A DNA stretch of 64,000 bases from Sphingomicrobium aestuariivivum (GTDB lineage: Bacteria > Pseudomonadota > Alphaproteobacteria > Sphingomonadales > Sphingomonadaceae): the NCBI RefSeq assembly GCF_024721585.1, contig NZ_CP102629.1, positions 1,746,501 to 1,810,500 on the forward strand, given 5' to 3'. The notes beneath the pieces were generated by a model. The model searched no databases. It saw only the letters and a program-made list of their open reading frames with translations, and was not told the origin of the DNA. Of the stretch, positions 1 to 64,000 are shown piece after piece (position 1 is the stretch's first letter; each line of letters starts with the position of its first letter). The position numbers were made by a program, and so were the translations under genes.

Positions 1-869
1 TAGGTCTTTTCCAGATATTCGATGATCTTGCCCGCGACGTCGATCTCGGTCGACTTCTCGAGGCCTTCGAGACCGGGCGAGGAATTCACTTCCATCACCA
101 CGGGGCCCTGGTTGCCGCGCAGGATGTCGACGCCGCACACGCGCAGGCCCATCGTCTTGGCGGCCAGCGTGGCGGTCTTGCGCTCGATCGCGGTGATCTT
201 GACCGGCTCGGCCGAACCGCCGCGGTGGAGGTTGGAACGGAAGTCGCCTTCCTTGCCGGTGCGCTTCATCGCGGCGACGACCTTGTCGCCGATGACGAAG
301 CAGCGGATGTCCGAGCCGCCGGCTTCCTTGATGAACTGCTGGGTGAGGATGTTGGTGCCCACGCCCGCGAAGGCCTGGATGATCGATTCGGCGGCCTTCT
401 GCGTCTCGCCGAGCACCACGCCGATCCCCTGCGTGCCCTCGAGCAGCTTGACGACGACGGGCGCGCCGCCCGCCATCTCGATGATTTCCTCGGCGCGGCT
501 GGTCTGGTGCGCGAAGACGGTGACGGGCAGGCCGACGCCCTTGCGCGCGAGGAGCTGCATCGAGCGCAGCTTGTCGCGACTGCGGCTGATGGCGACGCTC
601 TCGTTCAAGGGAAAGACGCCCATCATCTCGAACTGGCGCAGGACGGCCGTGCCGTAAAAGGTGACGCTCGCGCCAATGCGCGGGATGACCGCGTCATATT
701 TGGGCAGGTCCTCGCCCTTGTAGCGGATCGTCGGGCGGTTGGAGGTGATGTTGATGTAGCATCGCAGGTGGTCGATCACGTCGATCTGGTGGCCGCGTTC
801 CTCCGCCGCCGCGACGAGCCGCTTGTGCGAGTAGAGGTTGGCGTTGCGGCACAGCAGTGCGATTCTCAT
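1..869 (-). CDS. rimK: Ribosomal protein S6--L-glutamate ligase RimK (3' end at window edge)
   Basis: ATP-grasp ligase; the family adds glutamate residues to the C-terminus of ribosomal protein S6 in the cytoplasm. The start is ATG at 869, followed by [18 protein letters not shown]. The ATP-grasp core shows [17 protein letters not shown] and, near the end, [15 protein letters not shown] with the metal-binding Glu and Asn. 289 codons are present and the next codon begins TA at the window edge, so the protein may stop there or continue briefly. E. coli RimK is about 300 residues. The start overlaps the stop of the upstream zinc protease by 4 bases (ATGA), so the two are probably translationally coupled. 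Confidence 0.93.
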
Positions 870-1315
870 GCGGGGACCCCCTTGGGCGGCTTGTTACGAG
901 TGACGAATGATTGTGCCGGATCAACGAGCCAGCGTCCATTGAGTGCCTGGCGGCCGATCAGCATGCGGAAACCCATCGAGTCGCGGTTGGTCAGCGTCAA
1001 TTCGATCGGATAGGTCGCATCGCCCATTTCGAGGTCGACGGCAATGACGAAGCGGCGCTGCTTCATGCCGTTGGAGGAGGTGATGACGCGGGTGTCGAGG
1101 AGCGGGCATTCGCAGGCGATTTCCTCGCTGTCGTTGCGCTGCTCGGGATGGAGGTTGAAGCGCACGTGCTCGACGCCGTCCTTTTTGAAATGATGGACGT
1201 CCCAGGCGTGGATCGCGCTGGTCTTGGCGCCGGTGTCGATCTTGGCCTTGATGGCGCGCACGCCGAGGCCGGGAAGGGCGACCCATTCGCGCCAGCCCAC
1301 AATCGGTCGATCCAT
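866..1315 (-). CDS. RimK-associated ATP-dependent zinc protease family protein (retropepsin-like)
   Basis: A 149-residue protein of the putative ATP-dependent zinc protease family (Pfam PF05618), a retropepsin-like fold often encoded beside rimK. The aspartic-protease-like motif [12 protein letters not shown] lies at residues 26-37, and the C-terminal part has the conserved RMLIGRQAL segment. The gene is the first of a two-gene unit with rimK (ATGA overlap at 866-869) and is divergent from fumC, whose start is 72 bases away. The biochemical role is not settled for the family; a link to RimK-dependent modification is inferred from the neighbourhood only. Confidence 0.88.
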
Positions 1316-1386
1316 ATGCCTCGTCCCCTCGACAGTCGCCCCCCGCTTGGGCTAGCGCGCGCCCCAAAGTCAATTGGAGAGCGAAT

Positions 1387-2778
1387 ATGAGCGACATCCG
1401 CATCGAGAGCGACAGCATCGGCGACATCGAGGTGCCTGCTGCTGCCTATTGGGGCGCACAGACCCAGCGCAGCTTGCAGAACTTCCCCTTCTCGGAGCGC
1501 GAGCGCATGCCGATGGGGATCGTCAAGGCGCAGGCCATCGTCAAGCAGGCCGCCGCGCGGGTCAATCGCAAGCACGGGCTCGACGAGGACCTCGCCGATG
1601 CGATGGAAGATGCCGCCCAGTCGATCATCCAGGGCAAGCGCGATGGCGAATTCCCGCTGACCATCTGGCAGACGGGCTCGGGCACGCAGACCAACATGAA
1701 CGTCAATGAAGTGATCGCGGGCATCGCCAACGAGGCATTGAGCGGGCAGCGCGGCGGCAAGGAGCCGGTCCACCCCAACGATCACGTCAACAAGTCGCAG
1801 AGCTCGAACGACAGCTTCCCGACCGCGCTCCACGTCTCGGCGGTACTGGCGACCGAGAACGAGCTCTTCCCCGCGCTCGACCGACTGACCGCGAGCCTTG
1901 CCGCCAAGGCCAAGGAATTCGACCATATCGTCAAGATCGGCCGCACCCACACGCAGGACGCCACCCCGCTGACGCTGGGGCAGGAGTTCTCGGGCTATGT
2001 CGCGCAGCTGGTGAGCGCGCGCAAGCGCATCGAGGGGGCGATGAACGGGTCGCTGCGCAAGCTCGCCATCGGCGGCACCGCGGTCGGCACCGGCCTCAAC
2101 GCTCCCGAGGGCTGGGCCGGCGACATGGCCGCGGCGATCAGCGACATTGCCGGCACCAAGTTCGAAAGCGCCCCCAACAAGTTCGCCGAACTGGCCGCCA
2201 AGGACGGCATGGTCTTCTTCCACGGCGCGCTGAACAGCCTCGCGGCCGCCTTGAACAAGATCGCCAACGACATCCGCTTCCTCGGCTCGGGGCCGCGCTC
2301 GGGGCTGGGCGAACTCAACCTGCCCGCCAACGAGCCGGGTAGCTCGATCATGCCGGGCAAGGTGAACCCCACCCAGAACGAGATGCTGACGATGGTCGCC
2401 GCGCAGGTCATGGGCAACCAGACCGCGGTCACCGTGGGCGGGGCGCAGGGCCATTTCGAACTCAACGTCTTCATGCCGCTGATCGGATCGAACGTGCTGC
2501 GCTCGATCGAGCTGATGGCGACCGGCATGGTGAGCTTCGCCGAGCGTTGTGTCGACGGCATCGAGGCCAATGAAGAGCGCATCAAGGAACTGGTCGACCG
2601 CTCGCTGATGCTGGTGACCGCGCTGGCGCCGGTCATCGGCTATGACAATGCCGCGGCCATCGCCAAGCATGCGCACAAGAAGGGCCAGACCCTCAAGGAA
2701 GCCGGCCTCGAGCTCGGGCTGGTCGATGAGGAGACGTTCGACCGTGTCGTCCGGCCGGAGACGATGATCGGCCGTTAA
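1387..2778 (+). CDS. fumC: Class II fumarate hydratase FumC
   Basis: Iron-independent fumarase: reversible hydration of fumarate to malate in the TCA cycle, a cytoplasmic homotetramer. The length of 463 residues is normal for FumC. Visible motifs are the substrate-site segments [14 protein letters not shown] and [19 protein letters not shown], and the fumarase/aspartase signature [13 protein letters not shown] near residues 318-330. The gene stands alone, divergent from the zinc protease, and is followed 28 bases later by a good intrinsic terminator. Confidence 0.97.
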
Positions 2779-2806
2779 TCGGCGGTTTTCCGCCACCAAC
2801 TCCTTG

Positions 2807-2839
2807 AAAAGGGGCGTCGTTAACGCGGCGCCCCTTTTT
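2807..2839 (+). terminator. Rho-independent terminator after fumC
   Basis: A perfect 10-bp stem, AAAAGGGGCG (2807-2816) with CGCCCCTTTT (2829-2838), and a 12-base loop. The stem runs directly into a T tract. It lies 28 bases past the fumC stop. Confidence 0.85.
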
Positions 2840-2907
2840 GCTTTAACGACAGGGCGTTAGGTCCGGACGCCGAACCGCTCACCCTGTTCATTGAGCCGCC
2901 ACCCCCT

Positions 2908-2926
2908 TTTTGACACTGTGTCAAAA
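2908..2926. promoter_or_regulatory. 19-bp perfect palindrome upstream of the DUF4142 pair
   Basis: TTTTGACAC-T-GTGTCAAAA has two 9-base arms around one central base, ending 57 bases before the TTG start at 2984. It embeds a TTGACA -35-like hexamer. The size and position suit a dimeric repressor operator, but no regulator can be named. A GGAAC-N16-CGAA element starts two bases later, at 2928. Confidence 0.5.
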
Positions 2927-2983
2927 CGGAACAAACGGCGGGGTGGCGCGAACCACCTCGGCTAAACACGGGGTGGGGAAAAA

Positions 2984-3517
2984 TTGGTTAACCAGAAGTT
3001 TCTCGGGCTCACGGGCCTGATGCTCGCCAGCGCGTTCGCGCTCGACCTTGGTGCCACGCCGGCTTCGGCCGCCACGATGGCCAGTGCGGCGGCCGCTGCC
3101 AAGGCGACGAGCCCGCACCGCTATGTCGATGTCGCCGCGTCGGCCGCGCTCTACCAGGTCGAGGCCGCCAAGCTCGCCGAGCGCCGTGCGCGTTCCTCGA
3201 AGGTGAGGGCGCTGGCCAAGGCACAGAAGGATGTCGGCTATGGCATCGGCGGCCAGCTGAGCTGGGCGGGGCGCCGCGTCAACGCGCTGCCCGACAATGT
3301 GCTGACCGCCAAGCACCAGCGCATGCTCGATACGCTCGCGCGCTCGAGCAATTTCGATGCGACCTACCTCGCGCAGGCCAAGGCCCTCGTGCCCGAGATG
3401 CGCCAATTCCATGAGAGCTATGCGACGAGCGGCGGCTCGGCGACGCTGCGCCCCGTGGCCCAGTTCGGCGCCGCCAAGATGCGTGACCAGGAAGTCGCGC
3501 TCCAGCGCCTCAACTAG
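2984..3517 (+). CDS. DUF4142-type exported protein (first of a tandem pair)
   Basis: A 177-residue protein with a signal peptide (hydrophobic stretch FLGLTGLMLASAFAL, likely cut after ASA near residue 29) and a DUF4142-like helical domain, so probably periplasmic. The conserved block RRVNALPDNVLTA is shared with the next gene. The best start is TTG at 2984, with the purine-rich GGGTGGGGAA ending 3 bases upstream. No ATG precedes the signal peptide. Function is unknown; DUF4142 proteins are common in envelope and stress contexts, but no activity is established. A 19-bp palindrome lies just upstream. Confidence 0.75.
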   Translation: MVNQKFLGLTGLMLASAFALDLGATPASAATMASAAAAAKATSPHRYVDVAASAALYQVEAAKLAERRARSSKVRALAKAQKDVGYGIGGQLSWAGRRVNALPDNVLTAKHQRMLDTLARSSNFDATYLAQAKALVPEMRQFHESYATSGGSATLRPVAQFGAAKMRDQEVALQRLN

Positions 3518-3590
3518 GCGCCAATTCCCCGCCCCTTGCCCGCTCCCCCTGTTGGAGTAGGGTGTCGGAACGACAAGCAGGGGACGGGGC

Positions 3591-4127
3591 ATGAAGAAGT
3601 TTCTTGGCATCACGGCCGGCGCGATGGTGCTGGCGGGCTGTGCATCGAGCCAGCCGGCGGCCGCACCGGTCGCGGCGGCAGCCTCGCCCGCGGCCGCGGT
3701 CAATCCGGGGGTGATCCTCACCGCCGCGCGCTTCGTCGATGTCGCGGCATCGGCGGCGCTTTACGCCATCGAGGCCGCCAAGCTGGCCGAAACGCGCTCG
3801 GGAGACCGTGACGTGCGTGCGCTCGCGGCGATGCAGAAGGCCAATGGCGAGGGGATCGGCGGCCAGCTCAGCTATGCCGGCCGGCGCGTCAACGCGCTGC
3901 CCGACAATGTGCTGACCGCCCAGCACCGGGCGATGCTCGACGAATTGCGCTATGCGCGTGATTTCGACGCGACCTACCTGGCGCAGCAGCAACGGATGGT
4001 GCCGCTGATGCGCCAGTTCCACGAGCAATATGCACGGCAGGGCGATTCGCCCACGCTGCGTCCGGTGGCGGAATTCTCGGCGGAGAAGCTGGCAGCGCAG
4101 GAACGCGCACTCGGCCGCATCCGCTAG
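3591..4127 (+). CDS. DUF4142-type lipoprotein (second of a tandem pair)
   Basis: A 178-residue predicted lipoprotein. MKKFLGITAGAMVLAGCAS has a lipobox LAGC with the lipidated Cys at residue 17, then an Ala/Pro linker and the same DUF4142-like helical domain as the gene before it. The two share RRVNALPDNVLTA, identical at DNA level over 36 bases (3275-3310 and 3885-3920), so they arose by tandem duplication. One copy appears soluble in the periplasm and this one membrane-anchored. Its stop interlocks with that of the convergent small gene in a shared CTAG (4124-4127). Confidence 0.8.
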   Translation: MKKFLGITAGAMVLAGCASSQPAAAPVAAAASPAAAVNPGVILTAARFVDVAASAALYAIEAAKLAETRSGDRDVRALAAMQKANGEGIGGQLSYAGRRVNALPDNVLTAQHRAMLDELRYARDFDATYLAQQQRMVPLMRQFHEQYARQGDSPTLRPVAEFSAEKLAAQERALGRIR

Positions 4128-4297
4128 TCGTCGCTGTCTTCGGCACCGGCCCTTTCGGCCTTGGCGCGGGCGAGCGCCTCGTAAGCGAGCGCGAGATGGC
4201 CGGCGACGCGGGCCTCGCGGCCACCCGCCTTGTCGCATGCACGCACGCGGGCCTGTTCGGCCTGCGCCGCGAAATAGTCGCCGTCTTTCGGTGCCAT
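4124..4297 (-). CDS. Small hypothetical hydrophilic protein
   Basis: A 57-residue protein, start ATG at 4297 (a TTG at 4306 is possible), sequence MAPKDGDYFAAQAEQARVRA then an Ala-rich helix ending GAEDSDD. Third codon positions are strongly G/C as in neighbouring genes. The pattern DYF..QAEQ...A....REARVAGHLALAYEALA resembles small alphaproteobacterial helical proteins of unknown function. No good ribosome binding site is visible. It is convergent with the DUF4142 lipoprotein gene, sharing CTAG as interlocked stops. The function is not recognised. Confidence 0.5.
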   Translation of the reverse strand: MAPKDGDYFAAQAEQARVRACDKAGGREARVAGHLALAYEALARAKAERAGAEDSDD

Positions 4298-4320
4298 GCG
4301 GGCCAATATACAGGAGTGCG

Positions 4321-4365
4321 GGCTCGCGCCTAAGGGCGCGACTCGGGAGCCGGTCGCGCCGAGCC
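4321..4365. other. Hairpin-forming sequence in the acnA leader region
   Basis: GGCGCGAC (4335-4342) pairs perfectly with GTCGCGCC (4353-4360) across a 10-base loop, and GGCTCG (4321-4326) can pair outside it with CGAGCC (4360-4365). It lies between the divergent small gene and acnA, 139 bases before the acnA start. It could be an mRNA structure or a chance GC-rich hairpin. Confidence 0.35.
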
Positions 4366-4503
4366 TGCCCTTCGTCGAACGCTGACGGAGCTTTTGCGGC
4401 TTCCCACGCTTTGCCTCTTTGAAAAACAGGTGCTAGGGCGCGCGGCATATCGCGCGCACGACCGTTGCCGCGCACCACGGACACGAACCTCAAAGGAGCC
4501 TCC

Positions 4504-7179
<2,676 letters not shown>

Positions 7180-7181
7180 GC

Positions 7182-7601
7182 ATGACGATGTGGCGCCTCG
7201 CTCTTCCCTGCCTCCTCCTCGCCGCCTGCGGTGAGAGGGAGGGGGCGAGCGAGGCGTCCACCATCGCCGAAGCGCAGGTCGCGGCCTCTGTCGTGGCGCT
7301 GTCCGCGACGGAAGCGGCGGCGATGCGCGAGGCGCCCGAACCGCCGACCTTCATCGACGTGCGCACGCCCGAAGAATGGGCCGAGGGACATGTCGAGGGC
7401 GCACGGCTGATGCCGCTCGCCGACTTCGACCCCGCCGCCTTGGATGGCGAGAATGTCGTTCTCTACTGTCGTTCGGGGCGCCGTTCTGCGGAGGCCGCGA
7501 CTATGCTGGCCGAACATCGCGGCGAGAGTGTCGCGCATATGGACGGCGGCTTCATCGCCTGGGCGGACGCGGGCTATCCGACGGTTACGCCGGAGGGCTG
7601 A
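7182..7601 (+). CDS. Rhodanese-like domain lipoprotein
   Basis: A 139-residue predicted lipoprotein (lipobox LLAAC, Cys15) with one rhodanese domain, at about residues 45-135. The active-site loop CRSGRRS has its catalytic Cys at residue 96, and FIDVRTPEEWAEGHVEGA is the typical rhodanese N-terminal motif. It would act as a sulfurtransferase or thiol protein in the periplasm. It starts 2 bases after the acnA stop, so it is probably co-transcribed with acnA. Its 3' end overlaps the convergent ygfZ gene by 17 bases. An alternative start is ATG at 7188. Confidence 0.85.
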   Translation: MTMWRLALPCLLLAACGEREGASEASTIAEAQVAASVVALSATEAAAMREAPEPPTFIDVRTPEEWAEGHVEGARLMPLADFDPAALDGENVVLYCRSGRRSAEAATMLAEHRGESVAHMDGGFIAWADAGYPTVTPEG

Positions 7602-8289
7602 TCGCTTCTTCCAGCCAGTCGGGCAGGAGCGCCTTGTCCGGTACCGCGTCGATCCGCGCATGGACGACCGACAGCCCGGCTTCCGGATAGGAGGCGCGGG
7701 CTTTTTCGTGCATGCCTTCGACGACGAACAGGCGGCGATTGACCTTGGCGCGCCAGTTCATGCGTGCGGTATTTTCCTGTCCGACGAAACAGCCCTTGTT
7801 GAAGGCGACCCCGTTGAGCTCGCCCGCATTGCATTCGAGCCAGAGGAGATCGCCGAGTTCGGGCTGGCCCTCGCAGATGTTGAGGCGGAGGCGGTGCTCG
7901 CGATAACCGGTGGCGGGATCGGCCGCGGGGGCCAGCCAGCGGCGACCCATCGCGGGGTGGCGCGGATCGGCATGACCGTCGTCGCCATCGGGGCTCCAGT
8001 GCACGGCGAGGCTGTCGTCCTCCGCTATCTCGATCTTGCGGCGCAGACGATACATGGTGAGGCGTTTCGCCAGCGCCTCGGCCTCGTCCGCCGCGACATC
8101 GATGAGCATGTCCTCGCCATCGACCCACAGGAAGAAGTCGGCGATGGCCTTGCCCTGCGGGGTGAGGAGCGCGGCCCAGCTCGGGCCCTCGTCGGCGATG
8201 CGATTGGTGACGAGCTTGTCGAGAAACTCGCGCGGATGATCGCCCGAGAGGCGGAGGAGGGTGCGGTCGGTCAGGGTCGTTGCGGGCAT
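7585..8289 (-). CDS. ygfZ: YgfZ/GcvT-like folate-binding Fe-S cluster protein
   Basis: A 234-residue tetrahydrofolate-binding protein of the YgfZ family. E. coli YgfZ supports the activity of several Fe-S enzymes. The diagnostic motif KGCFVGQE is present with its conserved Cys at residue 167. The N-terminus shows the GcvT-like fold (LLRLSGDHPREFLDKLVTNR and LTPQGKAIADFFLW). It is convergent with the rhodanese gene and starts 42 bases from divergent pyrC. The neighbouring aconitase is a plausible client (inference). The gene symbol follows the E. coli name. Confidence 0.92.
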   Translation of the reverse strand: MPATTLTDRTLLRLSGDHPREFLDKLVTNRIADEGPSWAALLTPQGKAIADFFLWVDGEDMLIDVAADEAEALAKRLTMYRLRRKIEIAEDDSLAVHWSPDGDDGHADPRHPAMGRRWLAPAADPATGYREHRLRLNICEGQPELGDLLWLECNAGELNGVAFNKGCFVGQENTARMNWRAKVNRRLFVVEGMHEKARASYPEAGLSVVHARIDAVPDKALLPDWLEEAISPPA

Positions 8290-8330
8290 GGAGCTTGAGC
8301 TAGGTAGCGCCGGCTCCTAAGGCAAGCGCC

Positions 8331-9368
8331 ATGACCGAGACGATCACGATCCGCCGCCCCGACGACTGGCACCTCCACCTGCGCGATGGCGCGATGATGG
8401 AAGCGGTGCTGCCCTATACCGCACGCCAGTTCGCGCGCGCGATCGTGATGCCCAACCTTGCCCCGCCGGTGACCACCGCTGCCGCCGCTGCGGCCTATCG
8501 CGAACGCATCCTCGCGGCGCTGCCCGAGGGGATGGACTTCACCCCGCTGATGACCGCCTATCTCACCGACGATACGGATCCGGACGATCTGGCGGCGGGG
8601 TTCGAGCAGGGGATCTGGGTCGCGGCCAAGCTCTATCCGGCGGGCGCGACGACCAATTCGGCGAGCGGCGTGACCGACATCCGCAACATCGACCGCGTGG
8701 TCGAGCGGATGGAAAAGATCGGCATGCCCTTCCTCGCGCATGGCGAGGTGACCCATGACGAAGTGGACATCTTCGACCGCGAGGCGCGCTTCATCGAGGA
8801 GGTGGCGATCCCGCTCCTGAAGCGGCACGAGGGGCTGAAGTTCGTGTTCGAGCATATTACCACCCGCGATGCCGCGCAGTTCGTCGAGGCGGGCGATGCA
8901 CGGATCGCCGCGACAGTCACGCCGCAGCATCTCCAGATCAACCGCAACGCCATCTTCAAGGGCGGCATCAACCCGCATGCCTATTGCCTTCCGGTCGCCA
9001 AGCGCGAGGAGCATCGCCTCGCGGTGCGCAAGGCGGCGACGGGCGGCTCGGGCAAGTTCTTCCTCGGCACCGATTCGGCGCCGCATGCGAGAAGCGCCAA
9101 GGAAAGCGCCTGCGGCTGCGCGGGAATCTTCAATGCGCCCTTCGCGCTCGAGGCCTATGCCGAGGTGTTCGAGGAAGAGGGTGTGCTGGGTCGCCTCGAA
9201 GCCTTCGCCAGCCTCGACGGGCCGCGCTTATACGGCATGGCGCCCAATGAAGCGACGGTAACGCTGGAGAAGGTGGAGACCCGCGTGCCTGGCACGATCG
9301 ATGGCGGGACCGAGCCGGTCGTGCCCTACCGCGCCGGCGGCACGATGGGCTGGCGCCTAAAAGCCTAG
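8331..9368 (+). CDS. pyrC: Dihydroorotase PyrC (class II)
   Basis: Catalyses the third step of de novo pyrimidine synthesis, cyclising carbamoyl-aspartate to dihydroorotate. The 345-residue protein has the Zn-binding DWHLHLRDG near the N-terminus, the carboxylated-lysine region [13 protein letters not shown], zinc ligands in FLAHGEVT and FEHITTRDA, and the catalytic Asp in LGTDSAPHA. The length and order match the homodimeric E. coli-type PyrC. Its stop interlocks with that of the convergent Crp/Fnr gene through a shared CTAG at 9365-9368. Confidence 0.96.
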
Positions 9369-10129
9369 CGCTGGCAGCTGTCGATCCATCTGGACTCGGT
9401 ATCGCCGAGGACATGGTCGAAGTGGCGCTTGACCGAGGCGTAGCATTCGCAGGCGCGATGCTCGAGCTCGTCGCGGTCGGTCACGGTGACGATGCCGCGG
9501 CGATAATGGATCAGCCCTTCGTCCTGGAGCTGCTTGGCGACCGCATTGACGCTGGTCCGCTGGACCCCGAGCAGCGCGGCGAGCGCGCTCTGCGTCAAAG
9601 CCAGCTCGTCGCCGGCACGGTCCTGCGCGGTCAGTAGCCAGCGCGCGGCGCGCGCCTCGATCGGGTGAAAGGCGTTGCAGGCGACCGACTGCATGATCTG
9701 CGCGAGGAGGGCATCGGCATAGCGGCAGAAGAGGTCGCGGATGACGAGGCTGTCGCGCTTGGCCTTCTCGATGGCCTCCATCGGCACGGCGAGGACGCGG
9801 CCCGCCACCTGCACCTGCGCGCGCGTGTAGGCGGGCAGGTCGCCGCAGCTGACGATGCCGCCGATGGCGCCTTCCTGTCCAATGGTGGCGACCTCGACGC
9901 GCCTCCGGTCATCGACCTCGACGAGAAGCGAGACCATCATCGGCAGCATCGGGAAATAGGTCCGCTCGATGTTGCGGCCGCTCTCGAACAATACCTCGCC
10001 CGAGGCCAGGTCGATGGCCTCGCCCGCCTCCTCGATCGCCTCGCGCTGGGCGGCGGGGAGCATGTCGAGCAGGGCGTTGCCGGTCGAGGGCGTCTCCTCG
10101 GGGCTGGCGGGCGGCGGCGAATAAGGCAT
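9365..10129 (-). CDS. Crp/Fnr-family transcriptional regulator
   Basis: A 254-residue regulator. A cyclic-nucleotide-binding-like beta-barrel (about residues 35-150, with [11 protein letters not shown]) precedes a long dimer helix and a winged helix-turn-helix ([26 protein letters not shown], about residues 185-215). It lacks the four N-terminal Cys of Fnr, so it is unlikely to bind an oxygen-sensing Fe-S cluster. Several sphingomonad relatives act in light, stress or nitrogen responses, but the target here is unknown. It is convergent with pyrC and followed on the other strand by tRNA-Ser, 175 bases beyond its start. Confidence 0.9.
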
Positions 10130-10304
10130 GGGTCCCTCTCTTCATGCGCAAGGCTCCGCGCCCTCGAAAAGAGGTCGCGGTGGTCGGTTGGCCAACGGTT
10201 TGCCGAAGAAAAAAGGTCCGAGCGTCGATCACTGCCCGATCAACGGTTGAACTGCTGCGCGATCCTCGCTAGATGCGCCGCTCAGCCCCCGATTATCGGG
10301 ATGC

Positions 10305-10394
10305 GGAGACGTGGGTGAGTGGCTGAAACCAACGCTTTGCTAAAGCGTCATACGGGTAATCCCTGTATCGAGGGTTCGAATCCCTCCGTCTCCG
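10305..10394 (+). tRNA. tRNA-Ser (anticodon GCT)
   Basis: The acceptor stem GGAGACG (10305-10311) pairs with CGTCTCC (10387-10393), followed by discriminator G and an encoded CCA (10395-10397). The anticodon stem ACGCT/AGCGT encloses loop TTGCTAA with anticodon GCT, reading Ser codons AGC and AGU. A long variable arm (CATACGGGTAATCCCTGTAT region) and the T-loop GGTTCGAATCC are typical of a class II tRNA. The flanking gaps (10130-10304 and 10398-10515) hold no other gene that I can see. Confidence 0.97.
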
Positions 10395-10515
10395 CCATTT
10401 TCTTTCCTTCACGAACAGTGGCTTGATCGCCGGACGGCAGTGCGTCCGACGCGATAGGTCGTGCAACCGACATAGGGCTTTGACGTTCTAGGGGGCAGGA
10501 GGTGCGCTGCACGTC

Positions 10516-11076
10516 ATGTCCGACCTGCCCGTCGAATTGCACGACTATATCACCGGCTCTTCGCTGGCGCTGTCGGCGTCGCCGGTCGGGGTGGAAGATC
10601 ATCCGTTGCGGGCGGTCAGCGACGGCTTCTGCCATCTCACGGGGTTTGGGCGCGACAAGGTCATCGGCAGGAACTGTCGCTTCCTCCAGGGAGGCAAGCG
10701 CGAGCAGGAAGGGCTCGGCAAGCTGCGCGCCTTTCTCGCGAGCAAGGGACGGGGCATGTGCCGCGTCAACCTCGTCAATTTCCGCGCCGACGGCACCCCC
10801 TTCATCAACATGCTCACGCTGACCCGGATCTGCGACCATGACGGCAAGGACTGCTTCCTGTTCGGCAGCCAGTTCGACATTGGCCGTGCCGAGGTCGATG
10901 AGGCCGAGGAATTCGACGGGCAGTTCCGCGACGTGGCCGAGCGCGTGAAGAAGCGGCTCGATCCGCACAAGCTGTCGATGGTCGGCAGCGTCTCGGCGCT
11001 GGCCAATGCGGCGAGCGCGATCGCCGAGGCCAAGATGCTGGTCTCGCAGCTCGAGGGCGCCGACCGGCTCTACTGA
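10516..11076 (+). CDS. LOV-domain (PAS) blue-light photoreceptor-like protein
   Basis: A 186-residue protein with an N-terminal LOV/PAS domain (about residues 18-125). The motif GRNCRFLQG contains the Cys (residue 54) that forms the flavin-cysteinyl adduct in LOV proteins, and NFRADGTPFINMLTL is the matching FMN-side strand. A C-terminal helical region (about 125-186, KKRLDPHKLSMVGSVSALAN and following) has no recognisable output domain. It is a 'short LOV' or a protein signalling by interaction. It sits 74 bases before a giant HWE-family kinase in the same orientation, so the two probably form one light-responsive module (inference). Confidence 0.88.
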   Translation: MSDLPVELHDYITGSSLALSASPVGVEDHPLRAVSDGFCHLTGFGRDKVIGRNCRFLQGGKREQEGLGKLRAFLASKGRGMCRVNLVNFRADGTPFINMLTLTRICDHDGKDCFLFGSQFDIGRAEVDEAEEFDGQFRDVAERVKKRLDPHKLSMVGSVSALANAASAIAEAKMLVSQLEGADRLY

Positions 11077-11125
11077 CGCGACACCGGCTTTGGGGCAGGT
11101 GGATCCTTAGGGGCTTGGCGACAAC

Positions 11126-11141
11126 GATACGCCTGCGTATC
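11126..11141. promoter_or_regulatory. Inverted repeat just upstream of the CheB/CheR-kinase gene
   Basis: GATACGC-CT-GCGTATC, two perfect 7-base arms with a 2-base centre, ends 9 bases before ATG 11151. It would be an operator or a small leader hairpin overlapping the ribosome binding region. If translation began at TTG 11115 it would be coding, which is one reason to prefer ATG 11151. Confidence 0.4.
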
Positions 11142-11150
11142 AATGGCGCC

Positions 11151-14100
11151 ATGTCGGAAGGGACGCGTAGCATCGACGTGAGTAAGCAGCAGGGTAGCGA
11201 GGCCAAGGAGCCTCCGGTGCCGATCATCGGCGTAGGCGCCTCCGCAGGCGGCCTCGAGGCGCTGCGCGAGATGTTCAGTTCGGTCAAGGACCGCACGGGC
11301 ATGGCCTTCGTCATTGTCCAGCATCTCGACCCCGATCACGAGAGCCTGATGGCACAGCTGATCGCGCGCGAGACCGCACTGCGGGTGACGCAGGTAGAAG
11401 GCGGCGAGGAGCCGCTGCCCGACCAGGTCTATGTGATCCCGCCCGGCAAGGCGCTCGCGCTGCGCGAGGGGAGGCTCATGCTCGAGCCCTTCGATGCGCC
11501 GCGCGGCCAGCGCCGCCCGATCGACGATTTCCTCATCAGCCTCGCCGAGGAACGCGATCAGTTCGCCGCGGGCGTGATCCTGTCCGGCACCGGAGGCGAC
11601 GGCGCCATCGGGCTGCGCGCCATCAAGGAGCATGGCGGCCTCGCCATCGCGCAGGAACCGACCAGCGCGCGCTATGACGGCATGCCGCTGTCGGCGGTGG
11701 GGACCGGCATGGTCGATTTCGTCCACGAGCCGAGCGACATCGTCGAGGAGGCGCGCGACTATTTCGAGCGGCTCAAGGGCTCGAGCATCTACAATCGCGA
11801 AGCCAGCGGCATCGTCGGCCATATCGACAATCTGTGCGCCACGCTGCGCGACGCGGTCGGCCATGATTTCACGGGCTACAAGCGCTCGACGCTGGAACGC
11901 CGCATCGCGCGGCGCATGCAGGTGCTCGGCATCGAGCAGGCGTCCGAATATGTCGACCTGCTCGGCGCCGACCGCGAGGAATGCGAGACGCTGTTCCGCG
12001 ACCTCCTGATCAACGTCACCAAATTCTATCGCGATACCGAGCATTTCGATGCGCTGCGCAAGGGCGTGGTCGAGCCGCTGGTCGCGGCCAAGGAGCGCGA
12101 CACCGAGATCCGCGTCTGGGTGCCGGGCTGTTCGTCGGGCGAGGAAGCCTATACGATCGCGATGCTGCTGTCGGCCGAGCTGGAGGCACAGGGCAAGCGC
12201 GCCGACGTGCAGATCTTCGCCACCGACATCGACGAGGCGATGCTCAACATCGGGCGCGAGGCGCGCTATGCGCCGGCCGCGCTCGTAGACCTGCCGACCG
12301 ACCTGCGCGAGCGTTACACGGTGAGCCATGGCGACCATTTCACCGTGTCGCCGCGGATCCGCGACATGGTGCGTTTCTCCAACCACAGCATCATCAAGGA
12401 TGCGCCTTTCTCGAAGCTCGACTTCGTGAGTTGCCGCAACCTGCTCATCTATTTCGGCGACCGGTTGCAGCAGGCCGTGATCCCGCTCCTTCATTATTCG
12501 ATCGTGCCGGGCGGCTATCTCATGCTGGGTCCCTCGGAGACGATCGGGCGCTTCGAAGACCTGTTCGAGCCGATCGACCAGAAATCGCGCCTGTTCCGCC
12601 GCAAGAGCGGGCGCGGCACCTATCCGACTCATCTGGCGACCGGCCACGACCACCGCGCCCAGCGGCAGGTCCGGCGCACGCGGCGCATGCGCCACGACCG
12701 CAGCTGGGAGGACGATGCCGCGCTCAAACGCCTCGTCGACCGCTATTCGCCCGCCGCGATGGTGCTCGATCCCAATGGCGAGATCCTCGCCAGCTATGGC
12801 CGCCTGTCGCGCTATTTCGAATTTCCCAACAGCCAGACGGGCGAGGTGAGCGCGACCTCGCTGGCGCGTCCCGGCCTTCGCGAGGTGCTGGTGCCGCTCC
12901 AGCACGAAGTCCGGCTCGAGCACAGCCGGGTCGTGGCGCGTGACGTCGAGGTGCGCAGCGAGTTCGGTTCCCAGAAGATCAACGTCATCGCCGACCCGCT
13001 GCCCGACGGCAGCTACCTGTTCGTGTTCCGCGAGACCGCCGACTTTCGCGCCGAGCTCGACGAGGACCTCGTCGAACTGGGGCCCAATGACGGGCAGGTG
13101 CAGATCCTCGAGGACGAGCTCCGGCTGGCGCGCCATCGCTTGCGCTGCACGGTCGAGGAACTGGAGACGGTCAACGAAGAGCTCAAATCCTCTAACGAGG
13201 AAATGATGAGCATGAACGAGGAGCTCCAGTCGACCAACGAGGAGCTCACCACCGTCAATGACGAGCTGAAGTCGAAGGTCGACCAGCTCACCATCGCCAA
13301 TGCCGATTTGAAGAACTTCTTCGAATCGACCCGGCTCGCGGTGGTCGTGCTCGACGGCGACCTCAATATCCGCAGCTATACCGAGGCGGCCGAAGAGCTG
13401 TTCCCGCTCAAGCCAGCCGACCGTGGTCGCAAGCTGGAGGAAATGACCTCGGAGCTGACGAGCGACCGGTATCTCCAGGATGCGCGAGCCGTGTGCAACG
13501 GCAGCAGCGCGATCGAACGCCAGCTCTACAGCCGTGATGGTCGCGCCTATCTGCTGCGCGCCATGCCTTATCGCGTGCTCGACGGCAGCGTCTCGGGCGT
13601 CACGCTCGTCTTCACCGACATCACCGAGGCGCAGGCGCTCGAGGCCGAATTGGCGCAGGAGCGCGAACGGCTCAAGTTGGCGCTCGAGGTCGCGGGCATC
13701 GGCGTGTGGGAATATCTGGTCGAGGAGGAGAATACCCATCTCGACGAGGCGGTCGAACGCATGTTCGGGCTCGAGCCCGCCGACAATCACGATATCTCGG
13801 CGGTGATCTCTGCCATCCACCCCGATGACCGATCGCGGGTCGAGGCGGCGCTGCGCCGCGCCATGACCGGTGAGACCGATTATCATTCGACCTTCCGCGT
13901 GCTTGATCCCGACGGCAGCATTCGCACACTGCGCGGGCTAGGGCGGCTGGTCTCGGGCGAGTCACCGCGGCGACTGGTGGGGGTCAATTTCGACATCACC
14001 AGCGAAGCCGAGGGCAATGCCATGCGCGAGCTCCTGCTGCGCGAGATGAACCACCGCGTGAAGAACCTGTTCGCGGTGATCGGCGGCTTGACCAGCCTGG

Positions 14101-14624
14101 CCGCGCGCTCGAGTCAGGATGTCGGCGAGATGGCGCGCACGCTGCGCGAGCGCATCGCCGCGCTCGGCCGTGCCCATTCGCTCACCAATGCGAGCGCCGA
14201 GGATGGCAGCGACCTTGGAAAACTGGTCGGTGCCGCGCTGGCGCCCTATGCCGATCACGACGGGCTCAAGATCGGCGGCGATGCGGTGAAGATCCGCCAG
14301 AATGCCGTTTCGGGACTCGCCTTGCTGCTTCACGAATGGGCAACCAATTCGGTCAAATATGGAGCGCTCGCGGACCCCGAGGCGCGCCTTTCGGTCAGCT
14401 GGTCGCTGCGCGAAGACGGAGGCATTGGTCTTTTTTGGGAGGAAAAGCTCAGCCGGACACGGAACGCCGCGCCGCATGGCGGGTTTGGAACCACATTGGT
14501 CGATGTGTCTGCCCGCCAGCTCGGGGCAACGGTCGAGGAAGAAAGTAGCGAGAGGGCATTCCGATTAGCGTTGAACCTGCCAGCAGCCTGTCGTCCGGCG
14601 ACCACTATCGAATCCTCGTCGTAG
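11151..14624 (+). CDS. CheB-CheR-PAS hybrid sensor with HWE-type histidine kinase
   Basis: A protein of 1157 residues. In order: a CheB methylesterase domain with intact Ser (GASAGG, residue 31), His (QHLDPDHES) and Asp (SGTGGDGAIG); a CheR methyltransferase domain with the SAM motif GCSSGEEAYT near residue 325; a PAS-like region; a coiled coil (about 650-725, repeated NEEL/NDEL heptads); two PAS domains (about 725-955); and an HWE kinase with NHRVKN (phospho-acceptor His968), HEWATNSVKYGAL and the FWEEKL motif. ATG 11151 is preferred over TTG 11115 because of the palindrome between them. It follows the LOV gene and overlaps a response regulator in the -1 frame. Confidence 0.9.
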   Translation: MSEGTRSIDVSKQQGSEAKEPPVPIIGVGASAGGLEALREMFSSVKDRTGMAFVIVQHLDPDHESLMAQLIARETALRVTQVEGGEEPLPDQVYVIPPGKALALREGRLMLEPFDAPRGQRRPIDDFLISLAEERDQFAAGVILSGTGGDGAIGLRAIKEHGGLAIAQEPTSARYDGMPLSAVGTGMVDFVHEPSDIVEEARDYFERLKGSSIYNREASGIVGHIDNLCATLRDAVGHDFTGYKRSTLERRIARRMQVLGIEQASEYVDLLGADREECETLFRDLLINVTKFYRDTEHFDALRKGVVEPLVAAKERDTEIRVWVPGCSSGEEAYTIAMLLSAELEAQGKRADVQIFATDIDEAMLNIGREARYAPAALVDLPTDLRERYTVSHGDHFTVSPRIRDMVRFSNHSIIKDAPFSKLDFVSCRNLLIYFGDRLQQAVIPLLHYSIVPGGYLMLGPSETIGRFEDLFEPIDQKSRLFRRKSGRGTYPTHLATGHDHRAQRQVRRTRRMRHDRSWEDDAALKRLVDRYSPAAMVLDPNGEILASYGRLSRYFEFPNSQTGEVSATSLARPGLREVLVPLQHEVRLEHSRVVARDVEVRSEFGSQKINVIADPLPDGSYLFVFRETADFRAELDEDLVELGPNDGQVQILEDELRLARHRLRCTVEELETVNEELKSSNEEMMSMNEELQSTNEELTTVNDELKSKVDQLTIANADLKNFFESTRLAVVVLDGDLNIRSYTEAAEELFPLKPADRGRKLEEMTSELTSDRYLQDARAVCNGSSAIERQLYSRDGRAYLLRAMPYRVLDGSVSGVTLVFTDITEAQALEAELAQERERLKLALEVAGIGVWEYLVEEENTHLDEAVERMFGLEPADNHDISAVISAIHPDDRSRVEAALRRAMTGETDYHSTFRVLDPDGSIRTLRGLGRLVSGESPRRLVGVNFDITSEAEGNAMRELLLREMNHRVKNLFAVIGGLTSLAARSSQDVGEMARTLRERIAALGRAHSLTNASAEDGSDLGKLVGAALAPYADHDGLKIGGDAVKIRQNAVSGLALLLHEWATNSVKYGALADPEARLSVSWSLREDGGIGLFWEEKLSRTRNAAPHGGFGTTLVDVSARQLGATVEEESSERAFRLALNLPAACRPATTIESSS

Positions 14625-14959
14625 AGGACGAGATCCTCATCGCGATCGATATCCAGCACACGCTCGAAGATGCGGGCTATGAGGTGATCGGACCGCACGA
14701 GAATGTTCGCGACAGCCTCGCCACCATCGACCTCGGCAAGCCCGATGCGGCGATCCTCGACGTCCAGCTTGACGGCGAGGACGTCTTTCCCGTTGCCGAA
14801 CGGCTAAAGGCCGACGGCGTGCCGATCGTCTTCCATTCGGGCCATGCCGAACCCGCCCAGCTCGCCGAGCGCTTTCCCGAGGCGCGCTTCTGCTCGAAGC
14901 CCTGTACGCCCGGACTGCTCGAGGACGAACTGAAGCTGGCGATCCAGAGCGGCGCCTAG
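14558..14959 (+). CDS. Single-domain response regulator (start uncertain, non-AUG)
   Basis: A receiver domain without an output domain: RILVVEDEILIAIDIQ carries the acidic pair, AAILDVQLDGED the phospho-acceptor Asp, VFHSGHAE the Thr/Ser region, and CSKPCTP the conserved Lys. The frame is closed by a stop at 14546 and contains no ATG, GTG or TTG before the acidic pocket. An ATG at 14684 would remove that pocket. The best candidate is ATT at 14558 after GAGAGGGC; ATT 14564 and CTG 14588 are alternatives. It overlaps the kinase by 67 bases in the -1 frame, so a broken or frameshift-made hybrid kinase is also possible. It is the likely phosphorelay partner of the HWE kinase. Confidence 0.75.
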   Translation: MPISVEPASSLSSGDHYRILVVEDEILIAIDIQHTLEDAGYEVIGPHENVRDSLATIDLGKPDAAILDVQLDGEDVFPVAERLKADGVPIVFHSGHAEPAQLAERFPEARFCSKPCTPGLLEDELKLAIQSGA

Positions 14960-14962
14960 GCG

Positions 14963-16396
14963 CTACGCCCCTTCGGATTGATCGGGCCTGGGCGCGGCAT
15001 TGCCGCCCAATGCCTGCCACAGGTTGATGCGTGCGCGCGCGGCCTGCCCCCTCGCGGCGGCAGCGCGTTCGCTGCTGGCATCGGCGGCGCGGCGCGCATC
15101 GAGCACGGTGAGGAAATTGTCGAGGCCGGCGCGATAGCGCGTGTCGGCGAGCGATGCGGCGCGCGCGGCCATCATGGCCTCCTCGGTGCTGGCGCTGGCG
15201 GCGAGGTCGGCGGCGGCGACCAGCGCATAGGCGCCCTCGACCTCGCCGAAGGCGGTGTAGAGCGCTTCGCGATATTGTTCGAAGGCGAGGCGGGTGGCGG
15301 CCTCGTCTCGGTCGATCTCGGCGGCGATGCGGCCGAAGTCGAGCAGGGGACCCGCGAGCCCCGCCCCGAGGTTGCCGACCACCGCGTCGCCGTCGAACAG
15401 CCCGCCCAGCGAAAAGGCAAGGAGGCCGAGGCCCGCCGACAGGTTGATCTGCGGGAAGCGCTGTGCAGCCGTGGCGGCAAGGTCGGCATCGGCGGCGGCG
15501 AGGCGGTGGACGGCGGCGAGGATGTCGGGGCGGGTTGCGACCAGCGCGGACGGGAGCGCGGGCGGCACTGGCGCGAGCGCCATGTCCTGGCCGTCGAGCG
15601 CGAGGATCTGCGTGACCTGCTCGGCCGGCATGGCTGTGAGGGTGACGAGGCGGCCGAGGATGGCGGCGCGCTCGAGCCCCAATGCGGCGAGGCGCGACTG
15701 GCTGGCGGCGGCCTGCGCCTCGGCGCGGTAGCGGTCGAAGCCCGGCGCGATGCCCGCTTCTTCCCGCGTGGCTGCGAGGGCGGCGAGCTGGGCAGCGGCA
15801 CCGAGATCCTCCTCCAGCGCTCGGGTGCGCGCTTCCACGGTGCGCCAGTCGATGACGGTGGCGGCGATGTCGGCGGTAAGCGCGAGGCGGATGGCGGCGG
15901 CATCGGCACTCGCGGCGTCGAGGCGCAGCAGCGCGGCGCGCTCGGCATTGCGCAGGCGCCCGAAGACATCGGCGTCCCAGCGCGCGGTAAGGTTGGCGCC
16001 ATAGGTGACGCGTTCGCTGTCGATGGCGAGGCTCGGCGGCAGGCTGGCACCGAACTGGTCGGGGTTCGTGCGGCTGCCGACGACGCTGGCGTCATAGCCG
16101 ACCGAGGGAAGGCGCTCGGCGCCCGCGCGGGTCGCGCTGGCGCGGGCGATGTCGATCCGCGCGAGCGCCTGCCCGAGCGTGGGGTTCTGCGCCAGCGCCT
16201 TGGCGGCGAGCAGGCCGAACGCGGGATCGTCGGGCAATAGCGCGGCCACCGCGGCCTCGTCGGCGGGGGTCGCCCCGGGGGCGAGGAAGAAGCTTTCGGG
16301 CACGACCGCATCGCTGGCGTTCGGCACGGCGTCGGGGCCAGCGACGCAGGCCGACAGGGAGAGCGCGCTGGCGGCGGCGAGAAGGGCGCGGGCCAT
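14963..16396 (-). CDS. NodT/TolC-family outer membrane efflux lipoprotein
   Basis: The outer membrane factor of a tripartite exporter, 477 residues from ATG 16396 (GTG 16399 is also possible). The lipobox ALSLSAC puts the lipidated Cys at residue 17. Two TolC-type (OEP) repeats follow, with the usual PTLGQALARIDIARA and AALGLERAAILGRLVTL segments. The start overlaps the adaptor stop by one base (TGATG). It is the last gene of a four-gene operon (permease, ATPase, adaptor, channel), so it most likely completes that ABC exporter. Its end lies 3 bases from the convergent response regulator stop. Confidence 0.92.
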   Translation of the reverse strand: MARALLAAASALSLSACVAGPDAVPNASDAVVPESFFLAPGATPADEAAVAALLPDDPAFGLLAAKALAQNPTLGQALARIDIARASATRAGAERLPSVGYDASVVGSRTNPDQFGASLPPSLAIDSERVTYGANLTARWDADVFGRLRNAERAALLRLDAASADAAAIRLALTADIAATVIDWRTVEARTRALEEDLGAAAQLAALAATREEAGIAPGFDRYRAEAQAAASQSRLAALGLERAAILGRLVTLTAMPAEQVTQILALDGQDMALAPVPPALPSALVATRPDILAAVHRLAAADADLAATAAQRFPQINLSAGLGLLAFSLGGLFDGDAVVGNLGAGLAGPLLDFGRIAAEIDRDEAATRLAFEQYREALYTAFGEVEGAYALVAAADLAASASTEEAMMAARAASLADTRYRAGLDNFLTVLDARRAADASSERAAAARGQAARARINLWQALGGNAAPRPDQSEGA

Positions 16397-17376
16397 CACT
16401 CGCCCTCCGCCTTTGCCTTGGCGGCGGGGATGAAGGCATCGACCTGCTGGCCCACGCGGAAGGCGTCGGGGGCGTCGGCCGGCAGCGCGTAGATCAGCTG
16501 GAGGACGCGGACATCGACCCGCTCCTGCGCCGAATTGGTCAGGCTCTGCTTGGGCACGACGAGGGGTTCGGCGCGCACGAATGTGGCTGCCACCCGCTGC
16601 TCGGCGCCGCCGCGCGGGGAGACGGTGGCAGGGGCGCCCAGCTCGACGCGCACGGCCTCGTCCTCGTCGACATCGATGCGGACGTGGAGCGGGTTGGTCT
16701 CGCCCATGCGCACATAGGGGCCGCCGCCGCCCGGGCCTGCGTTGACCAGCTCGCCCGGGCGCACGTCGACGCGCAGGATCTCGCCCGCGATGGGGGCGCG
16801 GACGGTGGCGCGGTCACGCTCGGTGCGCGCGGCCGACAGGCTGGCGCGGGCGGCGGCGAGTTCGGCCTCGGCCAGCTGGCGGCGGGCGCGGGCAGCGCTG
16901 GCATTGCCCTCGGCATTGATGATCTCGGCGCGGCTGACCGCGAGCGGGTCGTCGACGCCGCGGTAGAGCGAGAGCTGGCGCGCTGCGGTGGCCTCGGCGG
17001 TGCGCGCTTCGGCAATGGCGGCGCGGGCGCGGGCGATATTGGCTTGCGTTTCGCGGATGCGCGCCTCGAGGCTGCGGGTGTCGACGCGGAACAGCGGCTG
17101 GCCCTGGCTCACGCGGTCGCCGGGGCCGACGAGCACGGCCTCGACCAGACCCGACAAGGCAGTGCCCACCTCGATGATCTCGCTCGAGGGCTCGACCACG
17201 CCCGAGCCGGCGACGCGGGCCTCGCGCGCGAGGTCGCCGGTCGCCATCGCGGGGGTCTCCTCGGCCTCGGCCATCGAGCGGTCCGGCGCCTGCACCACGA
17301 TCAGGTAGATGGCGAAGGCGATGCCGACGAGGGCGATGATCGGTAGGATCTGGCGGGAGAAGGAGAGCTTGGCCAT
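16396..17376 (-). CDS. HlyD/DevB-like periplasmic adaptor of an ABC exporter
   Basis: A 326-residue membrane fusion protein: one N-terminal transmembrane segment (ILPIIALVGIAFAIYLIVV, residues 11-29), a lipoyl-like half-motif VGTALSGLVEAVLVGPGDRV, a long alpha-helical hairpin rich in Ala/Arg/Glu (about 105-185), then the second lipoyl half ATVRAPIAGEILRVDVRPGE and a beta-barrel domain. It bridges the inner-membrane ABC transporter and the outer membrane factor. It starts 3 bases after the ATPase stop and ends inside the start of the outer membrane factor gene. MacA and DevB are the closest family types by architecture. Confidence 0.92.
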   Translation of the reverse strand: MAKLSFSRQILPIIALVGIAFAIYLIVVQAPDRSMAEAEETPAMATGDLAREARVAGSGVVEPSSEIIEVGTALSGLVEAVLVGPGDRVSQGQPLFRVDTRSLEARIRETQANIARARAAIAEARTAEATAARQLSLYRGVDDPLAVSRAEIINAEGNASAARARRQLAEAELAAARASLSAARTERDRATVRAPIAGEILRVDVRPGELVNAGPGGGGPYVRMGETNPLHVRIDVDEDEAVRVELGAPATVSPRGGAEQRVAATFVRAEPLVVPKQSLTNSAQERVDVRVLQLIYALPADAPDAFRVGQQVDAFIPAAKAKAEGE

Positions 17377-17379
17377 GGT

Positions 17380-18111
17380 CTAGTGGTCCCCAAGGTCTTG
17401 TGGCGGCATGCTGGTGCCGTCATGGGTAACGCGGCCGTCCTCGAGGACGAGGATGCGGTCGGCGAGGTCGAAGATGCGATTGTCGTGGGTGACGATGATG
17501 CAGGCGCGGTCGGGCGCGACGGCAACCTCGCGCAGGAGGTCCATCACGCGGCGGCCCGACGAAGCATCGAGCGCGGCGGTGGGCTCGTCGCAGACGACGA
17601 GCTTGGGTTCGTGGACCAGCGCACGGGCGATGGCGACGCGCTGTTGCTGGCCGCCCGACAATTGGCTGGGGAGCTTGTCGGCCTGGTCGCCGATGTTGAG
17701 CTTCTCCAGCATCTCGCGCGCGCGCTCGCGCGCCTCGAGGCGGGGCATGCCTTGCGCGATCAGCGGCACGGCGGCGTTGGAGGCCGCATCGATGGTCGGA
17801 ATGAGGTTATACTGCTGGAAGATGAAGCCGATATTGTTGAGGCGGAAGTCGACCAGCTGGCGGTCCGACAGGGCGTAGATGTCGGTGTCGAAGACACAGA
17901 CGCTGCCTTCGGTCGGCCACAGGATGCCGCACATGATCGAGATGAGCGTCGTCTTGCCCGAGCCGCTCTCGCCGACGAGATAGGTGAGCTCGCCCTTGCG
18001 GATGTCGAGGTCGATGCCGTGGAGGACACGGATGGTCTGCTGGCCCGCCTCGAAGTCGCGGGTGATGCCGCGCGCCGCGATGGCGGCGCCATTGGCCTGC
18101 GCCCCGCTCAT
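17380..18111 (-). CDS. ABC transporter ATP-binding protein (DevA/MacB-ATPase-like)
   Basis: A 243-residue ATPase. Walker A GESGSGKTT, Q-loop FIFQQYNLIP, signature LSGGQQQRVAIARAL, Walker B LVVCDEPTAALD and the H-loop IIVTHDNRIF are all intact. The start is ATG 18111 (MSGAQANG), overlapping the permease stop by 4 bases as ATGA; the frame is open further upstream but runs into the permease gene. It energises the exporter with the FtsX-type permease. In cyanobacteria DevA belongs to a glycolipid exporter; the substrate here is unknown. Confidence 0.94.
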   Translation of the reverse strand: MSGAQANGAAIAARGITRDFEAGQQTIRVLHGIDLDIRKGELTYLVGESGSGKTTLISIMCGILWPTEGSVCVFDTDIYALSDRQLVDFRLNNIGFIFQQYNLIPTIDAASNAAVPLIAQGMPRLEARERAREMLEKLNIGDQADKLPSQLSGGQQQRVAIARALVHEPKLVVCDEPTAALDASSGRRVMDLLREVAVAPDRACIIVTHDNRIFDLADRILVLEDGRVTHDGTSMPPQDLGDH

Positions 18112-19250
18112 CGGAACACCGCCGCGGGTTCGGTCTTTAGGACGCCGCGCAGCGCCACCCAGCCGGTGAGGAGGATGATGAGCGTGACCGAGACGAGGCT
18201 GATCACGGGGATCTGCCACGGGGTGTAGAAGCCCTTGAAGGTGGGATTGCCCGCGAAGGCCTCGATGAAGATGGCGGCGCCGAGAAGGCCGAGGCCGTAG
18301 CCGATGATGCCGACCATCCCCGCCTGCGCGGCGACCATCGCGCGGATTCGGCCATTGTGGACACCGATCGCCTTCAGCGCGCCGAACTGCTTGATATTGT
18401 CGCGGATGAAGAGGCTGAAGGTGAGGCCGACGATGGCCACCCCGACGATGAAGCCCAATCCGACGGTGATGCCGAAGTTCAACGGAATGCCGGTGTTCTC
18501 GATGATGAAGTCGATGCCGTCGCGGGCGAATTGGTCCCGCGTGCGCGCGCGAAGGCCGGTCTGCTCCTCGATGGCGGCGGTGAGCGCGAGCGGGTCGACC
18601 CCGTCGGCGGCCTTGACGAGGATGAAGCTCAGCCGGTTGCGCTGCCCCGGGACATAGCCGAGCGCATTGGAATAGCGGGTCGTCAGCGTGACCTGGCTGG
18701 TGAAGGTGGGGATGCTGTCGGTGACGCCGCGGATGACGGCGCGGCGGTCGTTCAACTCGAGCCGCTGGCCGATGAAGTCGAAGCCTTCGGGGAAGAGGCG
18801 GGTGGCGCCGACATCGTCAATGAAGACCGCATCGGGGCTGGCGAGCAGGGCGCGGTCGCCCTCGATCATGTTTTGCGGCAGGCCGATGAGGGTGGTGTCG
18901 TCAACCCCGATCACGGTGACGCCCTCGAGATCGCCTTCGGGCGTACGGATGGTCGCGCCCGAGCGCAGATGCGGCACCGCCCATTTGACGCCCGGCACGC
19001 CGCGAACCTGGTCGAGGGCGGTAGCGGGCATGGGATAGGCCACGTCTGGCGTGCGGCTCACCTTGTCCATCACCCATATGTCGTTCGAGCGAATGTCATA
19101 GACCGCGCTCGCGCCGCGCTCGAGGAGGTTGACGAAGATCGTCAGCTGCTGGGTGATGAGGAGCGTCGAGAAGGCGATGCCGAACAAAAGCCCGAAGAAC
19201 TTCTGCCGGTCGCCGGTCAGCATGCGGATCGCGATCCAGATCATGAGCAC
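18108..19250 (-). CDS. ABC transporter permease with FtsX/MacB-type domain (DevC-like)
   Basis: A 380-residue permease with an N-terminal helix (FFGLLFGIAFSTLLITQQ), a large periplasmic MacB-PCD-like domain (about 40-250), and three C-terminal helices (FGITVGLGFIVGVAIVGLTF, IGYGLGLLGAAIFIEAF and VISLVSVTLIILLTGWVAL). This is the FtsX/DevC layout. It is the first gene of the operon and is divergent from tetR, with the double palindrome at 19304-19338 lying 54 bases upstream of its start. ATG 19244 is an alternative start. Confidence 0.92.
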   Translation of the reverse strand: MLMIWIAIRMLTGDRQKFFGLLFGIAFSTLLITQQLTIFVNLLERGASAVYDIRSNDIWVMDKVSRTPDVAYPMPATALDQVRGVPGVKWAVPHLRSGATIRTPEGDLEGVTVIGVDDTTLIGLPQNMIEGDRALLASPDAVFIDDVGATRLFPEGFDFIGQRLELNDRRAVIRGVTDSIPTFTSQVTLTTRYSNALGYVPGQRNRLSFILVKAADGVDPLALTAAIEEQTGLRARTRDQFARDGIDFIIENTGIPLNFGITVGLGFIVGVAIVGLTFSLFIRDNIKQFGALKAIGVHNGRIRAMVAAQAGMVGIIGYGLGLLGAAIFIEAFAGNPTFKGFYTPWQIPVISLVSVTLIILLTGWVALRGVLKTEPAAVFR

Positions 19251-19303
19251 CCGATCATCGTCAGTGGCGGCCTTTCTTGCCTTCCGGCGGAATCACGCAT
19301 ACT

Positions 19304-19338
19304 TTGAACGATAGCGTTCAATTGAACGGAGCCGTTCA
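19304..19338. promoter_or_regulatory. Tandem palindromic operator between the ABC exporter and tetR
   Basis: Two adjacent inverted repeats, TTGAACG-ATAG-CGTTCAA (19304-19321) and TGAACG-GAGC-CGTTCA (19323-19338), with the same arms and 4-base spacers, 18 bases apart. They sit between divergent tetR and the exporter operon. The arms match the style of TetR/AcrR operators, so autoregulation and exporter repression are likely (inference). Confidence 0.75.
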
Positions 19339-19367
19339 TTTTGTCAACACCACCCAAAGGGAAGGGG

Positions 19368-19973
19368 ATGCGCCCCTCGTCCGAAGCCAAGCGTGCCGCC
19401 ATCGTCGAGGCGGCGGCGCGGGTGTTCTTCGAGGCGGGTTACGAGGCGGCTTCGATCGAAGCCATCGCGGCGGCGGCGGGCGTATCCAAGGTGACGGTCT
19501 ACAATCACTTCGGTGGCAAGGAGGCGCTGTTCAAGGCGTCGGTGCAGGCCGAATGCGCGCGGATGGAAGCGGCGATGGCGATCGATCCGGCTGGCCTGCG
19601 CCGCCCGATCGAGGAGCATCTGCGGCTACTCGGCGAAAGCTTCCTCGCCTTTACCGCGCGGCCCGAGATGATGCGCTTCGATCGCCGCATCGCCGCCGAG
19701 GCCGATCGCGACCCCGCCATCGGCACCGCCTTTCTCGATGCGGGGCCGCGCCCCATGAAGGCGCATATGGCCGCACTGATCGCCGCCGCCGTGGAGGCGG
19801 GCGAGCTCGAGGTCGAGGACCCCGATCTTGCCGCCGAGCAGTTCGTGTCGATGGCCAAGGGGTTCGGCGAGATGGAGCGGCGCTATTGCGGCCGGAGCGA
19901 TCCGGCGCGCGATGCCGAACGCATCGAGGGCGCCATCCGCACATTCATGCGCGCATATGGCAAGAGGGCCTAG
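19368..19973 (+). CDS. TetR/AcrR-family transcriptional regulator
   Basis: A 201-residue regulator. An N-terminal helix-turn-helix (IVEAAARVFFEAGYEAAS then AIAAAAGVSKVTVYNHFGGK) is followed by a helical ligand and dimer domain resembling the AefR-like type. The start is ATG 19368, directly preceded by AAAGGGAAGGGG; an in-frame TTG at 19341 would lie next to the operator and lacks as good a site. It is divergent from the ABC exporter operon across the double palindrome, which it probably binds. The inducing ligand is unknown. Confidence 0.93.
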   Translation: MRPSSEAKRAAIVEAAARVFFEAGYEAASIEAIAAAAGVSKVTVYNHFGGKEALFKASVQAECARMEAAMAIDPAGLRRPIEEHLRLLGESFLAFTARPEMMRFDRRIAAEADRDPAIGTAFLDAGPRPMKAHMAALIAAAVEAGELEVEDPDLAAEQFVSMAKGFGEMERRYCGRSDPARDAERIEGAIRTFMRAYGKRA

Positions 19974-20004
19974 CCGCAGCGCACCGGAAGGGTAGGTTCG
20001 CATC

Positions 20005-21462
20005 ATGATCCTCGTACTCGACGAAGGCACCAGTTCGACCCGCGCGCTTCTCTTTGCCGAGGATGGCGCGATCGCCCATGTCGCGCAGGAAGAGCTGCCC
20101 GCCGCCTATCCGCGCCCCGGCCATGTCGAACAGGATCCCAAGCTCCTGTGGGACAAGAGCCGCAAGGTGATGGGCGAGGCGGTCCATGCCGCGGGCGGCG
20201 CGAACCGGGTGCGCGCGATCGGCATCACCAACCAGCGCGAGACGGTGGTGGCATGGGACAGGCAGAGCGGGGCGCCGCTCGCCCCCGCGATCGTCTGGCA
20301 GGACCGGCGCACCGCCGATGCCTGCGATGCCCTGCGCGAGGCGGGGCACGAGCCGATGCTGCAGGAGCGCACGGGGCTGCTCCTCGATCCTTATTTCAGC
20401 GCCACCAAGATGCGCTGGATGCTCGACCATCACGAGGCCGTGCGCGAAGCGGCAGGCGCGGGGCGGCTGGCGTTCGGGACGGTCGATGCCTGGCTGTTGT
20501 TCAAGCTCACGGGGCGTCATGCGACCGATGCCACCAACGCCAGCCGCACACTGCTGATGGACTTGCGCAAGGTCGACTGGGACAAGGAATTGTGCGCGCT
20601 CTTCGGCGTGCCGGTCGATGCACTGCCCGAGATCGTGCCGACGATGGGCGAGCTCGGCACCACCGACCTGTTCGGGGCGGCGCTGCCCGTTACCGGATCG
20701 GCGGGCGACCAGCAGGCGGCGACCATCGGGCAGGGCTGTCTCGAGCCCGGCACCGCCAAGGCGACTTTCGGCACCGGGCTGTTCGCGCTGGTGCCGACGG
20801 GTGAAGTGCCGGCGCGCTCGCACCACCGGCTGTTGTCGACGCTACTCACACATGATGGTGCAAGCAGCCGATATGCGCTCGAAGGCGCGGTGTTCGTGGC
20901 CGGCAGCCTGGTCAAATGGCTGCGCGACATGGCGGGTCTCGTCGGCAGCGCGGAGGAGACCGAGACGCTCGCGCGCAGCGTTCCCGACAATGGCGGAGTG
21001 ACCATCGTGCCCGCCTTCACCGGCCTCGGCGCGCCGCACTGGCGGCCCGACCTCAAGGGCTCGGTCCACGGGCTGAGCTTCGGCGTCGGGCGCGCTCATC
21101 TCGTGCGGGCCGCATTGGAGGCGGTGACGATGAGCGCGCACGACCTCGGCGAGGCCTTTGCCGCCGACGGGGCGGAATGGGAGCGGCTGCGCATCGACGG
21201 CGGCATGGCGCTCAACGACTGGTTCGCGCAGGACCTCGCCGACATGCTCGGCTGTGCGGTCGAGCGACCGACCAGTGTCGAGAGCACCGCGCGCGGGGCA
21301 GCGATGCTCGCCGGCGTCGGGGCGGGGCTGTTCGCGGACCTCGGGGAGGCGCTCGCGATGCAGCCGGCGCGCGACCGCTTCACCCCCGCATTGGGCGCGC
21401 CCGAACGCGCGACCAGGCTGGCGCAGTGGCGCGCCGTGATGGAGCATGCGCTGGGCCGCTGA
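20005..21462 (+). CDS. glpK: Glycerol kinase GlpK
   Basis: Phosphorylates glycerol to glycerol-3-phosphate. The 485-residue FGGY-family kinase has ILVLDEGTSSTRALLF (phosphate loop), GITNQRETVVAWD, IVWQDRRT, the second-domain TGSAGDQQAA and the C-terminal nucleotide site IDGGMALNDWF. No glpF or glpD lies beside it. It starts 31 bases after tetR in the same direction and may be partly co-transcribed. A hairpin follows its stop by 6 bases. Confidence 0.95.
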   Translation: MILVLDEGTSSTRALLFAEDGAIAHVAQEELPAAYPRPGHVEQDPKLLWDKSRKVMGEAVHAAGGANRVRAIGITNQRETVVAWDRQSGAPLAPAIVWQDRRTADACDALREAGHEPMLQERTGLLLDPYFSATKMRWMLDHHEAVREAAGAGRLAFGTVDAWLLFKLTGRHATDATNASRTLLMDLRKVDWDKELCALFGVPVDALPEIVPTMGELGTTDLFGAALPVTGSAGDQQAATIGQGCLEPGTAKATFGTGLFALVPTGEVPARSHHRLLSTLLTHDGASSRYALEGAVFVAGSLVKWLRDMAGLVGSAEETETLARSVPDNGGVTIVPAFTGLGAPHWRPDLKGSVHGLSFGVGRAHLVRAALEAVTMSAHDLGEAFAADGAEWERLRIDGGMALNDWFAQDLADMLGCAVERPTSVESTARGAAMLAGVGAGLFADLGEALAMQPARDRFTPALGAPERATRLAQWRAVMEHALGR

Positions 21463-22039
21463 GGCCGCCGCGACTCGCCCCCGCCGACAGCATCCGAGTC
21501 GCGCCGAAAGTCGGGTCTCCGACACGGCAATGCGGACTTTTGTTTCGTTTCGGGACGTGCCTTTTCGAGATTCTTTGGCAATGCGCGGGGCCCGCCCGCC
21601 AAGCACAAATTTAACTGCGACTTTTATCAACGTGGCAAATTAAGGGTTAACCATCACGGGTAAACCTTAATCTGTATCAATCTTCACAGTCGATTGAAAA
21701 GGCGCGTTCATTATCCTCTGTCGTTTAGTTCACTCCTACTGCGAATAGCTTGTGATCTTGGGAATGAGAGGCGCGACTAGTGGAAATCGTCTCAGGAGTT
21801 AATCTTCAAAAGTTAACAGTTCTTGAGGCGGCGACCTTGAGTAAAGTCACTCGAGATGACTCTGTCATGTGAGCGCTCAACTTGCATTTATCGTCCAAAT
21901 CATGATCAATCCCTGCATCTGAAGCGGTGGGCCGGTGATTGCGTTAACCATTTCCGTTTAACGCCAGCGCAACTTCCACCGATCAAAGCGGGGGCGATCT
22001 GACCAGTCGCCCCGGGAAACAAAGAAGGTGGGACGACAC
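21463..22039 (+). promoter_or_regulatory. 577-base AT-richer regulatory region upstream of the giant adhesin
   Basis: No credible gene lies here and the stretch is visibly less GC-rich than its surroundings. It contains the glpK hairpin, then TCAATC-N9-GATTGA (21677-21697), AGTCA-N7-TGACT (21845-21861), the palindrome TGAGCGCTCA (21870-21879) and GCGTTAA-N10-TTAACGC (21941-21964). TTAACCAT occurs at 21647-21654 and 21944-21951. The adhesin start ATG 22040 has GGTGGGA 6 bases upstream. I cannot place a confident -35/-10 pair. Confidence 0.55.
21469..21503 (+). terminator. Hairpin just after glpK
   Basis: A perfect 9-bp stem, CGCGACTCG (21469-21477) and CGAGTCGCG (21495-21503), with a 17-base loop, 6 bases past the glpK stop. 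No T tract follows, so it may be a weak terminator or an mRNA 3' stabiliser. Confidence 0.45.
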
Positions 22040-25000
22040 ATGCGACAGGATGAGCTTTCGATGACGCAGGGCGCACAAGGCGCCGATCTCCAGCAGCCCG
22101 AAATCGTGCTGCCGGAAAATGCGGTGCGCGTAGCACCCGGCCCCGGCGGCTCGGTCAATCTTCCCGAAGGCACCGAGGTCGACGACATCACCGTCGCCGG
22201 CCGCGACCTCGTCGTCCAGCTGCCCGATGGCAGCTACATGATCATCGAAGGCGGCGCCGTCTTCGTGCCCCAGCTCAATATCGGCAGTGTCGAGGTTCTC
22301 CCCACCACCCTCGCCGCGCTGCTGATCGGTGAAGAGCCCCAGCCCGCCGCGGGCGACACGCCCTCGAGCGGCGGCAACTTCGGCATTCCCGTGCCGCCGC
22401 TGCCCCCCGGCATTGGCCTCGGCGACCTGCTTCCCCCCACCGCGCTCTTCTACACCCCGCCCGAATATCGCGAGCTGGGCCTGTTCGAAAACGACGTGCC
22501 GGAAATCGTCATCCAGACGCCCGAGGTGCCCTTCGGCCTGCCCAATGCCTTCGCGATCGTCGACGAAGCCGGCCTGCCGGCGAACGGGCCGCTGCGCGGC
22601 GACGACGAGCCTGCCGGTACCGGCGAGGATGACGATGGCAATCTGACCAACAACAGCGACGCCAGCGAATTCACCGGCGGCACCTTCGTCTTCTCCTCGC
22701 CCGACAATGCCATCCCGGTGGTCGAGGCAGGCGGCCTGACGATCAATGGCGTGGTGGTGATCTACAACGAGAACACCAACCCCCCGCCCGAGGAATGGCA
22801 GGCCATCCAGGGTGAATATGGCATCCTGTACATCACCGGCGGCCTCGAGAACGGCTTCGTGACGTTCCAATATGTCCTCTCGGACAACACCATCGGTGCC
22901 GAGACCGACAATTTTATCGTCACCGTCACCGACCCCGACGGCGATAGCGCTACGGCGACGCTGACCATCCAGATCATCGACGACAGCCCCGAGCCCGAGG
23001 ACGATGTCGTCACGCTGCAGCTCGGCCAGGACGAGGCCACGGGCAATGTCATCTCGGGCGAAGGCTCGGACGACGGCGCGGACAGCGCCGACATCATGGG
23101 CGCCGACGGGTTCAAGGACTGGGGCCTCGTCATCGACGGCCAGGACGTGGTCATCACCGGTCCCGGCTCGGTGAAGACCGACTATGGCACGCTCTTCTAT
23201 GACGCCGAGGGCGAATGGACCTATGTGCGCGACGAGGGCGGCGCCGGCGGCAAGACCGAGGTGTTCGAATATTTCGTGCGCGACGGCGACAACAGCCGCG
23301 AGACCGCCACGCTGACCATCATCATTCCCGATGAAGGTCCCGACGTCGAAGTGCCGCAGGACAATGCGGACAATCCGGCGCTCGGCGCGCCCGGCACTTT
23401 CGTGTTCGAATGGGGCCTCGATGCTGGCGAGAACGGCAGCCCCGGCACGCAGGCCGCGGGCAATGGCGAGACGACCAACGGCACCGTCACCTTCACCGAC
23501 GGTGACGCGCCCTCGACCTTCGAGATCGACGGCACGCCCGTGACCGCCGGCTCGATCGTCAACGGCGAGCATGGCACCCTCGAAGTGCTCTCGATCGAGA
23601 ATGGCGAGCTCACCTATCGCTACACGCTGACCGAGAATACCGATGGTAACAGCACCTCGGACAGCTTCGAGATCACCGTGATCGATCCCGACGATCCCAA
23701 TGATCCCAATGATGACGAGAAGGTCACCAAGACCCTCACCATCCAGATCATCGATGACGAGCCGATCGCGCTGGACGATGCCAACAGCATCGCCGCGGGC
23801 GAATATGGCCCCGCCACCGGCAATGTGATCGACGAAAATGACACCCCCGGCGCCGATGACGGCACCGTCACCGCGATCGCCAGCGTCAACGTGCCCGCCA
23901 ACGAGAGCGAAGGCGAAGGCACGCTGGTGATCCAGGGTGAATATGGCGTGCTCACCATCGAGGCCGATGGCGACTACAGCTATGTCCGCGACTTCGGCAC
24001 CGAAGGCGGCGTCGAGGACGTGTTCACCTACACGCTGACCGACGGCGACCAGGATCCGACCACCGCCCAGCTGGTCATCAGCATCGGCGATGATGGCGTG
24101 ACCGTCTCGATCCCCGAGCCGGGCGGCGACAGCACGACCGTCTATGAAGATGCACTGCCCGCGCGCGGCGAGGAGCCGGCGGGCACCGACGAACTCGGCG
24201 GCGGCGTCAATGACGATCCGGGCGAATTCACCAGCGGCACGGTCACCTTCATCTCGAAGGACGGCCTTGGCGGCATCAGCGTGGCAGGCACGGCGCTCGT
24301 GCTCGACGGTGCCTTCCCGCAGACCGTGTCGAGCGATGCCTCCGGCGTCCTCGTCATCACCGGCGTCAGCTATGATGCGGAAACCGGCATCGGCTCGTTC
24401 GATTACGAATATACGCTCATCGACAACACGCTGACCGATCCGGACAGCGTCAGCTTCACCGTCGAGGTGAGCGATGCCGATGGCGATTCCAACGAGTTCG
24501 CCGAACTCGAGATCGCGATCATCGACGATGCGCCGATCGCCTATGCCGACACCGATTCGATCAACGAGTCCGACCTCGGCCTCGCCACCGGCAATGTCAT
24601 CACCGACGCCGATCCGGGCGATGCGGGCGACAGCGACGACGGGGCCGACAATGCCGGTGCCGACAATGCCACGGTCGTCGGCGTGGTCGCCGGCGAGAAT
24701 CTCAACGGCGACGGCACCGACCTGGTCGACACCGTCAACGGCGAGGTCGGCATGCAGCTCGACGGTCTCTACGGCACGCTGACGCTCTACAGCGACGGCA
24801 GCTACGACTATGACCTCGACAATGGCGATCCTACCGTCACCGCGCTTGTCGACGGGCAGGAGATCTTCGACGTCTTCACCTACACCATCGAGGATGGTGA
24901 CGGCGACCGGGACAGCCAGACGCTGACCATCACCATCATCGGCGACAATGCCGGCCCGTCGGTCCGCAACGTCACCCTGTCGGTGTCGGAAGAAGGCCTG

Positions 25001-28000
25001 GCTGGCGGCAATCCCGACAGCGCTGGCGTCGACGACGACACCAACTCGGACATGGACACGGCCGACGTGCAGGGTAGCGATCCCGACGGCGATACGCTGA
25101 CCTACAGCATCGCGGCGCCGACGACCGGCACCTATTACAGCGCCGACGGGCAGGTCATCACCTGGGTCCAGGTCGATCCGCAGACGGTCGAAGGCCGTGC
25201 CGGCGGCGAGGAAGGCCCGCTCGTCATCACGGTCAGCATCGACAGCGCCACCGGCGTCGTCAAAGCCGACCTTGACGCGCCGATGTACCACGGCACCCCG
25301 CCCAGCGATGGTGACGGCAACATCGAAGGCCAGCTGACTATCGCCTTCGGCGTGACGGCGACCGATCCCGACGGCGTGGAAGGTACGTCGGTCGCGACCG
25401 TCGAGGTCGAGGACGACAGCCCGCTCGCCGGCGTCAAGACCGGTGAACCCGTGCCGAGCATCACGCTCGACGAGAGCTTGCCGTCCGAGGACGGCCTCGC
25501 CGAGGATTCGGCCAACTTTGCCGGCAACTTCAACATCGCGCCCGTCCAATATGGCGGCGACGGCCCCGGCACGGTCGCCTACAGCCTCGTGCTGATCGAC
25601 ACTGGCGATGAAGGCATCGGTTCGGGTCTCTATGCGCTCGATCCGAGCGATGTCGACGGCGTCCTCGGCGACGGCGACGGTGTCGGCCAAGGCGACGAGA
25701 TCATGCTCGTCAACGATGGCGGCACGATCAAGGGCATGGCCGGTGGCCAGACCTACTTCACCATCACCGTGGACAATACGGGCGAGGTGACCTTCACCCA
25801 GCTGCTCAACATCTGGCATTCGGACACCGGCGATCATGACGATGCCGAAGGGCTCGTTGCCAATGGCGGTTCGCTGGTCCTGCGCCAGACCGTCACCGAC
25901 GACGACAATGACAGCGCGACGGCCGATCTCGACCTGTCGGCGGGCGTCTTCTCGATCGAGGATGACGGCCCCGACGCGGTTGCCGACGAGGAAGCCGGTC
26001 TCGACACGCTGACGCTCGACGAAAGCCTGCCGTCCGAAGACGGCATCGCGGAAGCGATGGCCGACTTCTCGGACAATTTCGACCTCGTCATCGACTATGG
26101 AACCGATGGTGCGGGCAGCGTGACCTACTCGCTCGTCCTCGCCGCCGCCAATCTCGGTTCGGGCCTCTATGCGCTCGACCCCAGCGATACCGACGCGGCC
26201 GCCGACGATGGTGACGGGATCGGGCAGGGCCAGGAAATCCTGCTCAACATCAATGCCGACGGTGACACGATCACCGGTTCGGCGGGTGGCACCGATTACT
26301 TCACCATCACGATCGATGGCACGGGCCAGGTGACCTTCACCCAGCTCGAGAACATCTGGCACGGTGATCCCGGCGACGACGACGACAGCGAGGCGATCGA
26401 CCTTGTCGAGGGCAGCATCCTCGTGCGCCAGACGGTGAAGGATGCCGACGGCGACAGCGACAGCGACGATGTCGACGTCTCCTCGGGGGTCTTCTCGATC
26501 GAGGATGACGGTCCGCATGCCGAGGCCAATCCGCAGGCCGCGCTCGACACGCTGACGCTCGACGAGAGCCTGCCGTCCGAAGACGGCATCGTCACCGCGA
26601 GCGCCCAGTTCGCGGACAATTTCAACCTCGTCATCGACTATGGCACCGACGGTGCGGGCAGCGTGACCTATACGCTGGTCCTCAACGGCGCCAATGTCGG
26701 CTCGGGCCTCTATGCGCTCGATCCCAGTGACACCGACGCGCTGGCTGACGACGGTGACGGCATCGGCCAGGGACAGGAAATCCTGCTCAACATCAACGGG
26801 GCCGGCGACACCATCACCGGTTCGGCCGGCGGGGTCGACTATTTCACCATCACCGTCGACGGCTCGGGCGAAGTGACCTTCACGCAGCTCGAGAACATCT
26901 ATCACGGCGATCCGACCGATCCCGACGACGGCGAGGACATCGCCCTTGCCGCCGAGACCATCCAGGTGCGCCAGACGGTGACCGATGCCGATGGCGACAG
27001 CCATTCGGACGAGGTCGACCTGTCGACGGGTGTCTTCTCGATCGAGGATGACGGTCCCGATGCAGAGGCCAAGGACGGCGTCGATCCCGACACGCTGACG
27101 CTCGACGAGAGCCCGCTGTCGGAAGACGGGATCAACCCCGTCTCGGCCAACTTCGCTGACAATTTCGTCGAACTCATCGACTATGGCACCGACGGTGAAG
27201 GCGACGTCGTCTACTCGCTGTTCCTCAACGGCAGCAATGTCGGCTCGGGCCTCTATGCGCTCGATCCCAGCGACACTCTGGGGGTTGCCGACGATACCGA
27301 CGGCATCGGGCAGGGCGAGGAGATCCTCCTCAACCTCAATGCCGATGGCGACACCATCACCGGTTCGGTCGGTGGTACCGACTATTTCACCATCGAGGTC
27401 GATACCGAGACCGGTGAAGTGACCTTCACCCAGATCAACAATATCTGGCACGGCAACACGGGCGACAATGACGACAGCGAGGCCATCGACCTTGCCGCCA
27501 ACACCATCGAGGTTCGCCAGACGGTGATCGATGCCGACGGCGACAGCGACACTGCTGCTGTCGACCTGTCGACGGGTGTCTTCTCGATCGAGGATGACGG
27601 TCCGAGCCGGACCGACGCCGAGCTTTCGGGCACGGTCGACGAAGACGGCCTCACCGATGGTATCGAAGGTGGCATCGGCGACGTCGTGGGCACCAACACC
27701 GTGCTCAACGGCAGCGTCACCTCGCTGTTCGACCTCGGCACCGACGGTGCCGGCACCTACGGGATCGACAGCGCGGTGCTCGGCGCCAGCGGGCTGACCT
27801 CGGGCGGCGCGGCGATCACCTATTCGCTCAGCGACAGCGGCGACACGCTGATCGCGCACACCGGCGCCGACAAGAATGTCGCCAGTGCGCAGGTCTTCAC
27901 GCTGCAGGTCGCGGCCAACGGTGCCTACACCTTCACGCTGCTCGGCCCGATCGACCATGAGAGCCTCGACGGGTTGGCGGGCGATGACACCGAGAACGAC

Positions 28001-30520
28001 CTTGTCCTCAACCTCAGCGGCGCGATCATCGCCTATGATGCGGACGGCGACAGCGTGAGCGCCTCGGGTGACGATTTCCTCGTCACCGTCGATGACGACA
28101 CGCCGGTCGAATTCACCGCCGATGCGGTGGCCTCGCTCGACGGCGACCAGCCGCCGATCACCGCCGATCTCAACCTCGCCATGGGCGCGGACGGTCTCGG
28201 CGTCGACGGCCTCGAGTTCGACATCGTCGACAACACCATCGCCACGGACCAGGAAGGCAACCAGCTCCGTCTCGACGGGCAACTGCTCTACTTGTTTGGC
28301 GACGGCACCGACACGCTGGTGGCGACCACCGGCATGAACGGCACCGGCGATGTCGGCTTCATCGTCACGCTCAACGCCGATGGCACCTACACCTTCGACG
28401 TCGAAGGCGTGATCACTAACGGTACCGCGACGAGCTTTACCGATCTCTCCTCGACCAAGGCGGGTAATGTGAGCTTTGCCGCGATCGGCGCCGATAATCC
28501 GGCCAACACTGCGGACAATATCGATGTCATCGTCTCGGCGGTGAACGAGCTGGGCGGTGCCGCCACGGTCAACACCAACGTCGACCAGATCGGTGCCGAC
28601 TCGCAGGCGATCGCGCCGGGCTATGTGATCCGTTTGGACCTCGTCCAGAACGCCCAGTCGGGCGGCCCCGCGCCGAGCGGCTTCAGCTTCGACAGCTATG
28701 AAGGGACCGACCGCTTCCAGCAGGAAATCCCGCAGGTCCAGGGCAGCAACAATACGGTCGCGATCCGCGTCGGTGCGGTCTTCGAGACGGTGCAGGACCA
28801 GACCTTCTCCTACGATCTCGACAGCCTTGCCGATGGCAATGAGTCGATCCAGGAGATCACTTCGGTCACGATCTACGACTATGTGAAGGCGGGCAATGGG
28901 AAGAACTTCGTCGCCTCCTACACGGTCGAGGATCCGGGCAATGACACGCCGGTCAGCGTCAATGGCGGCCAGTATGAGGTCACCTTCCACGATGACGGCA
29001 CGGTCACCATCGACGGCCTTGGCGCGACCGATGAATATGCCATCGAAACGAGCACCGATTTCAACTCGGTGATCGTCGAAGCTGATCCGGCCAACACCGA
29101 GAACTTCGACCTCGGCATCTTCACGCTGGGTCGCGAGACGGCCGGTATCCCGATCGACCAGGACTTCGACGTCATCGCCACCGATGCGGACGGCGACAGT
29201 GTCACGGGCCAGGTCGAGACCACGATCATCCAGCAGTTCGCCGGCAACCTCGTCGGGACCAACGGCGACGACGTGCTCACCGGTAACGGCGATGCCGACT
29301 CGATTGCCGGCAATGACGGGAACGATCAGATCACCGGCTTCGCAGGCAGCGACTATCTCTACGGCGGCGCGGGTGACGACATCATTGCCGGTGGTGACGG
29401 CAACGACTACATCCGCGGCGGCAACGGCAATGATGAAGTCTATGGCGGCGCCGGCGGCGATATCTTCGTCATGTCGTACAGCTCGGTGACCGACGGCAGT
29501 GTCGACACCATCGGCGACTACAAGACGTCCGATGCGGATATCATCGATCTCAGCAAGCTGCTCGAGGTGCCGAACGGGACCGACCTCAACGGCGGCGGTT
29601 ATGTCCGCTATCTCGATGACGGCACCCTGCAGGTCGATGTCGACGGCGGTGGTGACAATTGGGTCACCGTGGCCACCGTTTTCTCGAGCCCCGGCGTGCA
29701 CCCCGCCTCCGTCTACGTGGTGGTCGAGAGCCAGGGCAGCAGCTTCGTCGTGGTCAATGCGCAACCGGCACCGATGGCGCTCTCGATGAGCCTGAGCGCC
29801 GGCCAGACGCTGGTCGTCGCCAATGACGAGGCCGAGATCTCCAAGTCGCTCATGATGGCCTCGGCGGTCGCGGTAGGCTTCGGTCTTGCCGCGATGAACG
29901 AGACGATGCCGATGCAGTCGCTGCAGGCACCGGAAACGGTCGATGCCGACAGCTTCTCGACCATGAGCATCGAGGCGATGGGCGGCTACGAAGCCACCGC
30001 GCCGGACATGTCCGCGCTGCATCCCGAAGCCGCCTTCCTTGGCGAACCGGTCAGCGTGGAAGCGCCGTCTGTGTCGTCGGGCGAGGCCGCGGCCTTCGGC
30101 TCGGTCGAGGGTGACCTCGGCCAGCCGGATGCGGGCAGCAACAGCGCGATGGTAACCGAACAGGTCGCCTTCGAGGCACCCGAAGCGCCGGCCGCCTTTG
30201 CCGGTGGCGAGGTGGTGATGCCCGGTGCCGACGCGCTTGCCGCGCTGGCCGCGGGGCACGCGCAGGGCGTCGCGCCGGAGCTGGCCGACGTACTTGGCGA
30301 TGCATTGCTGAAGGGCGATGCGGGCGACGTGCTCGAGACCGCGCTTGCGGCGCTCGGCGAAGGGCATACTGCGCTGGATCAACTGGCCATGTTGCCGGCC
30401 AATGATGCTGCCTCGATTTGGGGTGATGCGCAAAATGCTGGATTTACCGCCGATTTCGGGGCAAATGTAGATATGGAAGCGATGATGCTTCAACCCGATG
30501 CGGGGCTGGCCAACGGCTAG
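22040..30520 (+). CDS. Giant repetitive RTX adhesin, T1SS substrate with Lap-type PAAG site
   Basis: A predicted exported adhesin of 2826 residues without a signal peptide. In order: an N-terminal module (1-105) ending in P102-A103-A104-G105, the dialanine motif LapG-type proteases cut in LapA-like adhesins; a Pro-rich linker; T1SS-143-like Asp/Gly/Thr-rich repeats ending TLTIQIIDD(S/E)P (about 200-1100); four 181-183-residue DUF5801-like repeats (1143-1855); further beta-rich domains; RTX nonapeptides such as GGAGDDIIAGGDGNDYI (about 2410-2480); and a 260-residue tail past the RTX block. ATG 22040 is chosen over GTG 22028, which lacks a binding site. The secretion genes lie directly downstream. 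Confidence 0.93.
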   Translation: MRQDELSMTQGAQGADLQQPEIVLPENAVRVAPGPGGSVNLPEGTEVDDITVAGRDLVVQLPDGSYMIIEGGAVFVPQLNIGSVEVLPTTLAALLIGEEPQPAAGDTPSSGGNFGIPVPPLPPGIGLGDLLPPTALFYTPPEYRELGLFENDVPEIVIQTPEVPFGLPNAFAIVDEAGLPANGPLRGDDEPAGTGEDDDGNLTNNSDASEFTGGTFVFSSPDNAIPVVEAGGLTINGVVVIYNENTNPPPEEWQAIQGEYGILYITGGLENGFVTFQYVLSDNTIGAETDNFIVTVTDPDGDSATATLTIQIIDDSPEPEDDVVTLQLGQDEATGNVISGEGSDDGADSADIMGADGFKDWGLVIDGQDVVITGPGSVKTDYGTLFYDAEGEWTYVRDEGGAGGKTEVFEYFVRDGDNSRETATLTIIIPDEGPDVEVPQDNADNPALGAPGTFVFEWGLDAGENGSPGTQAAGNGETTNGTVTFTDGDAPSTFEIDGTPVTAGSIVNGEHGTLEVLSIENGELTYRYTLTENTDGNSTSDSFEITVIDPDDPNDPNDDEKVTKTLTIQIIDDEPIALDDANSIAAGEYGPATGNVIDENDTPGADDGTVTAIASVNVPANESEGEGTLVIQGEYGVLTIEADGDYSYVRDFGTEGGVEDVFTYTLTDGDQDPTTAQLVISIGDDGVTVSIPEPGGDSTTVYEDALPARGEEPAGTDELGGGVNDDPGEFTSGTVTFISKDGLGGISVAGTALVLDGAFPQTVSSDASGVLVITGVSYDAETGIGSFDYEYTLIDNTLTDPDSVSFTVEVSDADGDSNEFAELEIAIIDDAPIAYADTDSINESDLGLATGNVITDADPGDAGDSDDGADNAGADNATVVGVVAGENLNGDGTDLVDTVNGEVGMQLDGLYGTLTLYSDGSYDYDLDNGDPTVTALVDGQEIFDVFTYTIEDGDGDRDSQTLTITIIGDNAGPSVRNVTLSVSEEGLAGGNPDSAGVDDDTNSDMDTADVQGSDPDGDTLTYSIAAPTTGTYYSADGQVITWVQVDPQTVEGRAGGEEGPLVITVSIDSATGVVKADLDAPMYHGTPPSDGDGNIEGQLTIAFGVTATDPDGVEGTSVATVEVEDDSPLAGVKTGEPVPSITLDESLPSEDGLAEDSANFAGNFNIAPVQYGGDGPGTVAYSLVLIDTGDEGIGSGLYALDPSDVDGVLGDGDGVGQGDEIMLVNDGGTIKGMAGGQTYFTITVDNTGEVTFTQLLNIWHSDTGDHDDAEGLVANGGSLVLRQTVTDDDNDSATADLDLSAGVFSIEDDGPDAVADEEAGLDTLTLDESLPSEDGIAEAMADFSDNFDLVIDYGTDGAGSVTYSLVLAAANLGSGLYALDPSDTDAAADDGDGIGQGQEILLNINADGDTITGSAGGTDYFTITIDGTGQVTFTQLENIWHGDPGDDDDSEAIDLVEGSILVRQTVKDADGDSDSDDVDVSSGVFSIEDDGPHAEANPQAALDTLTLDESLPSEDGIVTASAQFADNFNLVIDYGTDGAGSVTYTLVLNGANVGSGLYALDPSDTDALADDGDGIGQGQEILLNINGAGDTITGSAGGVDYFTITVDGSGEVTFTQLENIYHGDPTDPDDGEDIALAAETIQVRQTVTDADGDSHSDEVDLSTGVFSIEDDGPDAEAKDGVDPDTLTLDESPLSEDGINPVSANFADNFVELIDYGTDGEGDVVYSLFLNGSNVGSGLYALDPSDTLGVADDTDGIGQGEEILLNLNADGDTITGSVGGTDYFTIEVDTETGEVTFTQINNIWHGNTGDNDDSEAIDLAANTIEVRQTVIDADGDSDTAAVDLSTGVFSIEDDGPSRTDAELSGTVDEDGLTDGIEGGIGDVVGTNTVLNGSVTSLFDLGTDGAGTYGIDSAVLGASGLTSGGAAITYSLSDSGDTLIAHTGADKNVASAQVFTLQVAANGAYTFTLLGPIDHESLDGLAGDDTENDLVLNLSGAIIAYDADGDSVSASGDDFLVTVDDDTPVEFTADAVASLDGDQPPITADLNLAMGADGLGVDGLEFDIVDNTIATDQEGNQLRLDGQLLYLFGDGTDTLVATTGMNGTGDVGFIVTLNADGTYTFDVEGVITNGTATSFTDLSSTKAGNVSFAAIGADNPANTADNIDVIVSAVNELGGAATVNTNVDQIGADSQAIAPGYVIRLDLVQNAQSGGPAPSGFSFDSYEGTDRFQQEIPQVQGSNNTVAIRVGAVFETVQDQTFSYDLDSLADGNESIQEITSVTIYDYVKAGNGKNFVASYTVEDPGNDTPVSVNGGQYEVTFHDDGTVTIDGLGATDEYAIETSTDFNSVIVEADPANTENFDLGIFTLGRETAGIPIDQDFDVIATDADGDSVTGQVETTIIQQFAGNLVGTNGDDVLTGNGDADSIAGNDGNDQITGFAGSDYLYGGAGDDIIAGGDGNDYIRGGNGNDEVYGGAGGDIFVMSYSSVTDGSVDTIGDYKTSDADIIDLSKLLEVPNGTDLNGGGYVRYLDDGTLQVDVDGGGDNWVTVATVFSSPGVHPASVYVVVESQGSSFVVVNAQPAPMALSMSLSAGQTLVVANDEAEISKSLMMASAVAVGFGLAAMNETMPMQSLQAPETVDADSFSTMSIEAMGGYEATAPDMSALHPEAAFLGEPVSVEAPSVSSGEAAAFGSVEGDLGQPDAGSNSAMVTEQVAFEAPEAPAAFAGGEVVMPGADALAALAAGHAQGVAPELADVLGDALLKGDAGDVLETALAALGEGHTALDQLAMLPANDAASIWGDAQNAGFTADFGANVDMEAMMLQPDAGLANG
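25466..27603 (+). repeat. Four tandem DUF5801-like repeats in the adhesin
   Basis: Units begin with LTLDESLPSEDG-like sequence at 25466, 26015, 26558 and 27101, spaced 549, 543 and 543 bases (183, 181 and 181 codons). Each contains GSGLYALDPSD, YFTI, VTFTQ, a H-(S/G)-(D/N) loop, RQTV and ends GVFSIEDDGP. The high similarity at DNA level points to recent duplication or gene conversion. Confidence 0.85.
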
Positions 30521-30533
30521 CCCTCGGCGGGCG

Positions 30534-30561
30534 GGGGTGGCACCGATGCCCGGTGCACCCC
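30534..30561 (+). terminator. Hairpin between adhesin and tolC-like gene
   Basis: GGGGT (30534-30538) plus GCACCG (30540-30545) pair with CGGTGC (30551-30556) plus ACCCC (30557-30561), with one bulged G and a 5-base loop. There is no T tract. It may partly terminate, or protect the 3' end of the adhesin mRNA and set the ratio of adhesin to secretion parts. Confidence 0.45.
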
Positions 30562-30592
30562 TCGCATGTGTGGGACCAGAGAGGGGCAGAAC

Positions 30593-32011
30593 ATGAAGAA
30601 GCGTTTGATTGCAGTCGCGTCGGTCACCATGGCCGCGATCCTTGGGAGCCCTGCACAGGGCGCCGACCTGCGTGAAGCCATTGCTTACGCGCTCCAGACC
30701 AGCCCGGAAGTGCGCCAGGCGGTGCACAACCGCGAGGCCACCATGTTCGAGCGCAAGCAGGCACAGGGTCTCTACTACCCGCGCATTTCGGTCGAGGCCT
30801 CGGCAGGGATCCGCGAGCTTCGCAACCCGACCCGTCGTTCGCTCGGCATCGCCAATGACACGCTTTATCCGCGCGAGATCGCGCTGACGGTCGACCAGCT
30901 CCTGTGGGACAATGGCGCCCGTGAAGCCGAGGTCGGCTACCAGGCCGCGCGCACCGATGCCGCCGCGGCGCGCATCGAGGAGCGCTCCGAATATATCGCG
31001 CTGAATATCAGCCGCGCCTATATCGACTACCTCCTGCAGCAGCGCCTCGTCGCCATCGCGCAGGACAATGCCGCCTTCCACCAGGGCCTCGTCAACGACC
31101 TCCAGTCGGGTGTCGATGCCGGCTCGATCTCGATCGCCGACCTCCAGCAGAGCCAGGAGCGCCTGCAGTCGGCGCAGGCCCGCGTCGTCGAGGCGCAGGA
31201 AGAGCTGGACGTCGCCGCGATCAGCTTCGAGCGCCTTGCCGGCATGCCGATCGGCAATGTCTCGATGCCGCCCGACCTGTCGAACGCCATGCCCGACACG
31301 CTTGGTGCCGCGATCGAACTGGCGCGCCTCGAGAACCCGATGGTCGAGGAAGCCAAGCACGACTATGCCGCCGCGCGCGAACTCATCGACAAGGCCAAGG
31401 GCGAGATGGGCCCGCGCTTCAACCTCGAAGGTCGCGTCCGCTACGGCGAGGACATCGACGGCTTCGATGGCATCACCGAGGATTACCAGGCCCGCGGCGT
31501 GATGCGCTGGGACGTCTTCACCGGTGGCACCAACGCCTACAATGTGCGCGAGCAGCAGGCGCGGGCCGACGAGGTCCATGCCCGCCTGTTCGAAAAGCAG
31601 CGTGATGCCGAGGAACTGGCCCGCGCCGCCTGGTCGCGCCTCACCAACCAGGGCCGTCTTGCCGACGAGCTGGCGACGCAGAGCCGCATCACCGATGACC
31701 TGCTCCTGTCCTATCGCGAGCAGTTCAACGTCGGTCGCCGTTCGCTGCTCGACGTGCTCGACGCGCAGAATACCCGCTACAATGTGCAGGCGCAGCTCGA
31801 GACCGCGCAGCTGGCGCAGCTCTATGCCCAGTATCGCGTGCTCGCGGCGACGAATCGGCTGGTCTGGGCGATGGGTGCAGAAATCCCGACGCCTGGCTAC
31901 GTCCGGACTGCGGTTGACCAATATTGGGTCGATCCCGTCGAGCCCGTTGAACTCCAGGAAGACAGCATGGAATACCCGCCGATGGGCCCGCCGGCCGTCG
32001 ACGAAGACTAA
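30593..32011 (+). CDS. TolC-family outer membrane channel of the adhesin type I secretion system (LapE-like)
   Basis: A 472-residue TolC-family protein, from ATG 30593 with GAGAGGGG upstream. The signal peptide MKKRLIAVASVTMAAILGSP is cut near QGA-DLRE. OEP domains follow: DLREAIAYALQTSPEVRQAV, long helices, NISRAYIDYLLQQRLV, and the second repeat with YREQFNVGRRSLLDVLDAQN, a highly conserved TolC motif. It would form the outer membrane tunnel for the adhesin encoded just upstream. It is not a lipoprotein, unlike the efflux channel at 14963-16396. The next gene starts 18 bases later. Confidence 0.93.
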   Translation: MKKRLIAVASVTMAAILGSPAQGADLREAIAYALQTSPEVRQAVHNREATMFERKQAQGLYYPRISVEASAGIRELRNPTRRSLGIANDTLYPREIALTVDQLLWDNGAREAEVGYQAARTDAAAARIEERSEYIALNISRAYIDYLLQQRLVAIAQDNAAFHQGLVNDLQSGVDAGSISIADLQQSQERLQSAQARVVEAQEELDVAAISFERLAGMPIGNVSMPPDLSNAMPDTLGAAIELARLENPMVEEAKHDYAAARELIDKAKGEMGPRFNLEGRVRYGEDIDGFDGITEDYQARGVMRWDVFTGGTNAYNVREQQARADEVHARLFEKQRDAEELARAAWSRLTNQGRLADELATQSRITDDLLLSYREQFNVGRRSLLDVLDAQNTRYNVQAQLETAQLAQLYAQYRVLAATNRLVWAMGAEIPTPGYVRTAVDQYWVDPVEPVELQEDSMEYPPMGPPAVDED

Positions 32012-32029
32012 AAATGAATGGAACGGGGT

Positions 32030-34210
32030 ATGAGTTTTGCCGCATGGCTATCCGATGAGCAGTCGCACGCGCTCGACCCCGTTCTAGACTGCCTTGCCTA
32101 TGTCGCCCGCATGGGTGACCGGCCTTCATCGCCAGTCCTGCTCCGCGCAGGGCTGGCGCTTGACGAACAGGGGCTGCTTCCCTTCCACCAGATCGAACCC
32201 GCACTCGAACAGGCGGGCATGCGCGGCACGCCCGTCGAACAGCGGCGGCTGCGCGGCTGGCGCCCCGAGGCGCTGCCCGCGATCCTCGAACTGGAAGCGG
32301 GCCGAGCGGCGGTGCTGCTCGAACTCGAGGGTGCGCAGGCGCTCGTCTACGCCCCCGGCCTCGAGGAGCCGCTGTGGATCGAGCGCGCCGAACTGGCGCC
32401 CGTGATGACCGGCCGCGCGGTCGAGGTCGAGCCCGACCCCACCCGCGAACGCGAAGGCGAGCGTCCTTGGGACAAGGCGACCAAGCGCCACTGGTTCTGG
32501 TCCGAGGTGTGGAAGGCGCGCCGCGATTTCCGTCCCGTGCTGCTGGCAGCGATGGTGATCAACCTGCTCGCGCTCGCGGTGCCGCTGTTCACCATGAACG
32601 TCTATGACCGCGTCATTCCCAACGAGGCCGTGTCCTCGCTGTGGGTGCTGGCCGCCGGCGTCGGGCTGGCCCTGTGCTTCGACTATGCGCTTCGCCTCGC
32701 CCGTTCGCGGCTGGTCGACGAGATCGGGCGCAAGCTCGACGCGCGCTATTCGCAGCGCATCTTCGAGAAGGTGATGAACCTGCCGCTGGCGGAGCGGAAG
32801 GGCTCGACCGGCGCCTTTGCCCGCCGCGTGTCGGAATATGAGCAGGTGCGCGACTTCTTTGCCTCCACCAGCGTCGTGCTGCTGGTCGACATCGCCTTCA
32901 TGGGCATCTTCCTCCTCTTCATCGCGCTGCTGGCGGGCTGGCTCGTCTTCGTGCCGATCGTGATGATCGCCGTGATGGTGATCGTCGGCTTCTCGCTGCA
33001 AAAGGCGATGGGGCGCACCGCATTGGACGCACAGGCCGACGCCAGCCTCCAGCACAGCGTGCTGGTCGAGGCAATCGGCGGGGCCGAGACGCTCAAATCG
33101 GCGCGCGCCGAAGGGCAGATGCTCGGTCGGTGGCGCCGCTTCGCCAATATGTCGGCGGCGACGCAGCAGCGGATGCGCCGCCTCACCGCCATCGCCACCA
33201 ACCTTGCCGCCGTCACCCAGCAGGCGATGAGCGTGGCGCTCATCATCGGCGGCTTCTACCTCTTCCACTCGGGCGACATCACGATGGGCGCGATCATCGC
33301 CATCGTCATGATCGCGGGCCGCGCCATGGCCCCCGTCGGCCAGTTCGCGCTCCTCATGACCCGCGCCAAGCAGGCGAGCGCCACGCTCGACAGCCTGCAG
33401 GAAATGATGGAGGCGCCCGACGAGCGCGCCGCCGCCAGCCGCTCGATCGTGCCGCAGGTGCGCGAGGGGCAGGTGGCGATGGAGCGCCTGTCCTTCCGCT
33501 ATCCGGGCGCCGCGACCGACAGCCTGTCGGAAATGACGCTCCGGATCGAACCGGGCGAGCGGGTCGGCATCATCGGTCGCGTCGCCTCGGGCAAGTCGAC
33601 CTTCGGGCGCGTGCTGTGCGGCCTCTATGCCCCGACCGAGGGCGTGATGACCGTCGACGGGCTCGACAGCCGCCAATACCACCCGCACCAGCTCCGCGAT
33701 GCCTTCCGCTTCGTCGGGCAGGATGCCGAGCTTTTCTCGGGTACGGTGCGCGACAATCTCATGCTCGGCGCGGCGCGCGCGAGCGACGAGGAACTGGTCG
33801 ACGCGGTGCGCCGCTCGGGCGCCGACCTCTTCCTCAGCCAGGGCGCGGCAGGTTTCGACCTGTCGGTTGGCGAGCGCGGCAGCGCGCTGTCGGGCGGGCA
33901 GCGCGCGCTGCTGGTGCTGGCGCGGGCGCTGGTCTCCGATTGCAAGACGCTGTTCCTCGACGAGCCTACGGGCGCCATGGACACGCAGACCGAACGCTAT
34001 TTCATCGACAAGCTCGGCAAGGCTCTCCGCCCCGACCAGACGCTCGTCGTCTCCACCCATCGCCACCAGATGCTGTCGATCGTCGACCGCCTGCTGGTGA
34101 TCGACAAGGGTCGCCTGATTGCCGACGGACCGCGCGACGAGGTGCTCGCCAGCCTGACGCAGGCCGCGACCAAGTCGGGCGGCGTGCCGACCCCCGGAGG
34201 CGACCGGTGA
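32030..34210 (+). CDS. Type I secretion ABC transporter (LapB-like ATPase/permease)
   Basis: A 726-residue fused permease-ATPase. An N-terminal C39-like domain (about 1-130) lacks the catalytic Cys of true peptidase domains, as in LapB and HlyB. Transmembrane helices (about 165-440) include LLAAMVINLLALAVPLFTMNVYDRV. The ATPase has Walker A GRVASGKST, signature LSGGQRALLVLARAL, Walker B KTLFLDEPTGAMD and STHRHQM. The Walker A Ala replaces the more usual Gly. ATG 32030 is preferred over 32018 because GAACGGGG lies just upstream. Its stop overlaps the next start as GTGA. It should export the giant adhesin. Confidence 0.94.
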   Translation: MSFAAWLSDEQSHALDPVLDCLAYVARMGDRPSSPVLLRAGLALDEQGLLPFHQIEPALEQAGMRGTPVEQRRLRGWRPEALPAILELEAGRAAVLLELEGAQALVYAPGLEEPLWIERAELAPVMTGRAVEVEPDPTREREGERPWDKATKRHWFWSEVWKARRDFRPVLLAAMVINLLALAVPLFTMNVYDRVIPNEAVSSLWVLAAGVGLALCFDYALRLARSRLVDEIGRKLDARYSQRIFEKVMNLPLAERKGSTGAFARRVSEYEQVRDFFASTSVVLLVDIAFMGIFLLFIALLAGWLVFVPIVMIAVMVIVGFSLQKAMGRTALDAQADASLQHSVLVEAIGGAETLKSARAEGQMLGRWRRFANMSAATQQRMRRLTAIATNLAAVTQQAMSVALIIGGFYLFHSGDITMGAIIAIVMIAGRAMAPVGQFALLMTRAKQASATLDSLQEMMEAPDERAAASRSIVPQVREGQVAMERLSFRYPGAATDSLSEMTLRIEPGERVGIIGRVASGKSTFGRVLCGLYAPTEGVMTVDGLDSRQYHPHQLRDAFRFVGQDAELFSGTVRDNLMLGAARASDEELVDAVRRSGADLFLSQGAAGFDLSVGERGSALSGGQRALLVLARALVSDCKTLFLDEPTGAMDTQTERYFIDKLGKALRPDQTLVVSTHRHQMLSIVDRLLVIDKGRLIADGPRDEVLASLTQAATKSGGVPTPGGDR

Positions 34211-35235
34211 ACCGGAGCCTCACTTTCCGCCGCGTCTCGGTCGCGCTGGTCCTGCTCCTCGTGACGGGGCTGATGGTGGCGGGCGCGCTTCTTTTCCCGA
34301 TGGGAGCCAGGGCACCTGCCACGCCCGTCGAGGCCAAGGTCCAGGTGCCGCTGCCCGCGCCCGACAAGGTGGTCGAGGCGGCGACCGGCACGGCGGTCAC
34401 CGACATGACCGCGCTGGGGAAAAGCGCCGAAGTCATCAACGCCTCGCTGCCTTTTGCGGGCGGACCGGTTCTTTCGGCACGCGCCTTCACCGCCGCGGCG
34501 CCCGGCAGCCTGTCCTATGACCGCGCGCACCTGTGCCTGACGCAGGCCATCTATTACGAGGCGGGATTCGAGCCGGTCGAGGGGCGCCGCGCGGTCGCGC
34601 AGGTCGTCCTCAACCGTGTCCGTCACCCCGCCTTCCCCGCGAGCGTCTGCGGCGTCGTCTACGAAGGCGCCAAGAAGCGCGTCTGCCAGTTCAGCTTCAC
34701 CTGCGATGGCTCGCTCGACCGGCGACCGGCAGCCGGCGCCTGGGCGACCGCCAAGCGGATCGCCGCCGACGCGCTGGCGGGGCATGTCGAGAAATCGGTT
34801 GGCATGGCGACCCATTATCACGCCGACTATGTCGCGCCGCGCTGGGCGCCGATGCTCGACAAGGTCGAGAAGCTGGGCGCGCACATCTTCTATCGCTGGC
34901 CGGGGGGCTGGGGGCGGCCTGCCGCTTTCCGCATGGGCTACCAGGGCGAGCCGCGCAGCATCGCGTCGCTGCAGCGCAACGCTCCCCCGGTCGGCGCCCT
35001 CGTGGGCGAGCAACTGGCCGAGGCGATCGCGCCCGAGCCCAAGCCCTTCCCGACGCGGGACGAGGATCCGACCATCCGCCGCGCCGACAATGACGTCGGC
35101 GGGCTGATCGACACCTCGAAGGGCTGGCGCCCGAGCATGCCCGATCCGACGCGGACGGGCAGCGCGGTCGCCCGCGTCAACCACACTCAGACCGCGCGCG
35201 CGGCAACGCCCGCGCTCCCCGGGGGGGGACAGTAA
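34207..35235 (+). CDS. SleB-type cell wall hydrolase inside the secretion operon
   Basis: A 342-residue protein with an N-terminal membrane anchor or signal (VSVALVLLLVTGLMVAGALL, residues 10-29), a linker, and a SleB/CwlJ-like hydrolase domain (about 105-225). YYEAGFEPVEGRRAVAQVVL carries the family's catalytic Glu; VCGVVYEG and CQFSFTCDG are the other conserved blocks. The family cleaves peptidoglycan (lytic transglycosylase or amidase-like). The start is GTG 34207, overlapping the LapB-like stop by 4 bases (GTGA). It ends overlapping the LapC-like start by one base (TAATG). It is thus translationally embedded in a type I secretion operon, probably to open the cell wall for the channel (inference). 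Confidence 0.9.
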   Translation: MNRSLTFRRVSVALVLLLVTGLMVAGALLFPMGARAPATPVEAKVQVPLPAPDKVVEAATGTAVTDMTALGKSAEVINASLPFAGGPVLSARAFTAAAPGSLSYDRAHLCLTQAIYYEAGFEPVEGRRAVAQVVLNRVRHPAFPASVCGVVYEGAKKRVCQFSFTCDGSLDRRPAAGAWATAKRIAADALAGHVEKSVGMATHYHADYVAPRWAPMLDKVEKLGAHIFYRWPGGWGRPAAFRMGYQGEPRSIASLQRNAPPVGALVGEQLAEAIAPEPKPFPTRDEDPTIRRADNDVGGLIDTSKGWRPSMPDPTRTGSAVARVNHTQTARAATPALPGGGQ

Positions 35236-36524
35236 TGAACGCCTTTTCCTTCATCGACCGCAACCGCGACGAGAATCGCACGCCGCCGAGCGCGGCGCGC
35301 ACGACGATCCTCCTCATTGCCGGCGCCTTTGCCGCCTTCCTGATCTGGGCGGGGCTGATCGCCGAGGTGGACGAGGTGACGCGCGGGCCGGGACAGGTCA
35401 TTCCCTCCTCCAAGGTGCAACTGATCCAGGCATCGGAGCCCGCGGTCGTGGAGGAATTGCTGGTGCGCTCGGGCGAGCGGGTCGAGGCGGGCCAGCTGCT
35501 CGCGCGGCTCGATGACACGCAGAGTGCCTCGGCGCTGGGCGAGATCGCGGCCGAAACGCGCAGCCTAGAGGCCCGCGAGGCACGGCTGCGCGCCGAAGGA
35601 ACGGGTGGGACGCTGTCCTGCGAGGGTGCCGACTGCGATGCGGAAAGCGCGGTCATCGCGGCCCGCCGCTCGGCGCTGTCGAGCCGCGTCAGTGCCTTGA
35701 ACGCGCAGGCCCGCCAGGCGCAGGCCGACGCGCAGGAAGCCAGCGCCACCATCTCCAGCCTGACCTCGAGCCTGCGGCTGGCGCGCGAGAATGTCGGGCG
35801 CCTCGCCCCGCTCGCCGAGCGCGGCATCGTGCCGCAGACCGACCTTGCCGATGCCCGCCGCGAGGTCATCGACCTCGAGGGGCGCATCGCCGCGGCGCGC
35901 GAGCAGCGCACGCGGGCGCAGGCCGCGGTCGCGGAAGCCAATGCGCAGGCCGCCGAGGCGCGGGCCGATTTCGCGCAGCAGGCGCTGGACGAGCGCAGCC
36001 AGGTGGCGAGCCGGATCGCGGTCAATCGCGAAAGCCTGCGCGGGGCCGAAGGGCGGCTGGCGCGCACCGAGTTGCGCTCGCCCGTGGAAGGCGTAGTGAA
36101 CAACCTTGCCGTCACCACCATCGGCGGATTCGTCCAGGCCGGCGAGAGCATCATGGAAGTGGTGCCGATCGGCGACAAGCTGCTCGTCGAGACGCGGGTG
36201 AAACCGTCAGACATCGCCTTCGTCGCGGTCGGCGATCCCGCGCTGGTCACCGTCACCGCCTATGATTTTTCGATCTACGGGGGCCTCGACGGCAAGGTCG
36301 TCGAGATCAGCGCCGACAGCATCTATGACGAGGTCGAGCGCGAAGCCTATTTCAATGTCATCGTCGAGACCGATAAAGCCTATCTGGAATCGGGCGCGAC
36401 CCAGCTCCCGATCACACCGGGCATGATGACCGACACGCAGATCATCACGGGTCAGAAGAGCGTGCTGGCCTACCTGCTCAAGCCGTTGAACAAGGCGCGC
36501 CGCGAAGCACTGACCGAGCATTAG
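35235..36524 (+). CDS. HlyD-family type I secretion adaptor (LapC-like)
   Basis: A 429-residue periplasmic adaptor. One transmembrane segment (TTILLIAGAFAAFLIWAGLIA, about 19-39) is followed by the lipoyl half EEVTRGPGQVIPSSK-type region, a long coiled-coil hairpin (about 100-265) and the conserved C-terminal HlyD block PVEGVVNNLAVTTIGGFVQA. This block is diagnostic for type I secretion adaptors rather than drug efflux. Its ATG overlaps the SleB stop (TAATG). It links the LapB-like transporter to the TolC-like channel. Convergent with the LapG-like protease, 15 bases away. Confidence 0.93.
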   Translation: MNAFSFIDRNRDENRTPPSAARTTILLIAGAFAAFLIWAGLIAEVDEVTRGPGQVIPSSKVQLIQASEPAVVEELLVRSGERVEAGQLLARLDDTQSASALGEIAAETRSLEAREARLRAEGTGGTLSCEGADCDAESAVIAARRSALSSRVSALNAQARQAQADAQEASATISSLTSSLRLARENVGRLAPLAERGIVPQTDLADARREVIDLEGRIAAAREQRTRAQAAVAEANAQAAEARADFAQQALDERSQVASRIAVNRESLRGAEGRLARTELRSPVEGVVNNLAVTTIGGFVQAGESIMEVVPIGDKLLVETRVKPSDIAFVAVGDPALVTVTAYDFSIYGGLDGKVVEISADSIYDEVEREAYFNVIVETDKAYLESGATQLPITPGMMTDTQIITGQKSVLAYLLKPLNKARREALTEH

Positions 36525-36539
36525 CGCGGGGGGTAGTGA

Positions 36540-37448
36540 CTAGTTGGCGGTGTAGGCCGCGAGCTGGACCGGCGCGATGCGCGTCGGGCGGGGCGCGGTC
36601 TCGCGCTTGTAGCCGTGGATCCACGCCTTGCCCGCCGAATAGCTGAACACGGGCTTGTAATCGCGCACCGCGTCGGAATCGAGGAGGCGGTCGGTCGAAT
36701 TGTCGAGCACGAGGAAGCGACCCTCGTGGCGCACCACCAGCACCGCATGGTCGGCGCGGCGGACGAGATCCTTCAAGACGACGAGATAGAGGTCGTCGGC
36801 GGCAAAGCCGGCGGCGCGGAGCATCTGCATCTTGGCGATGGCATAATCCTCGCAGTCGCCGCGGCCCGAGCGAAGCGTCTCCGCGGCGGCGTTCCAGCGG
36901 TCGGCGCGGCCGGTCGCGGCGCGGTCGTCGGTGAAGGTGACGGCGCGGTTCACATAGGCGTTGATGCCGAGGAGCGCGTCCATGCGGTCGGCGGCGGCAA
37001 AGCGGCGCGCGACGTCGGCGGCACGGCCGAGCGAGCGGCGCGCGAACACATTGGCGAAACGCGCATCGAAGGCGGTCTTCGACACCGACAGCGCGGTCGA
37101 ACCGAAGACGTCGGGGCGGCTGGCATGGGCGGTGCGCAGCATCGGCGCGGCGCGGTGGGCGGGGGCGAACCCCTCGAAGGTCGGCTTGGCGGCCATCAGT
37201 GCGCTCGCCATCATCAGCGGGGTGCCCGACTGGCGCGCCTGGAGCGCGGCGAGCGCCGAGGGGGCGCCGATGATCGCGCTGGCGGCAGCAGGGCTCGAGA
37301 CGGGTTGCGCGGCGGCAATGGCGAGCCGCGGCGGCGGGGCGTTACGGTCGGTGCCTGCGCTCGCCGCTGCGCTTGCGGCCAGCGCCGGCGAGGCACCGGC
37401 GAGCGCCAGCATGGCGGGGAGGGCGAGAAGGGAGGCACGCTTGATCAT
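36540..37448 (-). CDS. LapG-type periplasmic transglutaminase-like cysteine protease (BTLCP)
   Basis: A 302-residue protein with a signal peptide (MIKRASLLALPAMLALAGAS, cut after ALA) and a C-terminal BTLCP domain (PF06035, about 130-280). The triad is visible: Cys199 in GRGDCEDYA, His234 in RRADHAVLVV and Asp249 in LVLDNSTDR. The acidic residues around the Cys match those that bind calcium in LapG. LapG cleaves LapA-type adhesins after a dialanine, and the adhesin here has PAAG. The region between signal and protease domain is Ala-rich. The start is ATG 37448; TTG 37457 is an alternative. Convergent with the secretion operon. Confidence 0.88.
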   Translation of the reverse strand: MIKRASLLALPAMLALAGASPALAASAAASAGTDRNAPPPRLAIAAAQPVSSPAAASAIIGAPSALAALQARQSGTPLMMASALMAAKPTFEGFAPAHRAAPMLRTAHASRPDVFGSTALSVSKTAFDARFANVFARRSLGRAADVARRFAAADRMDALLGINAYVNRAVTFTDDRAATGRADRWNAAAETLRSGRGDCEDYAIAKMQMLRAAGFAADDLYLVVLKDLVRRADHAVLVVRHEGRFLVLDNSTDRLLDSDAVRDYKPVFSYSAGKAWIHGYKRETAPRPTRIAPVQLAAYTAN

Positions 37449-37513
37449 GCCGCCCAACTTGCCGAGGCAAGCCGAATATCTGGCTAAGGGTTAAGGTTAA
37501 AATCGCGGTAAGC

Positions 37514-38311
37514 TTATGGTTTTTCGTCCAAATCGGAGAGAAATGCATCCACCGACAGGTTAAAGGCTTCGGCGCGCTCGGCATTGGAAAGATGCCCCGC
37601 CCCGGCGATGTCCTCGCGCCGCGCGGAGGGCAGGGCCGCCGCGAGTTCGTCGGACAGCTGGGGCGGGGTCACCGCATCCTCGCTGCCACACAGGACGAGT
37701 GCGGGGCAGGCGATGCGATGCAAATGCTGGGTCAGGTCGGCGCGCCACACGGCCTCGGCGCCGAGGACATAGGCCTCGGGCGGGATGGCGCTCATCACTT
37801 CGATCACTTCCTCGGCGAGCCCCTCGGGCGGGTCCTTGCCGAGCAGCATGGGCGCACGGGCCTTGGCGAGCGCGGCCATGCCCATGTCCCGCGCCCCCGC
37901 GACCGAGCGGTCGTAGATGGCCTCGCCCTCGGGATGGCGCGCGAAGCTGTTGGCGATCACGAGGCCGGCGATGCGCTCGGGCGCGAAAAGTGCCATCTCG
38001 AGCGCGATGATCCCGCCCAATGACAGTCCGCAGACCACGACGCGGTCGACCTCGAGCCGGTCGAGCAGGCCGAGCATGGCACGGGCATAGTCGGCGCGGG
38101 TCGCGCCTTCGACGAAATCGCTGTCGCCATAGCCGGGATAGTCGGCCGCAATGGCCATGCGATCGCCGCCGAAATGGGCGAGTTGGGGCATCCAGACGCT
38201 CTTGTCCGAGCCGACGCCGTGCAGGAAGAGGACCGGCAGGCGCCCCGCCTCCCGCGTTCCGGTCGTGATGGCGCCGATGCGCCCCGACTTGCTGTCAGTC
38301 CCCCCGGGCAT
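37514..38311 (-). CDS. Alpha/beta hydrolase (PcaD-like)
   Basis: A 265-residue alpha/beta hydrolase: oxyanion region PVLFLHGVGSDKSVW, nucleophile elbow GLSLGG, acid LCGSEDAVTP and catalytic His in GAGHLSNAERAEAFN. The overall pattern resembles 3-oxoadipate enol-lactonases, but no catabolic neighbours support that, so the substrate is open. The start is ATG 38311 with CGGAG 5 bases upstream; a TTG at 38332 is possible. It is divergent from the 2Fe-2S protein gene. Confidence 0.88.
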   Translation of the reverse strand: MPGGTDSKSGRIGAITTGTREAGRLPVLFLHGVGSDKSVWMPQLAHFGGDRMAIAADYPGYGDSDFVEGATRADYARAMLGLLDRLEVDRVVVCGLSLGGIIALEMALFAPERIAGLVIANSFARHPEGEAIYDRSVAGARDMGMAALAKARAPMLLGKDPPEGLAEEVIEVMSAIPPEAYVLGAEAVWRADLTQHLHRIACPALVLCGSEDAVTPPQLSDELAAALPSARREDIAGAGHLSNAERAEAFNLSVDAFLSDLDEKP

Positions 38312-38378
38312 AACGCTCCGACATTCCCCCAAAACAGGCTGCTTGTAACCCTAGTCCAACGACCTAGTGTCTATTGCC

Positions 38379-38918
38379 ATGACCCGCATGACCGTCAACG
38401 GCCAGCCGATGGCCTTCGCGCTCGATCCCGAGACGCCGCTGCTCCACGCACTGCGCGAGGCGGCCAATATCACCGGCCCCAAGCATGGCTGCGAGGATGG
38501 CGGCTGTCATGCCTGCACGGTGCTGGTAGACGGCACGGCGGTACGCGCCTGCACGCTGACGATCGCGCGCGCTGAGGGGGCGGCGGTGACGACCATCGAG
38601 GGATTGCCGCCGGACCATCCGCTGTTCGCCGCCTGGATGGCCCAGCAGCCGAGCATGTGCGGCTTTTGCGACCCCGGCTTCATCACCGCGCTGGCGGGGC
38701 TGCTCGCCGTCAATGCGGCGCCGGGCGAGGAAGAACTGGCGGCGCTGCCCAATCGCTGCGCCTGCGGGGCGGGGCCGCGGATCGTGCGCGCCGGCATGGC
38801 GGCGGCGGCGGCTTTGCGCGCGGCATCGGCCAAAGCTGACGAAAGGCCGACCTTAACGTTCAGCTTAGGGTCAGCGGTTAAGGCGGAGGAAGAAAAGGAA
38901 AGTAAGCGTATCGAGTAG
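38379..38918 (+). CDS. 2Fe-2S protein, small-subunit type of the xanthine dehydrogenase family (orphan)
   Basis: A 179-residue protein with two [2Fe-2S] sites. A plant-type ferredoxin domain (GCEDGGCHACTV then RACT, spacing C-x4-C-x2-C-x11-C) is followed by a helical second cluster domain (CGFCDPG then RCAC). This is the small subunit of molybdenum hydroxylases (IorA/CoxS/XdhA type). No molybdopterin or FAD subunit gene lies next to it, so its partner is elsewhere or it works as an electron carrier. ATG 38379 (MTRMTVNG) is the start; the hydrophilic tail after about residue 150 is unusual. The RcnB-like gene starts 11 bases later. Confidence 0.88.
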   Translation: MTRMTVNGQPMAFALDPETPLLHALREAANITGPKHGCEDGGCHACTVLVDGTAVRACTLTIARAEGAAVTTIEGLPPDHPLFAAWMAQQPSMCGFCDPGFITALAGLLAVNAAPGEEELAALPNRCACGAGPRIVRAGMAAAAALRAASAKADERPTLTFSLGSAVKAEEEKESKRIE

Positions 38919-38929
38919 GAGAAGCGCCC

Positions 38930-39928
38930 ATGCGCACCGCTTTGACCATCACCCTCGCCATGGCGCTGGCTGCACCCGGCGCCGCCCATGCTGCCACTGC
39001 CGCTGACAATGGCACCAACTTTACCGCCGCCCAGCCCGAGGACGACCGCGCGCAGGAACGCCGCGAAGCGCGGGCCGAGCGTGCCCGCAAGGCGCGTGCC
39101 GAGCGCGCCGAACGCCAGCGCGAGGCGCGGCAGGAGCGCCAGCGCAGCGAGAACCGCGAGCGTTCGCGCCAGAACCGTTCGCAGGCCTCCGACCGCGACC
39201 GCGACCGCAGCTTCAATGCGCGTGCCGCCAACGAGCGGATGGAAGCGGCCCAGCGCCGCGCCGAGAACGCCGAGCGCCGCGAGCGCAGCTCGGTCCGCCA
39301 GCGCGGCGAGCGCCAGGTCGATCGCGCCGAGCGTCGTCGGGAGATCAACGCCCGCACCGAGCGCCTGCGCGACAATGGCAATGTCGTGCTCCGCGGCGAC
39401 CGCGATTTCGAGCGCGAGCGCGTTCGCGATCGCCGCGGCGAGCGTCGCACCGAGCGCCGGATCGAGCGTCGCACCGACGAGCGCCGCGACCGTGTCGAGC
39501 GCCGCCAGTCCCATTCGCGCGAATATTATCGCGACCGCGAGGATTACGCCAAGCAGCGCGCGGCCGACCTGCGCCGCAACGGTGACCGGATCGTGCGCTA
39601 CAACGGGCGCGACTATCGCCACTGGCATTCGCACGACTGGCGCACCGACCGTCGCTACGACTGGCGCCGCTATCGCGACCGCAACCGGACGATCTTCAGC
39701 CTCGGCTATTATTACGATCCGTTCGGCTGGAATTATCGCCGTTACAACATCGGCTATAACATGCGGCCGAGCTATTATTCGAGTCGCTACTGGATCAGCG
39801 ATCCCTGGCGCTATCGCCTGCCGCCCGTCTACGGTCCCTATCGCTGGGTGCGCTATTATGACGATGCGCTGCTGGTCGACATCTACTCGGGCGAAGTGGT
39901 GGACGTGATCTACGACTTCTTCTGGTAG
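38930..39928 (+). CDS. RcnB-like exported protein with long Arg/Glu-rich region
   Basis: A 332-residue protein with a signal peptide (MRTALTITLAMALAAPGAAHA). A very Arg- and Glu-rich segment (about 30-215), highly charged and probably helical or disordered, precedes a C-terminal RcnB-like domain. That domain has the typical RWVRYYDDALLVDIYSGEVV end and Tyr/Arg-rich blocks (about 240-332). RcnB of E. coli is a periplasmic protein affecting nickel/cobalt efflux; no efflux gene is adjacent here. A terminator follows 28 bases after the stop. Confidence 0.8.
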   Translation: MRTALTITLAMALAAPGAAHAATAADNGTNFTAAQPEDDRAQERREARAERARKARAERAERQREARQERQRSENRERSRQNRSQASDRDRDRSFNARAANERMEAAQRRAENAERRERSSVRQRGERQVDRAERRREINARTERLRDNGNVVLRGDRDFERERVRDRRGERRTERRIERRTDERRDRVERRQSHSREYYRDREDYAKQRAADLRRNGDRIVRYNGRDYRHWHSHDWRTDRRYDWRRYRDRNRTIFSLGYYYDPFGWNYRRYNIGYNMRPSYYSSRYWISDPWRYRLPPVYGPYRWVRYYDDALLVDIYSGEVVDVIYDFFW

Positions 39929-39955
39929 GCCGGGTTCCCCGAGCGAGGGAATGAG

Positions 39956-39988
39956 AAGGGCGCTCGCGGCGACGCGGGCGCCCTTTTC
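39956..39988 (+). terminator. Intrinsic terminator after the RcnB-like gene
   Basis: AAGGGCGC (39956-39963) pairs perfectly with GCGCCCTT (39978-39985), followed by TTCTC. The T tract is short but the position, 28 bases past the stop, fits. Confidence 0.7.
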
Positions 39989-40057
39989 TCATGGAGTGGT
40001 ATCGGAACGCGACTCGGGCCCCACGCTTTGATCCTTCAAACCAAAGGAGAAACGCGT

Positions 40058-40291
40058 ATGGCCGATGTGAACCACAATAAGGCGCAGGGTAATAATGGCG
40101 GTCCCTCGATCGCCTCGCCCGGACCGCAGGACCAGACCAACCGTCCCGACAGCCAGCGCGGCGATGCCGCCAATGCAGTGGGTGCCTATGACCATGTCGA
40201 AGGCAGCCTGGCCGCGCCCGACGTGAACCAGTCGGGCGGCAAGCAGCCGACCGACCCCGTGCAGAGCTATGCGCACGAGGAAGAGGAATAG
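40058..40291 (+). CDS. Small hydrophilic protein of unknown function
   Basis: A 77-residue protein rich in Asn, Gln, Pro, Gly and Asp, with no hydrophobic segment, probably disordered (MADVNHNKAQGNNGGPSIAS at the start, EEEE at the end). The start is ATG 40058 with AAAGGAGAAA upstream, which strongly supports translation. It has its own terminator at 40330-40360. A degenerate GGAAC-N15-CGCTTT element lies at 40004-40029. Such small hydrophilic proteins are common in alphaproteobacterial stress regulons, but I do not recognise the family. Confidence 0.75.
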   Translation: MADVNHNKAQGNNGGPSIASPGPQDQTNRPDSQRGDAANAVGAYDHVEGSLAAPDVNQSGGKQPTDPVQSYAHEEEE

Positions 40292-40329
40292 GGGGCTAGC
40301 CCCCCACGCGTGACGTCACGCGAGCGAGA

Positions 40330-40360
40330 AAGGTCCGTCGGGAAAACGGCGGGCCTTTTT
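40330..40360 (+). terminator. Intrinsic terminator after the 77-residue gene
   Basis: AAGGTCCGTC (40330-40339) pairs with GGCGGGCCTT (40348-40357) through a 10-bp stem with two G-T pairs. It runs into TTTTT. Confidence 0.85.
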
Positions 40361-40442
40361 GTCTTAGATCGCGGATCGTGGCTTCAAATCGCGGGCGCTC
40401 TCTGCAACCCTTCGATAAATGTGAGGAAGATAGGGGGGCGGT

Positions 40443-40913
40443 ATGAGCGAGAGTGGAGGCGGCAGCGTGCCAATGCGCTGCGCTTCGGGCCTTCCCGAGG
40501 ATTATGTGCCACCCCATGGCGCACGGCTCATAATGCCTGTCCGTGACCCCGGTATCGTCTTCGGAAGCGACGAGCGAACCAATTTCGTTCGCGCTCCGGA
40601 CGGGATGCTGCTGAGACTGAAAAGCTTTCCCAAGCGCGGCGGTGTCGGCTTCTCTTCTTTCCTCGTGCAGCTTCCCGATGGCCGGGACCATCGGGTCGGT
40701 CGGATCAAAATCCACACGTTTCAGGATCGTTCCTATTATCTCGTCCGCGTGACGGCCTTGTCCGACTCGATAATGGGACTGAAAGACACCAGCCGGCAAT
40801 TCGATCTCGACCCGCTCATCCCCTTCCTGTCCGAATTCTACATCCAGAAGTCGAACGACATCCTCGCCACCAACTTCCAGTTCCTGGACGAACGTCTGTG
40901 CGCGCCCGAGTGA
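40443..40913 (+). CDS. Hypothetical protein of unknown function
   Basis: A 156-residue protein, start ATG 40443 with GGGGGGCGG just upstream. No signal peptide or transmembrane helix; mixed alpha/beta composition (RLIMPVRDPGIVFGSDERT, FVRAPDGMLLRLKSFPKR and FIQ-like charged segments). The middle part has several short beta strands with basic residues (VGRIKIHTFQDRSYYLVRV), which could suit a small ligand-binding barrel, but no PilZ signature is present. Codon use is slightly less GC-biased than its neighbours. It stands alone between a terminator and convergent lysK, 33 bases away. Confidence 0.7.
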   Translation: MSESGGGSVPMRCASGLPEDYVPPHGARLIMPVRDPGIVFGSDERTNFVRAPDGMLLRLKSFPKRGGVGFSSFLVQLPDGRDHRVGRIKIHTFQDRSYYLVRVTALSDSIMGLKDTSRQFDLDPLIPFLSEFYIQKSNDILATNFQFLDERLCAPE

Positions 40914-40946
40914 CAGGCACGGCCATCCTCAGGGCGGACCGCAGGA

Positions 40947-42545
40947 TCAGGCCGAGGCGAGCGCCTCGGCGATGAGCCTTCGCGTTTCCTCGACGCCGTA
41001 GAGCGCGATGAAGCTGCCCATGCGCGGCCCCTGCGCGGAGCCGAGCAGCGTTTCGTAAAGCGCTTGGAACCAGTGGCGCAGGCTTTCGAAATCGAACGCC
41101 TTGCCGACCTCGAAGACGATGTTCTGAATGTCCTCGGCAGGGGTCGCGGGGTCGATCTCGGCGAGCTTCTCGTCGAGCATCTTGAGCGCATCGACCTCAT
41201 GGCCGACCGGCGCGCGGCGCTTGAGGCCCGGCACCACGAAGTCGCGGGCATAATTGACGGCCAGCCCGATGAGATTGTCGAGCTCGGGGCTGTTTTCCGG
41301 CGTCGCGTCGGGCGCGTAGCGGTTGACGAACTTCCACGCGACCGCCTTGTCCTGGAGGCCTGGCAGGCTGACGAGGTTGAGCAAGAGGCCATAGGTCAGC
41401 GGCAGGGTGTTGGTGGGCACATCGCCATTGTGGATGTGGTGCACCGGGTTGCCGAGCTTCTTGTCGAGCTCCTGCGTCGGGTAATTGCCGCGGAACTGCC
41501 AATATTCATCGACCGCGCGCGGCACGAGGCCGAGGTGCAGGTTCTTGGCCTTGCGCGGCTCGCGATAGATGTAGAAGGCGAGGCTCTCTTCGGAGCCATA
41601 GGTCAGCCATTCCTCGATCGACAGGCCATTGCCCTTCGACTTGGAAATCTTCTCGCCCTTCTCGTCGAGGAACATCTCGTAGATGAGCCCCTCGGGCTTG
41701 CGGCCGCCCAGCACCTTGGCGATACGGCCTGACTGGACGCCTGAGTCGGTGAGATCCTTGCCGTACATTTCATAGTCGACGCCAAGCGCGACCCAGCGCA
41801 TCGCCCAGTCGACCTTCCACTGGCACTTGGACTGGCCGCCCAGCGCCGACTGCTCGACGCGGCTGCCGTCCTCGTCGGTGAAGGCGATCATGCCGGCGTC
41901 GGCGTCGAGGATCTCGACCGGCACCTGCAGGACGCGGCCCGTGGTGGGCGAGATGGGGAGGATCGGCGAGTAGGTCGCGCGGCGTTCCTCGCGCAGCGTC
42001 GGCAGCATGATGTCGAGGATCTGCTCGTTGCGGCGCAGCACGGTGCGCAGCGCCTCGTCGAACTCGCCAGAGTTGTACTTGTCGCTCGCCGCCGCGAATT
42101 CGTAATCGAACCCATATTGGTCGAGGAAACGCTTCAGCAGCGCATTGTTGTGCGCAGCGAAGCTTTCATCCTTGGTGTCGAACGGATTCGGAATACGGCT
42201 CAGCGGCTTGCCGAGATTGTCGGCGAGCATTTCGGGATTGGGGACATTGTCGGGCACCTTCCTGAGGCCGTCCATGTCGTCGGAAAAGGCGATGAGGCGG
42301 GTCTTGCCGTCTTGCGGCTGCCACCCCATCAGCGCTTCGAAGGCGCGGCGGACCATGGTCGTGCGCAGCACCTCGTTGAAGGTGCCGATATGCGGCAGCC
42401 CGGAGGGACCGTAGCCTGTCTCGAACACCACCGGACGCTCGGGCACATTGCCGCCGAACCGTTTGGCCAGCCGTTTCGCTTCCTCGAAAGGCCAGGCCTT
42501 GGAGTTGCGTGCAGCGGCGGAGAGGGTGTCGAGATCGATGGTCAT
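40947..42545 (-). CDS. lysK: Class I lysyl-tRNA synthetase
   Basis: Charges tRNA-Lys with lysine. The 532-residue protein is the class I type found in archaea, spirochaetes and many alphaproteobacteria, unrelated to the usual class II LysS. The Rossmann-fold motif GPSGLPHIGTFNEVLRTTMV has a HIGH-like element near residue 52, and KISKSKGNGLSIEEWL is the KMSKS-like loop. The C-terminal helical domain includes LGNPVHHIHNGDVPTNT and ALYETLLGSAQGPRMGSFIA. The start is ATG 42545. No class II lysS is visible in the window. Confidence 0.95.
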   Translation of the reverse strand: MTIDLDTLSAAARNSKAWPFEEAKRLAKRFGGNVPERPVVFETGYGPSGLPHIGTFNEVLRTTMVRRAFEALMGWQPQDGKTRLIAFSDDMDGLRKVPDNVPNPEMLADNLGKPLSRIPNPFDTKDESFAAHNNALLKRFLDQYGFDYEFAAASDKYNSGEFDEALRTVLRRNEQILDIMLPTLREERRATYSPILPISPTTGRVLQVPVEILDADAGMIAFTDEDGSRVEQSALGGQSKCQWKVDWAMRWVALGVDYEMYGKDLTDSGVQSGRIAKVLGGRKPEGLIYEMFLDEKGEKISKSKGNGLSIEEWLTYGSEESLAFYIYREPRKAKNLHLGLVPRAVDEYWQFRGNYPTQELDKKLGNPVHHIHNGDVPTNTLPLTYGLLLNLVSLPGLQDKAVAWKFVNRYAPDATPENSPELDNLIGLAVNYARDFVVPGLKRRAPVGHEVDALKMLDEKLAEIDPATPAEDIQNIVFEVGKAFDFESLRHWFQALYETLLGSAQGPRMGSFIALYGVEETRRLIAEALASA

Positions 42546-42589
42546 GGTCCGCAGCGGTTATCGCCATTTGTGCGCCGCATCAACCACTT

Positions 42590-42616
42590 GGAACCACGGG
42601 GCGCCATGCGCGTACT
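42590..42616 (+). promoter_or_regulatory. Possible EcfG-type (general stress sigma) promoter
   Basis: GGAAC (42590-42594), a 16-base spacer and CGTACT (42611-42616) resemble the alphaproteobacterial EcfG consensus GGAAC-N16/17-CGTT, with one mismatch in the -10. It lies about 30 bases before the start of a small membrane protein gene. Confidence 0.45.
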
Positions 42617-42644
42617 TTCCCGAACATCTGAGGGAAGTACAATC

Positions 42645-42860
42645 ATGAACAGTTCGATGGTCTATTTCTTCGGTTTCCTGCTCGTCATCGCGGGCCTCGC
42701 TTATGGCGCGATCACGCTCGGCGTGCCGAGCCTGTGGGTCGGCATCGGCGCCGTCATCCTCGTCGGTCTCGCGATCATGAACACCGTAACCAGCACGAAG
42801 CGCCCCGCGCCCGCCGATGGCGAGGTGACGCGCACCACCACCACCGTCCGCGAGGAATAG
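42645..42860 (+). CDS. Small two-helix membrane protein
   Basis: A 71-residue protein with two predicted transmembrane helices (MVYFFGFLLVIAGLAYGAIT and LWVGIGAVILVGLAIMNTV) and a short hydrophilic tail ending TRTTTTVREE. The start is ATG 42645 with GAGGGAAG upstream; an in-frame region further 5' runs antisense to lysK and is not coding. A possible EcfG promoter precedes it, suggesting stress induction. Its stop is 3 bases from the convergent phosphoribosyltransferase gene. The function is unknown. Confidence 0.75.
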   Translation: MNSSMVYFFGFLLVIAGLAYGAITLGVPSLWVGIGAVILVGLAIMNTVTSTKRPAPADGEVTRTTTTVREE

Positions 42861-42863
42861 GGG

Positions 42864-43421
42864 TCAGTCCCGGTCGAGGATGGTCGCCGCGTCACGCTTG
42901 TGCGCGGCGATCTCTTCTTCGCTGAGCCCGCAGATCTCGTGCGGGAAGACGAGCCAGTCGTCGCACTCGTGAACATAATAGTCGGGCACGAGGTCGGTGC
43001 GGTTGCGCCGCGGCTTGTAATAGACGGTGGCGATGCGGGTCTCGCGCGGCATGTTGTGGCGGCAGCGTGCCTTGAGTTCGGCGAGGAATGCTTCGATCGA
43101 GCGCCCGCTGTCGAACACATCGTCGATGACAAGCAGCCGGTCCTCGGGGTTGAGCGTGTCGATGAGATAGCCCAGCGCGAAGACGCGGACTTCCTTCTCT
43201 TGGCGGTCGATGCCGGTGTAGGAGGAGGTGCGGATCGAGATGTGGTCGGCGTCCTGCCCGTGGAAGGCGAGCAGTTCCTGCACCGCGATGCCGACCGGCG
43301 CGCCGCCGCGCCAGATGCCGACGATATGGGTGGGCTTGTAATCGCTCTCGAGGATCTTCCGCGCCAGCCTGAAGCTGTCTGAGAGGAGCTGGTCGGCGCT
43401 GATCCAGATCTTGTCGCTCAT
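42864..43421 (-). CDS. Purine (xanthine/hypoxanthine-type) phosphoribosyltransferase
   Basis: A 185-residue PRTase, start ATG 43421 (MSDKIWISADQLL), overlapping the add stop as ATGA; the frame is open upstream but runs through add. The PRPP-binding loop is LLVIDDVFDSGRS, the IWRGGAPVGI loop lies near the N-terminus, and YKPRRNRTDLVPDYYV supplies the base-side region. It would salvage hypoxanthine, xanthine or guanine to the nucleotide. Coupling to adenosine deaminase makes a purine salvage unit. Base specificity cannot be read with certainty. Confidence 0.88.
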   Translation of the reverse strand: MSDKIWISADQLLSDSFRLARKILESDYKPTHIVGIWRGGAPVGIAVQELLAFHGQDADHISIRTSSYTGIDRQEKEVRVFALGYLIDTLNPEDRLLVIDDVFDSGRSIEAFLAELKARCRHNMPRETRIATVYYKPRRNRTDLVPDYYVHECDDWLVFPHEICGLSEEEIAAHKRDAATILDRD

Positions 43422-44437
43422 AGTGCGTCGATCTTTGCGAGATGCGGCGCCTGGTCGGCGGGGCTGAGGAGCGAGCCGGTGAAGGCATTGCGCGCGAGTG
43501 TCTTCAGTTCGTCCTTCGACAGGTCGAGCGCCTGTGCGGCGGCATGGAAATTCTCCGAGATATAGCCGCCGAAATAGGCCGGATCGTCGCTGTTCACCGT
43601 CGCCTTCAATCCGTGGTCGAGCATGGTCTTCAGGGGGCTGTCGGCGATGGCGTCGATGACGCACAGCTTGAGGTTGGAGAAGGGGCAGACGGTGAGCACG
43701 AGGCCTTCCTCCGCAATCCGCTTCGTCAGCGCTTCGTCCTCCAGCGCGCGATTGCCATGGTCGATGCGTTTCACCCCGAGGAGGTCCAATGCCTCGCGGA
43801 CATAGTCGGGCGGGCCCTCCTCGCCGGCATGGGCGGTGGGGAAGAGCCCCATTGCGCGCGCCTCGGCAAAGACGCGTTCGAACTTGGAGGGCGGGTGGCC
43901 GACCTCCGAGCTGTCGAGCCCGACGCCGTGGATGCGGTCGAGCCACGGGCGCGCCAGTTCGAGGGTGGCGAAGGCGCTCTCCTCGTCGAGATGCCTGAGG
44001 AAGCACATGATGAGGCGGTGCGAGATGCCGAAGCGCCGCTCGCCCTCGTCGAGGCCGCTGGCGATGCCCTTCATCACCGTGTCGAAGGCGACGCCGCGCG
44101 CGGTATGGCCCTGCGGGTCGAAGAAGATCTCGACATGGACCACGCCGTCCTCGTGCACGCGCTCGAGATAGGCGAGGGTGAGGTCGTGGAAATCTTCCTC
44201 GGTCTGGAGGACGCTCATCCCTTGGTAGTAGATGTCGAGGAAGTCCTGGAGATTGGAGAAATCATAGGCCGCGCGCACCGCCTCGACGCTGTCGAACGGG
44301 ATCTCGACGTTGTTGCGCTGCGCCAGCTTGAAGAGCAGTTCGGGCTCTAGCGAGCCCTCGATATGGAGGTGCAGTTCGGCCTTGGGCAAGGCATCGATCA
44401 GTTCGCGGCGGTCGGCGGCGGAGAAGGTCTCGGTCAT
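43418..44437 (-). CDS. add: Adenosine deaminase
   Basis: Deaminates adenosine to inosine; 339 residues from ATG 44437 (MTETFSAADR), or 348 from ATG 44464. Neither start has a strong binding site. Zn ligands appear in AELHLHIEGSLE and HAGEEGPPDYV, the substrate loop in VKRIDHGNRAL, and the catalytic Asp pair in VNSDDPAYFGGYI. This is the bacterial adenosine deaminase pattern. Some bacterial members act on adenine instead, but the HAGEE motif and the pairing with a purine PRTase favour adenosine. It is translationally coupled to the downstream phosphoribosyltransferase. Confidence 0.92.
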   Translation of the reverse strand: MTETFSAADRRELIDALPKAELHLHIEGSLEPELLFKLAQRNNVEIPFDSVEAVRAAYDFSNLQDFLDIYYQGMSVLQTEEDFHDLTLAYLERVHEDGVVHVEIFFDPQGHTARGVAFDTVMKGIASGLDEGERRFGISHRLIMCFLRHLDEESAFATLELARPWLDRIHGVGLDSSEVGHPPSKFERVFAEARAMGLFPTAHAGEEGPPDYVREALDLLGVKRIDHGNRALEDEALTKRIAEEGLVLTVCPFSNLKLCVIDAIADSPLKTMLDHGLKATVNSDDPAYFGGYISENFHAAAQALDLSKDELKTLARNAFTGSLLSPADQAPHLAKIDAL

Positions 44438-44526
44438 GGCGCTGCACGCTGGGCATGCCGCCATGCAGAGTCAATGCGGGCGACCGTCTTGTTGCCCTTC
44501 CGTTCGCCTCGCGGCATCAGGGGCGG

Positions 44527-47217
44527 GTGAGCCTGCCCCCCGACCTTCCCGCGCTGCACGCGACCCATGCCGGCATCTGGCTGGCCAAGGGGGGCGAGGT
44601 GCGTTCGGTCTCGCGCGGCGAGGCGATCGCGCGCGCGGCGGAAAGCCCGCACCTCCTCCTCAACGCCCCGATGGTGGGCGGACGACTGGGCACGCCCGAC
44701 CTGTCGGGGCTCGACCTCCTCGAACTGTTCGCCTTCGTCCATCCCGCGCGCTTTTCCGTGCCGACGGTGTCGGGGCTGGCGCGCGCGGTCGGCCTCGAAC
44801 CGCCGGCGGGCGAGGAGGAAGCGGCGCTCATGCTGGCGCGGATCGCCGACACGCTGCTGGGGCGGATGGGCGAGAACGACTGGCACGAGCGCGAAGGAGC
44901 GTGGACGGTCAATCGCGCGCTGGCCCGCGCCGGCTGGCCGTGGGCGCCGCTCGCGGGTGCGCGGCTGCCGACACCGGGCAAGATGGAACGCAGCCTCTTC
45001 ACCCGCCTGCCCGAATGGGAGGAGGGCGCGGGGCCTGCGCCGCCGCGTACCGTCCATGTCGACGAGGACGAGGCGCTGAAGCGGCTCGATGCCTTCACCG
45101 GCAAGGGCGCCGAACGCCGCGAGGGGCAGCGGGCGATGGCGACGGCGGTCGCGCCCGCCTTCGCGCCGCGAAAAGCCGAGCGCCAGCCCAATGTGCTGCT
45201 CGCCAATGCGGGCACGGGGATTGGCAAGACACTCGCCTATCTTGCGCCCTCGACGCTGTGGGCGGAGAAGTCGGGCGGCACGGTGTGGGTCTCGACCTAT
45301 ACCAAGGCGCTGCAGCGCCAGCTCGATGCCGAAGGGGCGCGGATCGAGCCCGATCCGGTGCGGCGCAAGAAGCGCATCGTGGTGCGCAAGGGGCGCGAGA
45401 ATTACTGCTGCCTCCTCAATCTCGAGGATGCCATGCAGGGCGGTTTCGCGGGTCGTGCGGCAGTGCTGGCACAGCTGGTGGCGCGCTGGGCGGCCTATAC
45501 CAAGGATGGCGACATGGTCGGCGGCGACCTGCCGGGCTGGCTGCCGAGCCTGTTCCGGCGGGCGGGTGCGACCGCGCTTACCGACCGGCGCGGCGAATGC
45601 GTCTATGCGGGCTGCGCGCATTACCGCAAATGCTTCATCGAACGCGCCGAGCGGGCAGGGCGAGAGGCCGATCTCGTCATCGCTAATCATGCGCTCGTCC
45701 TCATCGGCGCGGCGCGCGGGCGGCCCGATGCGCCGAGCCGCATCGTCTTCGACGAGGGGCATCACCTGTTCGATGCGGCGGATTCAACTTTCGCGGCGGC
45801 GCTGACGGGGCGCGAGGCGATCGAACTCAGGCGCTGGATTATCGGTCCCGAGGGCAAGCATCGCGGACGGCGGCGCGGCCTTCAGGCTCGGCTGATGGAC
45901 CTCGCCAGCTATGACGAGGCGGGCAATGAGGCGATTTCCAAGATCGTCGAGGCGGCGCAATCCCTGAATTCGGACGGCTGGCTCGGCCGCGTGCAGGAAG
46001 GTGACCCGTGGGGCCCGCTGGAGAAATTCTTCGCCGCGATCCGTGCCATGACCTATGCGCGCGCCAAGGCGTCGGACGCGGGCTACGGGCTCGAGACCGA
46101 ACTCGCCGACCCCGATGCGCCGCTGGTCGAGGCGGCGGCGAGCGCGCATGAGGCGATGGAAGCGCTCGCCCAGCCGATGGCGGCGCTGACGCGGCGGCTC
46201 GAAGCCGTGCTCGAGGATGCGCCCGACTGGCTCGACAGCCAGGCGCGCGCGCGGGTCGAGGGTGCGATCAATTCACTGGGATGGCGGCGCGAACAGGTGG
46301 CGGGCTGGAGCGCGATGCTCGGGCGCATCGGCGGCCCCGCCGATCCCGATTTCGTCGACTGGCTCGCCTGCCACCGCGTCGAGGGGCGCGACTATGACAT
46401 CGGCATGCACCGCCACTGGCTCGACCCGACGCGGCCGCTTGCCAAGGCGGTGATCGAGCCTTCGCACAGCGTCATCGTCACCTCGGCCACCTTGAAAACC
46501 ACCGAAGGCTGGGACGAGGCGGAGGCACGCACCGGTGCCGATCATCTCGAGGTCGCGGCACGCCATTTCGAGGCGAAGAGCCCGTTCGATTATGCCGGCA
46601 ATACGCAGGTGCTGGTGGTCAATGACCTCGGGCGCGACAACCTCCCCGCGCTGGCGGGCGCCTATGCGCGGCTGATCGAGGCAGCAGGCGGCGGGACGCT
46701 CGGCCTGTTCACCGCGATCAAGCGGCTGCGCAGCGTCCACGCGCGGATCGCCGACCGCCTGGCGCGCGCGGGGCTTCCGCTGTTCGCGCAGCATGTCGAC
46801 CCGATCGACACGGGCACGCTGATCGACATGTTCCGTGATGATCCCAAGGCCAGCCTGCTCGGTACCGATGCGCTGCGCGACGGGGTCGACGTGCCGGGCG
46901 AGAGCCTGAGGCTCGTCGTCATGGAGCGCATCCCCTGGCCGCGCCCGACCGTGCTCCACGGCGCACGGCGGCTGGCGGGCGGGGGCTCGGAATATGACGA
47001 CAAGGTGGTGCGCGCCAAGCTCGCGCAGGCCTATGGGCGGCTGGTGCGCCGGGCGGGTGACGGGGGGCACTTCGTGCTCTTGTCCGCCGCCAGCCCGTCA
47101 CGGCTCATGACCGCCTTCCCCGAGGGGGTGAGCGTCGAACGCGTGCCGCTCGAGGAGGCAGTGCGTCGGGTTGCCGACAGGCGCATTATCACCGACAATG
47201 CGCGGCAGGATGCCTGA
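44527..47217 (+). CDS. ATP-dependent DNA helicase, DinG/Rad3-like with Fe-S site
   Basis: An 896-residue XPD/DinG-family helicase. Walker A NAGTGIGKTLAYL (near residue 230), four Cys for an Fe-S cluster (GRENYCCLLN, ECVYAGCAHYRKCF), the DEAH-like box VFDEGHHLFDA, and C-terminal helicase motifs VIVTSATLKTT and LGTDALRDGVDVPGESLRLV. The family unwinds DNA 5' to 3' and DinG acts on R-loops and G-quadruplexes. An N-terminal domain of about 200 residues is distinct from E. coli DinG. The start is GTG 44527, the first in-frame start past the region antisense to add. The stop overlaps sixA by 8 bases. Confidence 0.88.
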   Translation: MSLPPDLPALHATHAGIWLAKGGEVRSVSRGEAIARAAESPHLLLNAPMVGGRLGTPDLSGLDLLELFAFVHPARFSVPTVSGLARAVGLEPPAGEEEAALMLARIADTLLGRMGENDWHEREGAWTVNRALARAGWPWAPLAGARLPTPGKMERSLFTRLPEWEEGAGPAPPRTVHVDEDEALKRLDAFTGKGAERREGQRAMATAVAPAFAPRKAERQPNVLLANAGTGIGKTLAYLAPSTLWAEKSGGTVWVSTYTKALQRQLDAEGARIEPDPVRRKKRIVVRKGRENYCCLLNLEDAMQGGFAGRAAVLAQLVARWAAYTKDGDMVGGDLPGWLPSLFRRAGATALTDRRGECVYAGCAHYRKCFIERAERAGREADLVIANHALVLIGAARGRPDAPSRIVFDEGHHLFDAADSTFAAALTGREAIELRRWIIGPEGKHRGRRRGLQARLMDLASYDEAGNEAISKIVEAAQSLNSDGWLGRVQEGDPWGPLEKFFAAIRAMTYARAKASDAGYGLETELADPDAPLVEAAASAHEAMEALAQPMAALTRRLEAVLEDAPDWLDSQARARVEGAINSLGWRREQVAGWSAMLGRIGGPADPDFVDWLACHRVEGRDYDIGMHRHWLDPTRPLAKAVIEPSHSVIVTSATLKTTEGWDEAEARTGADHLEVAARHFEAKSPFDYAGNTQVLVVNDLGRDNLPALAGAYARLIEAAGGGTLGLFTAIKRLRSVHARIADRLARAGLPLFAQHVDPIDTGTLIDMFRDDPKASLLGTDALRDGVDVPGESLRLVVMERIPWPRPTVLHGARRLAGGGSEYDDKVVRAKLAQAYGRLVRRAGDGGHFVLLSAASPSRLMTAFPEGVSVERVPLEEAVRRVADRRIITDNARQDA

Positions 47218-47710
47218 ACTCTTCCTCCTGCGTCACGCCAAGTCCGACTGGGGCGACCCGGGCTTGCGCGATGTCGAGCGCCCCCTGAACGCGCGTGGGC
47301 GGGAGGCGGCGCAGGCGATGGGCCGCCATCTCGACACCCTCGGCACGATCGACCAGCTGTGGGTCAGTCCCGCCACGCGGGTAGAGCAGACAATCGAGGG
47401 CTTGCGCGCTAGCTGCCCCGGCCTGCCCGAGCCGCAGGTGGTGCCGAGCCTCTACGGCGCGAGCGCCGACACGTTGATCATGCTGGCGCGGCAGGCGCGG
47501 GGTGAGCGGCTGATGATCGTCGGCCACAACCCGGGGCTGCACGACTGCGCGTTCGCGCTGGTGCGGGGCCAAGGCGGCGAGGGGATGGAGCAGCTGGCGC
47601 GCAAGTTCCCGACGGCGGCGCTGGCGCGGATCGGGATCGAGGGCGACTGGCCGATGCTGGATCGCGGGCGCGGGCGGCTGCTTGGCTTTACCCGCCCGAA
47701 GGACCTCTAG
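47210..47710 (+). CDS. sixA: SixA-like histidine phosphatase
   Basis: A 166-residue protein of the histidine phosphatase superfamily: catalytic RHAKSDW at residues 8-14, WVSPATRVEQT, and the second His in IVGHNPGLHD. E. coli SixA dephosphorylates a phosphohistidine on PtsN-linked or ArcB-type proteins; specificity here is unknown. ATG 47210 overlaps the helicase stop by 8 bases. It interlocks at CTAG 47707-47710 with the stop of convergent merR. Confidence 0.88.
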   Translation: MPELFLLRHAKSDWGDPGLRDVERPLNARGREAAQAMGRHLDTLGTIDQLWVSPATRVEQTIEGLRASCPGLPEPQVVPSLYGASADTLIMLARQARGERLMIVGHNPGLHDCAFALVRGQGGEGMEQLARKFPTAALARIGIEGDWPMLDRGRGRLLGFTRPKDL

Positions 47711-48021
47711 CGCGACAGGGCCTTTGCCAGCCGGTCGCGGATGCCGCGCAGGCGGTCGAGGTCGGACGGCGGCGGCGGCGGTTCGCGCAGCGCCTTCTTC
47801 GCCCCCTCCATCGTATAGCCCTCGCGGTTGAGGAGGGTGTCGATCCGGCGCGCCACGTCGACATCGGCGGGACGGTAATAGCGGCGGTTGCCCGCGCGCT
47901 TGAGCGGCTTCAGCTGGGGAAACTTGGTTTCCCAGTAGCGCAGGATATGCTGCGCCACCCCGATCTCGTCGGACAATTCGCCAATGGTGCGGAAGGCGGT
48001 GGGGTCCTTCGCGCGGGCCAA
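47707..48021 (-). CDS. MerR-family transcriptional regulator
   Basis: A 104-residue regulator: an N-terminal MerR winged helix (TIGELSDEIGVAQHILRYWE then RRYYRPADVDVARRIDTLL) and a short tail. It lacks a long coiled coil and C-terminal metal Cys. The order ihfA-merR after fabH is conserved in many alphaproteobacteria, so it is probably a conserved housekeeping regulator rather than a resistance gene. Starts 4 bases after the ihfA stop. Confidence 0.92.
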   Translation of the reverse strand: MARAKDPTAFRTIGELSDEIGVAQHILRYWETKFPQLKPLKRAGNRRYYRPADVDVARRIDTLLNREGYTMEGAKKALREPPPPPSDLDRLRGIRDRLAKALSR

Positions 48022-48025
48022 GGCC

Positions 48026-48358
48026 TTAGCCGGCGATCCGGTCGCGCATGATCTGGCTGGCGCGGAAGGTCATGACGCGGCGCGGCGCGATCGGTACTTC
48101 GACGCCGGTCTTGGGGTTGCGCCCGATGCGCTCGCCCTTGTCGCGCAGGATGAAGCTGCCAAAGCCCGAGATCTTGACGTTCTCGCCGTTCGACAGCGAC
48201 TCGCACATATGGGCGAGCAGGCGCTCGACCAGCGAGGCCGACTCGGCGCGGCTCAGGCCCAGTTTGACGTGCACGACATCGGCAAGGTCGGCGCGCGTCA
48301 GCGTCCCCGCATCGACATTCTCGTGACCGTGGCTGCGTGCAATGCCGGCATCCGCCAT
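48026..48358 (-). CDS. ihfA: Integration host factor subunit alpha
   Basis: A 110-residue DNA-bending protein: start ATG 48358 with GGGAG upstream, then the HU/IHF fold ([49 protein letters not shown]). The Arg-rich arm [14 protein letters not shown] is typical of IhfA. It carries an N-terminal extension of about 17 residues relative to E. coli. Order rpmF-plsX-fabH-ihfA-merR is the usual alphaproteobacterial arrangement. Confidence 0.93.
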
Positions 48359-48487
48359 GATGAAACTCCCGCCCCTGTTGGCACTGCCCCCTGTGACCGT
48401 GCCGAAAAAATCGTTTCGCATCAGGCCCGAACGGCCCGTGCGAGCGAATCCTTGCCTAATTTTCGTGCAAGTTCAAGGGGTCAGTCG

Positions 48488-49447
48488 TTAATAGCGCAGC
48501 GCCGCCGCGCCCCAGGTCAGCCCGCCGCCCATCGCCTCGAGGAGGACGAGGTCGCCGCGCTTGATGCGCCCGTCACGCACGGCGACGTCGAAGGCGAGCG
48601 GGACGGAGGCAGCCGACGTATTGGCGTGCCGGTCGACGGTGACGACGACCTTGTCGGGGTCGAGCCCGAGCTTCTTGGCGGTGGCATCGAGGATGCGCGC
48701 ATTGGCCTGGTGCGGGACGACCCAGTCGACGTCGGCGGCCGAGAGTCCGGCGGCCTCGAGCGTCTCGGTCAGCACCTCGGCGAGATTGGTGACGGCGTGG
48801 CGGAACACCTCGCGCCCGCGCATGCGCAAATGGCCGACGGTCTGCGTGGTCGAGGGGCCGCCGTCGACATAGAGAAGGTCGTGATGCTCGCCCGCAGCAT
48901 GGAGCTTGGCGGCGAGGATGCCCTGCTCGTCGCTCTCTTCGGCATCGAGCACCATCGCGCCCGCACCGTCGCCGAACAGCACGCAGGTGCCGCGATCTTC
49001 CCAGTCGAGGATGCGGCTGAAGGTCTCGGCGCCGATGACCAGCGCGCGCTTGCCCATGCCGGTGCGCAGGAGCGAATCCGCCACGCTGATGGCGTAGAGG
49101 AATCCGGTGCACACGGCCGCCACGTCGAAGGCAACGCAGTCCTTGATGCCGAGCGCGGCCTGTACCTTGGTGGCGGTCGCGGGGAAGGTCTCGTCGGGAG
49201 TGGCGGTGGCGAGGATGATGATGTCGACGCTATCGGCGGAAACGCCTGCGGCCTCGAGCGCCTTGCACGAGGCCTCGGTGGCGAGCGTCGAGGTGGTTTC
49301 ATCCTCGCCCGCGATGTGGCGCTGGCGAATCCCGGTGCGCTCGACGATCCACTCGTCCGACGTGTCGATCTTCTCGGCCAGTTCGTGGTTGGAAACGCAG
49401 CGTTTCGGCAGCGCGCTGCCCGAACCCTTGACGACCGAACGGATCAT
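48488..49447 (-). CDS. fabH: 3-oxoacyl-ACP synthase III FabH
   Basis: Starts fatty acid synthesis by condensing acetyl-CoA with malonyl-ACP; 319 residues. The active-site Cys lies in [14 protein letters not shown], the His in [13 protein letters not shown] and the Asn in [12 protein letters not shown]. Its ATG overlaps the plsX stop as TAATG. The ihfA start is 130 bases downstream. Confidence 0.96.
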
Positions 49448-50502
49448 TACTTGGCGGCCTCGTTCAATTTATCGAGCGTGTGGCTCCGGAATTTCTCGAG
49501 ATCGTCCGTGATCTTCTGGGTGATCTCGTTGCGAACCATCGACCCTGCCACGGCGATCGCATTGGCGACACCCTTGGCGCTCGCCCCGCCGTGACTTTTC
49601 ACGACGATGCCATTGAGGCCGAGAAAGACCGCACCATTGTGATTGTTGGGGTCGAGATGGACCTTGAGGAGGCGCATCGCGGGCTTGGAGATAAGGAAGC
49701 CCATGCGGCTTCGGATCGACGACTTGAAGGCGTTGCGCAAGAGGTCGGTGACGAAGCGCGCGGTGCCCTCGGCGGTCTTCAGCGCGATATTGCCCGAAAA
49801 GCCGTCGGTGACGACGACATCGACATCGCCGCGGGCAAGCTTGTCACCTTCGGTGAAGCCCTGGAAGTCGAAGGGGAGATAGTTGGCATCGCGCAAGAGC
49901 TGCGCGGCGTCCTTCAGCTCGTCGGTCCCCTTGAGGTCCTCGGTGCCGATGTTGAGGAGGCGCACGCGCGGGCGCTGGTTTTCCATGACGGTGCGCGCAT
50001 AGGCCGCGCCCATCACCGCGAACTGGACGAGGTTCTGGGCATCGCACTCGGTATTGGCGCCGAGGTCGAGCATGACGAGGTCATCCTCGCGCACGGTCGG
50101 CAGGAGCGCCGACAGGGCCGGGCGGTCGATGCCCTCCATCGTCCGGAGCGCGAGCTTGGAGATTGCCATCAGGGCGCCGGTGTTGCCGCCCGAGACGGCG
50201 GCGTGGCTGGTCCCGTCCTTCACCGCGCGCACAGCCTCGCCCATCGAAGTACCCTTCGATTTGCGAATCGCCTGACTCGGCTTGGTATCGGCCTCGATCA
50301 GCCCATCGCAGTGATGGATCGTCGACACAGCCGCCAGCTTTTCGTACCGCGCCAGCTCGGCAGCGATACGATCCTTGTCGCCATAGAGGTCGAAGCGCAG
50401 GTCGCGATCACGCCGCCGGGCGAGGGCGGCGCCCTCGACCATAACCGACGGCCCGACATCGCCGCCCATGGCGTCGATCGCGATCCGTGGGTTTGCGGCC
50501 AC
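49447..50502 (-). CDS. plsX: Phosphate acyltransferase PlsX
   Basis: Converts acyl-ACP to acyl-phosphate for phospholipid synthesis; 351 residues. Conserved blocks: [19 protein letters not shown] at the N-terminus, [35 protein letters not shown], and [17 protein letters not shown]. The start is GTG 50502. It sits between rpmF and fabH, the common lipid-synthesis cluster. Confidence 0.96.
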
Positions 50503-50526
50503 TGCTAGCTGCGCTTCGCTCGAGAC

Positions 50527-50706
50527 TTAGTCGTCGAGCGAAATGACTTCGCGGCCGTTATAGTGGCCACAGGCATCGCACAGGTTGTGCGGGCGCTTGA
50601 GTTCGCCGCAGTTCGGGCATTCCTGGAACGCGGCGGGCGTCAGCGAATGGTGGCTGCGACGCATGCCCTTCTTGGAGGGCGAGGTTTTTCTCTTCGGGAC
50701 GGCCAT
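50527..50706 (-). CDS. rpmF: 50S ribosomal protein L32
   Basis: A 59-residue ribosomal protein: [20 protein letters not shown] at the start, then [20 protein letters not shown] and [13 protein letters not shown]. Four Cys (CPNC and CDAC) form a zinc ribbon, so this is the zinc-binding form. It is followed after 24 bases by plsX, the standard rpmF-plsX-fabH order. Confidence 0.97.
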
Positions 50707-50853
50707 GACGGCACCTTCATCTACTGATCGAAAATAAAACAGCGACCACCGCGTCCCGATGAAATGCGGACGCCGGGAGGTCGCTCGTGGCGCGTCCTAT
50801 AGCGAAAATGGCCAAGGATGCAAGGGCCGGAAGCCCCTCCGGCGACACGGTTT

Positions 50854-51525
50854 TCAACCACGCCCCAGCGCGGCGTCGCCGACGAAGGGATTGGTCGCCC
50901 GCTCGTGCCCGAAGGTGCTCATCGGCCCGTGGCCGGGCACGAAAGCGGTTTCATCGCCCAGCGGCCAGAGTTTCTGCGTGATCGCGTCGATCAGGTCCTG
51001 GTGATTACCGCGCGGGAAATCGGTGCGCCCCATCGAGCCCTTGAACAACACGTCGCCGACCAGCGCGAGCTTCGATTCGGCATTGTGGAAGACGACATGG
51101 CCGGGTGTGTGGCCGGGGCAATGGTGGACGGTGAAGACAAGCTCGCCGACCGTGACCGTGTCGCCATCCTCGAGCCAGCGGTCGCTCTCGAAGCTCGACC
51201 CCGGGATGCCGTATTTGGCGCCGTCCTCCGGCAGGCGGTCGATCCAATACTTGTCATCGACATGCGGCCCCTCGATCGGCACGCCGAGATCCTCGGCGAG
51301 CACCCGTGCCTGCCCGCAATGGTCGATATGGCCGTGGGTAAGGAGGATCTTCTCCACCTCAACGCCGGTCTGCGCGATCGCGGCCTTCAACTTGTCGAGA
51401 TCGCCGCCCGGGTCGCACAGCGCGGCCTTGTTGGTCTTCGTGCACCAGAAGAGCGTGCAATTCTGCTGGAGCGGCGTCACGGGGATGATCGCGGCCTTGA
51501 GGGGCGGCAGGGGGGTGTCGGTCAT
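50854..51525 (-). CDS. MBL-fold metallo-hydrolase (glyoxalase II-like)
   Basis: A 223-residue metallo-beta-lactamase-fold protein. The metal motif THGHIDHCG, the second His in CPGHTPGHVVF, the bridging Asp in VGDVLFKGSMGR and the late His in VPGHGPMSTFG match YcbL/glyoxalase II-like hydrolases, which act on thioesters such as lactoylglutathione. The substrate is not fixed. It is 11 bases after the dipeptidase stop in the same direction, and is separated from rpmF by a 147-base gap in which I see no gene. Confidence 0.9.
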   Translation of the reverse strand: MTDTPLPPLKAAIIPVTPLQQNCTLFWCTKTNKAALCDPGGDLDKLKAAIAQTGVEVEKILLTHGHIDHCGQARVLAEDLGVPIEGPHVDDKYWIDRLPEDGAKYGIPGSSFESDRWLEDGDTVTVGELVFTVHHCPGHTPGHVVFHNAESKLALVGDVLFKGSMGRTDFPRGNHQDLIDAITQKLWPLGDETAFVPGHGPMSTFGHERATNPFVGDAALGRG

Positions 51526-51536
51526 GGCAGTGCTGG

Positions 51537-52754
51537 CTAGTCGGCCATGTCCGGCTTGTCGAGCGCGGCGGGGGCGGCGGCCAAGTCCGTGGCGACCGCT
51601 TCGGCGGCGCGCATCACGCGCAGCACGTTGCCGCCGGCGAGCTTGGCGAGATTCTCGTCGGACCAGCCGCGCCGCACCAGCTCGGCGAAGAGCGCGGGAT
51701 AATCGTCGACCGAATCGAGGCCTTCGACCGTCTGGCTGATGCCGTCGAGGTCGCCGCCGATGCCGACATGGTCGTGGCCGGCGACCTTCGCGATATGCTC
51801 GATATGGTCGGCGACCATCGCAATGGTGGCCGCAGGACGCTCGTGATTCTCGTCGAAGATTTTCATTGCCGCCTCGACCGTCTCGGGGCTGCCGGGGTTG
51901 GTCGCCTCGAGCCCGGCTTCGAAAGCGGTCCGGCCGGCGTTGAACTGCCAGATTTCGTCCGCAAGAAACGTCGGAACGAAGGTCACCATGACCACCCCGC
52001 CATTGTCGGAAAGGCGCTCCAGCACGGCGTCGGGCACGTTGCGCGGATGGGTGGCGAGCGCGCGGGCGTTGGAATGGCTGAAGATGACGGGCGCCTTCGT
52101 CATGTCGAGCACGTCATGCATCGCCTCGGCGCTGACGTGGCTCAAATCGACGAGCATGCCGACGCGGTTCATCTCGCCGATCACGGTGCGGCCGAAGTCG
52201 GACAGGCCGCCATGTTTGGGCGCGTCGGTGGCACTGTCGGCCCAGCCGGTGGTGCGGCTGTGGGTCAGCGTCATGTAGATGGCGCCCAGCCGTTTGAACT
52301 GACGGAGCGCGGCGAGCTTGCCGCCGATCTGGTGGCCACCCTCGACGCCCGCCATCGAGGCGATGCGGCCATCGCGGAACTGCGCCACCACCTCGTCGGC
52401 GGTGCGCGCCCAGGCGAGGTCTTGCGGATAGGCGCGGACCATGCGGTCGACAGTGTCGAGCTGTTCGATGGTGGTGCGGATGGCCTCATCGCCGGTGGTG
52501 GAGGCGGGGATATAGACCGACCACATCTGGGCGCCGACGCGGCCTTCGCGCATGCGTTCGAGGTCGGTCATGTAGGGCGTGCCCGCATCGATGCCCTCGA
52601 CCGAGCCCCCGGCATCGCCCGCGAGCGCATAGGGAAGGTCGTTGTGCCCGTCGACCAGCGGGGTCTGCGACAGGATGCGCGCGACGCGGGCGTCGACGTC
52701 GCTGGCGGCGGGCTGGGTCGCGGCAAGCGCGGCGGCGAGGGTCAGGCTGAACAT
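51537..52754 (-). CDS. Membrane dipeptidase family (M19) protein
   Basis: A 405-residue zinc dipeptidase of the renal dipeptidase family. An N-terminal signal-like stretch (MFSLTLAAALAATQ) suggests export to the periplasm. LVDGHNDLPYAL gives the HxD zinc ligands, MAGVEGGHQIGG the bridging Glu, VDLSHVS and FSHSNARAL the later His ligands, and VGIGGDLDGI the final Asp. It hydrolyses dipeptides, including D-amino-acid-containing ones in some members. It is followed by the MBL hydrolase and divergent from pabB-pabC. Confidence 0.92.
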   Translation of the reverse strand: MFSLTLAAALAATQPAASDVDARVARILSQTPLVDGHNDLPYALAGDAGGSVEGIDAGTPYMTDLERMREGRVGAQMWSVYIPASTTGDEAIRTTIEQLDTVDRMVRAYPQDLAWARTADEVVAQFRDGRIASMAGVEGGHQIGGKLAALRQFKRLGAIYMTLTHSRTTGWADSATDAPKHGGLSDFGRTVIGEMNRVGMLVDLSHVSAEAMHDVLDMTKAPVIFSHSNARALATHPRNVPDAVLERLSDNGGVVMVTFVPTFLADEIWQFNAGRTAFEAGLEATNPGSPETVEAAMKIFDENHERPAATIAMVADHIEHIAKVAGHDHVGIGGDLDGISQTVEGLDSVDDYPALFAELVRRGWSDENLAKLAGGNVLRVMRAAEAVATDLAAAPAALDKPDMAD

Positions 52755-52851
52755 GAAAAAGCGTCTCCTTTGCGTCCATCCGTGCCCCAGATGGGCGGGG
52801 GTCGTAAAGCCACGGCTTTACGGCGGCGCGGCGCGGGTTCATGGGAGCGCG

Positions 52852-54612
52852 ATGCGGATCCTGTTTGACGATGCGCGCCCCGACGGCGTTTCCCAGTCTC
52901 TCCTGTTCGAGCAGCCGCTGCGCACCATCCGCGCCATGCGCGAGGAAGAAGTGCGCCCCGCGCTCGATGCGCTACGCGCCGCGCTGGCCGAAGGGCATCA
53001 TGTCGCGGGCTACCTTGCCTATGAGGCGGGCTTCGCGCTTGACCCCGCGCTCGAAGGGCAAGGGCGCGAAGGGGAGGGGCCGCTCCTCCTGTTCGGGGTG
53101 TTCGAGGCACCGCGGCAGGTCGAGCGAGCCGCCCTGCTCGCCGCGACCGGCGAGGCCCGCGTCGATCCGCCGCGACCGATGATGCCACGCGCGCGATATC
53201 TGGCGGCGGTGGAGGAGGTGCATCGCGCGCTCCATGCCGGCGACTATTACCAGGCCAACATGACCTTTCCCTGCGACCTCGGGGTCTCGGGCGATCCTTT
53301 CTCGCTCTATGCGCTGCTCGCGGCGCGAGGCGGCGGCGGCTGGGGCGGGGTGCTCGAGCATGACGATGGCGCGCTGGTCTCGCTCAGCCCCGAGCAGTTC
53401 TTCACGCTCGAGGACGGCCTCCTTACTGCCCGTCCGATGAAGGGCACCGCGCCGCGGCGCGCCGATCCCGCCATGGACGCCGCCGAGGCGCGCGAGCTGG
53501 CCCGCGACGAGAAGCAACGCGCCGAGAATCTCATGATCGTCGACCTTTTGCGTAACGATCTTGCGCGGGTGGCGGAGACGGGCAGCGTCGAGGTGCCCGA
53601 GTTGTTTGCCGTCGAGACCTATCCCACCGTCCACCAGATGACGAGCCGCGTGACAGCGCGAATCGAGGGGCGATTCGATGCGGTCGATGTCCTCGAACGG
53701 CTGTTCCCCTGCGGTTCGGTGACCGGCGCACCCAAGATCGCGGCGATGCAGGCGCTGGTTAACCTCGAGCCCCATGCGCGGGGTGCCTATACCGGCTCGA
53801 TGGGGTGGATCGCGCCTCCAGCGGCGGACGGATCGGCGGGTAATGCCGCGTTTAACGTCTTAATCAGGACAATCGAGACTGTATCGCAAAGGTCACGGGC
53901 GCGGATGGGATTGGGTTCGGGGCTTGTCGTGGATTCGCACGGCGGCAATGAATGGCACGAATGTTTGCTTAAGGGGCAATTCGTGACGCAGATCGCCGAC
54001 CCGTTCGATCTTATCGAGACGATGGCTTACGACCCCGTGGACGGGATCGTCGATCTCGAGCGGCACTTGGCGCGCCTCAAGGGCGCGGCGGCCGACCTCG
54101 GCTTCATCTTCGACCGGCACGATGCGCGCAACGAATTGCAGGCCGCCACCTTCGGCCACCGCAGCCCCGCCTTCGTCCGCCTGCTCGCCGCGCGTGGCGG
54201 CGGGGTGGCGATCGAATTGCTGCCCATCCCCGAGACGCCCGAGGAGCCGGTCAGCGTGCAGGTGAAGCCGCTGCCGGTCGATCCGTCGGACATGCGGCTG
54301 CGGCACAAGACGAGCGATCGCGCTTTCTATGACGATGCGCGCGAGCCCGAGATCGCCTTCGAGACCCTGTTCGAGCGCGAGGACGGGCAACTGACCGAGG
54401 GCAGCTTCACCAACCTGTTCGTCGAGAAGGACGGGCGGCTCGTGACCCCGCCCGCCGAGCTCGGGCTGCTGCCCGGCGTGCTGCGCCAGCGCCTCCTCGA
54501 GGAAGGCCGTGCGGTCGAGGGCGGGCTTACCCGCGCCGACCTCGAAACAGGCTTCTATATCGGCAATTCGGTGCGCGGCCTCGTCGGCGCGCGGCTCGTC
54601 TCAGGCCGCTAG
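52852..54612 (+). CDS. pabB: PabB-PabC fusion: aminodeoxychorismate synthase component I / lyase
   Basis: A 586-residue two-enzyme protein for 4-aminobenzoate synthesis in folate biosynthesis. The N-terminal PabB part (about 1-380) has the chorismate-binding blocks YYQANMTFP, KGTAPRRADP, ENLMIVDLLRNDLARV and GSVTGAPKIAAM. The C-terminal PabC aminotransferase IV-type lyase (about 390-586) has ETMAYDPVDGIVDLERHLARL and the LTEGSFTNLFV motif of PLP lyases. No PabA glutaminase is next to it. ATG 52852 follows GGGAG; the 3' end overlaps convergent pdeM by 12 bases. Confidence 0.92.
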   Translation: MRILFDDARPDGVSQSLLFEQPLRTIRAMREEEVRPALDALRAALAEGHHVAGYLAYEAGFALDPALEGQGREGEGPLLLFGVFEAPRQVERAALLAATGEARVDPPRPMMPRARYLAAVEEVHRALHAGDYYQANMTFPCDLGVSGDPFSLYALLAARGGGGWGGVLEHDDGALVSLSPEQFFTLEDGLLTARPMKGTAPRRADPAMDAAEARELARDEKQRAENLMIVDLLRNDLARVAETGSVEVPELFAVETYPTVHQMTSRVTARIEGRFDAVDVLERLFPCGSVTGAPKIAAMQALVNLEPHARGAYTGSMGWIAPPAADGSAGNAAFNVLIRTIETVSQRSRARMGLGSGLVVDSHGGNEWHECLLKGQFVTQIADPFDLIETMAYDPVDGIVDLERHLARLKGAAADLGFIFDRHDARNELQAATFGHRSPAFVRLLAARGGGVAIELLPIPETPEEPVSVQVKPLPVDPSDMRLRHKTSDRAFYDDAREPEIAFETLFEREDGQLTEGSFTNLFVEKDGRLVTPPAELGLLPGVLRQRLLEEGRAVEGGLTRADLETGFYIGNSVRGLVGARLVSGR

Positions 54613-55263
54613 GGGGAAGCGCAGGACGCGGTCCGACACCGGCACCAGCGCGCTCGCGCCGCCGCCCATCGCTTTCAATATCTCGGGATGGTCGGCATCG
54701 AGCCCGCCCGTCAGCGCGCCATAGGCGGGCAGGATCATCTTGGTGTCCGTCGCCACGAAGCAGCGCCGCGATACCCGCCGCCCGCGCGCCTTGATGCGGA
54801 GCTTGGGGTGGAAGTGGCCCGACAGTTCGGGGCGCGTCTCGTCCGCTTCGGCCTCGTGGCGCAGGACGAGTCCCTCGACCACGCTCTCGACCACCACTTC
54901 GCCCCCGCAATGATCGATCATGCCGGCGTCATGGTTGCCCGTGATCCAGACCCAGCGCAGGCCTTCCGTCAGCTCGGTGAGCTTGGCGCGTGCCCGTTCG
55001 GGCAGGCGGTCGCAGCCGAAGCGGTCGTGGAAACTGTCGCCGAGGCAATAGACGGCGCGCGCCTTCGACAGTGCGACATCCTCCGCCACCGCGTCGATTG
55101 TCGCCTCGCTGTCATAGGGCGGCAGCATCTGGCCGAAGCGTGCGAACCAGCTCGCCTTCTCGAGGTGCAGGTCGGCGATCAGCAGCGCCGCCTGGTCGGG
55201 CCAGAACAGCGCGCCCGACGGCAACACGGAGAAGTTTCGGGAGGCGAACGAAAGGGGAACCAT
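54601..55263 (-). CDS. pdeM: Ligase-associated DNA damage response endonuclease PdeM
   Basis: A 220-residue metallophosphoesterase: ADLHLEKASWFARFG, GDSFHDRFG, ITGNHDAG and LSGHFHPKL supply the two-metal site. In other bacteria the family is a manganese-dependent DNA endonuclease encoded with an Lhr-type helicase, an MBL exonuclease and an ATP-dependent ligase. The first two partners lie just upstream and across the divergent gap; the ligase is absent here. Its end overlaps pabB by 12 bases. Confidence 0.88.
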   Translation of the reverse strand: MVPLSFASRNFSVLPSGALFWPDQAALLIADLHLEKASWFARFGQMLPPYDSEATIDAVAEDVALSKARAVYCLGDSFHDRFGCDRLPERARAKLTELTEGLRWVWITGNHDAGMIDHCGGEVVVESVVEGLVLRHEAEADETRPELSGHFHPKLRIKARGRRVSRRCFVATDTKMILPAYGALTGGLDADHPEILKAMGGGASALVPVSDRVLRFPLAA

Positions 55264-55271
55264 GGCTTCTC

Positions 55272-55748
55272 CTACCGAGCCCAGGCGATTCCCTCCAAGT
55301 CCTTTGTCACATGGTCGCGCAAGGCCCGCGCATCGTGCAGCGCATTGTGCGGCACCGCACTGTTCGAGGCGGTCGAGAAGCCCGTCATGTCGAGCAGCCG
55401 GAGGGTGAAGGGCGGCACGCGCACCATCACCCCGGGGCCGGTGACGAGGAGGCGCGCGAAATGGGCGAGGTCCTCGGGCCAGTCGGCGCAGATTTCGGGG
55501 GCCTCGTCATGGGCGAGATAATGGGCCAGCGCCTGCGCCGCATCGGCGGCGGGCATGGGGCGCTCGCGCAAGGCTTCCGGCACGGTGTGAAGGAAGGGGA
55601 TGACGTGGCGCGCGACCCACTCGCTCTCCGCCTCGGCGGGCTCGATGACGACGTAGAATTCCTCGTCGCCTTCCTCTTCGGGGACCAGCGCGAGGCTGAT
55701 GAGGCGGCCGCCGAAGCCGTCATATTCGGTGTCGAGGAAATAGCGCAT
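55272..55748 (-). CDS. DEDDh-type 3'-5' exonuclease-like protein
   Basis: A 158-residue nuclease-like protein from ATG 55748. RYFLDTEYDGFGG carries the first Asp-Glu pair, ICADWPEDLAHF the second Asp, and NALHDARALRDHV the His-Asp of the DEDDh family; it resembles the Rv2179c-like 3'-5' exoribonucleases. It starts 11 bases after the helicase stop and ends 8 bases before pdeM, so it is co-transcribed within the repair cluster. Whether it acts on DNA or RNA cannot be told. Confidence 0.82.
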   Translation of the reverse strand: MRYFLDTEYDGFGGRLISLALVPEEEGDEEFYVVIEPAEAESEWVARHVIPFLHTVPEALRERPMPAADAAQALAHYLAHDEAPEICADWPEDLAHFARLLVTGPGVMVRVPPFTLRLLDMTGFSTASNSAVPHNALHDARALRDHVTKDLEGIAWAR

Positions 55749-55759
55749 GGGCAATTCCC

Positions 55760-58174
55760 CTAATCGATGCGCATGGCGGCGTCGATGAGCGCCTGTTCGG
55801 CCTCGACCAGCAGTGCCTCGTCGGCCGCGCCGCCCGGCGCCTGTTCGCGGCCGATCACGACCATCAGCGGCACCGCCATCGGTGTGACCCGCTCGGCATC
55901 GACATGGACCATCGTGTCGGCGGCGCGCTCGACGAGGCGGGCGAGGCGGCCGAGTTCGGTCATCCGCGCCTTCGCATCCTCCCACGCCGCACGCATGAGG
56001 AGATGGTCAGGCTCGTATCGCTTGAGGACGTCGTAGATGAGGTCGGTCGAAAAGCTGACCTGCCGTCCCGACTTGCGCTGGCCGGGGTGCTGGCGCTCGA
56101 CGAGGCCGCCGATGACGGCGACTTCGCGGAAGGCGCGTTTGAGGAGATGCGATTCCTCGACCCATTCGCGAAACTCGTCCTCGAGGATGTCGGCGGAGAA
56201 GAGCGCCTTGGGGTCCTTTACCGGCTTCAGCGAGGAGACCGCGAGGGCATAGTCGTTGGCGACCCAGTTCAAGGGCTTGAGGCCCGCGCGCTCCATGCGG
56301 TTGGTGACGAGCATGCCGAGGCTCTGGTGCGCGTTCCAGCCATCGAAGCTGTAGGCGACCATGAAGTGGCGTCCCTCGTGGGGAAAGGTCTCCACCAAGA
56401 GTTCATGAGGCTCGGGCAGGATCGAGCGCTTCGACTGCACGTCGAGCCATTCGCGCACGTCGTCGGGAAAGCGGCGCCACTGCGAGCGGTCGGCGAGAAA
56501 GCCGCGCACGCGGGCGGCGAGATGGGTGGACATGCTCATCCGCTGGCCGCCGTAGCTGACGATCCGCCCGTTCTTGGTCGAGGCGCGCACGATGATGTCG
56601 GCATCCTTGAAGCCTTCGACCTCGAGGCTGAGGCCCGAGAAATAGAAGGCATCGCCCACGGTGAGCGTCGAGCCGAAGCCTTCCTCGACCCGCCCGATCT
56701 TGCGTCCGTTCCTGAAGCGCACGTCCATCATGACATTGTCGACGATGACGCCTGCGTTCAGGCGGTGCTTCTGCGCCACCACCGGCTTGGTGATGCGCCA
56801 CAGGCCGGGCTCGTCCTCGACGAGGCGGCGATACTTGTCATAGGCCTTGAGCGCATAGCCGCCGGTCGAATTGAGGTGGAGGATACGCTCCCATTCCTCG
56901 TCGCGAAGGCCGGCATAAGGCGCGGCGGAGCGCACCTCGGCGAGAAGCTCCTCCGAACGGAAGGGCCCCGCGCAGGCGACCCCCATGACATGCTGGGCGA
57001 GCACGTCCAAGGCGCCGGGGCGGAATTGTTCGGGGTCGAGTTCGCCGTCCTCGATCGCATCGAGACAGGCGCGGGCCTCGAGATATTCGAAGCGGTTGCC
57101 GGGCACGATCATGCCCTTCGACGGCTCATTGAGCCGGTGGTTGGCGCGGCCGACCCGCTGGAGAAGGCGGCTCGATCCCTTGGGCGCGCCCATCTGCGCG
57201 ACGAGATCGACATTGCCCCAGTCCAATCCCATGTCGAGCGATGCGGTGGCGACCAGCCCGCGCAGCCGCCCTTCGGCCATCGCCAGTTCGACCTTCCGCC
57301 GTGCCTCGATACTCAAGGATCCGTGGTGGACGCCGATGGGCAATTGCTTGTCGTTGACCGCCCAAAGGTCCTGGAAGATGAGTTCGCACAAGCTGCGCGT
57401 GTTGCAGAAGATGATGCTCGCGCCATGCCCGTCGATGAGGTCGAGCACCTGCCGCGCGGCATAGCGCCCCGAATGGCCCGACCAGGGGACCCGCTCTTCG
57501 GGGATGAGGATCGACAGGTCGGCGGGCGCGCCGGGTTCGCCCTCGACGAGACGCACCGCGTCGATGTCGCCGTCGGGCGCAAGCCAAGCGCGATAGGCGT
57601 CGGGATCGGCGATGGTGGCGGAAAGGCCGACGCGCCGGAGCTTCGGTGACAATCGTTGTAGCCGCGCCATCGCCAGCGCGAGGAGGTCGCCGCGTTTCTC
57701 CTTCGCGAAGGCGTGGATCTCGTCGACGATGATGGTGTGGAGGTTGCCGAACATTCTTTCGGCATCGGGATAGGTGAGGAGGAGCGACAGGCTCTCCGGC
57801 GTGGTCAGCAGCATCTGTGGCGGGCGGCTGCGCTGGCGCTGCTTGCGGTTGGAAGGTGTATCGCCCGAGCGGGTCTCGACGCGGATCGGCAGCCCCATCT
57901 CCTCGATCGGCGTGAGGAGATTGCGTTGCACGTCGACCGCCAGCGCTTTCAGCGGCGAGATGTAAAGGGTGTGCAGCCCCTCGGTGGGCGTATCGATCAG
58001 GCTCTCGATGCTCGGCAGGAAGCCCGCGAGCGTCTTGCCCGCGCCGGTGGCGGCGACGAGCAGCGCGTGATCGCCGGCGCGACCTGCCTCGAGCATGCCC
58101 GCCTGGTGATCGCGCAGCCGCCAGTCGCGCTGCGCGAACCAATCACTGATGACCGCGGGAAGGCTGGCGCTCAG
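55760..58174 (-). CDS. Ligase-associated Lhr-type DEXH-box helicase (CTG start likely)
   Basis: A superfamily 2 DNA helicase of the Lhr-core type, 804 residues if begun at CTG 58174. The first in-frame ATG (58096) would delete the conserved N-terminus including WFAQRDWRLRDHQAGM. CTG overlaps the upstream stop as CTGA, in the same geometry as the ATGA couplings elsewhere. Motifs: ATGAGKTLAGFLPS (Walker A), VDEIHAFAKEKRG (DEIH), GLSATIADP, FCNTRSLCE, GSLSIEARRKVE, VATASLDMGLDWG and QRVGRANHRLNE. A winged-helix and C-terminal domain follow. It would act with PdeM and the MBL exonuclease in DNA repair. Confidence 0.9.
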   Translation of the reverse strand: MSASLPAVISDWFAQRDWRLRDHQAGMLEAGRAGDHALLVAATGAGKTLAGFLPSIESLIDTPTEGLHTLYISPLKALAVDVQRNLLTPIEEMGLPIRVETRSGDTPSNRKQRQRSRPPQMLLTTPESLSLLLTYPDAERMFGNLHTIIVDEIHAFAKEKRGDLLALAMARLQRLSPKLRRVGLSATIADPDAYRAWLAPDGDIDAVRLVEGEPGAPADLSILIPEERVPWSGHSGRYAARQVLDLIDGHGASIIFCNTRSLCELIFQDLWAVNDKQLPIGVHHGSLSIEARRKVELAMAEGRLRGLVATASLDMGLDWGNVDLVAQMGAPKGSSRLLQRVGRANHRLNEPSKGMIVPGNRFEYLEARACLDAIEDGELDPEQFRPGALDVLAQHVMGVACAGPFRSEELLAEVRSAAPYAGLRDEEWERILHLNSTGGYALKAYDKYRRLVEDEPGLWRITKPVVAQKHRLNAGVIVDNVMMDVRFRNGRKIGRVEEGFGSTLTVGDAFYFSGLSLEVEGFKDADIIVRASTKNGRIVSYGGQRMSMSTHLAARVRGFLADRSQWRRFPDDVREWLDVQSKRSILPEPHELLVETFPHEGRHFMVAYSFDGWNAHQSLGMLVTNRMERAGLKPLNWVANDYALAVSSLKPVKDPKALFSADILEDEFREWVEESHLLKRAFREVAVIGGLVERQHPGQRKSGRQVSFSTDLIYDVLKRYEPDHLLMRAAWEDAKARMTELGRLARLVERAADTMVHVDAERVTPMAVPLMVVIGREQAPGGAADEALLVEAEQALIDAAMRID

Positions 58175-58356
58175 GCGTCACCCTCGCGGCGCTCGGCGGC
58201 GCGATGCTCTTCTTCATAGAGCTCGTCGGTGGCGCGTTCGGTGCGCGCGATGTCGGCGGGGCTGTCTTTCGCCTTGTTGCGGCTGATCGCATAGACGAAG
58301 ACGATGAGGAGGAGGGCGGCGCCGATGATGGCGACGAGGCCGAGGCCTTCGGGCAT
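58171..58356 (-). CDS. Small single-helix membrane protein upstream of the helicase
   Basis: A 61-residue protein: MPEGLGLVAIIGAALLLIVF begins a single transmembrane helix, followed by a charged helical tail (RTERATDELYEEEHRAAERR). Its TGA overlaps the putative CTG start of the helicase, so it is the first gene of that operon. No family recognised. It is divergent from the MBL exonuclease, 62 bases away. Confidence 0.7.
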   Translation of the reverse strand: MPEGLGLVAIIGAALLLIVFVYAISRNKAKDSPADIARTERATDELYEEEHRAAERREGDA

Positions 58357-58418
58357 GGATACATCCTTTCGGTCTAGGACCGGAACGAACCGGCCTGTTC
58401 ACCCACTATAACGGCGCA

Positions 58419-59417
58419 ATGCCCCGCTTGGGTTCCTGGATCGAGCCGCACCCCGAAGGGATTTATGTGAAGCCGGCCGATGCATGGGTCGATCCCATGC
58501 AGCCCAAGGAGCGCGCCCTCGTCACCCACGGTCATGCCGATCATGCGCGTTCGGGGCATGGCGCGGTCTGGGCGACGCCCGAGACGCTGGCAATCATGGG
58601 CGTGCGCTATGGCCCGCAGACCGAAAAGCCCGTCCACTATGGCGAGACGGTGCGGCTGGGCGAGGTGGAGGTGAGCTTCGTGCCCGCGGGCCATGTGCTG
58701 GGCTCGGCGCAGATCGTCCTCGACCATGCCGGCGAGCGGGTGGTGGTGTCGGGCGATTACAAGCGCCGGCCCGACCCGACCTGCGAACCCTTCCTTGTCA
58801 CCCCTTGCGACATCTTCATCACCGAGGCGACCTTCGGCCTGCCGGTCTTCCGCCACCCCGACACGGGCCATGAAGTCGACCGCGCCATCCGCCGCCTCCA
58901 CGACGAGCCCGGGCGCTGCGTGCTGGTCGGTGCCTATGCGCTCGGCAAGGCGCAGCGGGTCGTCAAGGAAATGCGGCTGCGCGGGCATCACGACCCGATC
59001 TATTATCACGGCGCGATGGAGCGATTGTGCACGCTCTATCAGGAACTGGGGGTCGATCTCGGCGAGCTGCGACCCGCGACGGGCGCCTCGAAGGACGAAC
59101 TCAGGGACCGCATCATCATCTGCCCGCCGGGCCAATTGAACGACCGCTGGGCGCGGCGACTGCCCGATCCGGTGACGGCGATGGCGAGCGGTTGGATGCG
59201 CGTGCGCCAGCGCGCGCGGCAACGTAATGTCGAGTTGCCACTGGTCATTTCCGACCATGCCGACTGGGACGAGCTGACCACCACCATCCGGGAGGTCGCT
59301 CCAAAGGAGGTGTGGATCACCCACGGGCGCGAGGATGCGCTGAAGCACTGGTGCCTCACCCGACAGATCAAGGCCCGCGAATTGCGCCTGCTCGGACGCG
59401 AGGAGGAAAACGAATAG
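58419..59417 (+). CDS. Ligase-associated DNA damage response exonuclease (MBL fold)
   Basis: A 332-residue metallo-beta-lactamase/beta-CASP-type nuclease. The motif THGHADHARSGHG supplies the first metal ligands, VSFVPAGHVLGSAQIVLDHA and VVSGDYKRRPDPT the next, and PLVISDHADWDELTT the C-terminal His/Asp. This pattern is the repair-cluster exonuclease (SNM1/Pso2-like). It is divergent from the helicase operon rather than co-linear with it. Its stop is 3 bases from that of the convergent mutase. Confidence 0.9.
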   Translation: MPRLGSWIEPHPEGIYVKPADAWVDPMQPKERALVTHGHADHARSGHGAVWATPETLAIMGVRYGPQTEKPVHYGETVRLGEVEVSFVPAGHVLGSAQIVLDHAGERVVVSGDYKRRPDPTCEPFLVTPCDIFITEATFGLPVFRHPDTGHEVDRAIRRLHDEPGRCVLVGAYALGKAQRVVKEMRLRGHHDPIYYHGAMERLCTLYQELGVDLGELRPATGASKDELRDRIIICPPGQLNDRWARRLPDPVTAMASGWMRVRQRARQRNVELPLVISDHADWDELTTTIREVAPKEVWITHGREDALKHWCLTRQIKARELRLLGREEENE

Positions 59418-59420
59418 CCG

Positions 59421-60788
59421 CTAGCTGCGGCTGACGCCCAGCTTGCCCAGTTCGCCGTCGATCTGGGCGACGAGGCGGTCGAGGCCGGCTTCGTCACCGG
59501 CTTCGGCGCGGGCGGCGAGGACGTCCTGCGTGTTCGACGCGCGTAGCAGCCACCAGCCGTCCTCGGTCGTCACGCGCGCACCGTCGGTGTCGTCGATGGT
59601 CGCACCGGCCTGGCGCAGGTTGGCGAGAAGGTCATCGACGATCCGGAACTTGTCCTTGTCGCCCACCGGGAAACGCATCTCGGGGGTGGCGACCGTGTGC
59701 GGCATGGCATCGATCAACTGGGCGAGACTCTTGCCCGAGGAGGCGACCGCCTCGATCAGCCGGACGGCGGCGTAGAGCGCATCGTCGAAGCCGTACCAGC
59801 GATGCTTGAAGAAGATGTGGCCGCTCATCTCGCCCGCGAGCGGCGCGCCGGTTTCCTTCATCTTGGCCTTGATGAGGCTGTGCCCCGTCTTCCACATCAG
59901 CGGCGCGCCGCCGAGGTCCTCGATGCGGTCGAAGAAGGTCTTCGAGGCCTTCACGTCGGCGATGACGGTCGCGCCCGGATGCTCGGCGAGGACGGGCCCC
60001 GCGAGCAGCATCAGGATCTGGTCGCCCCAGACGACACGGCCCTGGCCGTCGACCGCGCCGATGCGGTCGCCGTCGCCGTCGAAGGCGATGCCGAAGTCGA
60101 GATCATGTTCGGCGACCAGCGCCTTGAGGTCGGCGAGGTTCTTCTCGACCGTGGGATCGGGATGGTGGTTGGGGAAGCTGCCGTCGACCTCGGTGTAGAT
60201 GGCCTCGTGATGGCCGGGCAAATTCTCGAGCAGCTTCTCGAGCGCGGGGCCGGCGGCGCCATTGCCCGCGTCCCAGCCGATGCGGAACTCACCGCCACGG
60301 AAGTCCTCGGTGAGCCGCTTCACATAGGCGTCGAGCACGTCCTTCGTGGCATAGCTGCCCTTGCCCTGCGTCCAGTCGCCGCTCGCCGCGATGCGGCCGA
60401 GCTCCTGGATCGCCTCGCCATGCACCGAGCCATCGCCCAAGAGCATCTTGAAGCCGTTATAGTCGGCGGGATTGTGGCTGCCGGTGACCTGGATGCCGGC
60501 GTCGACGTCGAGCGTGGCGGCGGCATAATAGAGCATCGGCGAGGGGCCCATGCCGACATCGACGACATCGACCCCGCCCTTGCGCAGGCCCTCGATCAGC
60601 GCTTTCTGGAGGCGCGGGCTGTGCTCGCGCCCGTCGCGCCCGACCGCGACCGACTTGTAGCCCTTGCGCGCCGCCATGGTGGCGAAGGCACAGCCCAGCG
60701 CGGTGGCGTCACCCTCGTCGAGCGTCTCGCCGACCACCCCCCTGATATCATACTGGCGCAGGATGGAGGGGTCGAACTGGTGGCTCAT
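59421..60788 (-). CDS. Phosphomannomutase/phosphoglucomutase
   Basis: A 455-residue phosphohexomutase of the AlgC/ManB type. The active-site serine loop is QVTGSHNPADYNG, the magnesium loop GIAFDGDGDRIGAVD, the sugar-binding loop GEMSGHIFFKHRW, and the phosphate-binding RASNTQD near the C-terminus. It interconverts hexose 6- and 1-phosphates for exopolysaccharide and lipopolysaccharide precursors. The start is ATG 60788, 8 bases after AGGA; the frame is open upstream but runs through mipZ. It is 8 bases downstream of mipZ in the same direction. Confidence 0.94.
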   Translation of the reverse strand: MSHQFDPSILRQYDIRGVVGETLDEGDATALGCAFATMAARKGYKSVAVGRDGREHSPRLQKALIEGLRKGGVDVVDVGMGPSPMLYYAAATLDVDAGIQVTGSHNPADYNGFKMLLGDGSVHGEAIQELGRIAASGDWTQGKGSYATKDVLDAYVKRLTEDFRGGEFRIGWDAGNGAAGPALEKLLENLPGHHEAIYTEVDGSFPNHHPDPTVEKNLADLKALVAEHDLDFGIAFDGDGDRIGAVDGQGRVVWGDQILMLLAGPVLAEHPGATVIADVKASKTFFDRIEDLGGAPLMWKTGHSLIKAKMKETGAPLAGEMSGHIFFKHRWYGFDDALYAAVRLIEAVASSGKSLAQLIDAMPHTVATPEMRFPVGDKDKFRIVDDLLANLRQAGATIDDTDGARVTTEDGWWLLRASNTQDVLAARAEAGDEAGLDRLVAQIDGELGKLGVSRS

Positions 60789-60796
60789 CGCTAATC

Positions 60797-61588
60797 CTAA
60801 CTGGCGGCGGCGATGGTCTCCGCCGAGGGGTCGGGCAGGTCGAGGCTGGCGACCATCTCGCGCAGCTCCTGCCGGGCCGCAATATGTCCCAAGCCGACGT
60901 CGGGCAAGTGCTTGAAGTCGAGCAGGGTCAGGCCCTTGGGGAAAAGCTCGCGGAAGATGACTCGTTCCCCGAGGCCCGGAATCGTGCGGAAACCGACGCG
61001 CTTCGACAGCTGCGACAAAGCGGCGGTCACGCGCGTCTTGTTGTGGCTCTCGATATGCTGGAGGCGGTTGCGCAAGATCACCCAGTCGACGCTGCGGCCC
61101 AGCTCCTTGGCGCGTCGCTGGCGCGACTGCCAGATGAGGTCGGCATAGAAGCTCGGGCGCGCGACCTCGTAGGTCTCGGGGTCGACCTGGCCGATGAGAT
61201 CGAGGTCGACGAAGCTGTCGTTGATCGGGGTGACGAGCGTGTCGGCAAAGAGGATCGCGGTGCGCGCCATCTCGTCGTCGCGGCCGGGCGTGTCGACGAC
61301 CACGAAGTCGTTCTTGGTCGCGAGGCGCGTGAGCGCAGCATCGAAGGCCGCGTCCGAACGGTCGGTCAGCACCTCGTGCTGGACCATCGGGATGGCGGCA
61401 TCGAGCCGCGCGGCAGTCTTTTCGCGGTTCTCGAGATAGCGATCGAGCGTGCGCTGGCGCTGGTCGAGGTCCAAGGCCCCGACGCGCGCGCCCGCGGCGG
61501 CGAGCGCGATAGCGGTATGCACCGCGGTGGTGGATTTTCCGGTCCCGCCCTTTTCGTTGGCGAAGACGATGAAATGCGGCTGGCCCAT
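60797..61588 (-). CDS. mipZ: Division-plane positioning ATPase MipZ
   Basis: A 263-residue ParA-superfamily ATPase of the MipZ type. The deviant Walker A is ANEKGGTGKSTTAVH, followed by ALDLDQRQRTLDRYLENR (a MipZ hallmark) and VVVDTPGRDDEMAR. MipZ forms a gradient from the ParB-bound poles and inhibits FtsZ assembly, placing the division site. The start is ATG 61588 with GGGAGCC upstream; an upstream in-frame ATG overlaps the panC promoter region. Divergent from panC, transcribed with the phosphomutase. Confidence 0.93.
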   Translation of the reverse strand: MGQPHFIVFANEKGGTGKSTTAVHTAIALAAAGARVGALDLDQRQRTLDRYLENREKTAARLDAAIPMVQHEVLTDRSDAAFDAALTRLATKNDFVVVDTPGRDDEMARTAILFADTLVTPINDSFVDLDLIGQVDPETYEVARPSFYADLIWQSRQRRAKELGRSVDWVILRNRLQHIESHNKTRVTAALSQLSKRVGFRTIPGLGERVIFRELFPKGLTLLDFKHLPDVGLGHIAARQELREMVASLDLPDPSAETIAAAS

Positions 61589-61647
61589 TGGCTCCCTGCC
61601 CCCTAGGTATCTGGTCGAAATGGATTCTAGTCCAAGGGGCAAGTCCT

Positions 61648-62484
61648 GTGCAAATCATTAAGGGCAGGGAAAATTTGCGCGCTGCGCTCGGCACCTTGCG
61701 CGCCGGCGGCAAGTCGCTGGCGATGGTGCCGACGATGGGCGCGCTCCACGAGGGGCATCTCGCGCTGGTGCGCGAGGCGGCGGCCCATGCCGACAGGGTG
61801 ATCGCCTCGATCTTCGTCAATCCGCTCCAGTTCAACGATGCGGGCGACCTCGAGCGCTATCCGCGCGACGAGGAAGGCGATGCCGCCAAGCTCGAAAGCG
61901 CGGGCTGCGATGCGGTGTGGATGCCGACCCCCGCCGACCTTTACCCCGACGGCTTTGCTACCACCGTCCATGTCGAGGGCATCACCGACCTGTGGGAAGG
62001 CGCGCATCGCCCCGGCCATTTCGACGGGGTCGCGACGGTCGTCACCAAGCTCTTCACCAACGTCCGCCCCGACGTCGCCGTGTTCGGCGAGAAGGATTAC
62101 CAGCAGCTCGCGCTCATCCGGCGGCTGACGGCGGACCTCGATCTCGGGGTGGAGATCGTCGGGCTGCCGACCGTGCGTGCCGAAGACGGGCTGGCGCTGT
62201 CCTCGCGCAATGCGTTGCTGTCCGACGACGAACGTGCGGCGGCGGCGGCGCTTCCGCGCGCGCTCGATGAAATGGCCGCGATGATTCGCGCCGGCACCCC
62301 GCCGCGTGACGCCGAAGCGGCGGCAAAGCAAAAACTGGTCGGTGCCGGTTTCGGGCCGGTCGACTATGTCGCTTATGTCCATGCCGATACGCTGGAACCG
62401 CTGGAAACCGCCAATAAGGACGCGCGTATCATTGCCGCGGCGAGCCTCGGCAAGGTGCGGCTTATCGACAACAGGGCGGGCTGA
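61648..62484 (+). CDS. panC: Pantoate--beta-alanine ligase PanC
   Basis: Makes pantothenate from pantoate and beta-alanine with ATP; 278 residues. PTMGALHEGHLALV carries the HIGH-like motif, FVNPLQFN and GEKDYQQLALIRR follow, and LALSSRN is the KMSKS-like loop. The start is GTG 61648 with AAGGGGC upstream, giving MQIIKGRENLRAALG. A terminator overlaps the end of the gene. Confidence 0.96.
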   Translation: MQIIKGRENLRAALGTLRAGGKSLAMVPTMGALHEGHLALVREAAAHADRVIASIFVNPLQFNDAGDLERYPRDEEGDAAKLESAGCDAVWMPTPADLYPDGFATTVHVEGITDLWEGAHRPGHFDGVATVVTKLFTNVRPDVAVFGEKDYQQLALIRRLTADLDLGVEIVGLPTVRAEDGLALSSRNALLSDDERAAAAALPRALDEMAAMIRAGTPPRDAEAAAKQKLVGAGFGPVDYVAYVHADTLEPLETANKDARIIAAASLGKVRLIDNRAG

Positions 62485-62510
62485 ACCGTCCGTTCCGGAC
62501 ATGGTTTTTT
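62484..62510 (+). terminator. Intrinsic terminator after panC
   Basis: AACC plus GTCCG (62484-62492) pair with CGGAC and GGTT (62496-62500, 62503-62506), with a 3-base loop and a bulged AT. It runs into six T. Confidence 0.6.
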
Positions 62511-62597
62511 CCGCGTTAACCATTTGTCAGGACCGAATCGCGATCACTGATCCCATCGACGGGCACCAACGCCCGCAAGCAACAGGGGTTAAGTGAC

Positions 62598-62909
62598 ATG
62601 GCCATCAGCCAATCGAGTGCCGAGTTCCTGATCAAGAGCCGCATCGCCGACGCGATGGAGGGCGATGTGGATGCGCTGTTCGAACTGGGCGTGAGCTATT
62701 CGACCGGCCGGGGCGGCTGCGACGTCGACCTCATCGAAGCGCACAAGTGGTTCAACCTTGCGGCCCTTAATGGCGACAAGCGCTCGCAGCAGTGCCGCGC
62801 CGAAATCTCGGTCGAGATGACCGCGCGCGAGATCGCCGAAGCGCAGAAGAGCGCGCGTGCCTTCCTCGCCATGGGCGGTGCCGGCGCCGGCAGCCGCTAC
62901 GCCGCCTAA
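62598..62909 (+). CDS. Sel1-like repeat protein
   Basis: A 103-residue alpha-helical protein with a Sel1-like repeat: DVDALFELGVSYSTGRGG then DLIEAHKWFNLAALNGD matches the A...LG..Y..G.G...D...A..WF..AA..G pattern. It has no signal peptide, so it is probably cytoplasmic and mediates protein contacts. The start is ATG 62598 with AGGGGT upstream. GCGTTAACCATTT, also found before the adhesin, lies 73 bases upstream of the start. Confidence 0.8.
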   Translation: MAISQSSAEFLIKSRIADAMEGDVDALFELGVSYSTGRGGCDVDLIEAHKWFNLAALNGDKRSQQCRAEISVEMTAREIAEAQKSARAFLAMGGAGAGSRYAA

Positions 62910-62943
62910 AAGAAAAGCGGGGCGGCATCGCTGCCACCCCGCT
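62907..62943 (-). terminator. Intrinsic terminator for pal
   Basis: On the minus strand AGCGGGG...CCCCGCT forms a 12-bp stem with one mismatch and a 4-base loop (62916-62943), followed by TTTTCTTTT. It lies 24 bases past the pal stop and may also serve the Sel1-like gene from the other side. Confidence 0.75.
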
Positions 62944-62967
62944 CTCCAATAAGGATCGTCGCGCCGA

Positions 62968-63474
62968 CTACTGGACGACGACGGTCACGGCGCGGCGGTT
63001 CTGCGCCCACGCCTGCTCGTTCGAGCCGAGCGCCACCGGGCGCTCCTTGCCCCAGCTGATGACGGTCATGCGCTGGTTGGGCACACCCATCGAGGCGAGA
63101 TATTCGCGCGCCGCATTGGCACGACGCTCGCCCAGCGCGAGGTTGTATTCGCGGGTGCCGCGTTCGTCGGCATGGCCTTCGATCGAGGCATTGACGGTGG
63201 GGTTGTCGATCAGCCAGCGTGCCTGCGCCTCGAGGGTCGCGCGGGCGTCCATCTCGAGATTATACTTGTCGGTGGCGAAGTAGATGGTGTCCGAACCCGC
63301 CGCCGCGATCAGCGCCGCCTGGGCGTTGGGCAGCTCGACGAGGTCGAGGTCATTGTCGGCGACCGGGGTCGACGGCGCGGTATATTCTTCCGACGGTGCG
63401 ACGACGTCGTCGTCCTTCGAACCGCAGGCCGCGAGGGTCAGCGTGGCCGCCGTGATGAGCAACAGTTTCTTCAT
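62968..63474 (-). CDS. pal: Peptidoglycan-associated lipoprotein Pal
   Basis: A 168-residue outer membrane lipoprotein: lipobox LTLAAC (Cys17), a short linker, and a C-terminal OmpA-like domain (about 60-168) with IYFATDKYNLEMDARATLEA and the peptidoglycan-binding EGHADERGTREYNLALGERR. It anchors the outer membrane to peptidoglycan and works with TolB. It starts 24 bases after the tolB stop, the conserved tolB-pal order. Confidence 0.96.
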   Translation of the reverse strand: MKKLLLITAATLTLAACGSKDDDVVAPSEEYTAPSTPVADNDLDLVELPNAQAALIAAAGSDTIYFATDKYNLEMDARATLEAQARWLIDNPTVNASIEGHADERGTREYNLALGERRANAAREYLASMGVPNQRMTVISWGKERPVALGSNEQAWAQNRRAVTVVVQ

Positions 63475-63498
63475 TGGGTAACTCCCTTTTCCCTGGAT

Positions 63499-64000
63499 CT
63501 AGTTTTGCAAGGGCGACCAGCTGGGATCGGAACCCCCCAGCGGGGTCGGCATGACGCGGGCGCGGCCACCATTGACCGGCACGGCATAGAGGGTCGCATC
63601 ACCCGAACCCTGGGTGGTGCGATGGAACATCACGAACTGGCCGTTGGGGGCCCAGCTCGGGCCCTCGTCCTGCCAGGCCGAGGTGAGGAGGCGTTCGCCG
63701 CCGCCGGTCGGGGCCATGACCCCGATGCGGAACTGGCCGCCACCGATCTTGGTGAAGGCGATGAGATTGCCGAGCGGGCTCCAGGTCGGCGAGGCATATT
63801 GGCCGCCGCCGAAGCTGATGCGGCGCTGGTCCGAACCGTCGGCGTTCATCACGTAGAGCTGCTGCGAGCCCGAGCGATCGCTTTCGAAGACGATGCGGCG
63901 ACCGTCGGGCGAGAAGCTGGGCGAGGTGTCGACACCGGGCATGGTGGTGAGGCGGCGCGGGGTGCCGCCATTGGCGCTGACGACATAGATGTCGGTGTTG
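63499..64000 (-). CDS. tolB: Tol-Pal system protein TolB (C-terminal part, cut by window edge)
   Basis: The last 166 codons of TolB. The beta-propeller repeats are clear: TSPSFSPDGRRIVFESDRSG, YVMNADGSDQRRISF, PTWSPLGNLIAFTK and PSWAPNGQFVMFHR. TolB is periplasmic and contacts Pal and the TolA-TolQ-TolR complex. The N-terminus lies beyond position 64000. Co-transcribed with pal. Confidence 0.96.
   Translation of the reverse strand, partial: NTDIYVVSANGGTPRRLTTMPGVDTSPSFSPDGRRIVFESDRSGSQQLYVMNADGSDQRRISFGGGQYASPTWSPLGNLIAFTKIGGGQFRIGVMAPTGGGERLLTSAWQDEGPSWAPNGQFVMFHRTTQGSGDATLYAVPVNGGRARVMPTPLGGSDPSWSPLQN

Follow-up and report, generated by a model that had tools for sequence, protein, structure and literature searches.

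The short LOV protein, CheB-CheR-HWE histidine kinase and single-domain receiver encoded in succession in a 64,000-nucleotide stretch of Sphingomicrobium aestuariivivum DNA (contig NZ_CP102629.1, positions 1,746,501 to 1,810,500 of the forward strand; the window, to which coordinates refer unless stated otherwise) form a three-gene module that is real, conserved and apparently mobile. We favour the interpretation, which we consider rather probable, that the module is a blue-light two-component system in which the photosensor has become a separate protein: the LOV protein would act in trans on the HWE kinase, and the kinase would phosphorylate the receiver, with CheR/CheB-dependent adaptation plausible. 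The features of the module are as follows.

10516-11076, forward strand: stand-alone (short) LOV protein, 186 residues, containing Cys54 (Pfam PAS_9, 5.2e-12)
10984-11034, forward strand: C-terminal stretch of the LOV protein, residues 157-173, GSVSALANAASAIAEAK, a candidate contact surface
11151-14624, forward strand: CheB-CheR-coil-PAS-PAS-HWE histidine kinase, 1157 residues from ATG (Pfam)
11226-11747, forward strand: CheB methylesterase domain with S31, H58 and D150 (PF01339, 4.7e-50)
11826-12584, forward strand: CheR_N plus CheR methyltransferase domain (PF03705, 5e-15; PF01739, 7.8e-52)
13152-13286, forward strand: acidic heptad helix, residues 668-712, a candidate methylation helix, from the kinase alignment
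13308-13625, forward strand: PAS domain 1 (PAS_10; PF13596, 5.2e-21), LOV motif absent
13734-13985, forward strand: PAS domain 2 (PAS_3; PF08447, 6.7e-13), LOV motif absent
14043-14273, forward strand: HWE_HK dimerisation/phosphoacceptor region with His968 (PF07536, 2.4e-16)
14588-14959, forward strand: single-domain receiver, 123 residues, with Asp58; putative CTG start, overlapping the kinase end

Gene order, whose conservation in relatives had been set as a test in the preliminary description, is maintained both in the family and on plasmids. Orthologous kinases, defined by E of 1e-180 or better, were found in 32 of 397 family genomes, 30 of which carry a LOV gene immediately upstream; a LOV frame with the photoactive motif was observed upstream in 30 of the 31 loci read, the exception being genome G005. 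In G005 and G578 the orthologous kinase has no LOV gene but the receiver is retained, suggesting that the kinase can work without the LOV protein. On plasmids, a LOV match adjoins all 13 kinases of 45.9-56.1% identity among the best 25 of 257 records, hosts being Sphingomonas, Novosphingobium, Sphingobium, Rhizobium, Neorhizobium and Sagittula and thus spanning Sphingomonadales, Rhizobiales and Rhodobacterales. Neighbouring genes vary from plasmid to plasmid (nine records compared, one of which, L068, lacks annotation), which indicates that the LOV-kinase unit travels together. Within another alphaproteobacterial family, a module-type LOV protein (E of 1e-72 or better, the next match being 2e-35) was present in two of 298 genomes, adjoining the module kinase in both. 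Recurrence of the pairing in many bacteria suggests that the module is probably a genuine light switch, and perhaps one with self-adjusting sensitivity.

A LOV motif was detected beside none of 20 other CheB-CheR loci and none of 28 examined phylum-wide, the latter with shorter upstream flanks. In a kinase tree of 58 rows (locus L050 was dropped as it gave no suitable frame), the 40 LOV-linked and two LOV-less rows form a single clade with support of 100 and the 16 others fall outside it. Identities of the LOV protein, kinase and receiver correlate with one another (r of 0.81-0.84, uncorrected for shared descent). Distribution within Sphingomicrobium is patchy, the kinase occurring in five of 11 genomes listed; that of Sphingomicrobium astaxanthinifaciens is 80% identical to the window kinase, and the kinase of genome G684, also of this genus, equals the S. 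astaxanthinifaciens kinase in aligned columns. In one genus (g37), a gap of roughly 560 to 850 bases separates the LOV gene from the kinase frame downstream of it. In G119, the member examined, this gap holds a Crp-like gene, identified by eye (locus L179, 7349-8119, reverse strand), and five further g37 genomes exhibit similar spacing and no adjacent receiver. On the plasmid of Rhizobium sp. CC-CFT758 (L070, 3980-7385) the kinase is annotated as pieces in different frames, and this copy is therefore probably frameshifted.

Several candidates for variant arrangements were rejected. No fused LOV-CheB-CheR protein was detected among 117 LOV frames in 210 loci; a CheB-CheR protein of 41% identity (L084), considered as a possible LOV fusion, contains no LOV motif, and a Pedobacter match (L064) is a fused LOV-kinase rather than the module. 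A short LOV protein in genome G397 belongs to a different neighbourhood. This 199-residue stand-alone protein, with the motif GSNCRFMQG, lies in a region (L177, 4517-8838) in which it is preceded by two dynamin-type GTPases and a small protein with no Pfam match, and no kinase was seen there.

The LOV protein has the attributes expected from the preliminary description, in that the photoactive Cys54 is read within GRNCRFLQ of a gene (10516-11076) that precedes the kinase, and the absence of a fused output domain was borne out, PAS_9 being the sole Pfam domain in its 186 residues. C54, N88, N98 and Q119 do not vary among the 18 LOV proteins aligned, the last three residues being what we take to be the flavin-contact Asn, Asn and Gln. 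All 30 LOV matches of the family loci also contain the photoactive cysteine, a count that is circular as the cysteine is part of the search motif. Beyond the core, alignment of the LOV proteins reveals conserved columns at G157, A163, I169 and A170 of a C-terminal extension, and module LOV C termini share the consensus GSxxxIANSxxxIAQAK whereas other LOV matches mostly stop short of this stretch. Neither protein reaches the cut-off of 450 bits for the NCBIfam LOV histidine kinase family NF052306, the LOV protein scoring 85 and the kinase 111 bits. Structures predicted from two-row alignments had pLDDT values of 35 for the LOV protein and 36 for the kinase and were discarded.

The claim that a 1157-residue kinase retains intact CheB, CheR and HWE centres is upheld by Pfam matches and by preserved motifs. 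Matches to CheB, CheR_N, CheR, PAS_10, PAS_3 and HWE_HK all exceed Pfam cut-offs, HWE_HK scoring 60.7 bits versus a cut-off of 22.8, and the ATP-binding part follows the HWE_HK region up to about 14580. The HWE centre is complete, with NHRVKN as the H-box, HEWATN providing the N-box Glu and WEE as the WxE motif, and in an alignment of 16 kinases N967, H968, R969, K971 and N972 are invariant. The same alignment indicates invariance of CheB S31, H58 and D150, presumably equivalent to Ser164, His190 and Asp286 of Salmonella CheB, and of the CheR SAM-site motifs. CheR motifs NVTxFxRD, GCSSGEEA and CRNLLIY are intact, and the domain aligns over its full length with solved CheR enzymes. The protein is thus a CheB-CheR fusion that has kept both domains and their active residues, with activity predicted from these sequence features. 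Reading of both PAS domains revealed no LOV motif in the kinase itself. An alternative start is available at an upstream TTG (11115).

A single-domain receiver does follow the kinase, as originally described, but GTG 14684 is an unlikely start for it. Translation from this GTG omits the first strand and the acidic pocket and scores 22.9 bits against a Pfam cut-off of 30.2, and the frame upstream of it, overlapping the kinase end, encodes RILVVEDE. No ATG, GTG or TTG occurs in the receiver frame between the stop near 14546 and 14684, and the S. astaxanthinifaciens locus (L063) has TTG at the position of the window CTG 14588. The receiver therefore probably starts at CTG 14588 rather than GTG 14684, as judged from the reading frame. 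Compared with solved structures, its best match is Sma0114 (2LPM), with SdrG (5IEB) third. Of the 32 family genomes with the kinase, 26 have a receiver gene next to it. In the loci read, it is adjacent in 25 of 31, on the same strand in nine and convergent in 16, and G578 adds one more. Retention of the adjacent receiver in two orientations argues for a functional link rather than operon inertia. No adjacent receiver was observed in the six g37 genomes, in which LOV protein and kinase are present, or, by a pattern script, in the two genomes of the other alphaproteobacterial family.

The preliminary description had not mentioned the acidic heptad helix, a possible substrate of CheR and CheB within the same protein. 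Residues 668-712 present Glu-Glu at 669, 676, 683, 690 and 697 and Asp-Glu at 704, and constitute the best-conserved 45-residue stretch of the kinase in 16 rows, with 38 of 45 columns invariant and a mean majority frequency of 0.957. The second-best stretch, around the CheB Asp, reaches 0.857 with 27 of 45 invariant, and conservation thus peaks on the acidic helix, above every catalytic stretch. A helix search of 99 family genomes returned 18 matches in 16 genomes, all inside CheB-CheR genes by position, one of which (G081) is broken into two frames. After CheR, 44 of 48 CheB-CheR frames have at least five acidic pairs with a spacing of seven; of the rest, two show a shorter series and two are fragmentary (the frames derive from 50 loci, two of which gave no CheR frame). 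Methylation sites of chemoreceptors are likewise Glu/Gln pairs at a spacing of seven, flanked by small residues. Resemblance of the top-conserved stretch of the kinase to a chemoreceptor methylation helix suggests that CheR and CheB may modify the kinase itself, the helix serving as substrate of the same-chain enzymes in a built-in adaptation. We tentatively extend this to a self-adapting photoreceptor kinase, possible although we would not yet bet on it, in which a detachable LOV protein switches the kinase and same-chain CheR and CheB methylate its own helix, providing a light memory that requires no chemoreceptor. The same helix is present in most CheB-CheR fusions examined and self-methylation could therefore be the general function of that large class. 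Against the helix as substrate, the association with CheR and CheB is also expected if all three were simply inherited together in one family of proteins, and a dimerisation coil would be conserved as well.

A competing interpretation, which we consider somewhat unlikely, is that CheB, CheR and the helix persist for structural reasons alone, as leftovers forming a scaffold and a dimerisation coil, within a split LOV-controlled kinase that performs no methylation. The helix, being common to CheB-CheR proteins generally, could serve only as a dimerisation coil, extended coils often connect a sensor to its kinase, and none of the six acidic pairs, which are candidate methylation sites, fully matches the MCP site consensus, the best satisfying three of its four small-residue positions. 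However, invariance of the catalytic and SAM-site motifs in 16 kinases is unexpected for an inert scaffold, and the helix surpasses every catalytic stretch in conservation. Alternatively, CheB and CheR of the fusion may act on ordinary chemoreceptors, coupling light to taxis with the LOV protein tuning the coupling. The earlier statement that no chemoreceptors lie nearby holds for the window but not for the genome, in which six MCP signalling-domain matches occur elsewhere; this and the intact CheR and CheB residues are compatible with such coupling. We nevertheless judge it quite improbable, as the window contains no chemoreceptor and at most CheB-CheR loci examined the acidic helix lies in the same gene, which suggests a substrate in cis. 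The kinase itself has no Pfam match to the MCP signalling domain (PF00015).

For the split photosensor system that we prefer, the following sequence of events is envisaged. The LOV protein would be a separate subunit in which light generates a flavin-cysteine adduct, the helical ends of the LOV protein would change, and with them the way it holds the kinase, probably through the PAS or helical region of the latter. This altered grip would set autophosphorylation of the HWE kinase, from which the phosphoryl group would pass to the adjacent single-domain receiver, acting as a shuttle or sink like SdrG, MrrA or Sma0114. The receiver may in turn feed the general stress response, and CheR and CheB plausibly methylate and demethylate glutamates of the kinase's own heptad helix, leading to adaptation to constant light. 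The data establish the three genes with their intact motifs, a very strongly conserved LOV-kinase pairing and a well-conserved receiver; flavin binding, direct contact, the direction of the light effect, phosphotransfer to the receiver, the stress-response link and self-methylation are inferred.

Light might instead be incidental, with the LOV protein functioning mainly as a redox or flavin sensor, and the LOV domain of LovK from Caulobacter has been suggested to have a redox role (PMC5964349); retention of the photoactive Cys in 18 of 18 aligned LOV proteins makes this a poor prospect. The least probable alternative is that the target of the LOV protein is something else, such as a transcription regulator, and that the kinase is only co-expressed with it: short LOV proteins are thought to signal through partner proteins (excerpts of PMC4335406), those of Pseudomonas putida regulate transcription (excerpts of PMC8508746) and in G119 the LOV and kinase genes flank a Crp-like gene, but what keeps company with the LOV gene in different orders and on unrelated plasmids is the kinase gene and not one for a transcription factor.

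A possible destination for the phosphoryl group is encoded in the same genome, a single contig of 2.35 Mb. Five HWE_HK matches were detected, and a region at C1:955313-959015 (L180, 5314-9016) encodes a sigma factor, PhyR and a 517-residue HisKA_2 kinase, with two NepR matches nearby; it is a general stress response cluster. SdrG/MrrA-type receivers obtain phosphoryl groups from many HWE/HisKA_2 kinases and relay them onward towards PhyR, according to parts of PMC5964349 and PMC5898713, which makes a link between the module and the stress response plausible. No EcfG-type promoter was detected upstream of the module in the window, nor was a sigma-70 promoter-like or terminator-like site found. 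Among upstream regions, a loose EcfG-type promoter occurs in 3 of 40 versus 0.4 in shuffles, the scan covering the 41 loci minus L114, at which the script missed the LOV gene. The genome also encodes a second LOV domain (C1:14236-14556, reverse strand), 35% identical to the window LOV protein over the core; it lies in a 346-residue frame, the length of which indicates that it is probably a fused LOV kinase.

The surroundings of the module were also inspected. About 120 bases separate the end of a tRNA-Ser(GCT) gene (10305-10397, forward strand) from the LOV gene, and a Crp-type regulator (HTH_Crp_2; 9365-10129, reverse strand) lies upstream beyond it. tRNA genes are a common type of integration site, and this one suggested such a site for the module, but no tRNA was found in L063 or in L103-L106, the flanks of the latter four being only ∼1.5 kb. 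Further along the window, a frame at 22028-34207 (forward strand) encodes a protein of 2830 residues in which DUF5801, Big_9 and RTX calcium-binding repeats were recognised. Genes for an outer-membrane efflux protein and an ABC exporter come next, and the protein has the appearance of a giant surface protein secreted by a type I system.

In the full-text literature searched, which covers few subscription papers, we found no description of a stand-alone LOV protein that has a CheB-CheR-HWE kinase as its partner or of methylation of such an acidic helix, and met none of a substrate of CheB-CheR fusion proteins. To our knowledge, few partners of short LOV proteins have been identified. Here, the gene linkage conserved across many lineages names a candidate partner for one such protein, and the acidic helix is a concrete candidate substrate for CheB-CheR fusions. 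If both parts are true, the module would represent a photoreceptor of the two-component type that has sensory adaptation built in, and would give optogenetics a modular tool of three genes.

Fused LOV-HWE kinases are well known (PMC12148442). In EL346, RT-HK and LovK, a LOV photosensor controls an HWE/HisKA_2 kinase of alphaproteobacteria with a tie to the general stress response (PMC12148442, PMC5964349), as proposed for the module. There, sensor and kinase form a single polypeptide, whereas the LOV protein of the module is separate, and the module kinase, unlike theirs, contains CheB, CheR, the acidic helix and two non-LOV PAS domains. RsLOV of Rhodobacter sphaeroides, like the module LOV protein, lacks an output domain and, in passages of PMC9614035, is a dimer in the dark that dissociates in the light. 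Its structure entries, identified through parts of PMC4335406, align at positions 5-169 of the 183 in the module profile and thus into the C-terminal extension. RsLOV scores 104-107 bits against this profile, EL346 about 111 and EL222 about 105, in comparison with 222-251 for module LOV proteins; by sequence, RsLOV is similar to the module subfamily while scoring well below it. The receiver resembles SdrG, MrrA and Sma0114 of the FAT GUY family by its nearest solved relatives, and SdrG and MrrA accept phosphoryl groups from HWE/HisKA_2 kinases (portions of PMC5964349 and PMC5898713). FAT GUY receivers carry FATGY, whereas the window receiver reads FHSGH and is therefore not filed in that family. 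Other CheB-CheR fusion proteins share the domain order of the module kinase and, in most of those examined, the acidic heptad helix; they differ in that no LOV gene adjoins the loci examined, and those included in the tree lie outside the module clade. A parallel in arrangement is provided by H-NOX and NosP, stand-alone sensors that regulate an adjacent histidine kinase in trans, as proposed for the LOV protein here, using haem and nitric oxide where the module would use flavin and light.

Follow-up and report, generated by a model that had tools for sequence, protein, structure and literature searches.

A SleB-type wall hydrolase gene coupled to a LapB/LapC type I secretion locus in Sphingomonadaceae, and its possible role at the cell wall

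Introduction

Why should a gene for a peptidoglycan hydrolase stand between the exporter and the adaptor genes of a type I secretion system? These systems are taught as made of three parts, with no wall-breaching enzyme, unlike the type III, IV and VI machines. The question arises from a locus of Sphingomicrobium aestuariivivum, located in the stretch of 64,000 nucleotides analysed here (the window), where a sequence-only reading had noticed a SleB-type gene within an operon of the LapB/LapC kind and supposed that its product may open the wall for the channel or for the adhesin.

Machines that cross the wall commonly have a dedicated hydrolase encoded with them, in many cases a lytic transglycosylase (PMC5061870). 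In the part consulted of an extensive review on type I and efflux systems, such an enzyme is not mentioned for either (PMC8277102). Our literature search, in which few subscription papers and preprints were covered, found no earlier account of a type I system with a wall hydrolase of its own.

Results

The locus and its junctions

On the forward strand the genes follow one another as RTX adhesin, TolC, LapB, SleB and LapC, with lapG convergent to them (Table 1). The hydrolase gene is embedded in this secretion operon and coupled by overlap to both neighbours, just as the sequence-only reading had it: its GTG start lies within the lapB stop (GTGA, 34207-34210), and its TAA stop (35233-35235) shares position 35235 with the ATG of lapC (TAATG, 35233-35237). 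Exporter, adaptor, a channel with OEP domains and a type I substrate are all found at one locus, as in an LssB/LapB-LapC type I secretion system (T1SS), and the LapG-type protease gene (Peptidase_C93) beside them is that of a Lap system with a retained adhesin.

Table 1. Genes of the secretion locus by position in the window
Feature	Position	Strand	Remarks
Giant T1SS adhesin, RTX/VCBS	22028..30520	+	2830 aa as longest ORF
TolC-family outer membrane channel	30566..32011	+	481 aa; PF02321 E 3.3e-42
LapB/LssB-type type I secretion ABC permease/ATPase	32018..34210	+	730 aa; TIGR03375 779.8 bits, above cut-off
SleB-domain (PF07486) peptidoglycan hydrolase	34207..35235	+	342 aa; GTG start
LapC/HlyD-type periplasmic adaptor	35235..36524	+	429 aa; TIGR01843 363.6 bits, above cut-off
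LapG-like periplasmic cysteine protease (Peptidase_C93), facing the operon	36540..37457	-	PF06035 E 9e-19

The TolC-family protein scores 210 bits with TIGR01844, slightly under the cut-off of 225, and the LapG-like protease 74 bits with the LapG equivalog NF045674, under its cut-off of 320. The profile of the c-di-GMP receptor LapD (PF16448) has zero matches in the S. aestuariivivum genome and likewise zero in the control genomes. The adhesin carries DUF5801/T1SS-143 repeats, VCBS and RTX repeats and a T1SS C-terminal target domain, and a PAAG site at its N-terminus together with SSGGNF suggests a putative LapG-cleavable retention module. Inside its gene (window 25463-27604) about four repeats of some 543 nt, which represent DUF5801/T1SS-143 units, are 68-84% alike. 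An open frame of 3312 codons runs antisense to the adhesin and tolC genes (window 21983-31921, reverse strand); it seems to result from G+C-rich codon usage rather than to be a gene. The genome, a single contig of 2.35 Mb, holds three PF07486 genes, and secretion genes adjoin only the one described here.

The SleB-type protein

The protein is laid out as an N-terminal membrane anchor (residues about 12-30), a linker, a catalytic domain (about 98-230) and a disordered tail. PF07486 (Hydrolase_2) matches residues 122-229 with E 3.7e-26 and 92.1 bits, the curated cut-off being 27. The predicted catalytic domain overlays the solved structure 4fet_A with Z 16.4 and rmsd 2.2 Å over 121 aligned residues, and 4f55 with Z 16.2; both of these SleB catalytic domains are also retrieved by sequence with a profile of the T1SS-linked SleB family (E 3e-14). 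Outside the anchor and the catalytic domain the whole-protein model is weak, its mean pLDDT being 62.

Residue E118 aligns with the Glu of the YGE motif of 4f55 and 4fet, which, going by the alignment, we take to be the catalytic Glu of SleB. A catalytic Glu is essential in SleB (PMC12331253). E118 is invariant in an alignment of 26 sequences, and the equivalent Glu is kept at 57 of 57 loci of a second set, so the active-site residue that had been proposed for mutation is indeed there. Many positions of the active-site half are likewise invariant columns of the T1SS-linked alignment, and so are the cysteines 110, 148, 160 and 166, as would suit a domain that is periplasmic and held by disulphide bonds. 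In each of 33 proteins examined there is one hydrophobic segment near the N-terminus and no further transmembrane segment, and the N-terminus is mostly positive. Judged from its family and the conserved Glu, the window protein is most likely a lytic transglycosylase. It is not a SleB orthologue, because its score with TIGR02869, the equivalog of the spore cortex SleB, is 57.1 bits against a cut-off of 236.5. The T1SS-linked SleB proteins are under purifying selection: dN/dS is 0.01-0.20 in eight of nine close pairs, and 0.43 in the window pair.

Conservation inside the family

The supposition that this is a conserved sphingomonad variant was borne out. The SleB subtype is encoded by 87 of 398 Sphingomonadaceae genomes, belonging to 28 of 96 genera; among the carriers are Sphingomonas alba SE158, Sphingomicrobium nitratireducens O-35, Rhizorhapis suberifaciens DSM 7465, Croceicoccus ponticola GM-16, Erythrobacter ani WH131 and Qipengyuania gaetbuli DP7N0-1. 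We read the flanks at 57 loci, 52 of them from genomes outside the set used for the profile and the alignment (L276-L327) and five from known genomes, and the order LapB-SleB-LapC was found at 55. At these ordered loci TolC lies upstream in 54 cases, the remaining locus (L308) reaching the end of its contig, and a convergent lapG stands within the stretch read in 49. The two exceptions are a sleB with a PhoD-like phosphatase gene nearby, placed where its contig ends (L276, whose contig is also that of L183), and a second copy standing alone in genome G622 (L295: 5301-6380, forward strand), which has the tail motif described below and around which no type I genes were seen in the 11.8 kb read.

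The junction of lapB and sleB overlaps by four nucleotides (ATGA or GTGA) at 28 of 33 loci in the first set and at 35 of 55 in the second. The start codon closest to the end of lapB was taken for this count, a choice that favours overlaps, the ATGA or GTGA being physically present in each counted case. We reject a chance neighbourhood, since dozens of genomes show this gene order and retain the overlap. At one locus of the Sphingopyxis group a gene of a LuxR-type (GerE) regulator is placed between lapC and lapG (L093: 11828-12595, reverse strand).

The TIGR03375 LssB profile and the profile of T1SS-linked SleB were searched against the same 198 genomes. The hydrolase gene directly adjoins 36 of the 41 full-length LssB matches in Sphingomonadaceae (more than 680 bits). 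The five matches without it are in G174, G134, G150, G190 and, for one of its two, in G160; their LapC proteins score 429-486 bits, whereas those of SleB-linked loci reach about 620-670, and since these scores are far lower we assign the five loci to another clade. Neither SleB nor lapG was found at any of 20 N-truncated LssB loci of the same order (some 20 kb read at each).

Distribution outside the family

Of the LssB loci from other orders of Alphaproteobacteria, the 30 top-scoring ones all have LapC directly after LapB and no SleB in the stretch read. Among 289 Alphaproteobacteria only the S. aestuariivivum genome has the full-length subtype, and in 299 genomes sampled across the phylum it occurs only in Sphingomonadaceae. 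Thus the question whether the hydrolase gene is absent from most homologous loci, raised by the sequence-only reading against itself, has two answers: within the family most loci have it and the idea of a conserved variant stands, and outside the family the gene is indeed absent.

We therefore regard the gene as a lineage-specific innovation and not as a general T1SS part, the latter being ruled out by the SleB-less loci of other orders together with the N-truncated ones of the same order. The distribution is most simply explained by a single gain of the enzyme, no later than the ancestor of these Sphingomonadaceae. Other LssB-type systems, both those outside the family and the SleB-less ones within it, evidently function with no such enzyme.

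The C-terminal tail and the clade

The tail has a motif of the form D-V/I/A/L-GG-x-hydrophobic-D...W, which reads ADNDVGGLIDTSKGW in the window protein (residues 293-307). It is present in 109 of 112 linked-type SleB proteins versus 0 of 71 unlinked homologues, a test that is partly circular because the types were split by a profile score which includes the tail. Two proteins stand outside the circularity, having a low profile score and the motif: L177, operonic and cut short, and L194. The three misses look trivial, one being cut by a contig end (L170), one an apparently broken frame (L189) and one a one-letter variant (L176).

In the tree a single clade (SH-aLRT 96) unites all 51 T1SS-linked SleBs and contains five others. 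Sphingopyxis-group homologues (L213, L232, L240) lie inside this clade and lack the tail; the first of them (L213: 5782-6762, forward strand) has genes for an exosortase and a CAP-domain protein nearby. Distances between SleBs follow those of LapB (r 0.89) and LapC (0.86) more closely than those of LapG (0.71), species kinship being ignored in these values. That the gene arose as a recent duplicate of the other SleBs of the same genome is unsupported: these two, L002 and L003, are far off in the tree, their exact placement being unsure owing to long branches.

Decayed and rearranged loci

Three genomes have a copy of the subtype with no intact T1SS adjoining, at L064, L099 and the above-mentioned L295. 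At L064 (9448-15552, reverse strand, genome G164) the adhesin C-terminus, tolC and lapB are gone, lapC and lapG still adjoin, and the adhesin frame continues into SleB as one open frame of 2035 codons; this arrangement is either decay by deletion or an assembly error. L099 (9153-10546, forward strand, genome G080), which keeps SleB, LapC and LapG, a C-terminal remnant of LapB and no TolC nearby, is a second decayed locus.

Novosphingobium kunmingense has, besides a standard locus (L249), a second, rearranged type I locus (L248: 3244-13431), where a sleB with the tail motif overlaps tolC (ATGA). Divergent from this tolC-sleB pair run the genes of a giant DUF11/DUF7507 protein, of an LssB exporter truncated at its N-terminus and of LapC. 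In this one genome the enzyme accompanies type I parts in a new order.

Discussion

A conserved genetic linkage to a trans-envelope machine, by which a specialised wall hydrolase may be recognised, is present here. Taking together the gene order, overlap and conservation, the domain and fold, the Glu, the predicted anchor, the tail, purifying selection and restriction to one lineage, we consider it somewhat probable that a dedicated peptidoglycan-lytic SleB, anchored in the inner membrane and made together with LapB and LapC, opens the wall for the TolC-LapC channel and the retained adhesin; its activity, site, docking and the need of secretion or surface display for it are what we infer. That dedicated hydrolases are genetically linked to machines crossing the wall is a known principle (PMC5061870), and SiiA shows that an accessory binding the wall can belong to a type I system for a giant adhesin (PMC12607715). 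In such a scheme the enzyme would be held in the inner membrane by its one N-terminal helix with the catalytic domain in the periplasm, and would be made in step with LapB and LapC by means of the overlapping start and stop codons. It would probably act beside LapB-LapC, perhaps docked by the conserved C-terminal tail; local cutting of glycan strands might then let TolC and LapC join across the wall, and the giant RTX adhesin would be held in the opened wall until LapG releases it. Docking by the tail is a guess, and we draw no docking conclusion because the confidence of the tail model is low; gene coupling and vertical co-inheritance are no proof of a joint complex. Against the proposal also stand the LssB-type systems that do without the enzyme and the three genomes with a copy of the subtype but no intact T1SS beside it. 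The stronger suggestion, that this is a T1SS subtype with an obligatory fourth part, a SleB lytic transglycosylase docked by its tail on LapB/LapC and opening the wall for a stable, adhesin-loaded channel, we hold as tentative, a little short of even. As to type I secretion with a wall-hydrolase part, the sequence-only reading was right in its observation and in its supposition of a conserved variant, and the mechanism is a plausible hypothesis.

The enzyme may instead act after export, keeping a gap in the wall around the periplasm-spanning stem of the retained adhesin or clearing the wall at the LapG cut, so that it would serve retention and release and not secretion. This agrees with the presence of lapG at nearly all Sphingomonadaceae SleB loci and its absence from the stretches read at the 20 N-truncated and the five SleB-less full-length loci; however, the association of SleB and lapG, being confined to one clade, counts as one evolutionary event, and a locus outside the family (L078) has lapG without SleB. 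The known Lap systems that use LapG are not known to have a hydrolase either, and we judge an action after export to be unlikely. An accessory that does not cut at all, a peptidoglycan-binding clamp or spacer tying the exporter to the wall, could be imagined after what is thought of SiiA of Salmonella SPI-4, itself an accessory of a giant-adhesin T1SS that binds peptidoglycan (PMC12607715). Yet the SiiA fold is described as a wall-binding type and not a lytic domain (PMC12607715), whereas here the catalytic Glu is kept at all 57 loci and much of the active-site half is invariant, which makes a clamp improbable.

Nor do we see much room, indeed somewhat less than for a clamp, for an ordinary envelope hydrolase of general wall turnover that simply lies in the operon. 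Two other PF07486 genes in the genome, the many unlinked ones in alphaproteobacteria and the few genomes that retain the subtype without an adjacent T1SS would fit it, but many genera retain sleB, overlapping, in its place between lapB and lapC, its products form their own clade with their own tail, and the subtype is absent where the T1SS belongs to other types. That the exporter secretes the hydrolase encoded with it, for use outside the cell against other cells or matrix, appears very improbable: we rejected this role on account of the N-terminal membrane anchor and the lack of RTX repeats and of a T1SS C-terminal domain.

With the wall-opening proposal as the preferred reading, the three-part view of type I systems is challenged by a wall hydrolase that is conserved and coupled to the system across a large family of bacteria. 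It makes testable whether peptidoglycan limits TolC-type channels that are kept in place with a giant adhesin inside, and the restricted distribution supplies natural controls in the form of SleB-less sister systems, sometimes in the same genome (for instance G160, G162, G130, G050). If the enzyme were truly a fourth part, no type I system before this one would have had a wall hydrolase of its own, and TolC-based channels could be limited by peptidoglycan. It may also give a clue to how a long-lived adhesin channel crosses the wall.

Compared with known systems, the locus has in common with LapABC-LapG (Pseudomonas LapA, Legionella RtxA/LssB) the LssB exporter, HlyD adaptor, TolC, giant RTX adhesin and LapG-type gene; no wall hydrolase gene is described in those, whereas here one lies between lapB and lapC. 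With SiiA/SiiB of Salmonella SPI-4, which serve the SiiE adhesin, it shares an accessory that interacts with the wall in the type I secretion of a giant adhesin, but SiiA binds the wall, partners SiiB in proton conduction and is no SleB-type enzyme. VirB1 (type IV), EtgA (type III), FlgJ (flagellum) and TagX (type VI) are likewise encoded with their machines and likely cut the wall for assembly; they belong, however, to other enzyme families, and the machines they serve are not type I. With the spore cortex-lytic enzymes SleB/CwlJ (PF07486) the window protein shares the catalytic fold and the position of the Glu (4f55, 4fet), but its host is not a spore former, no N-terminal wall-binding domain was matched, and the protein has a membrane anchor and a new C-terminal tail.
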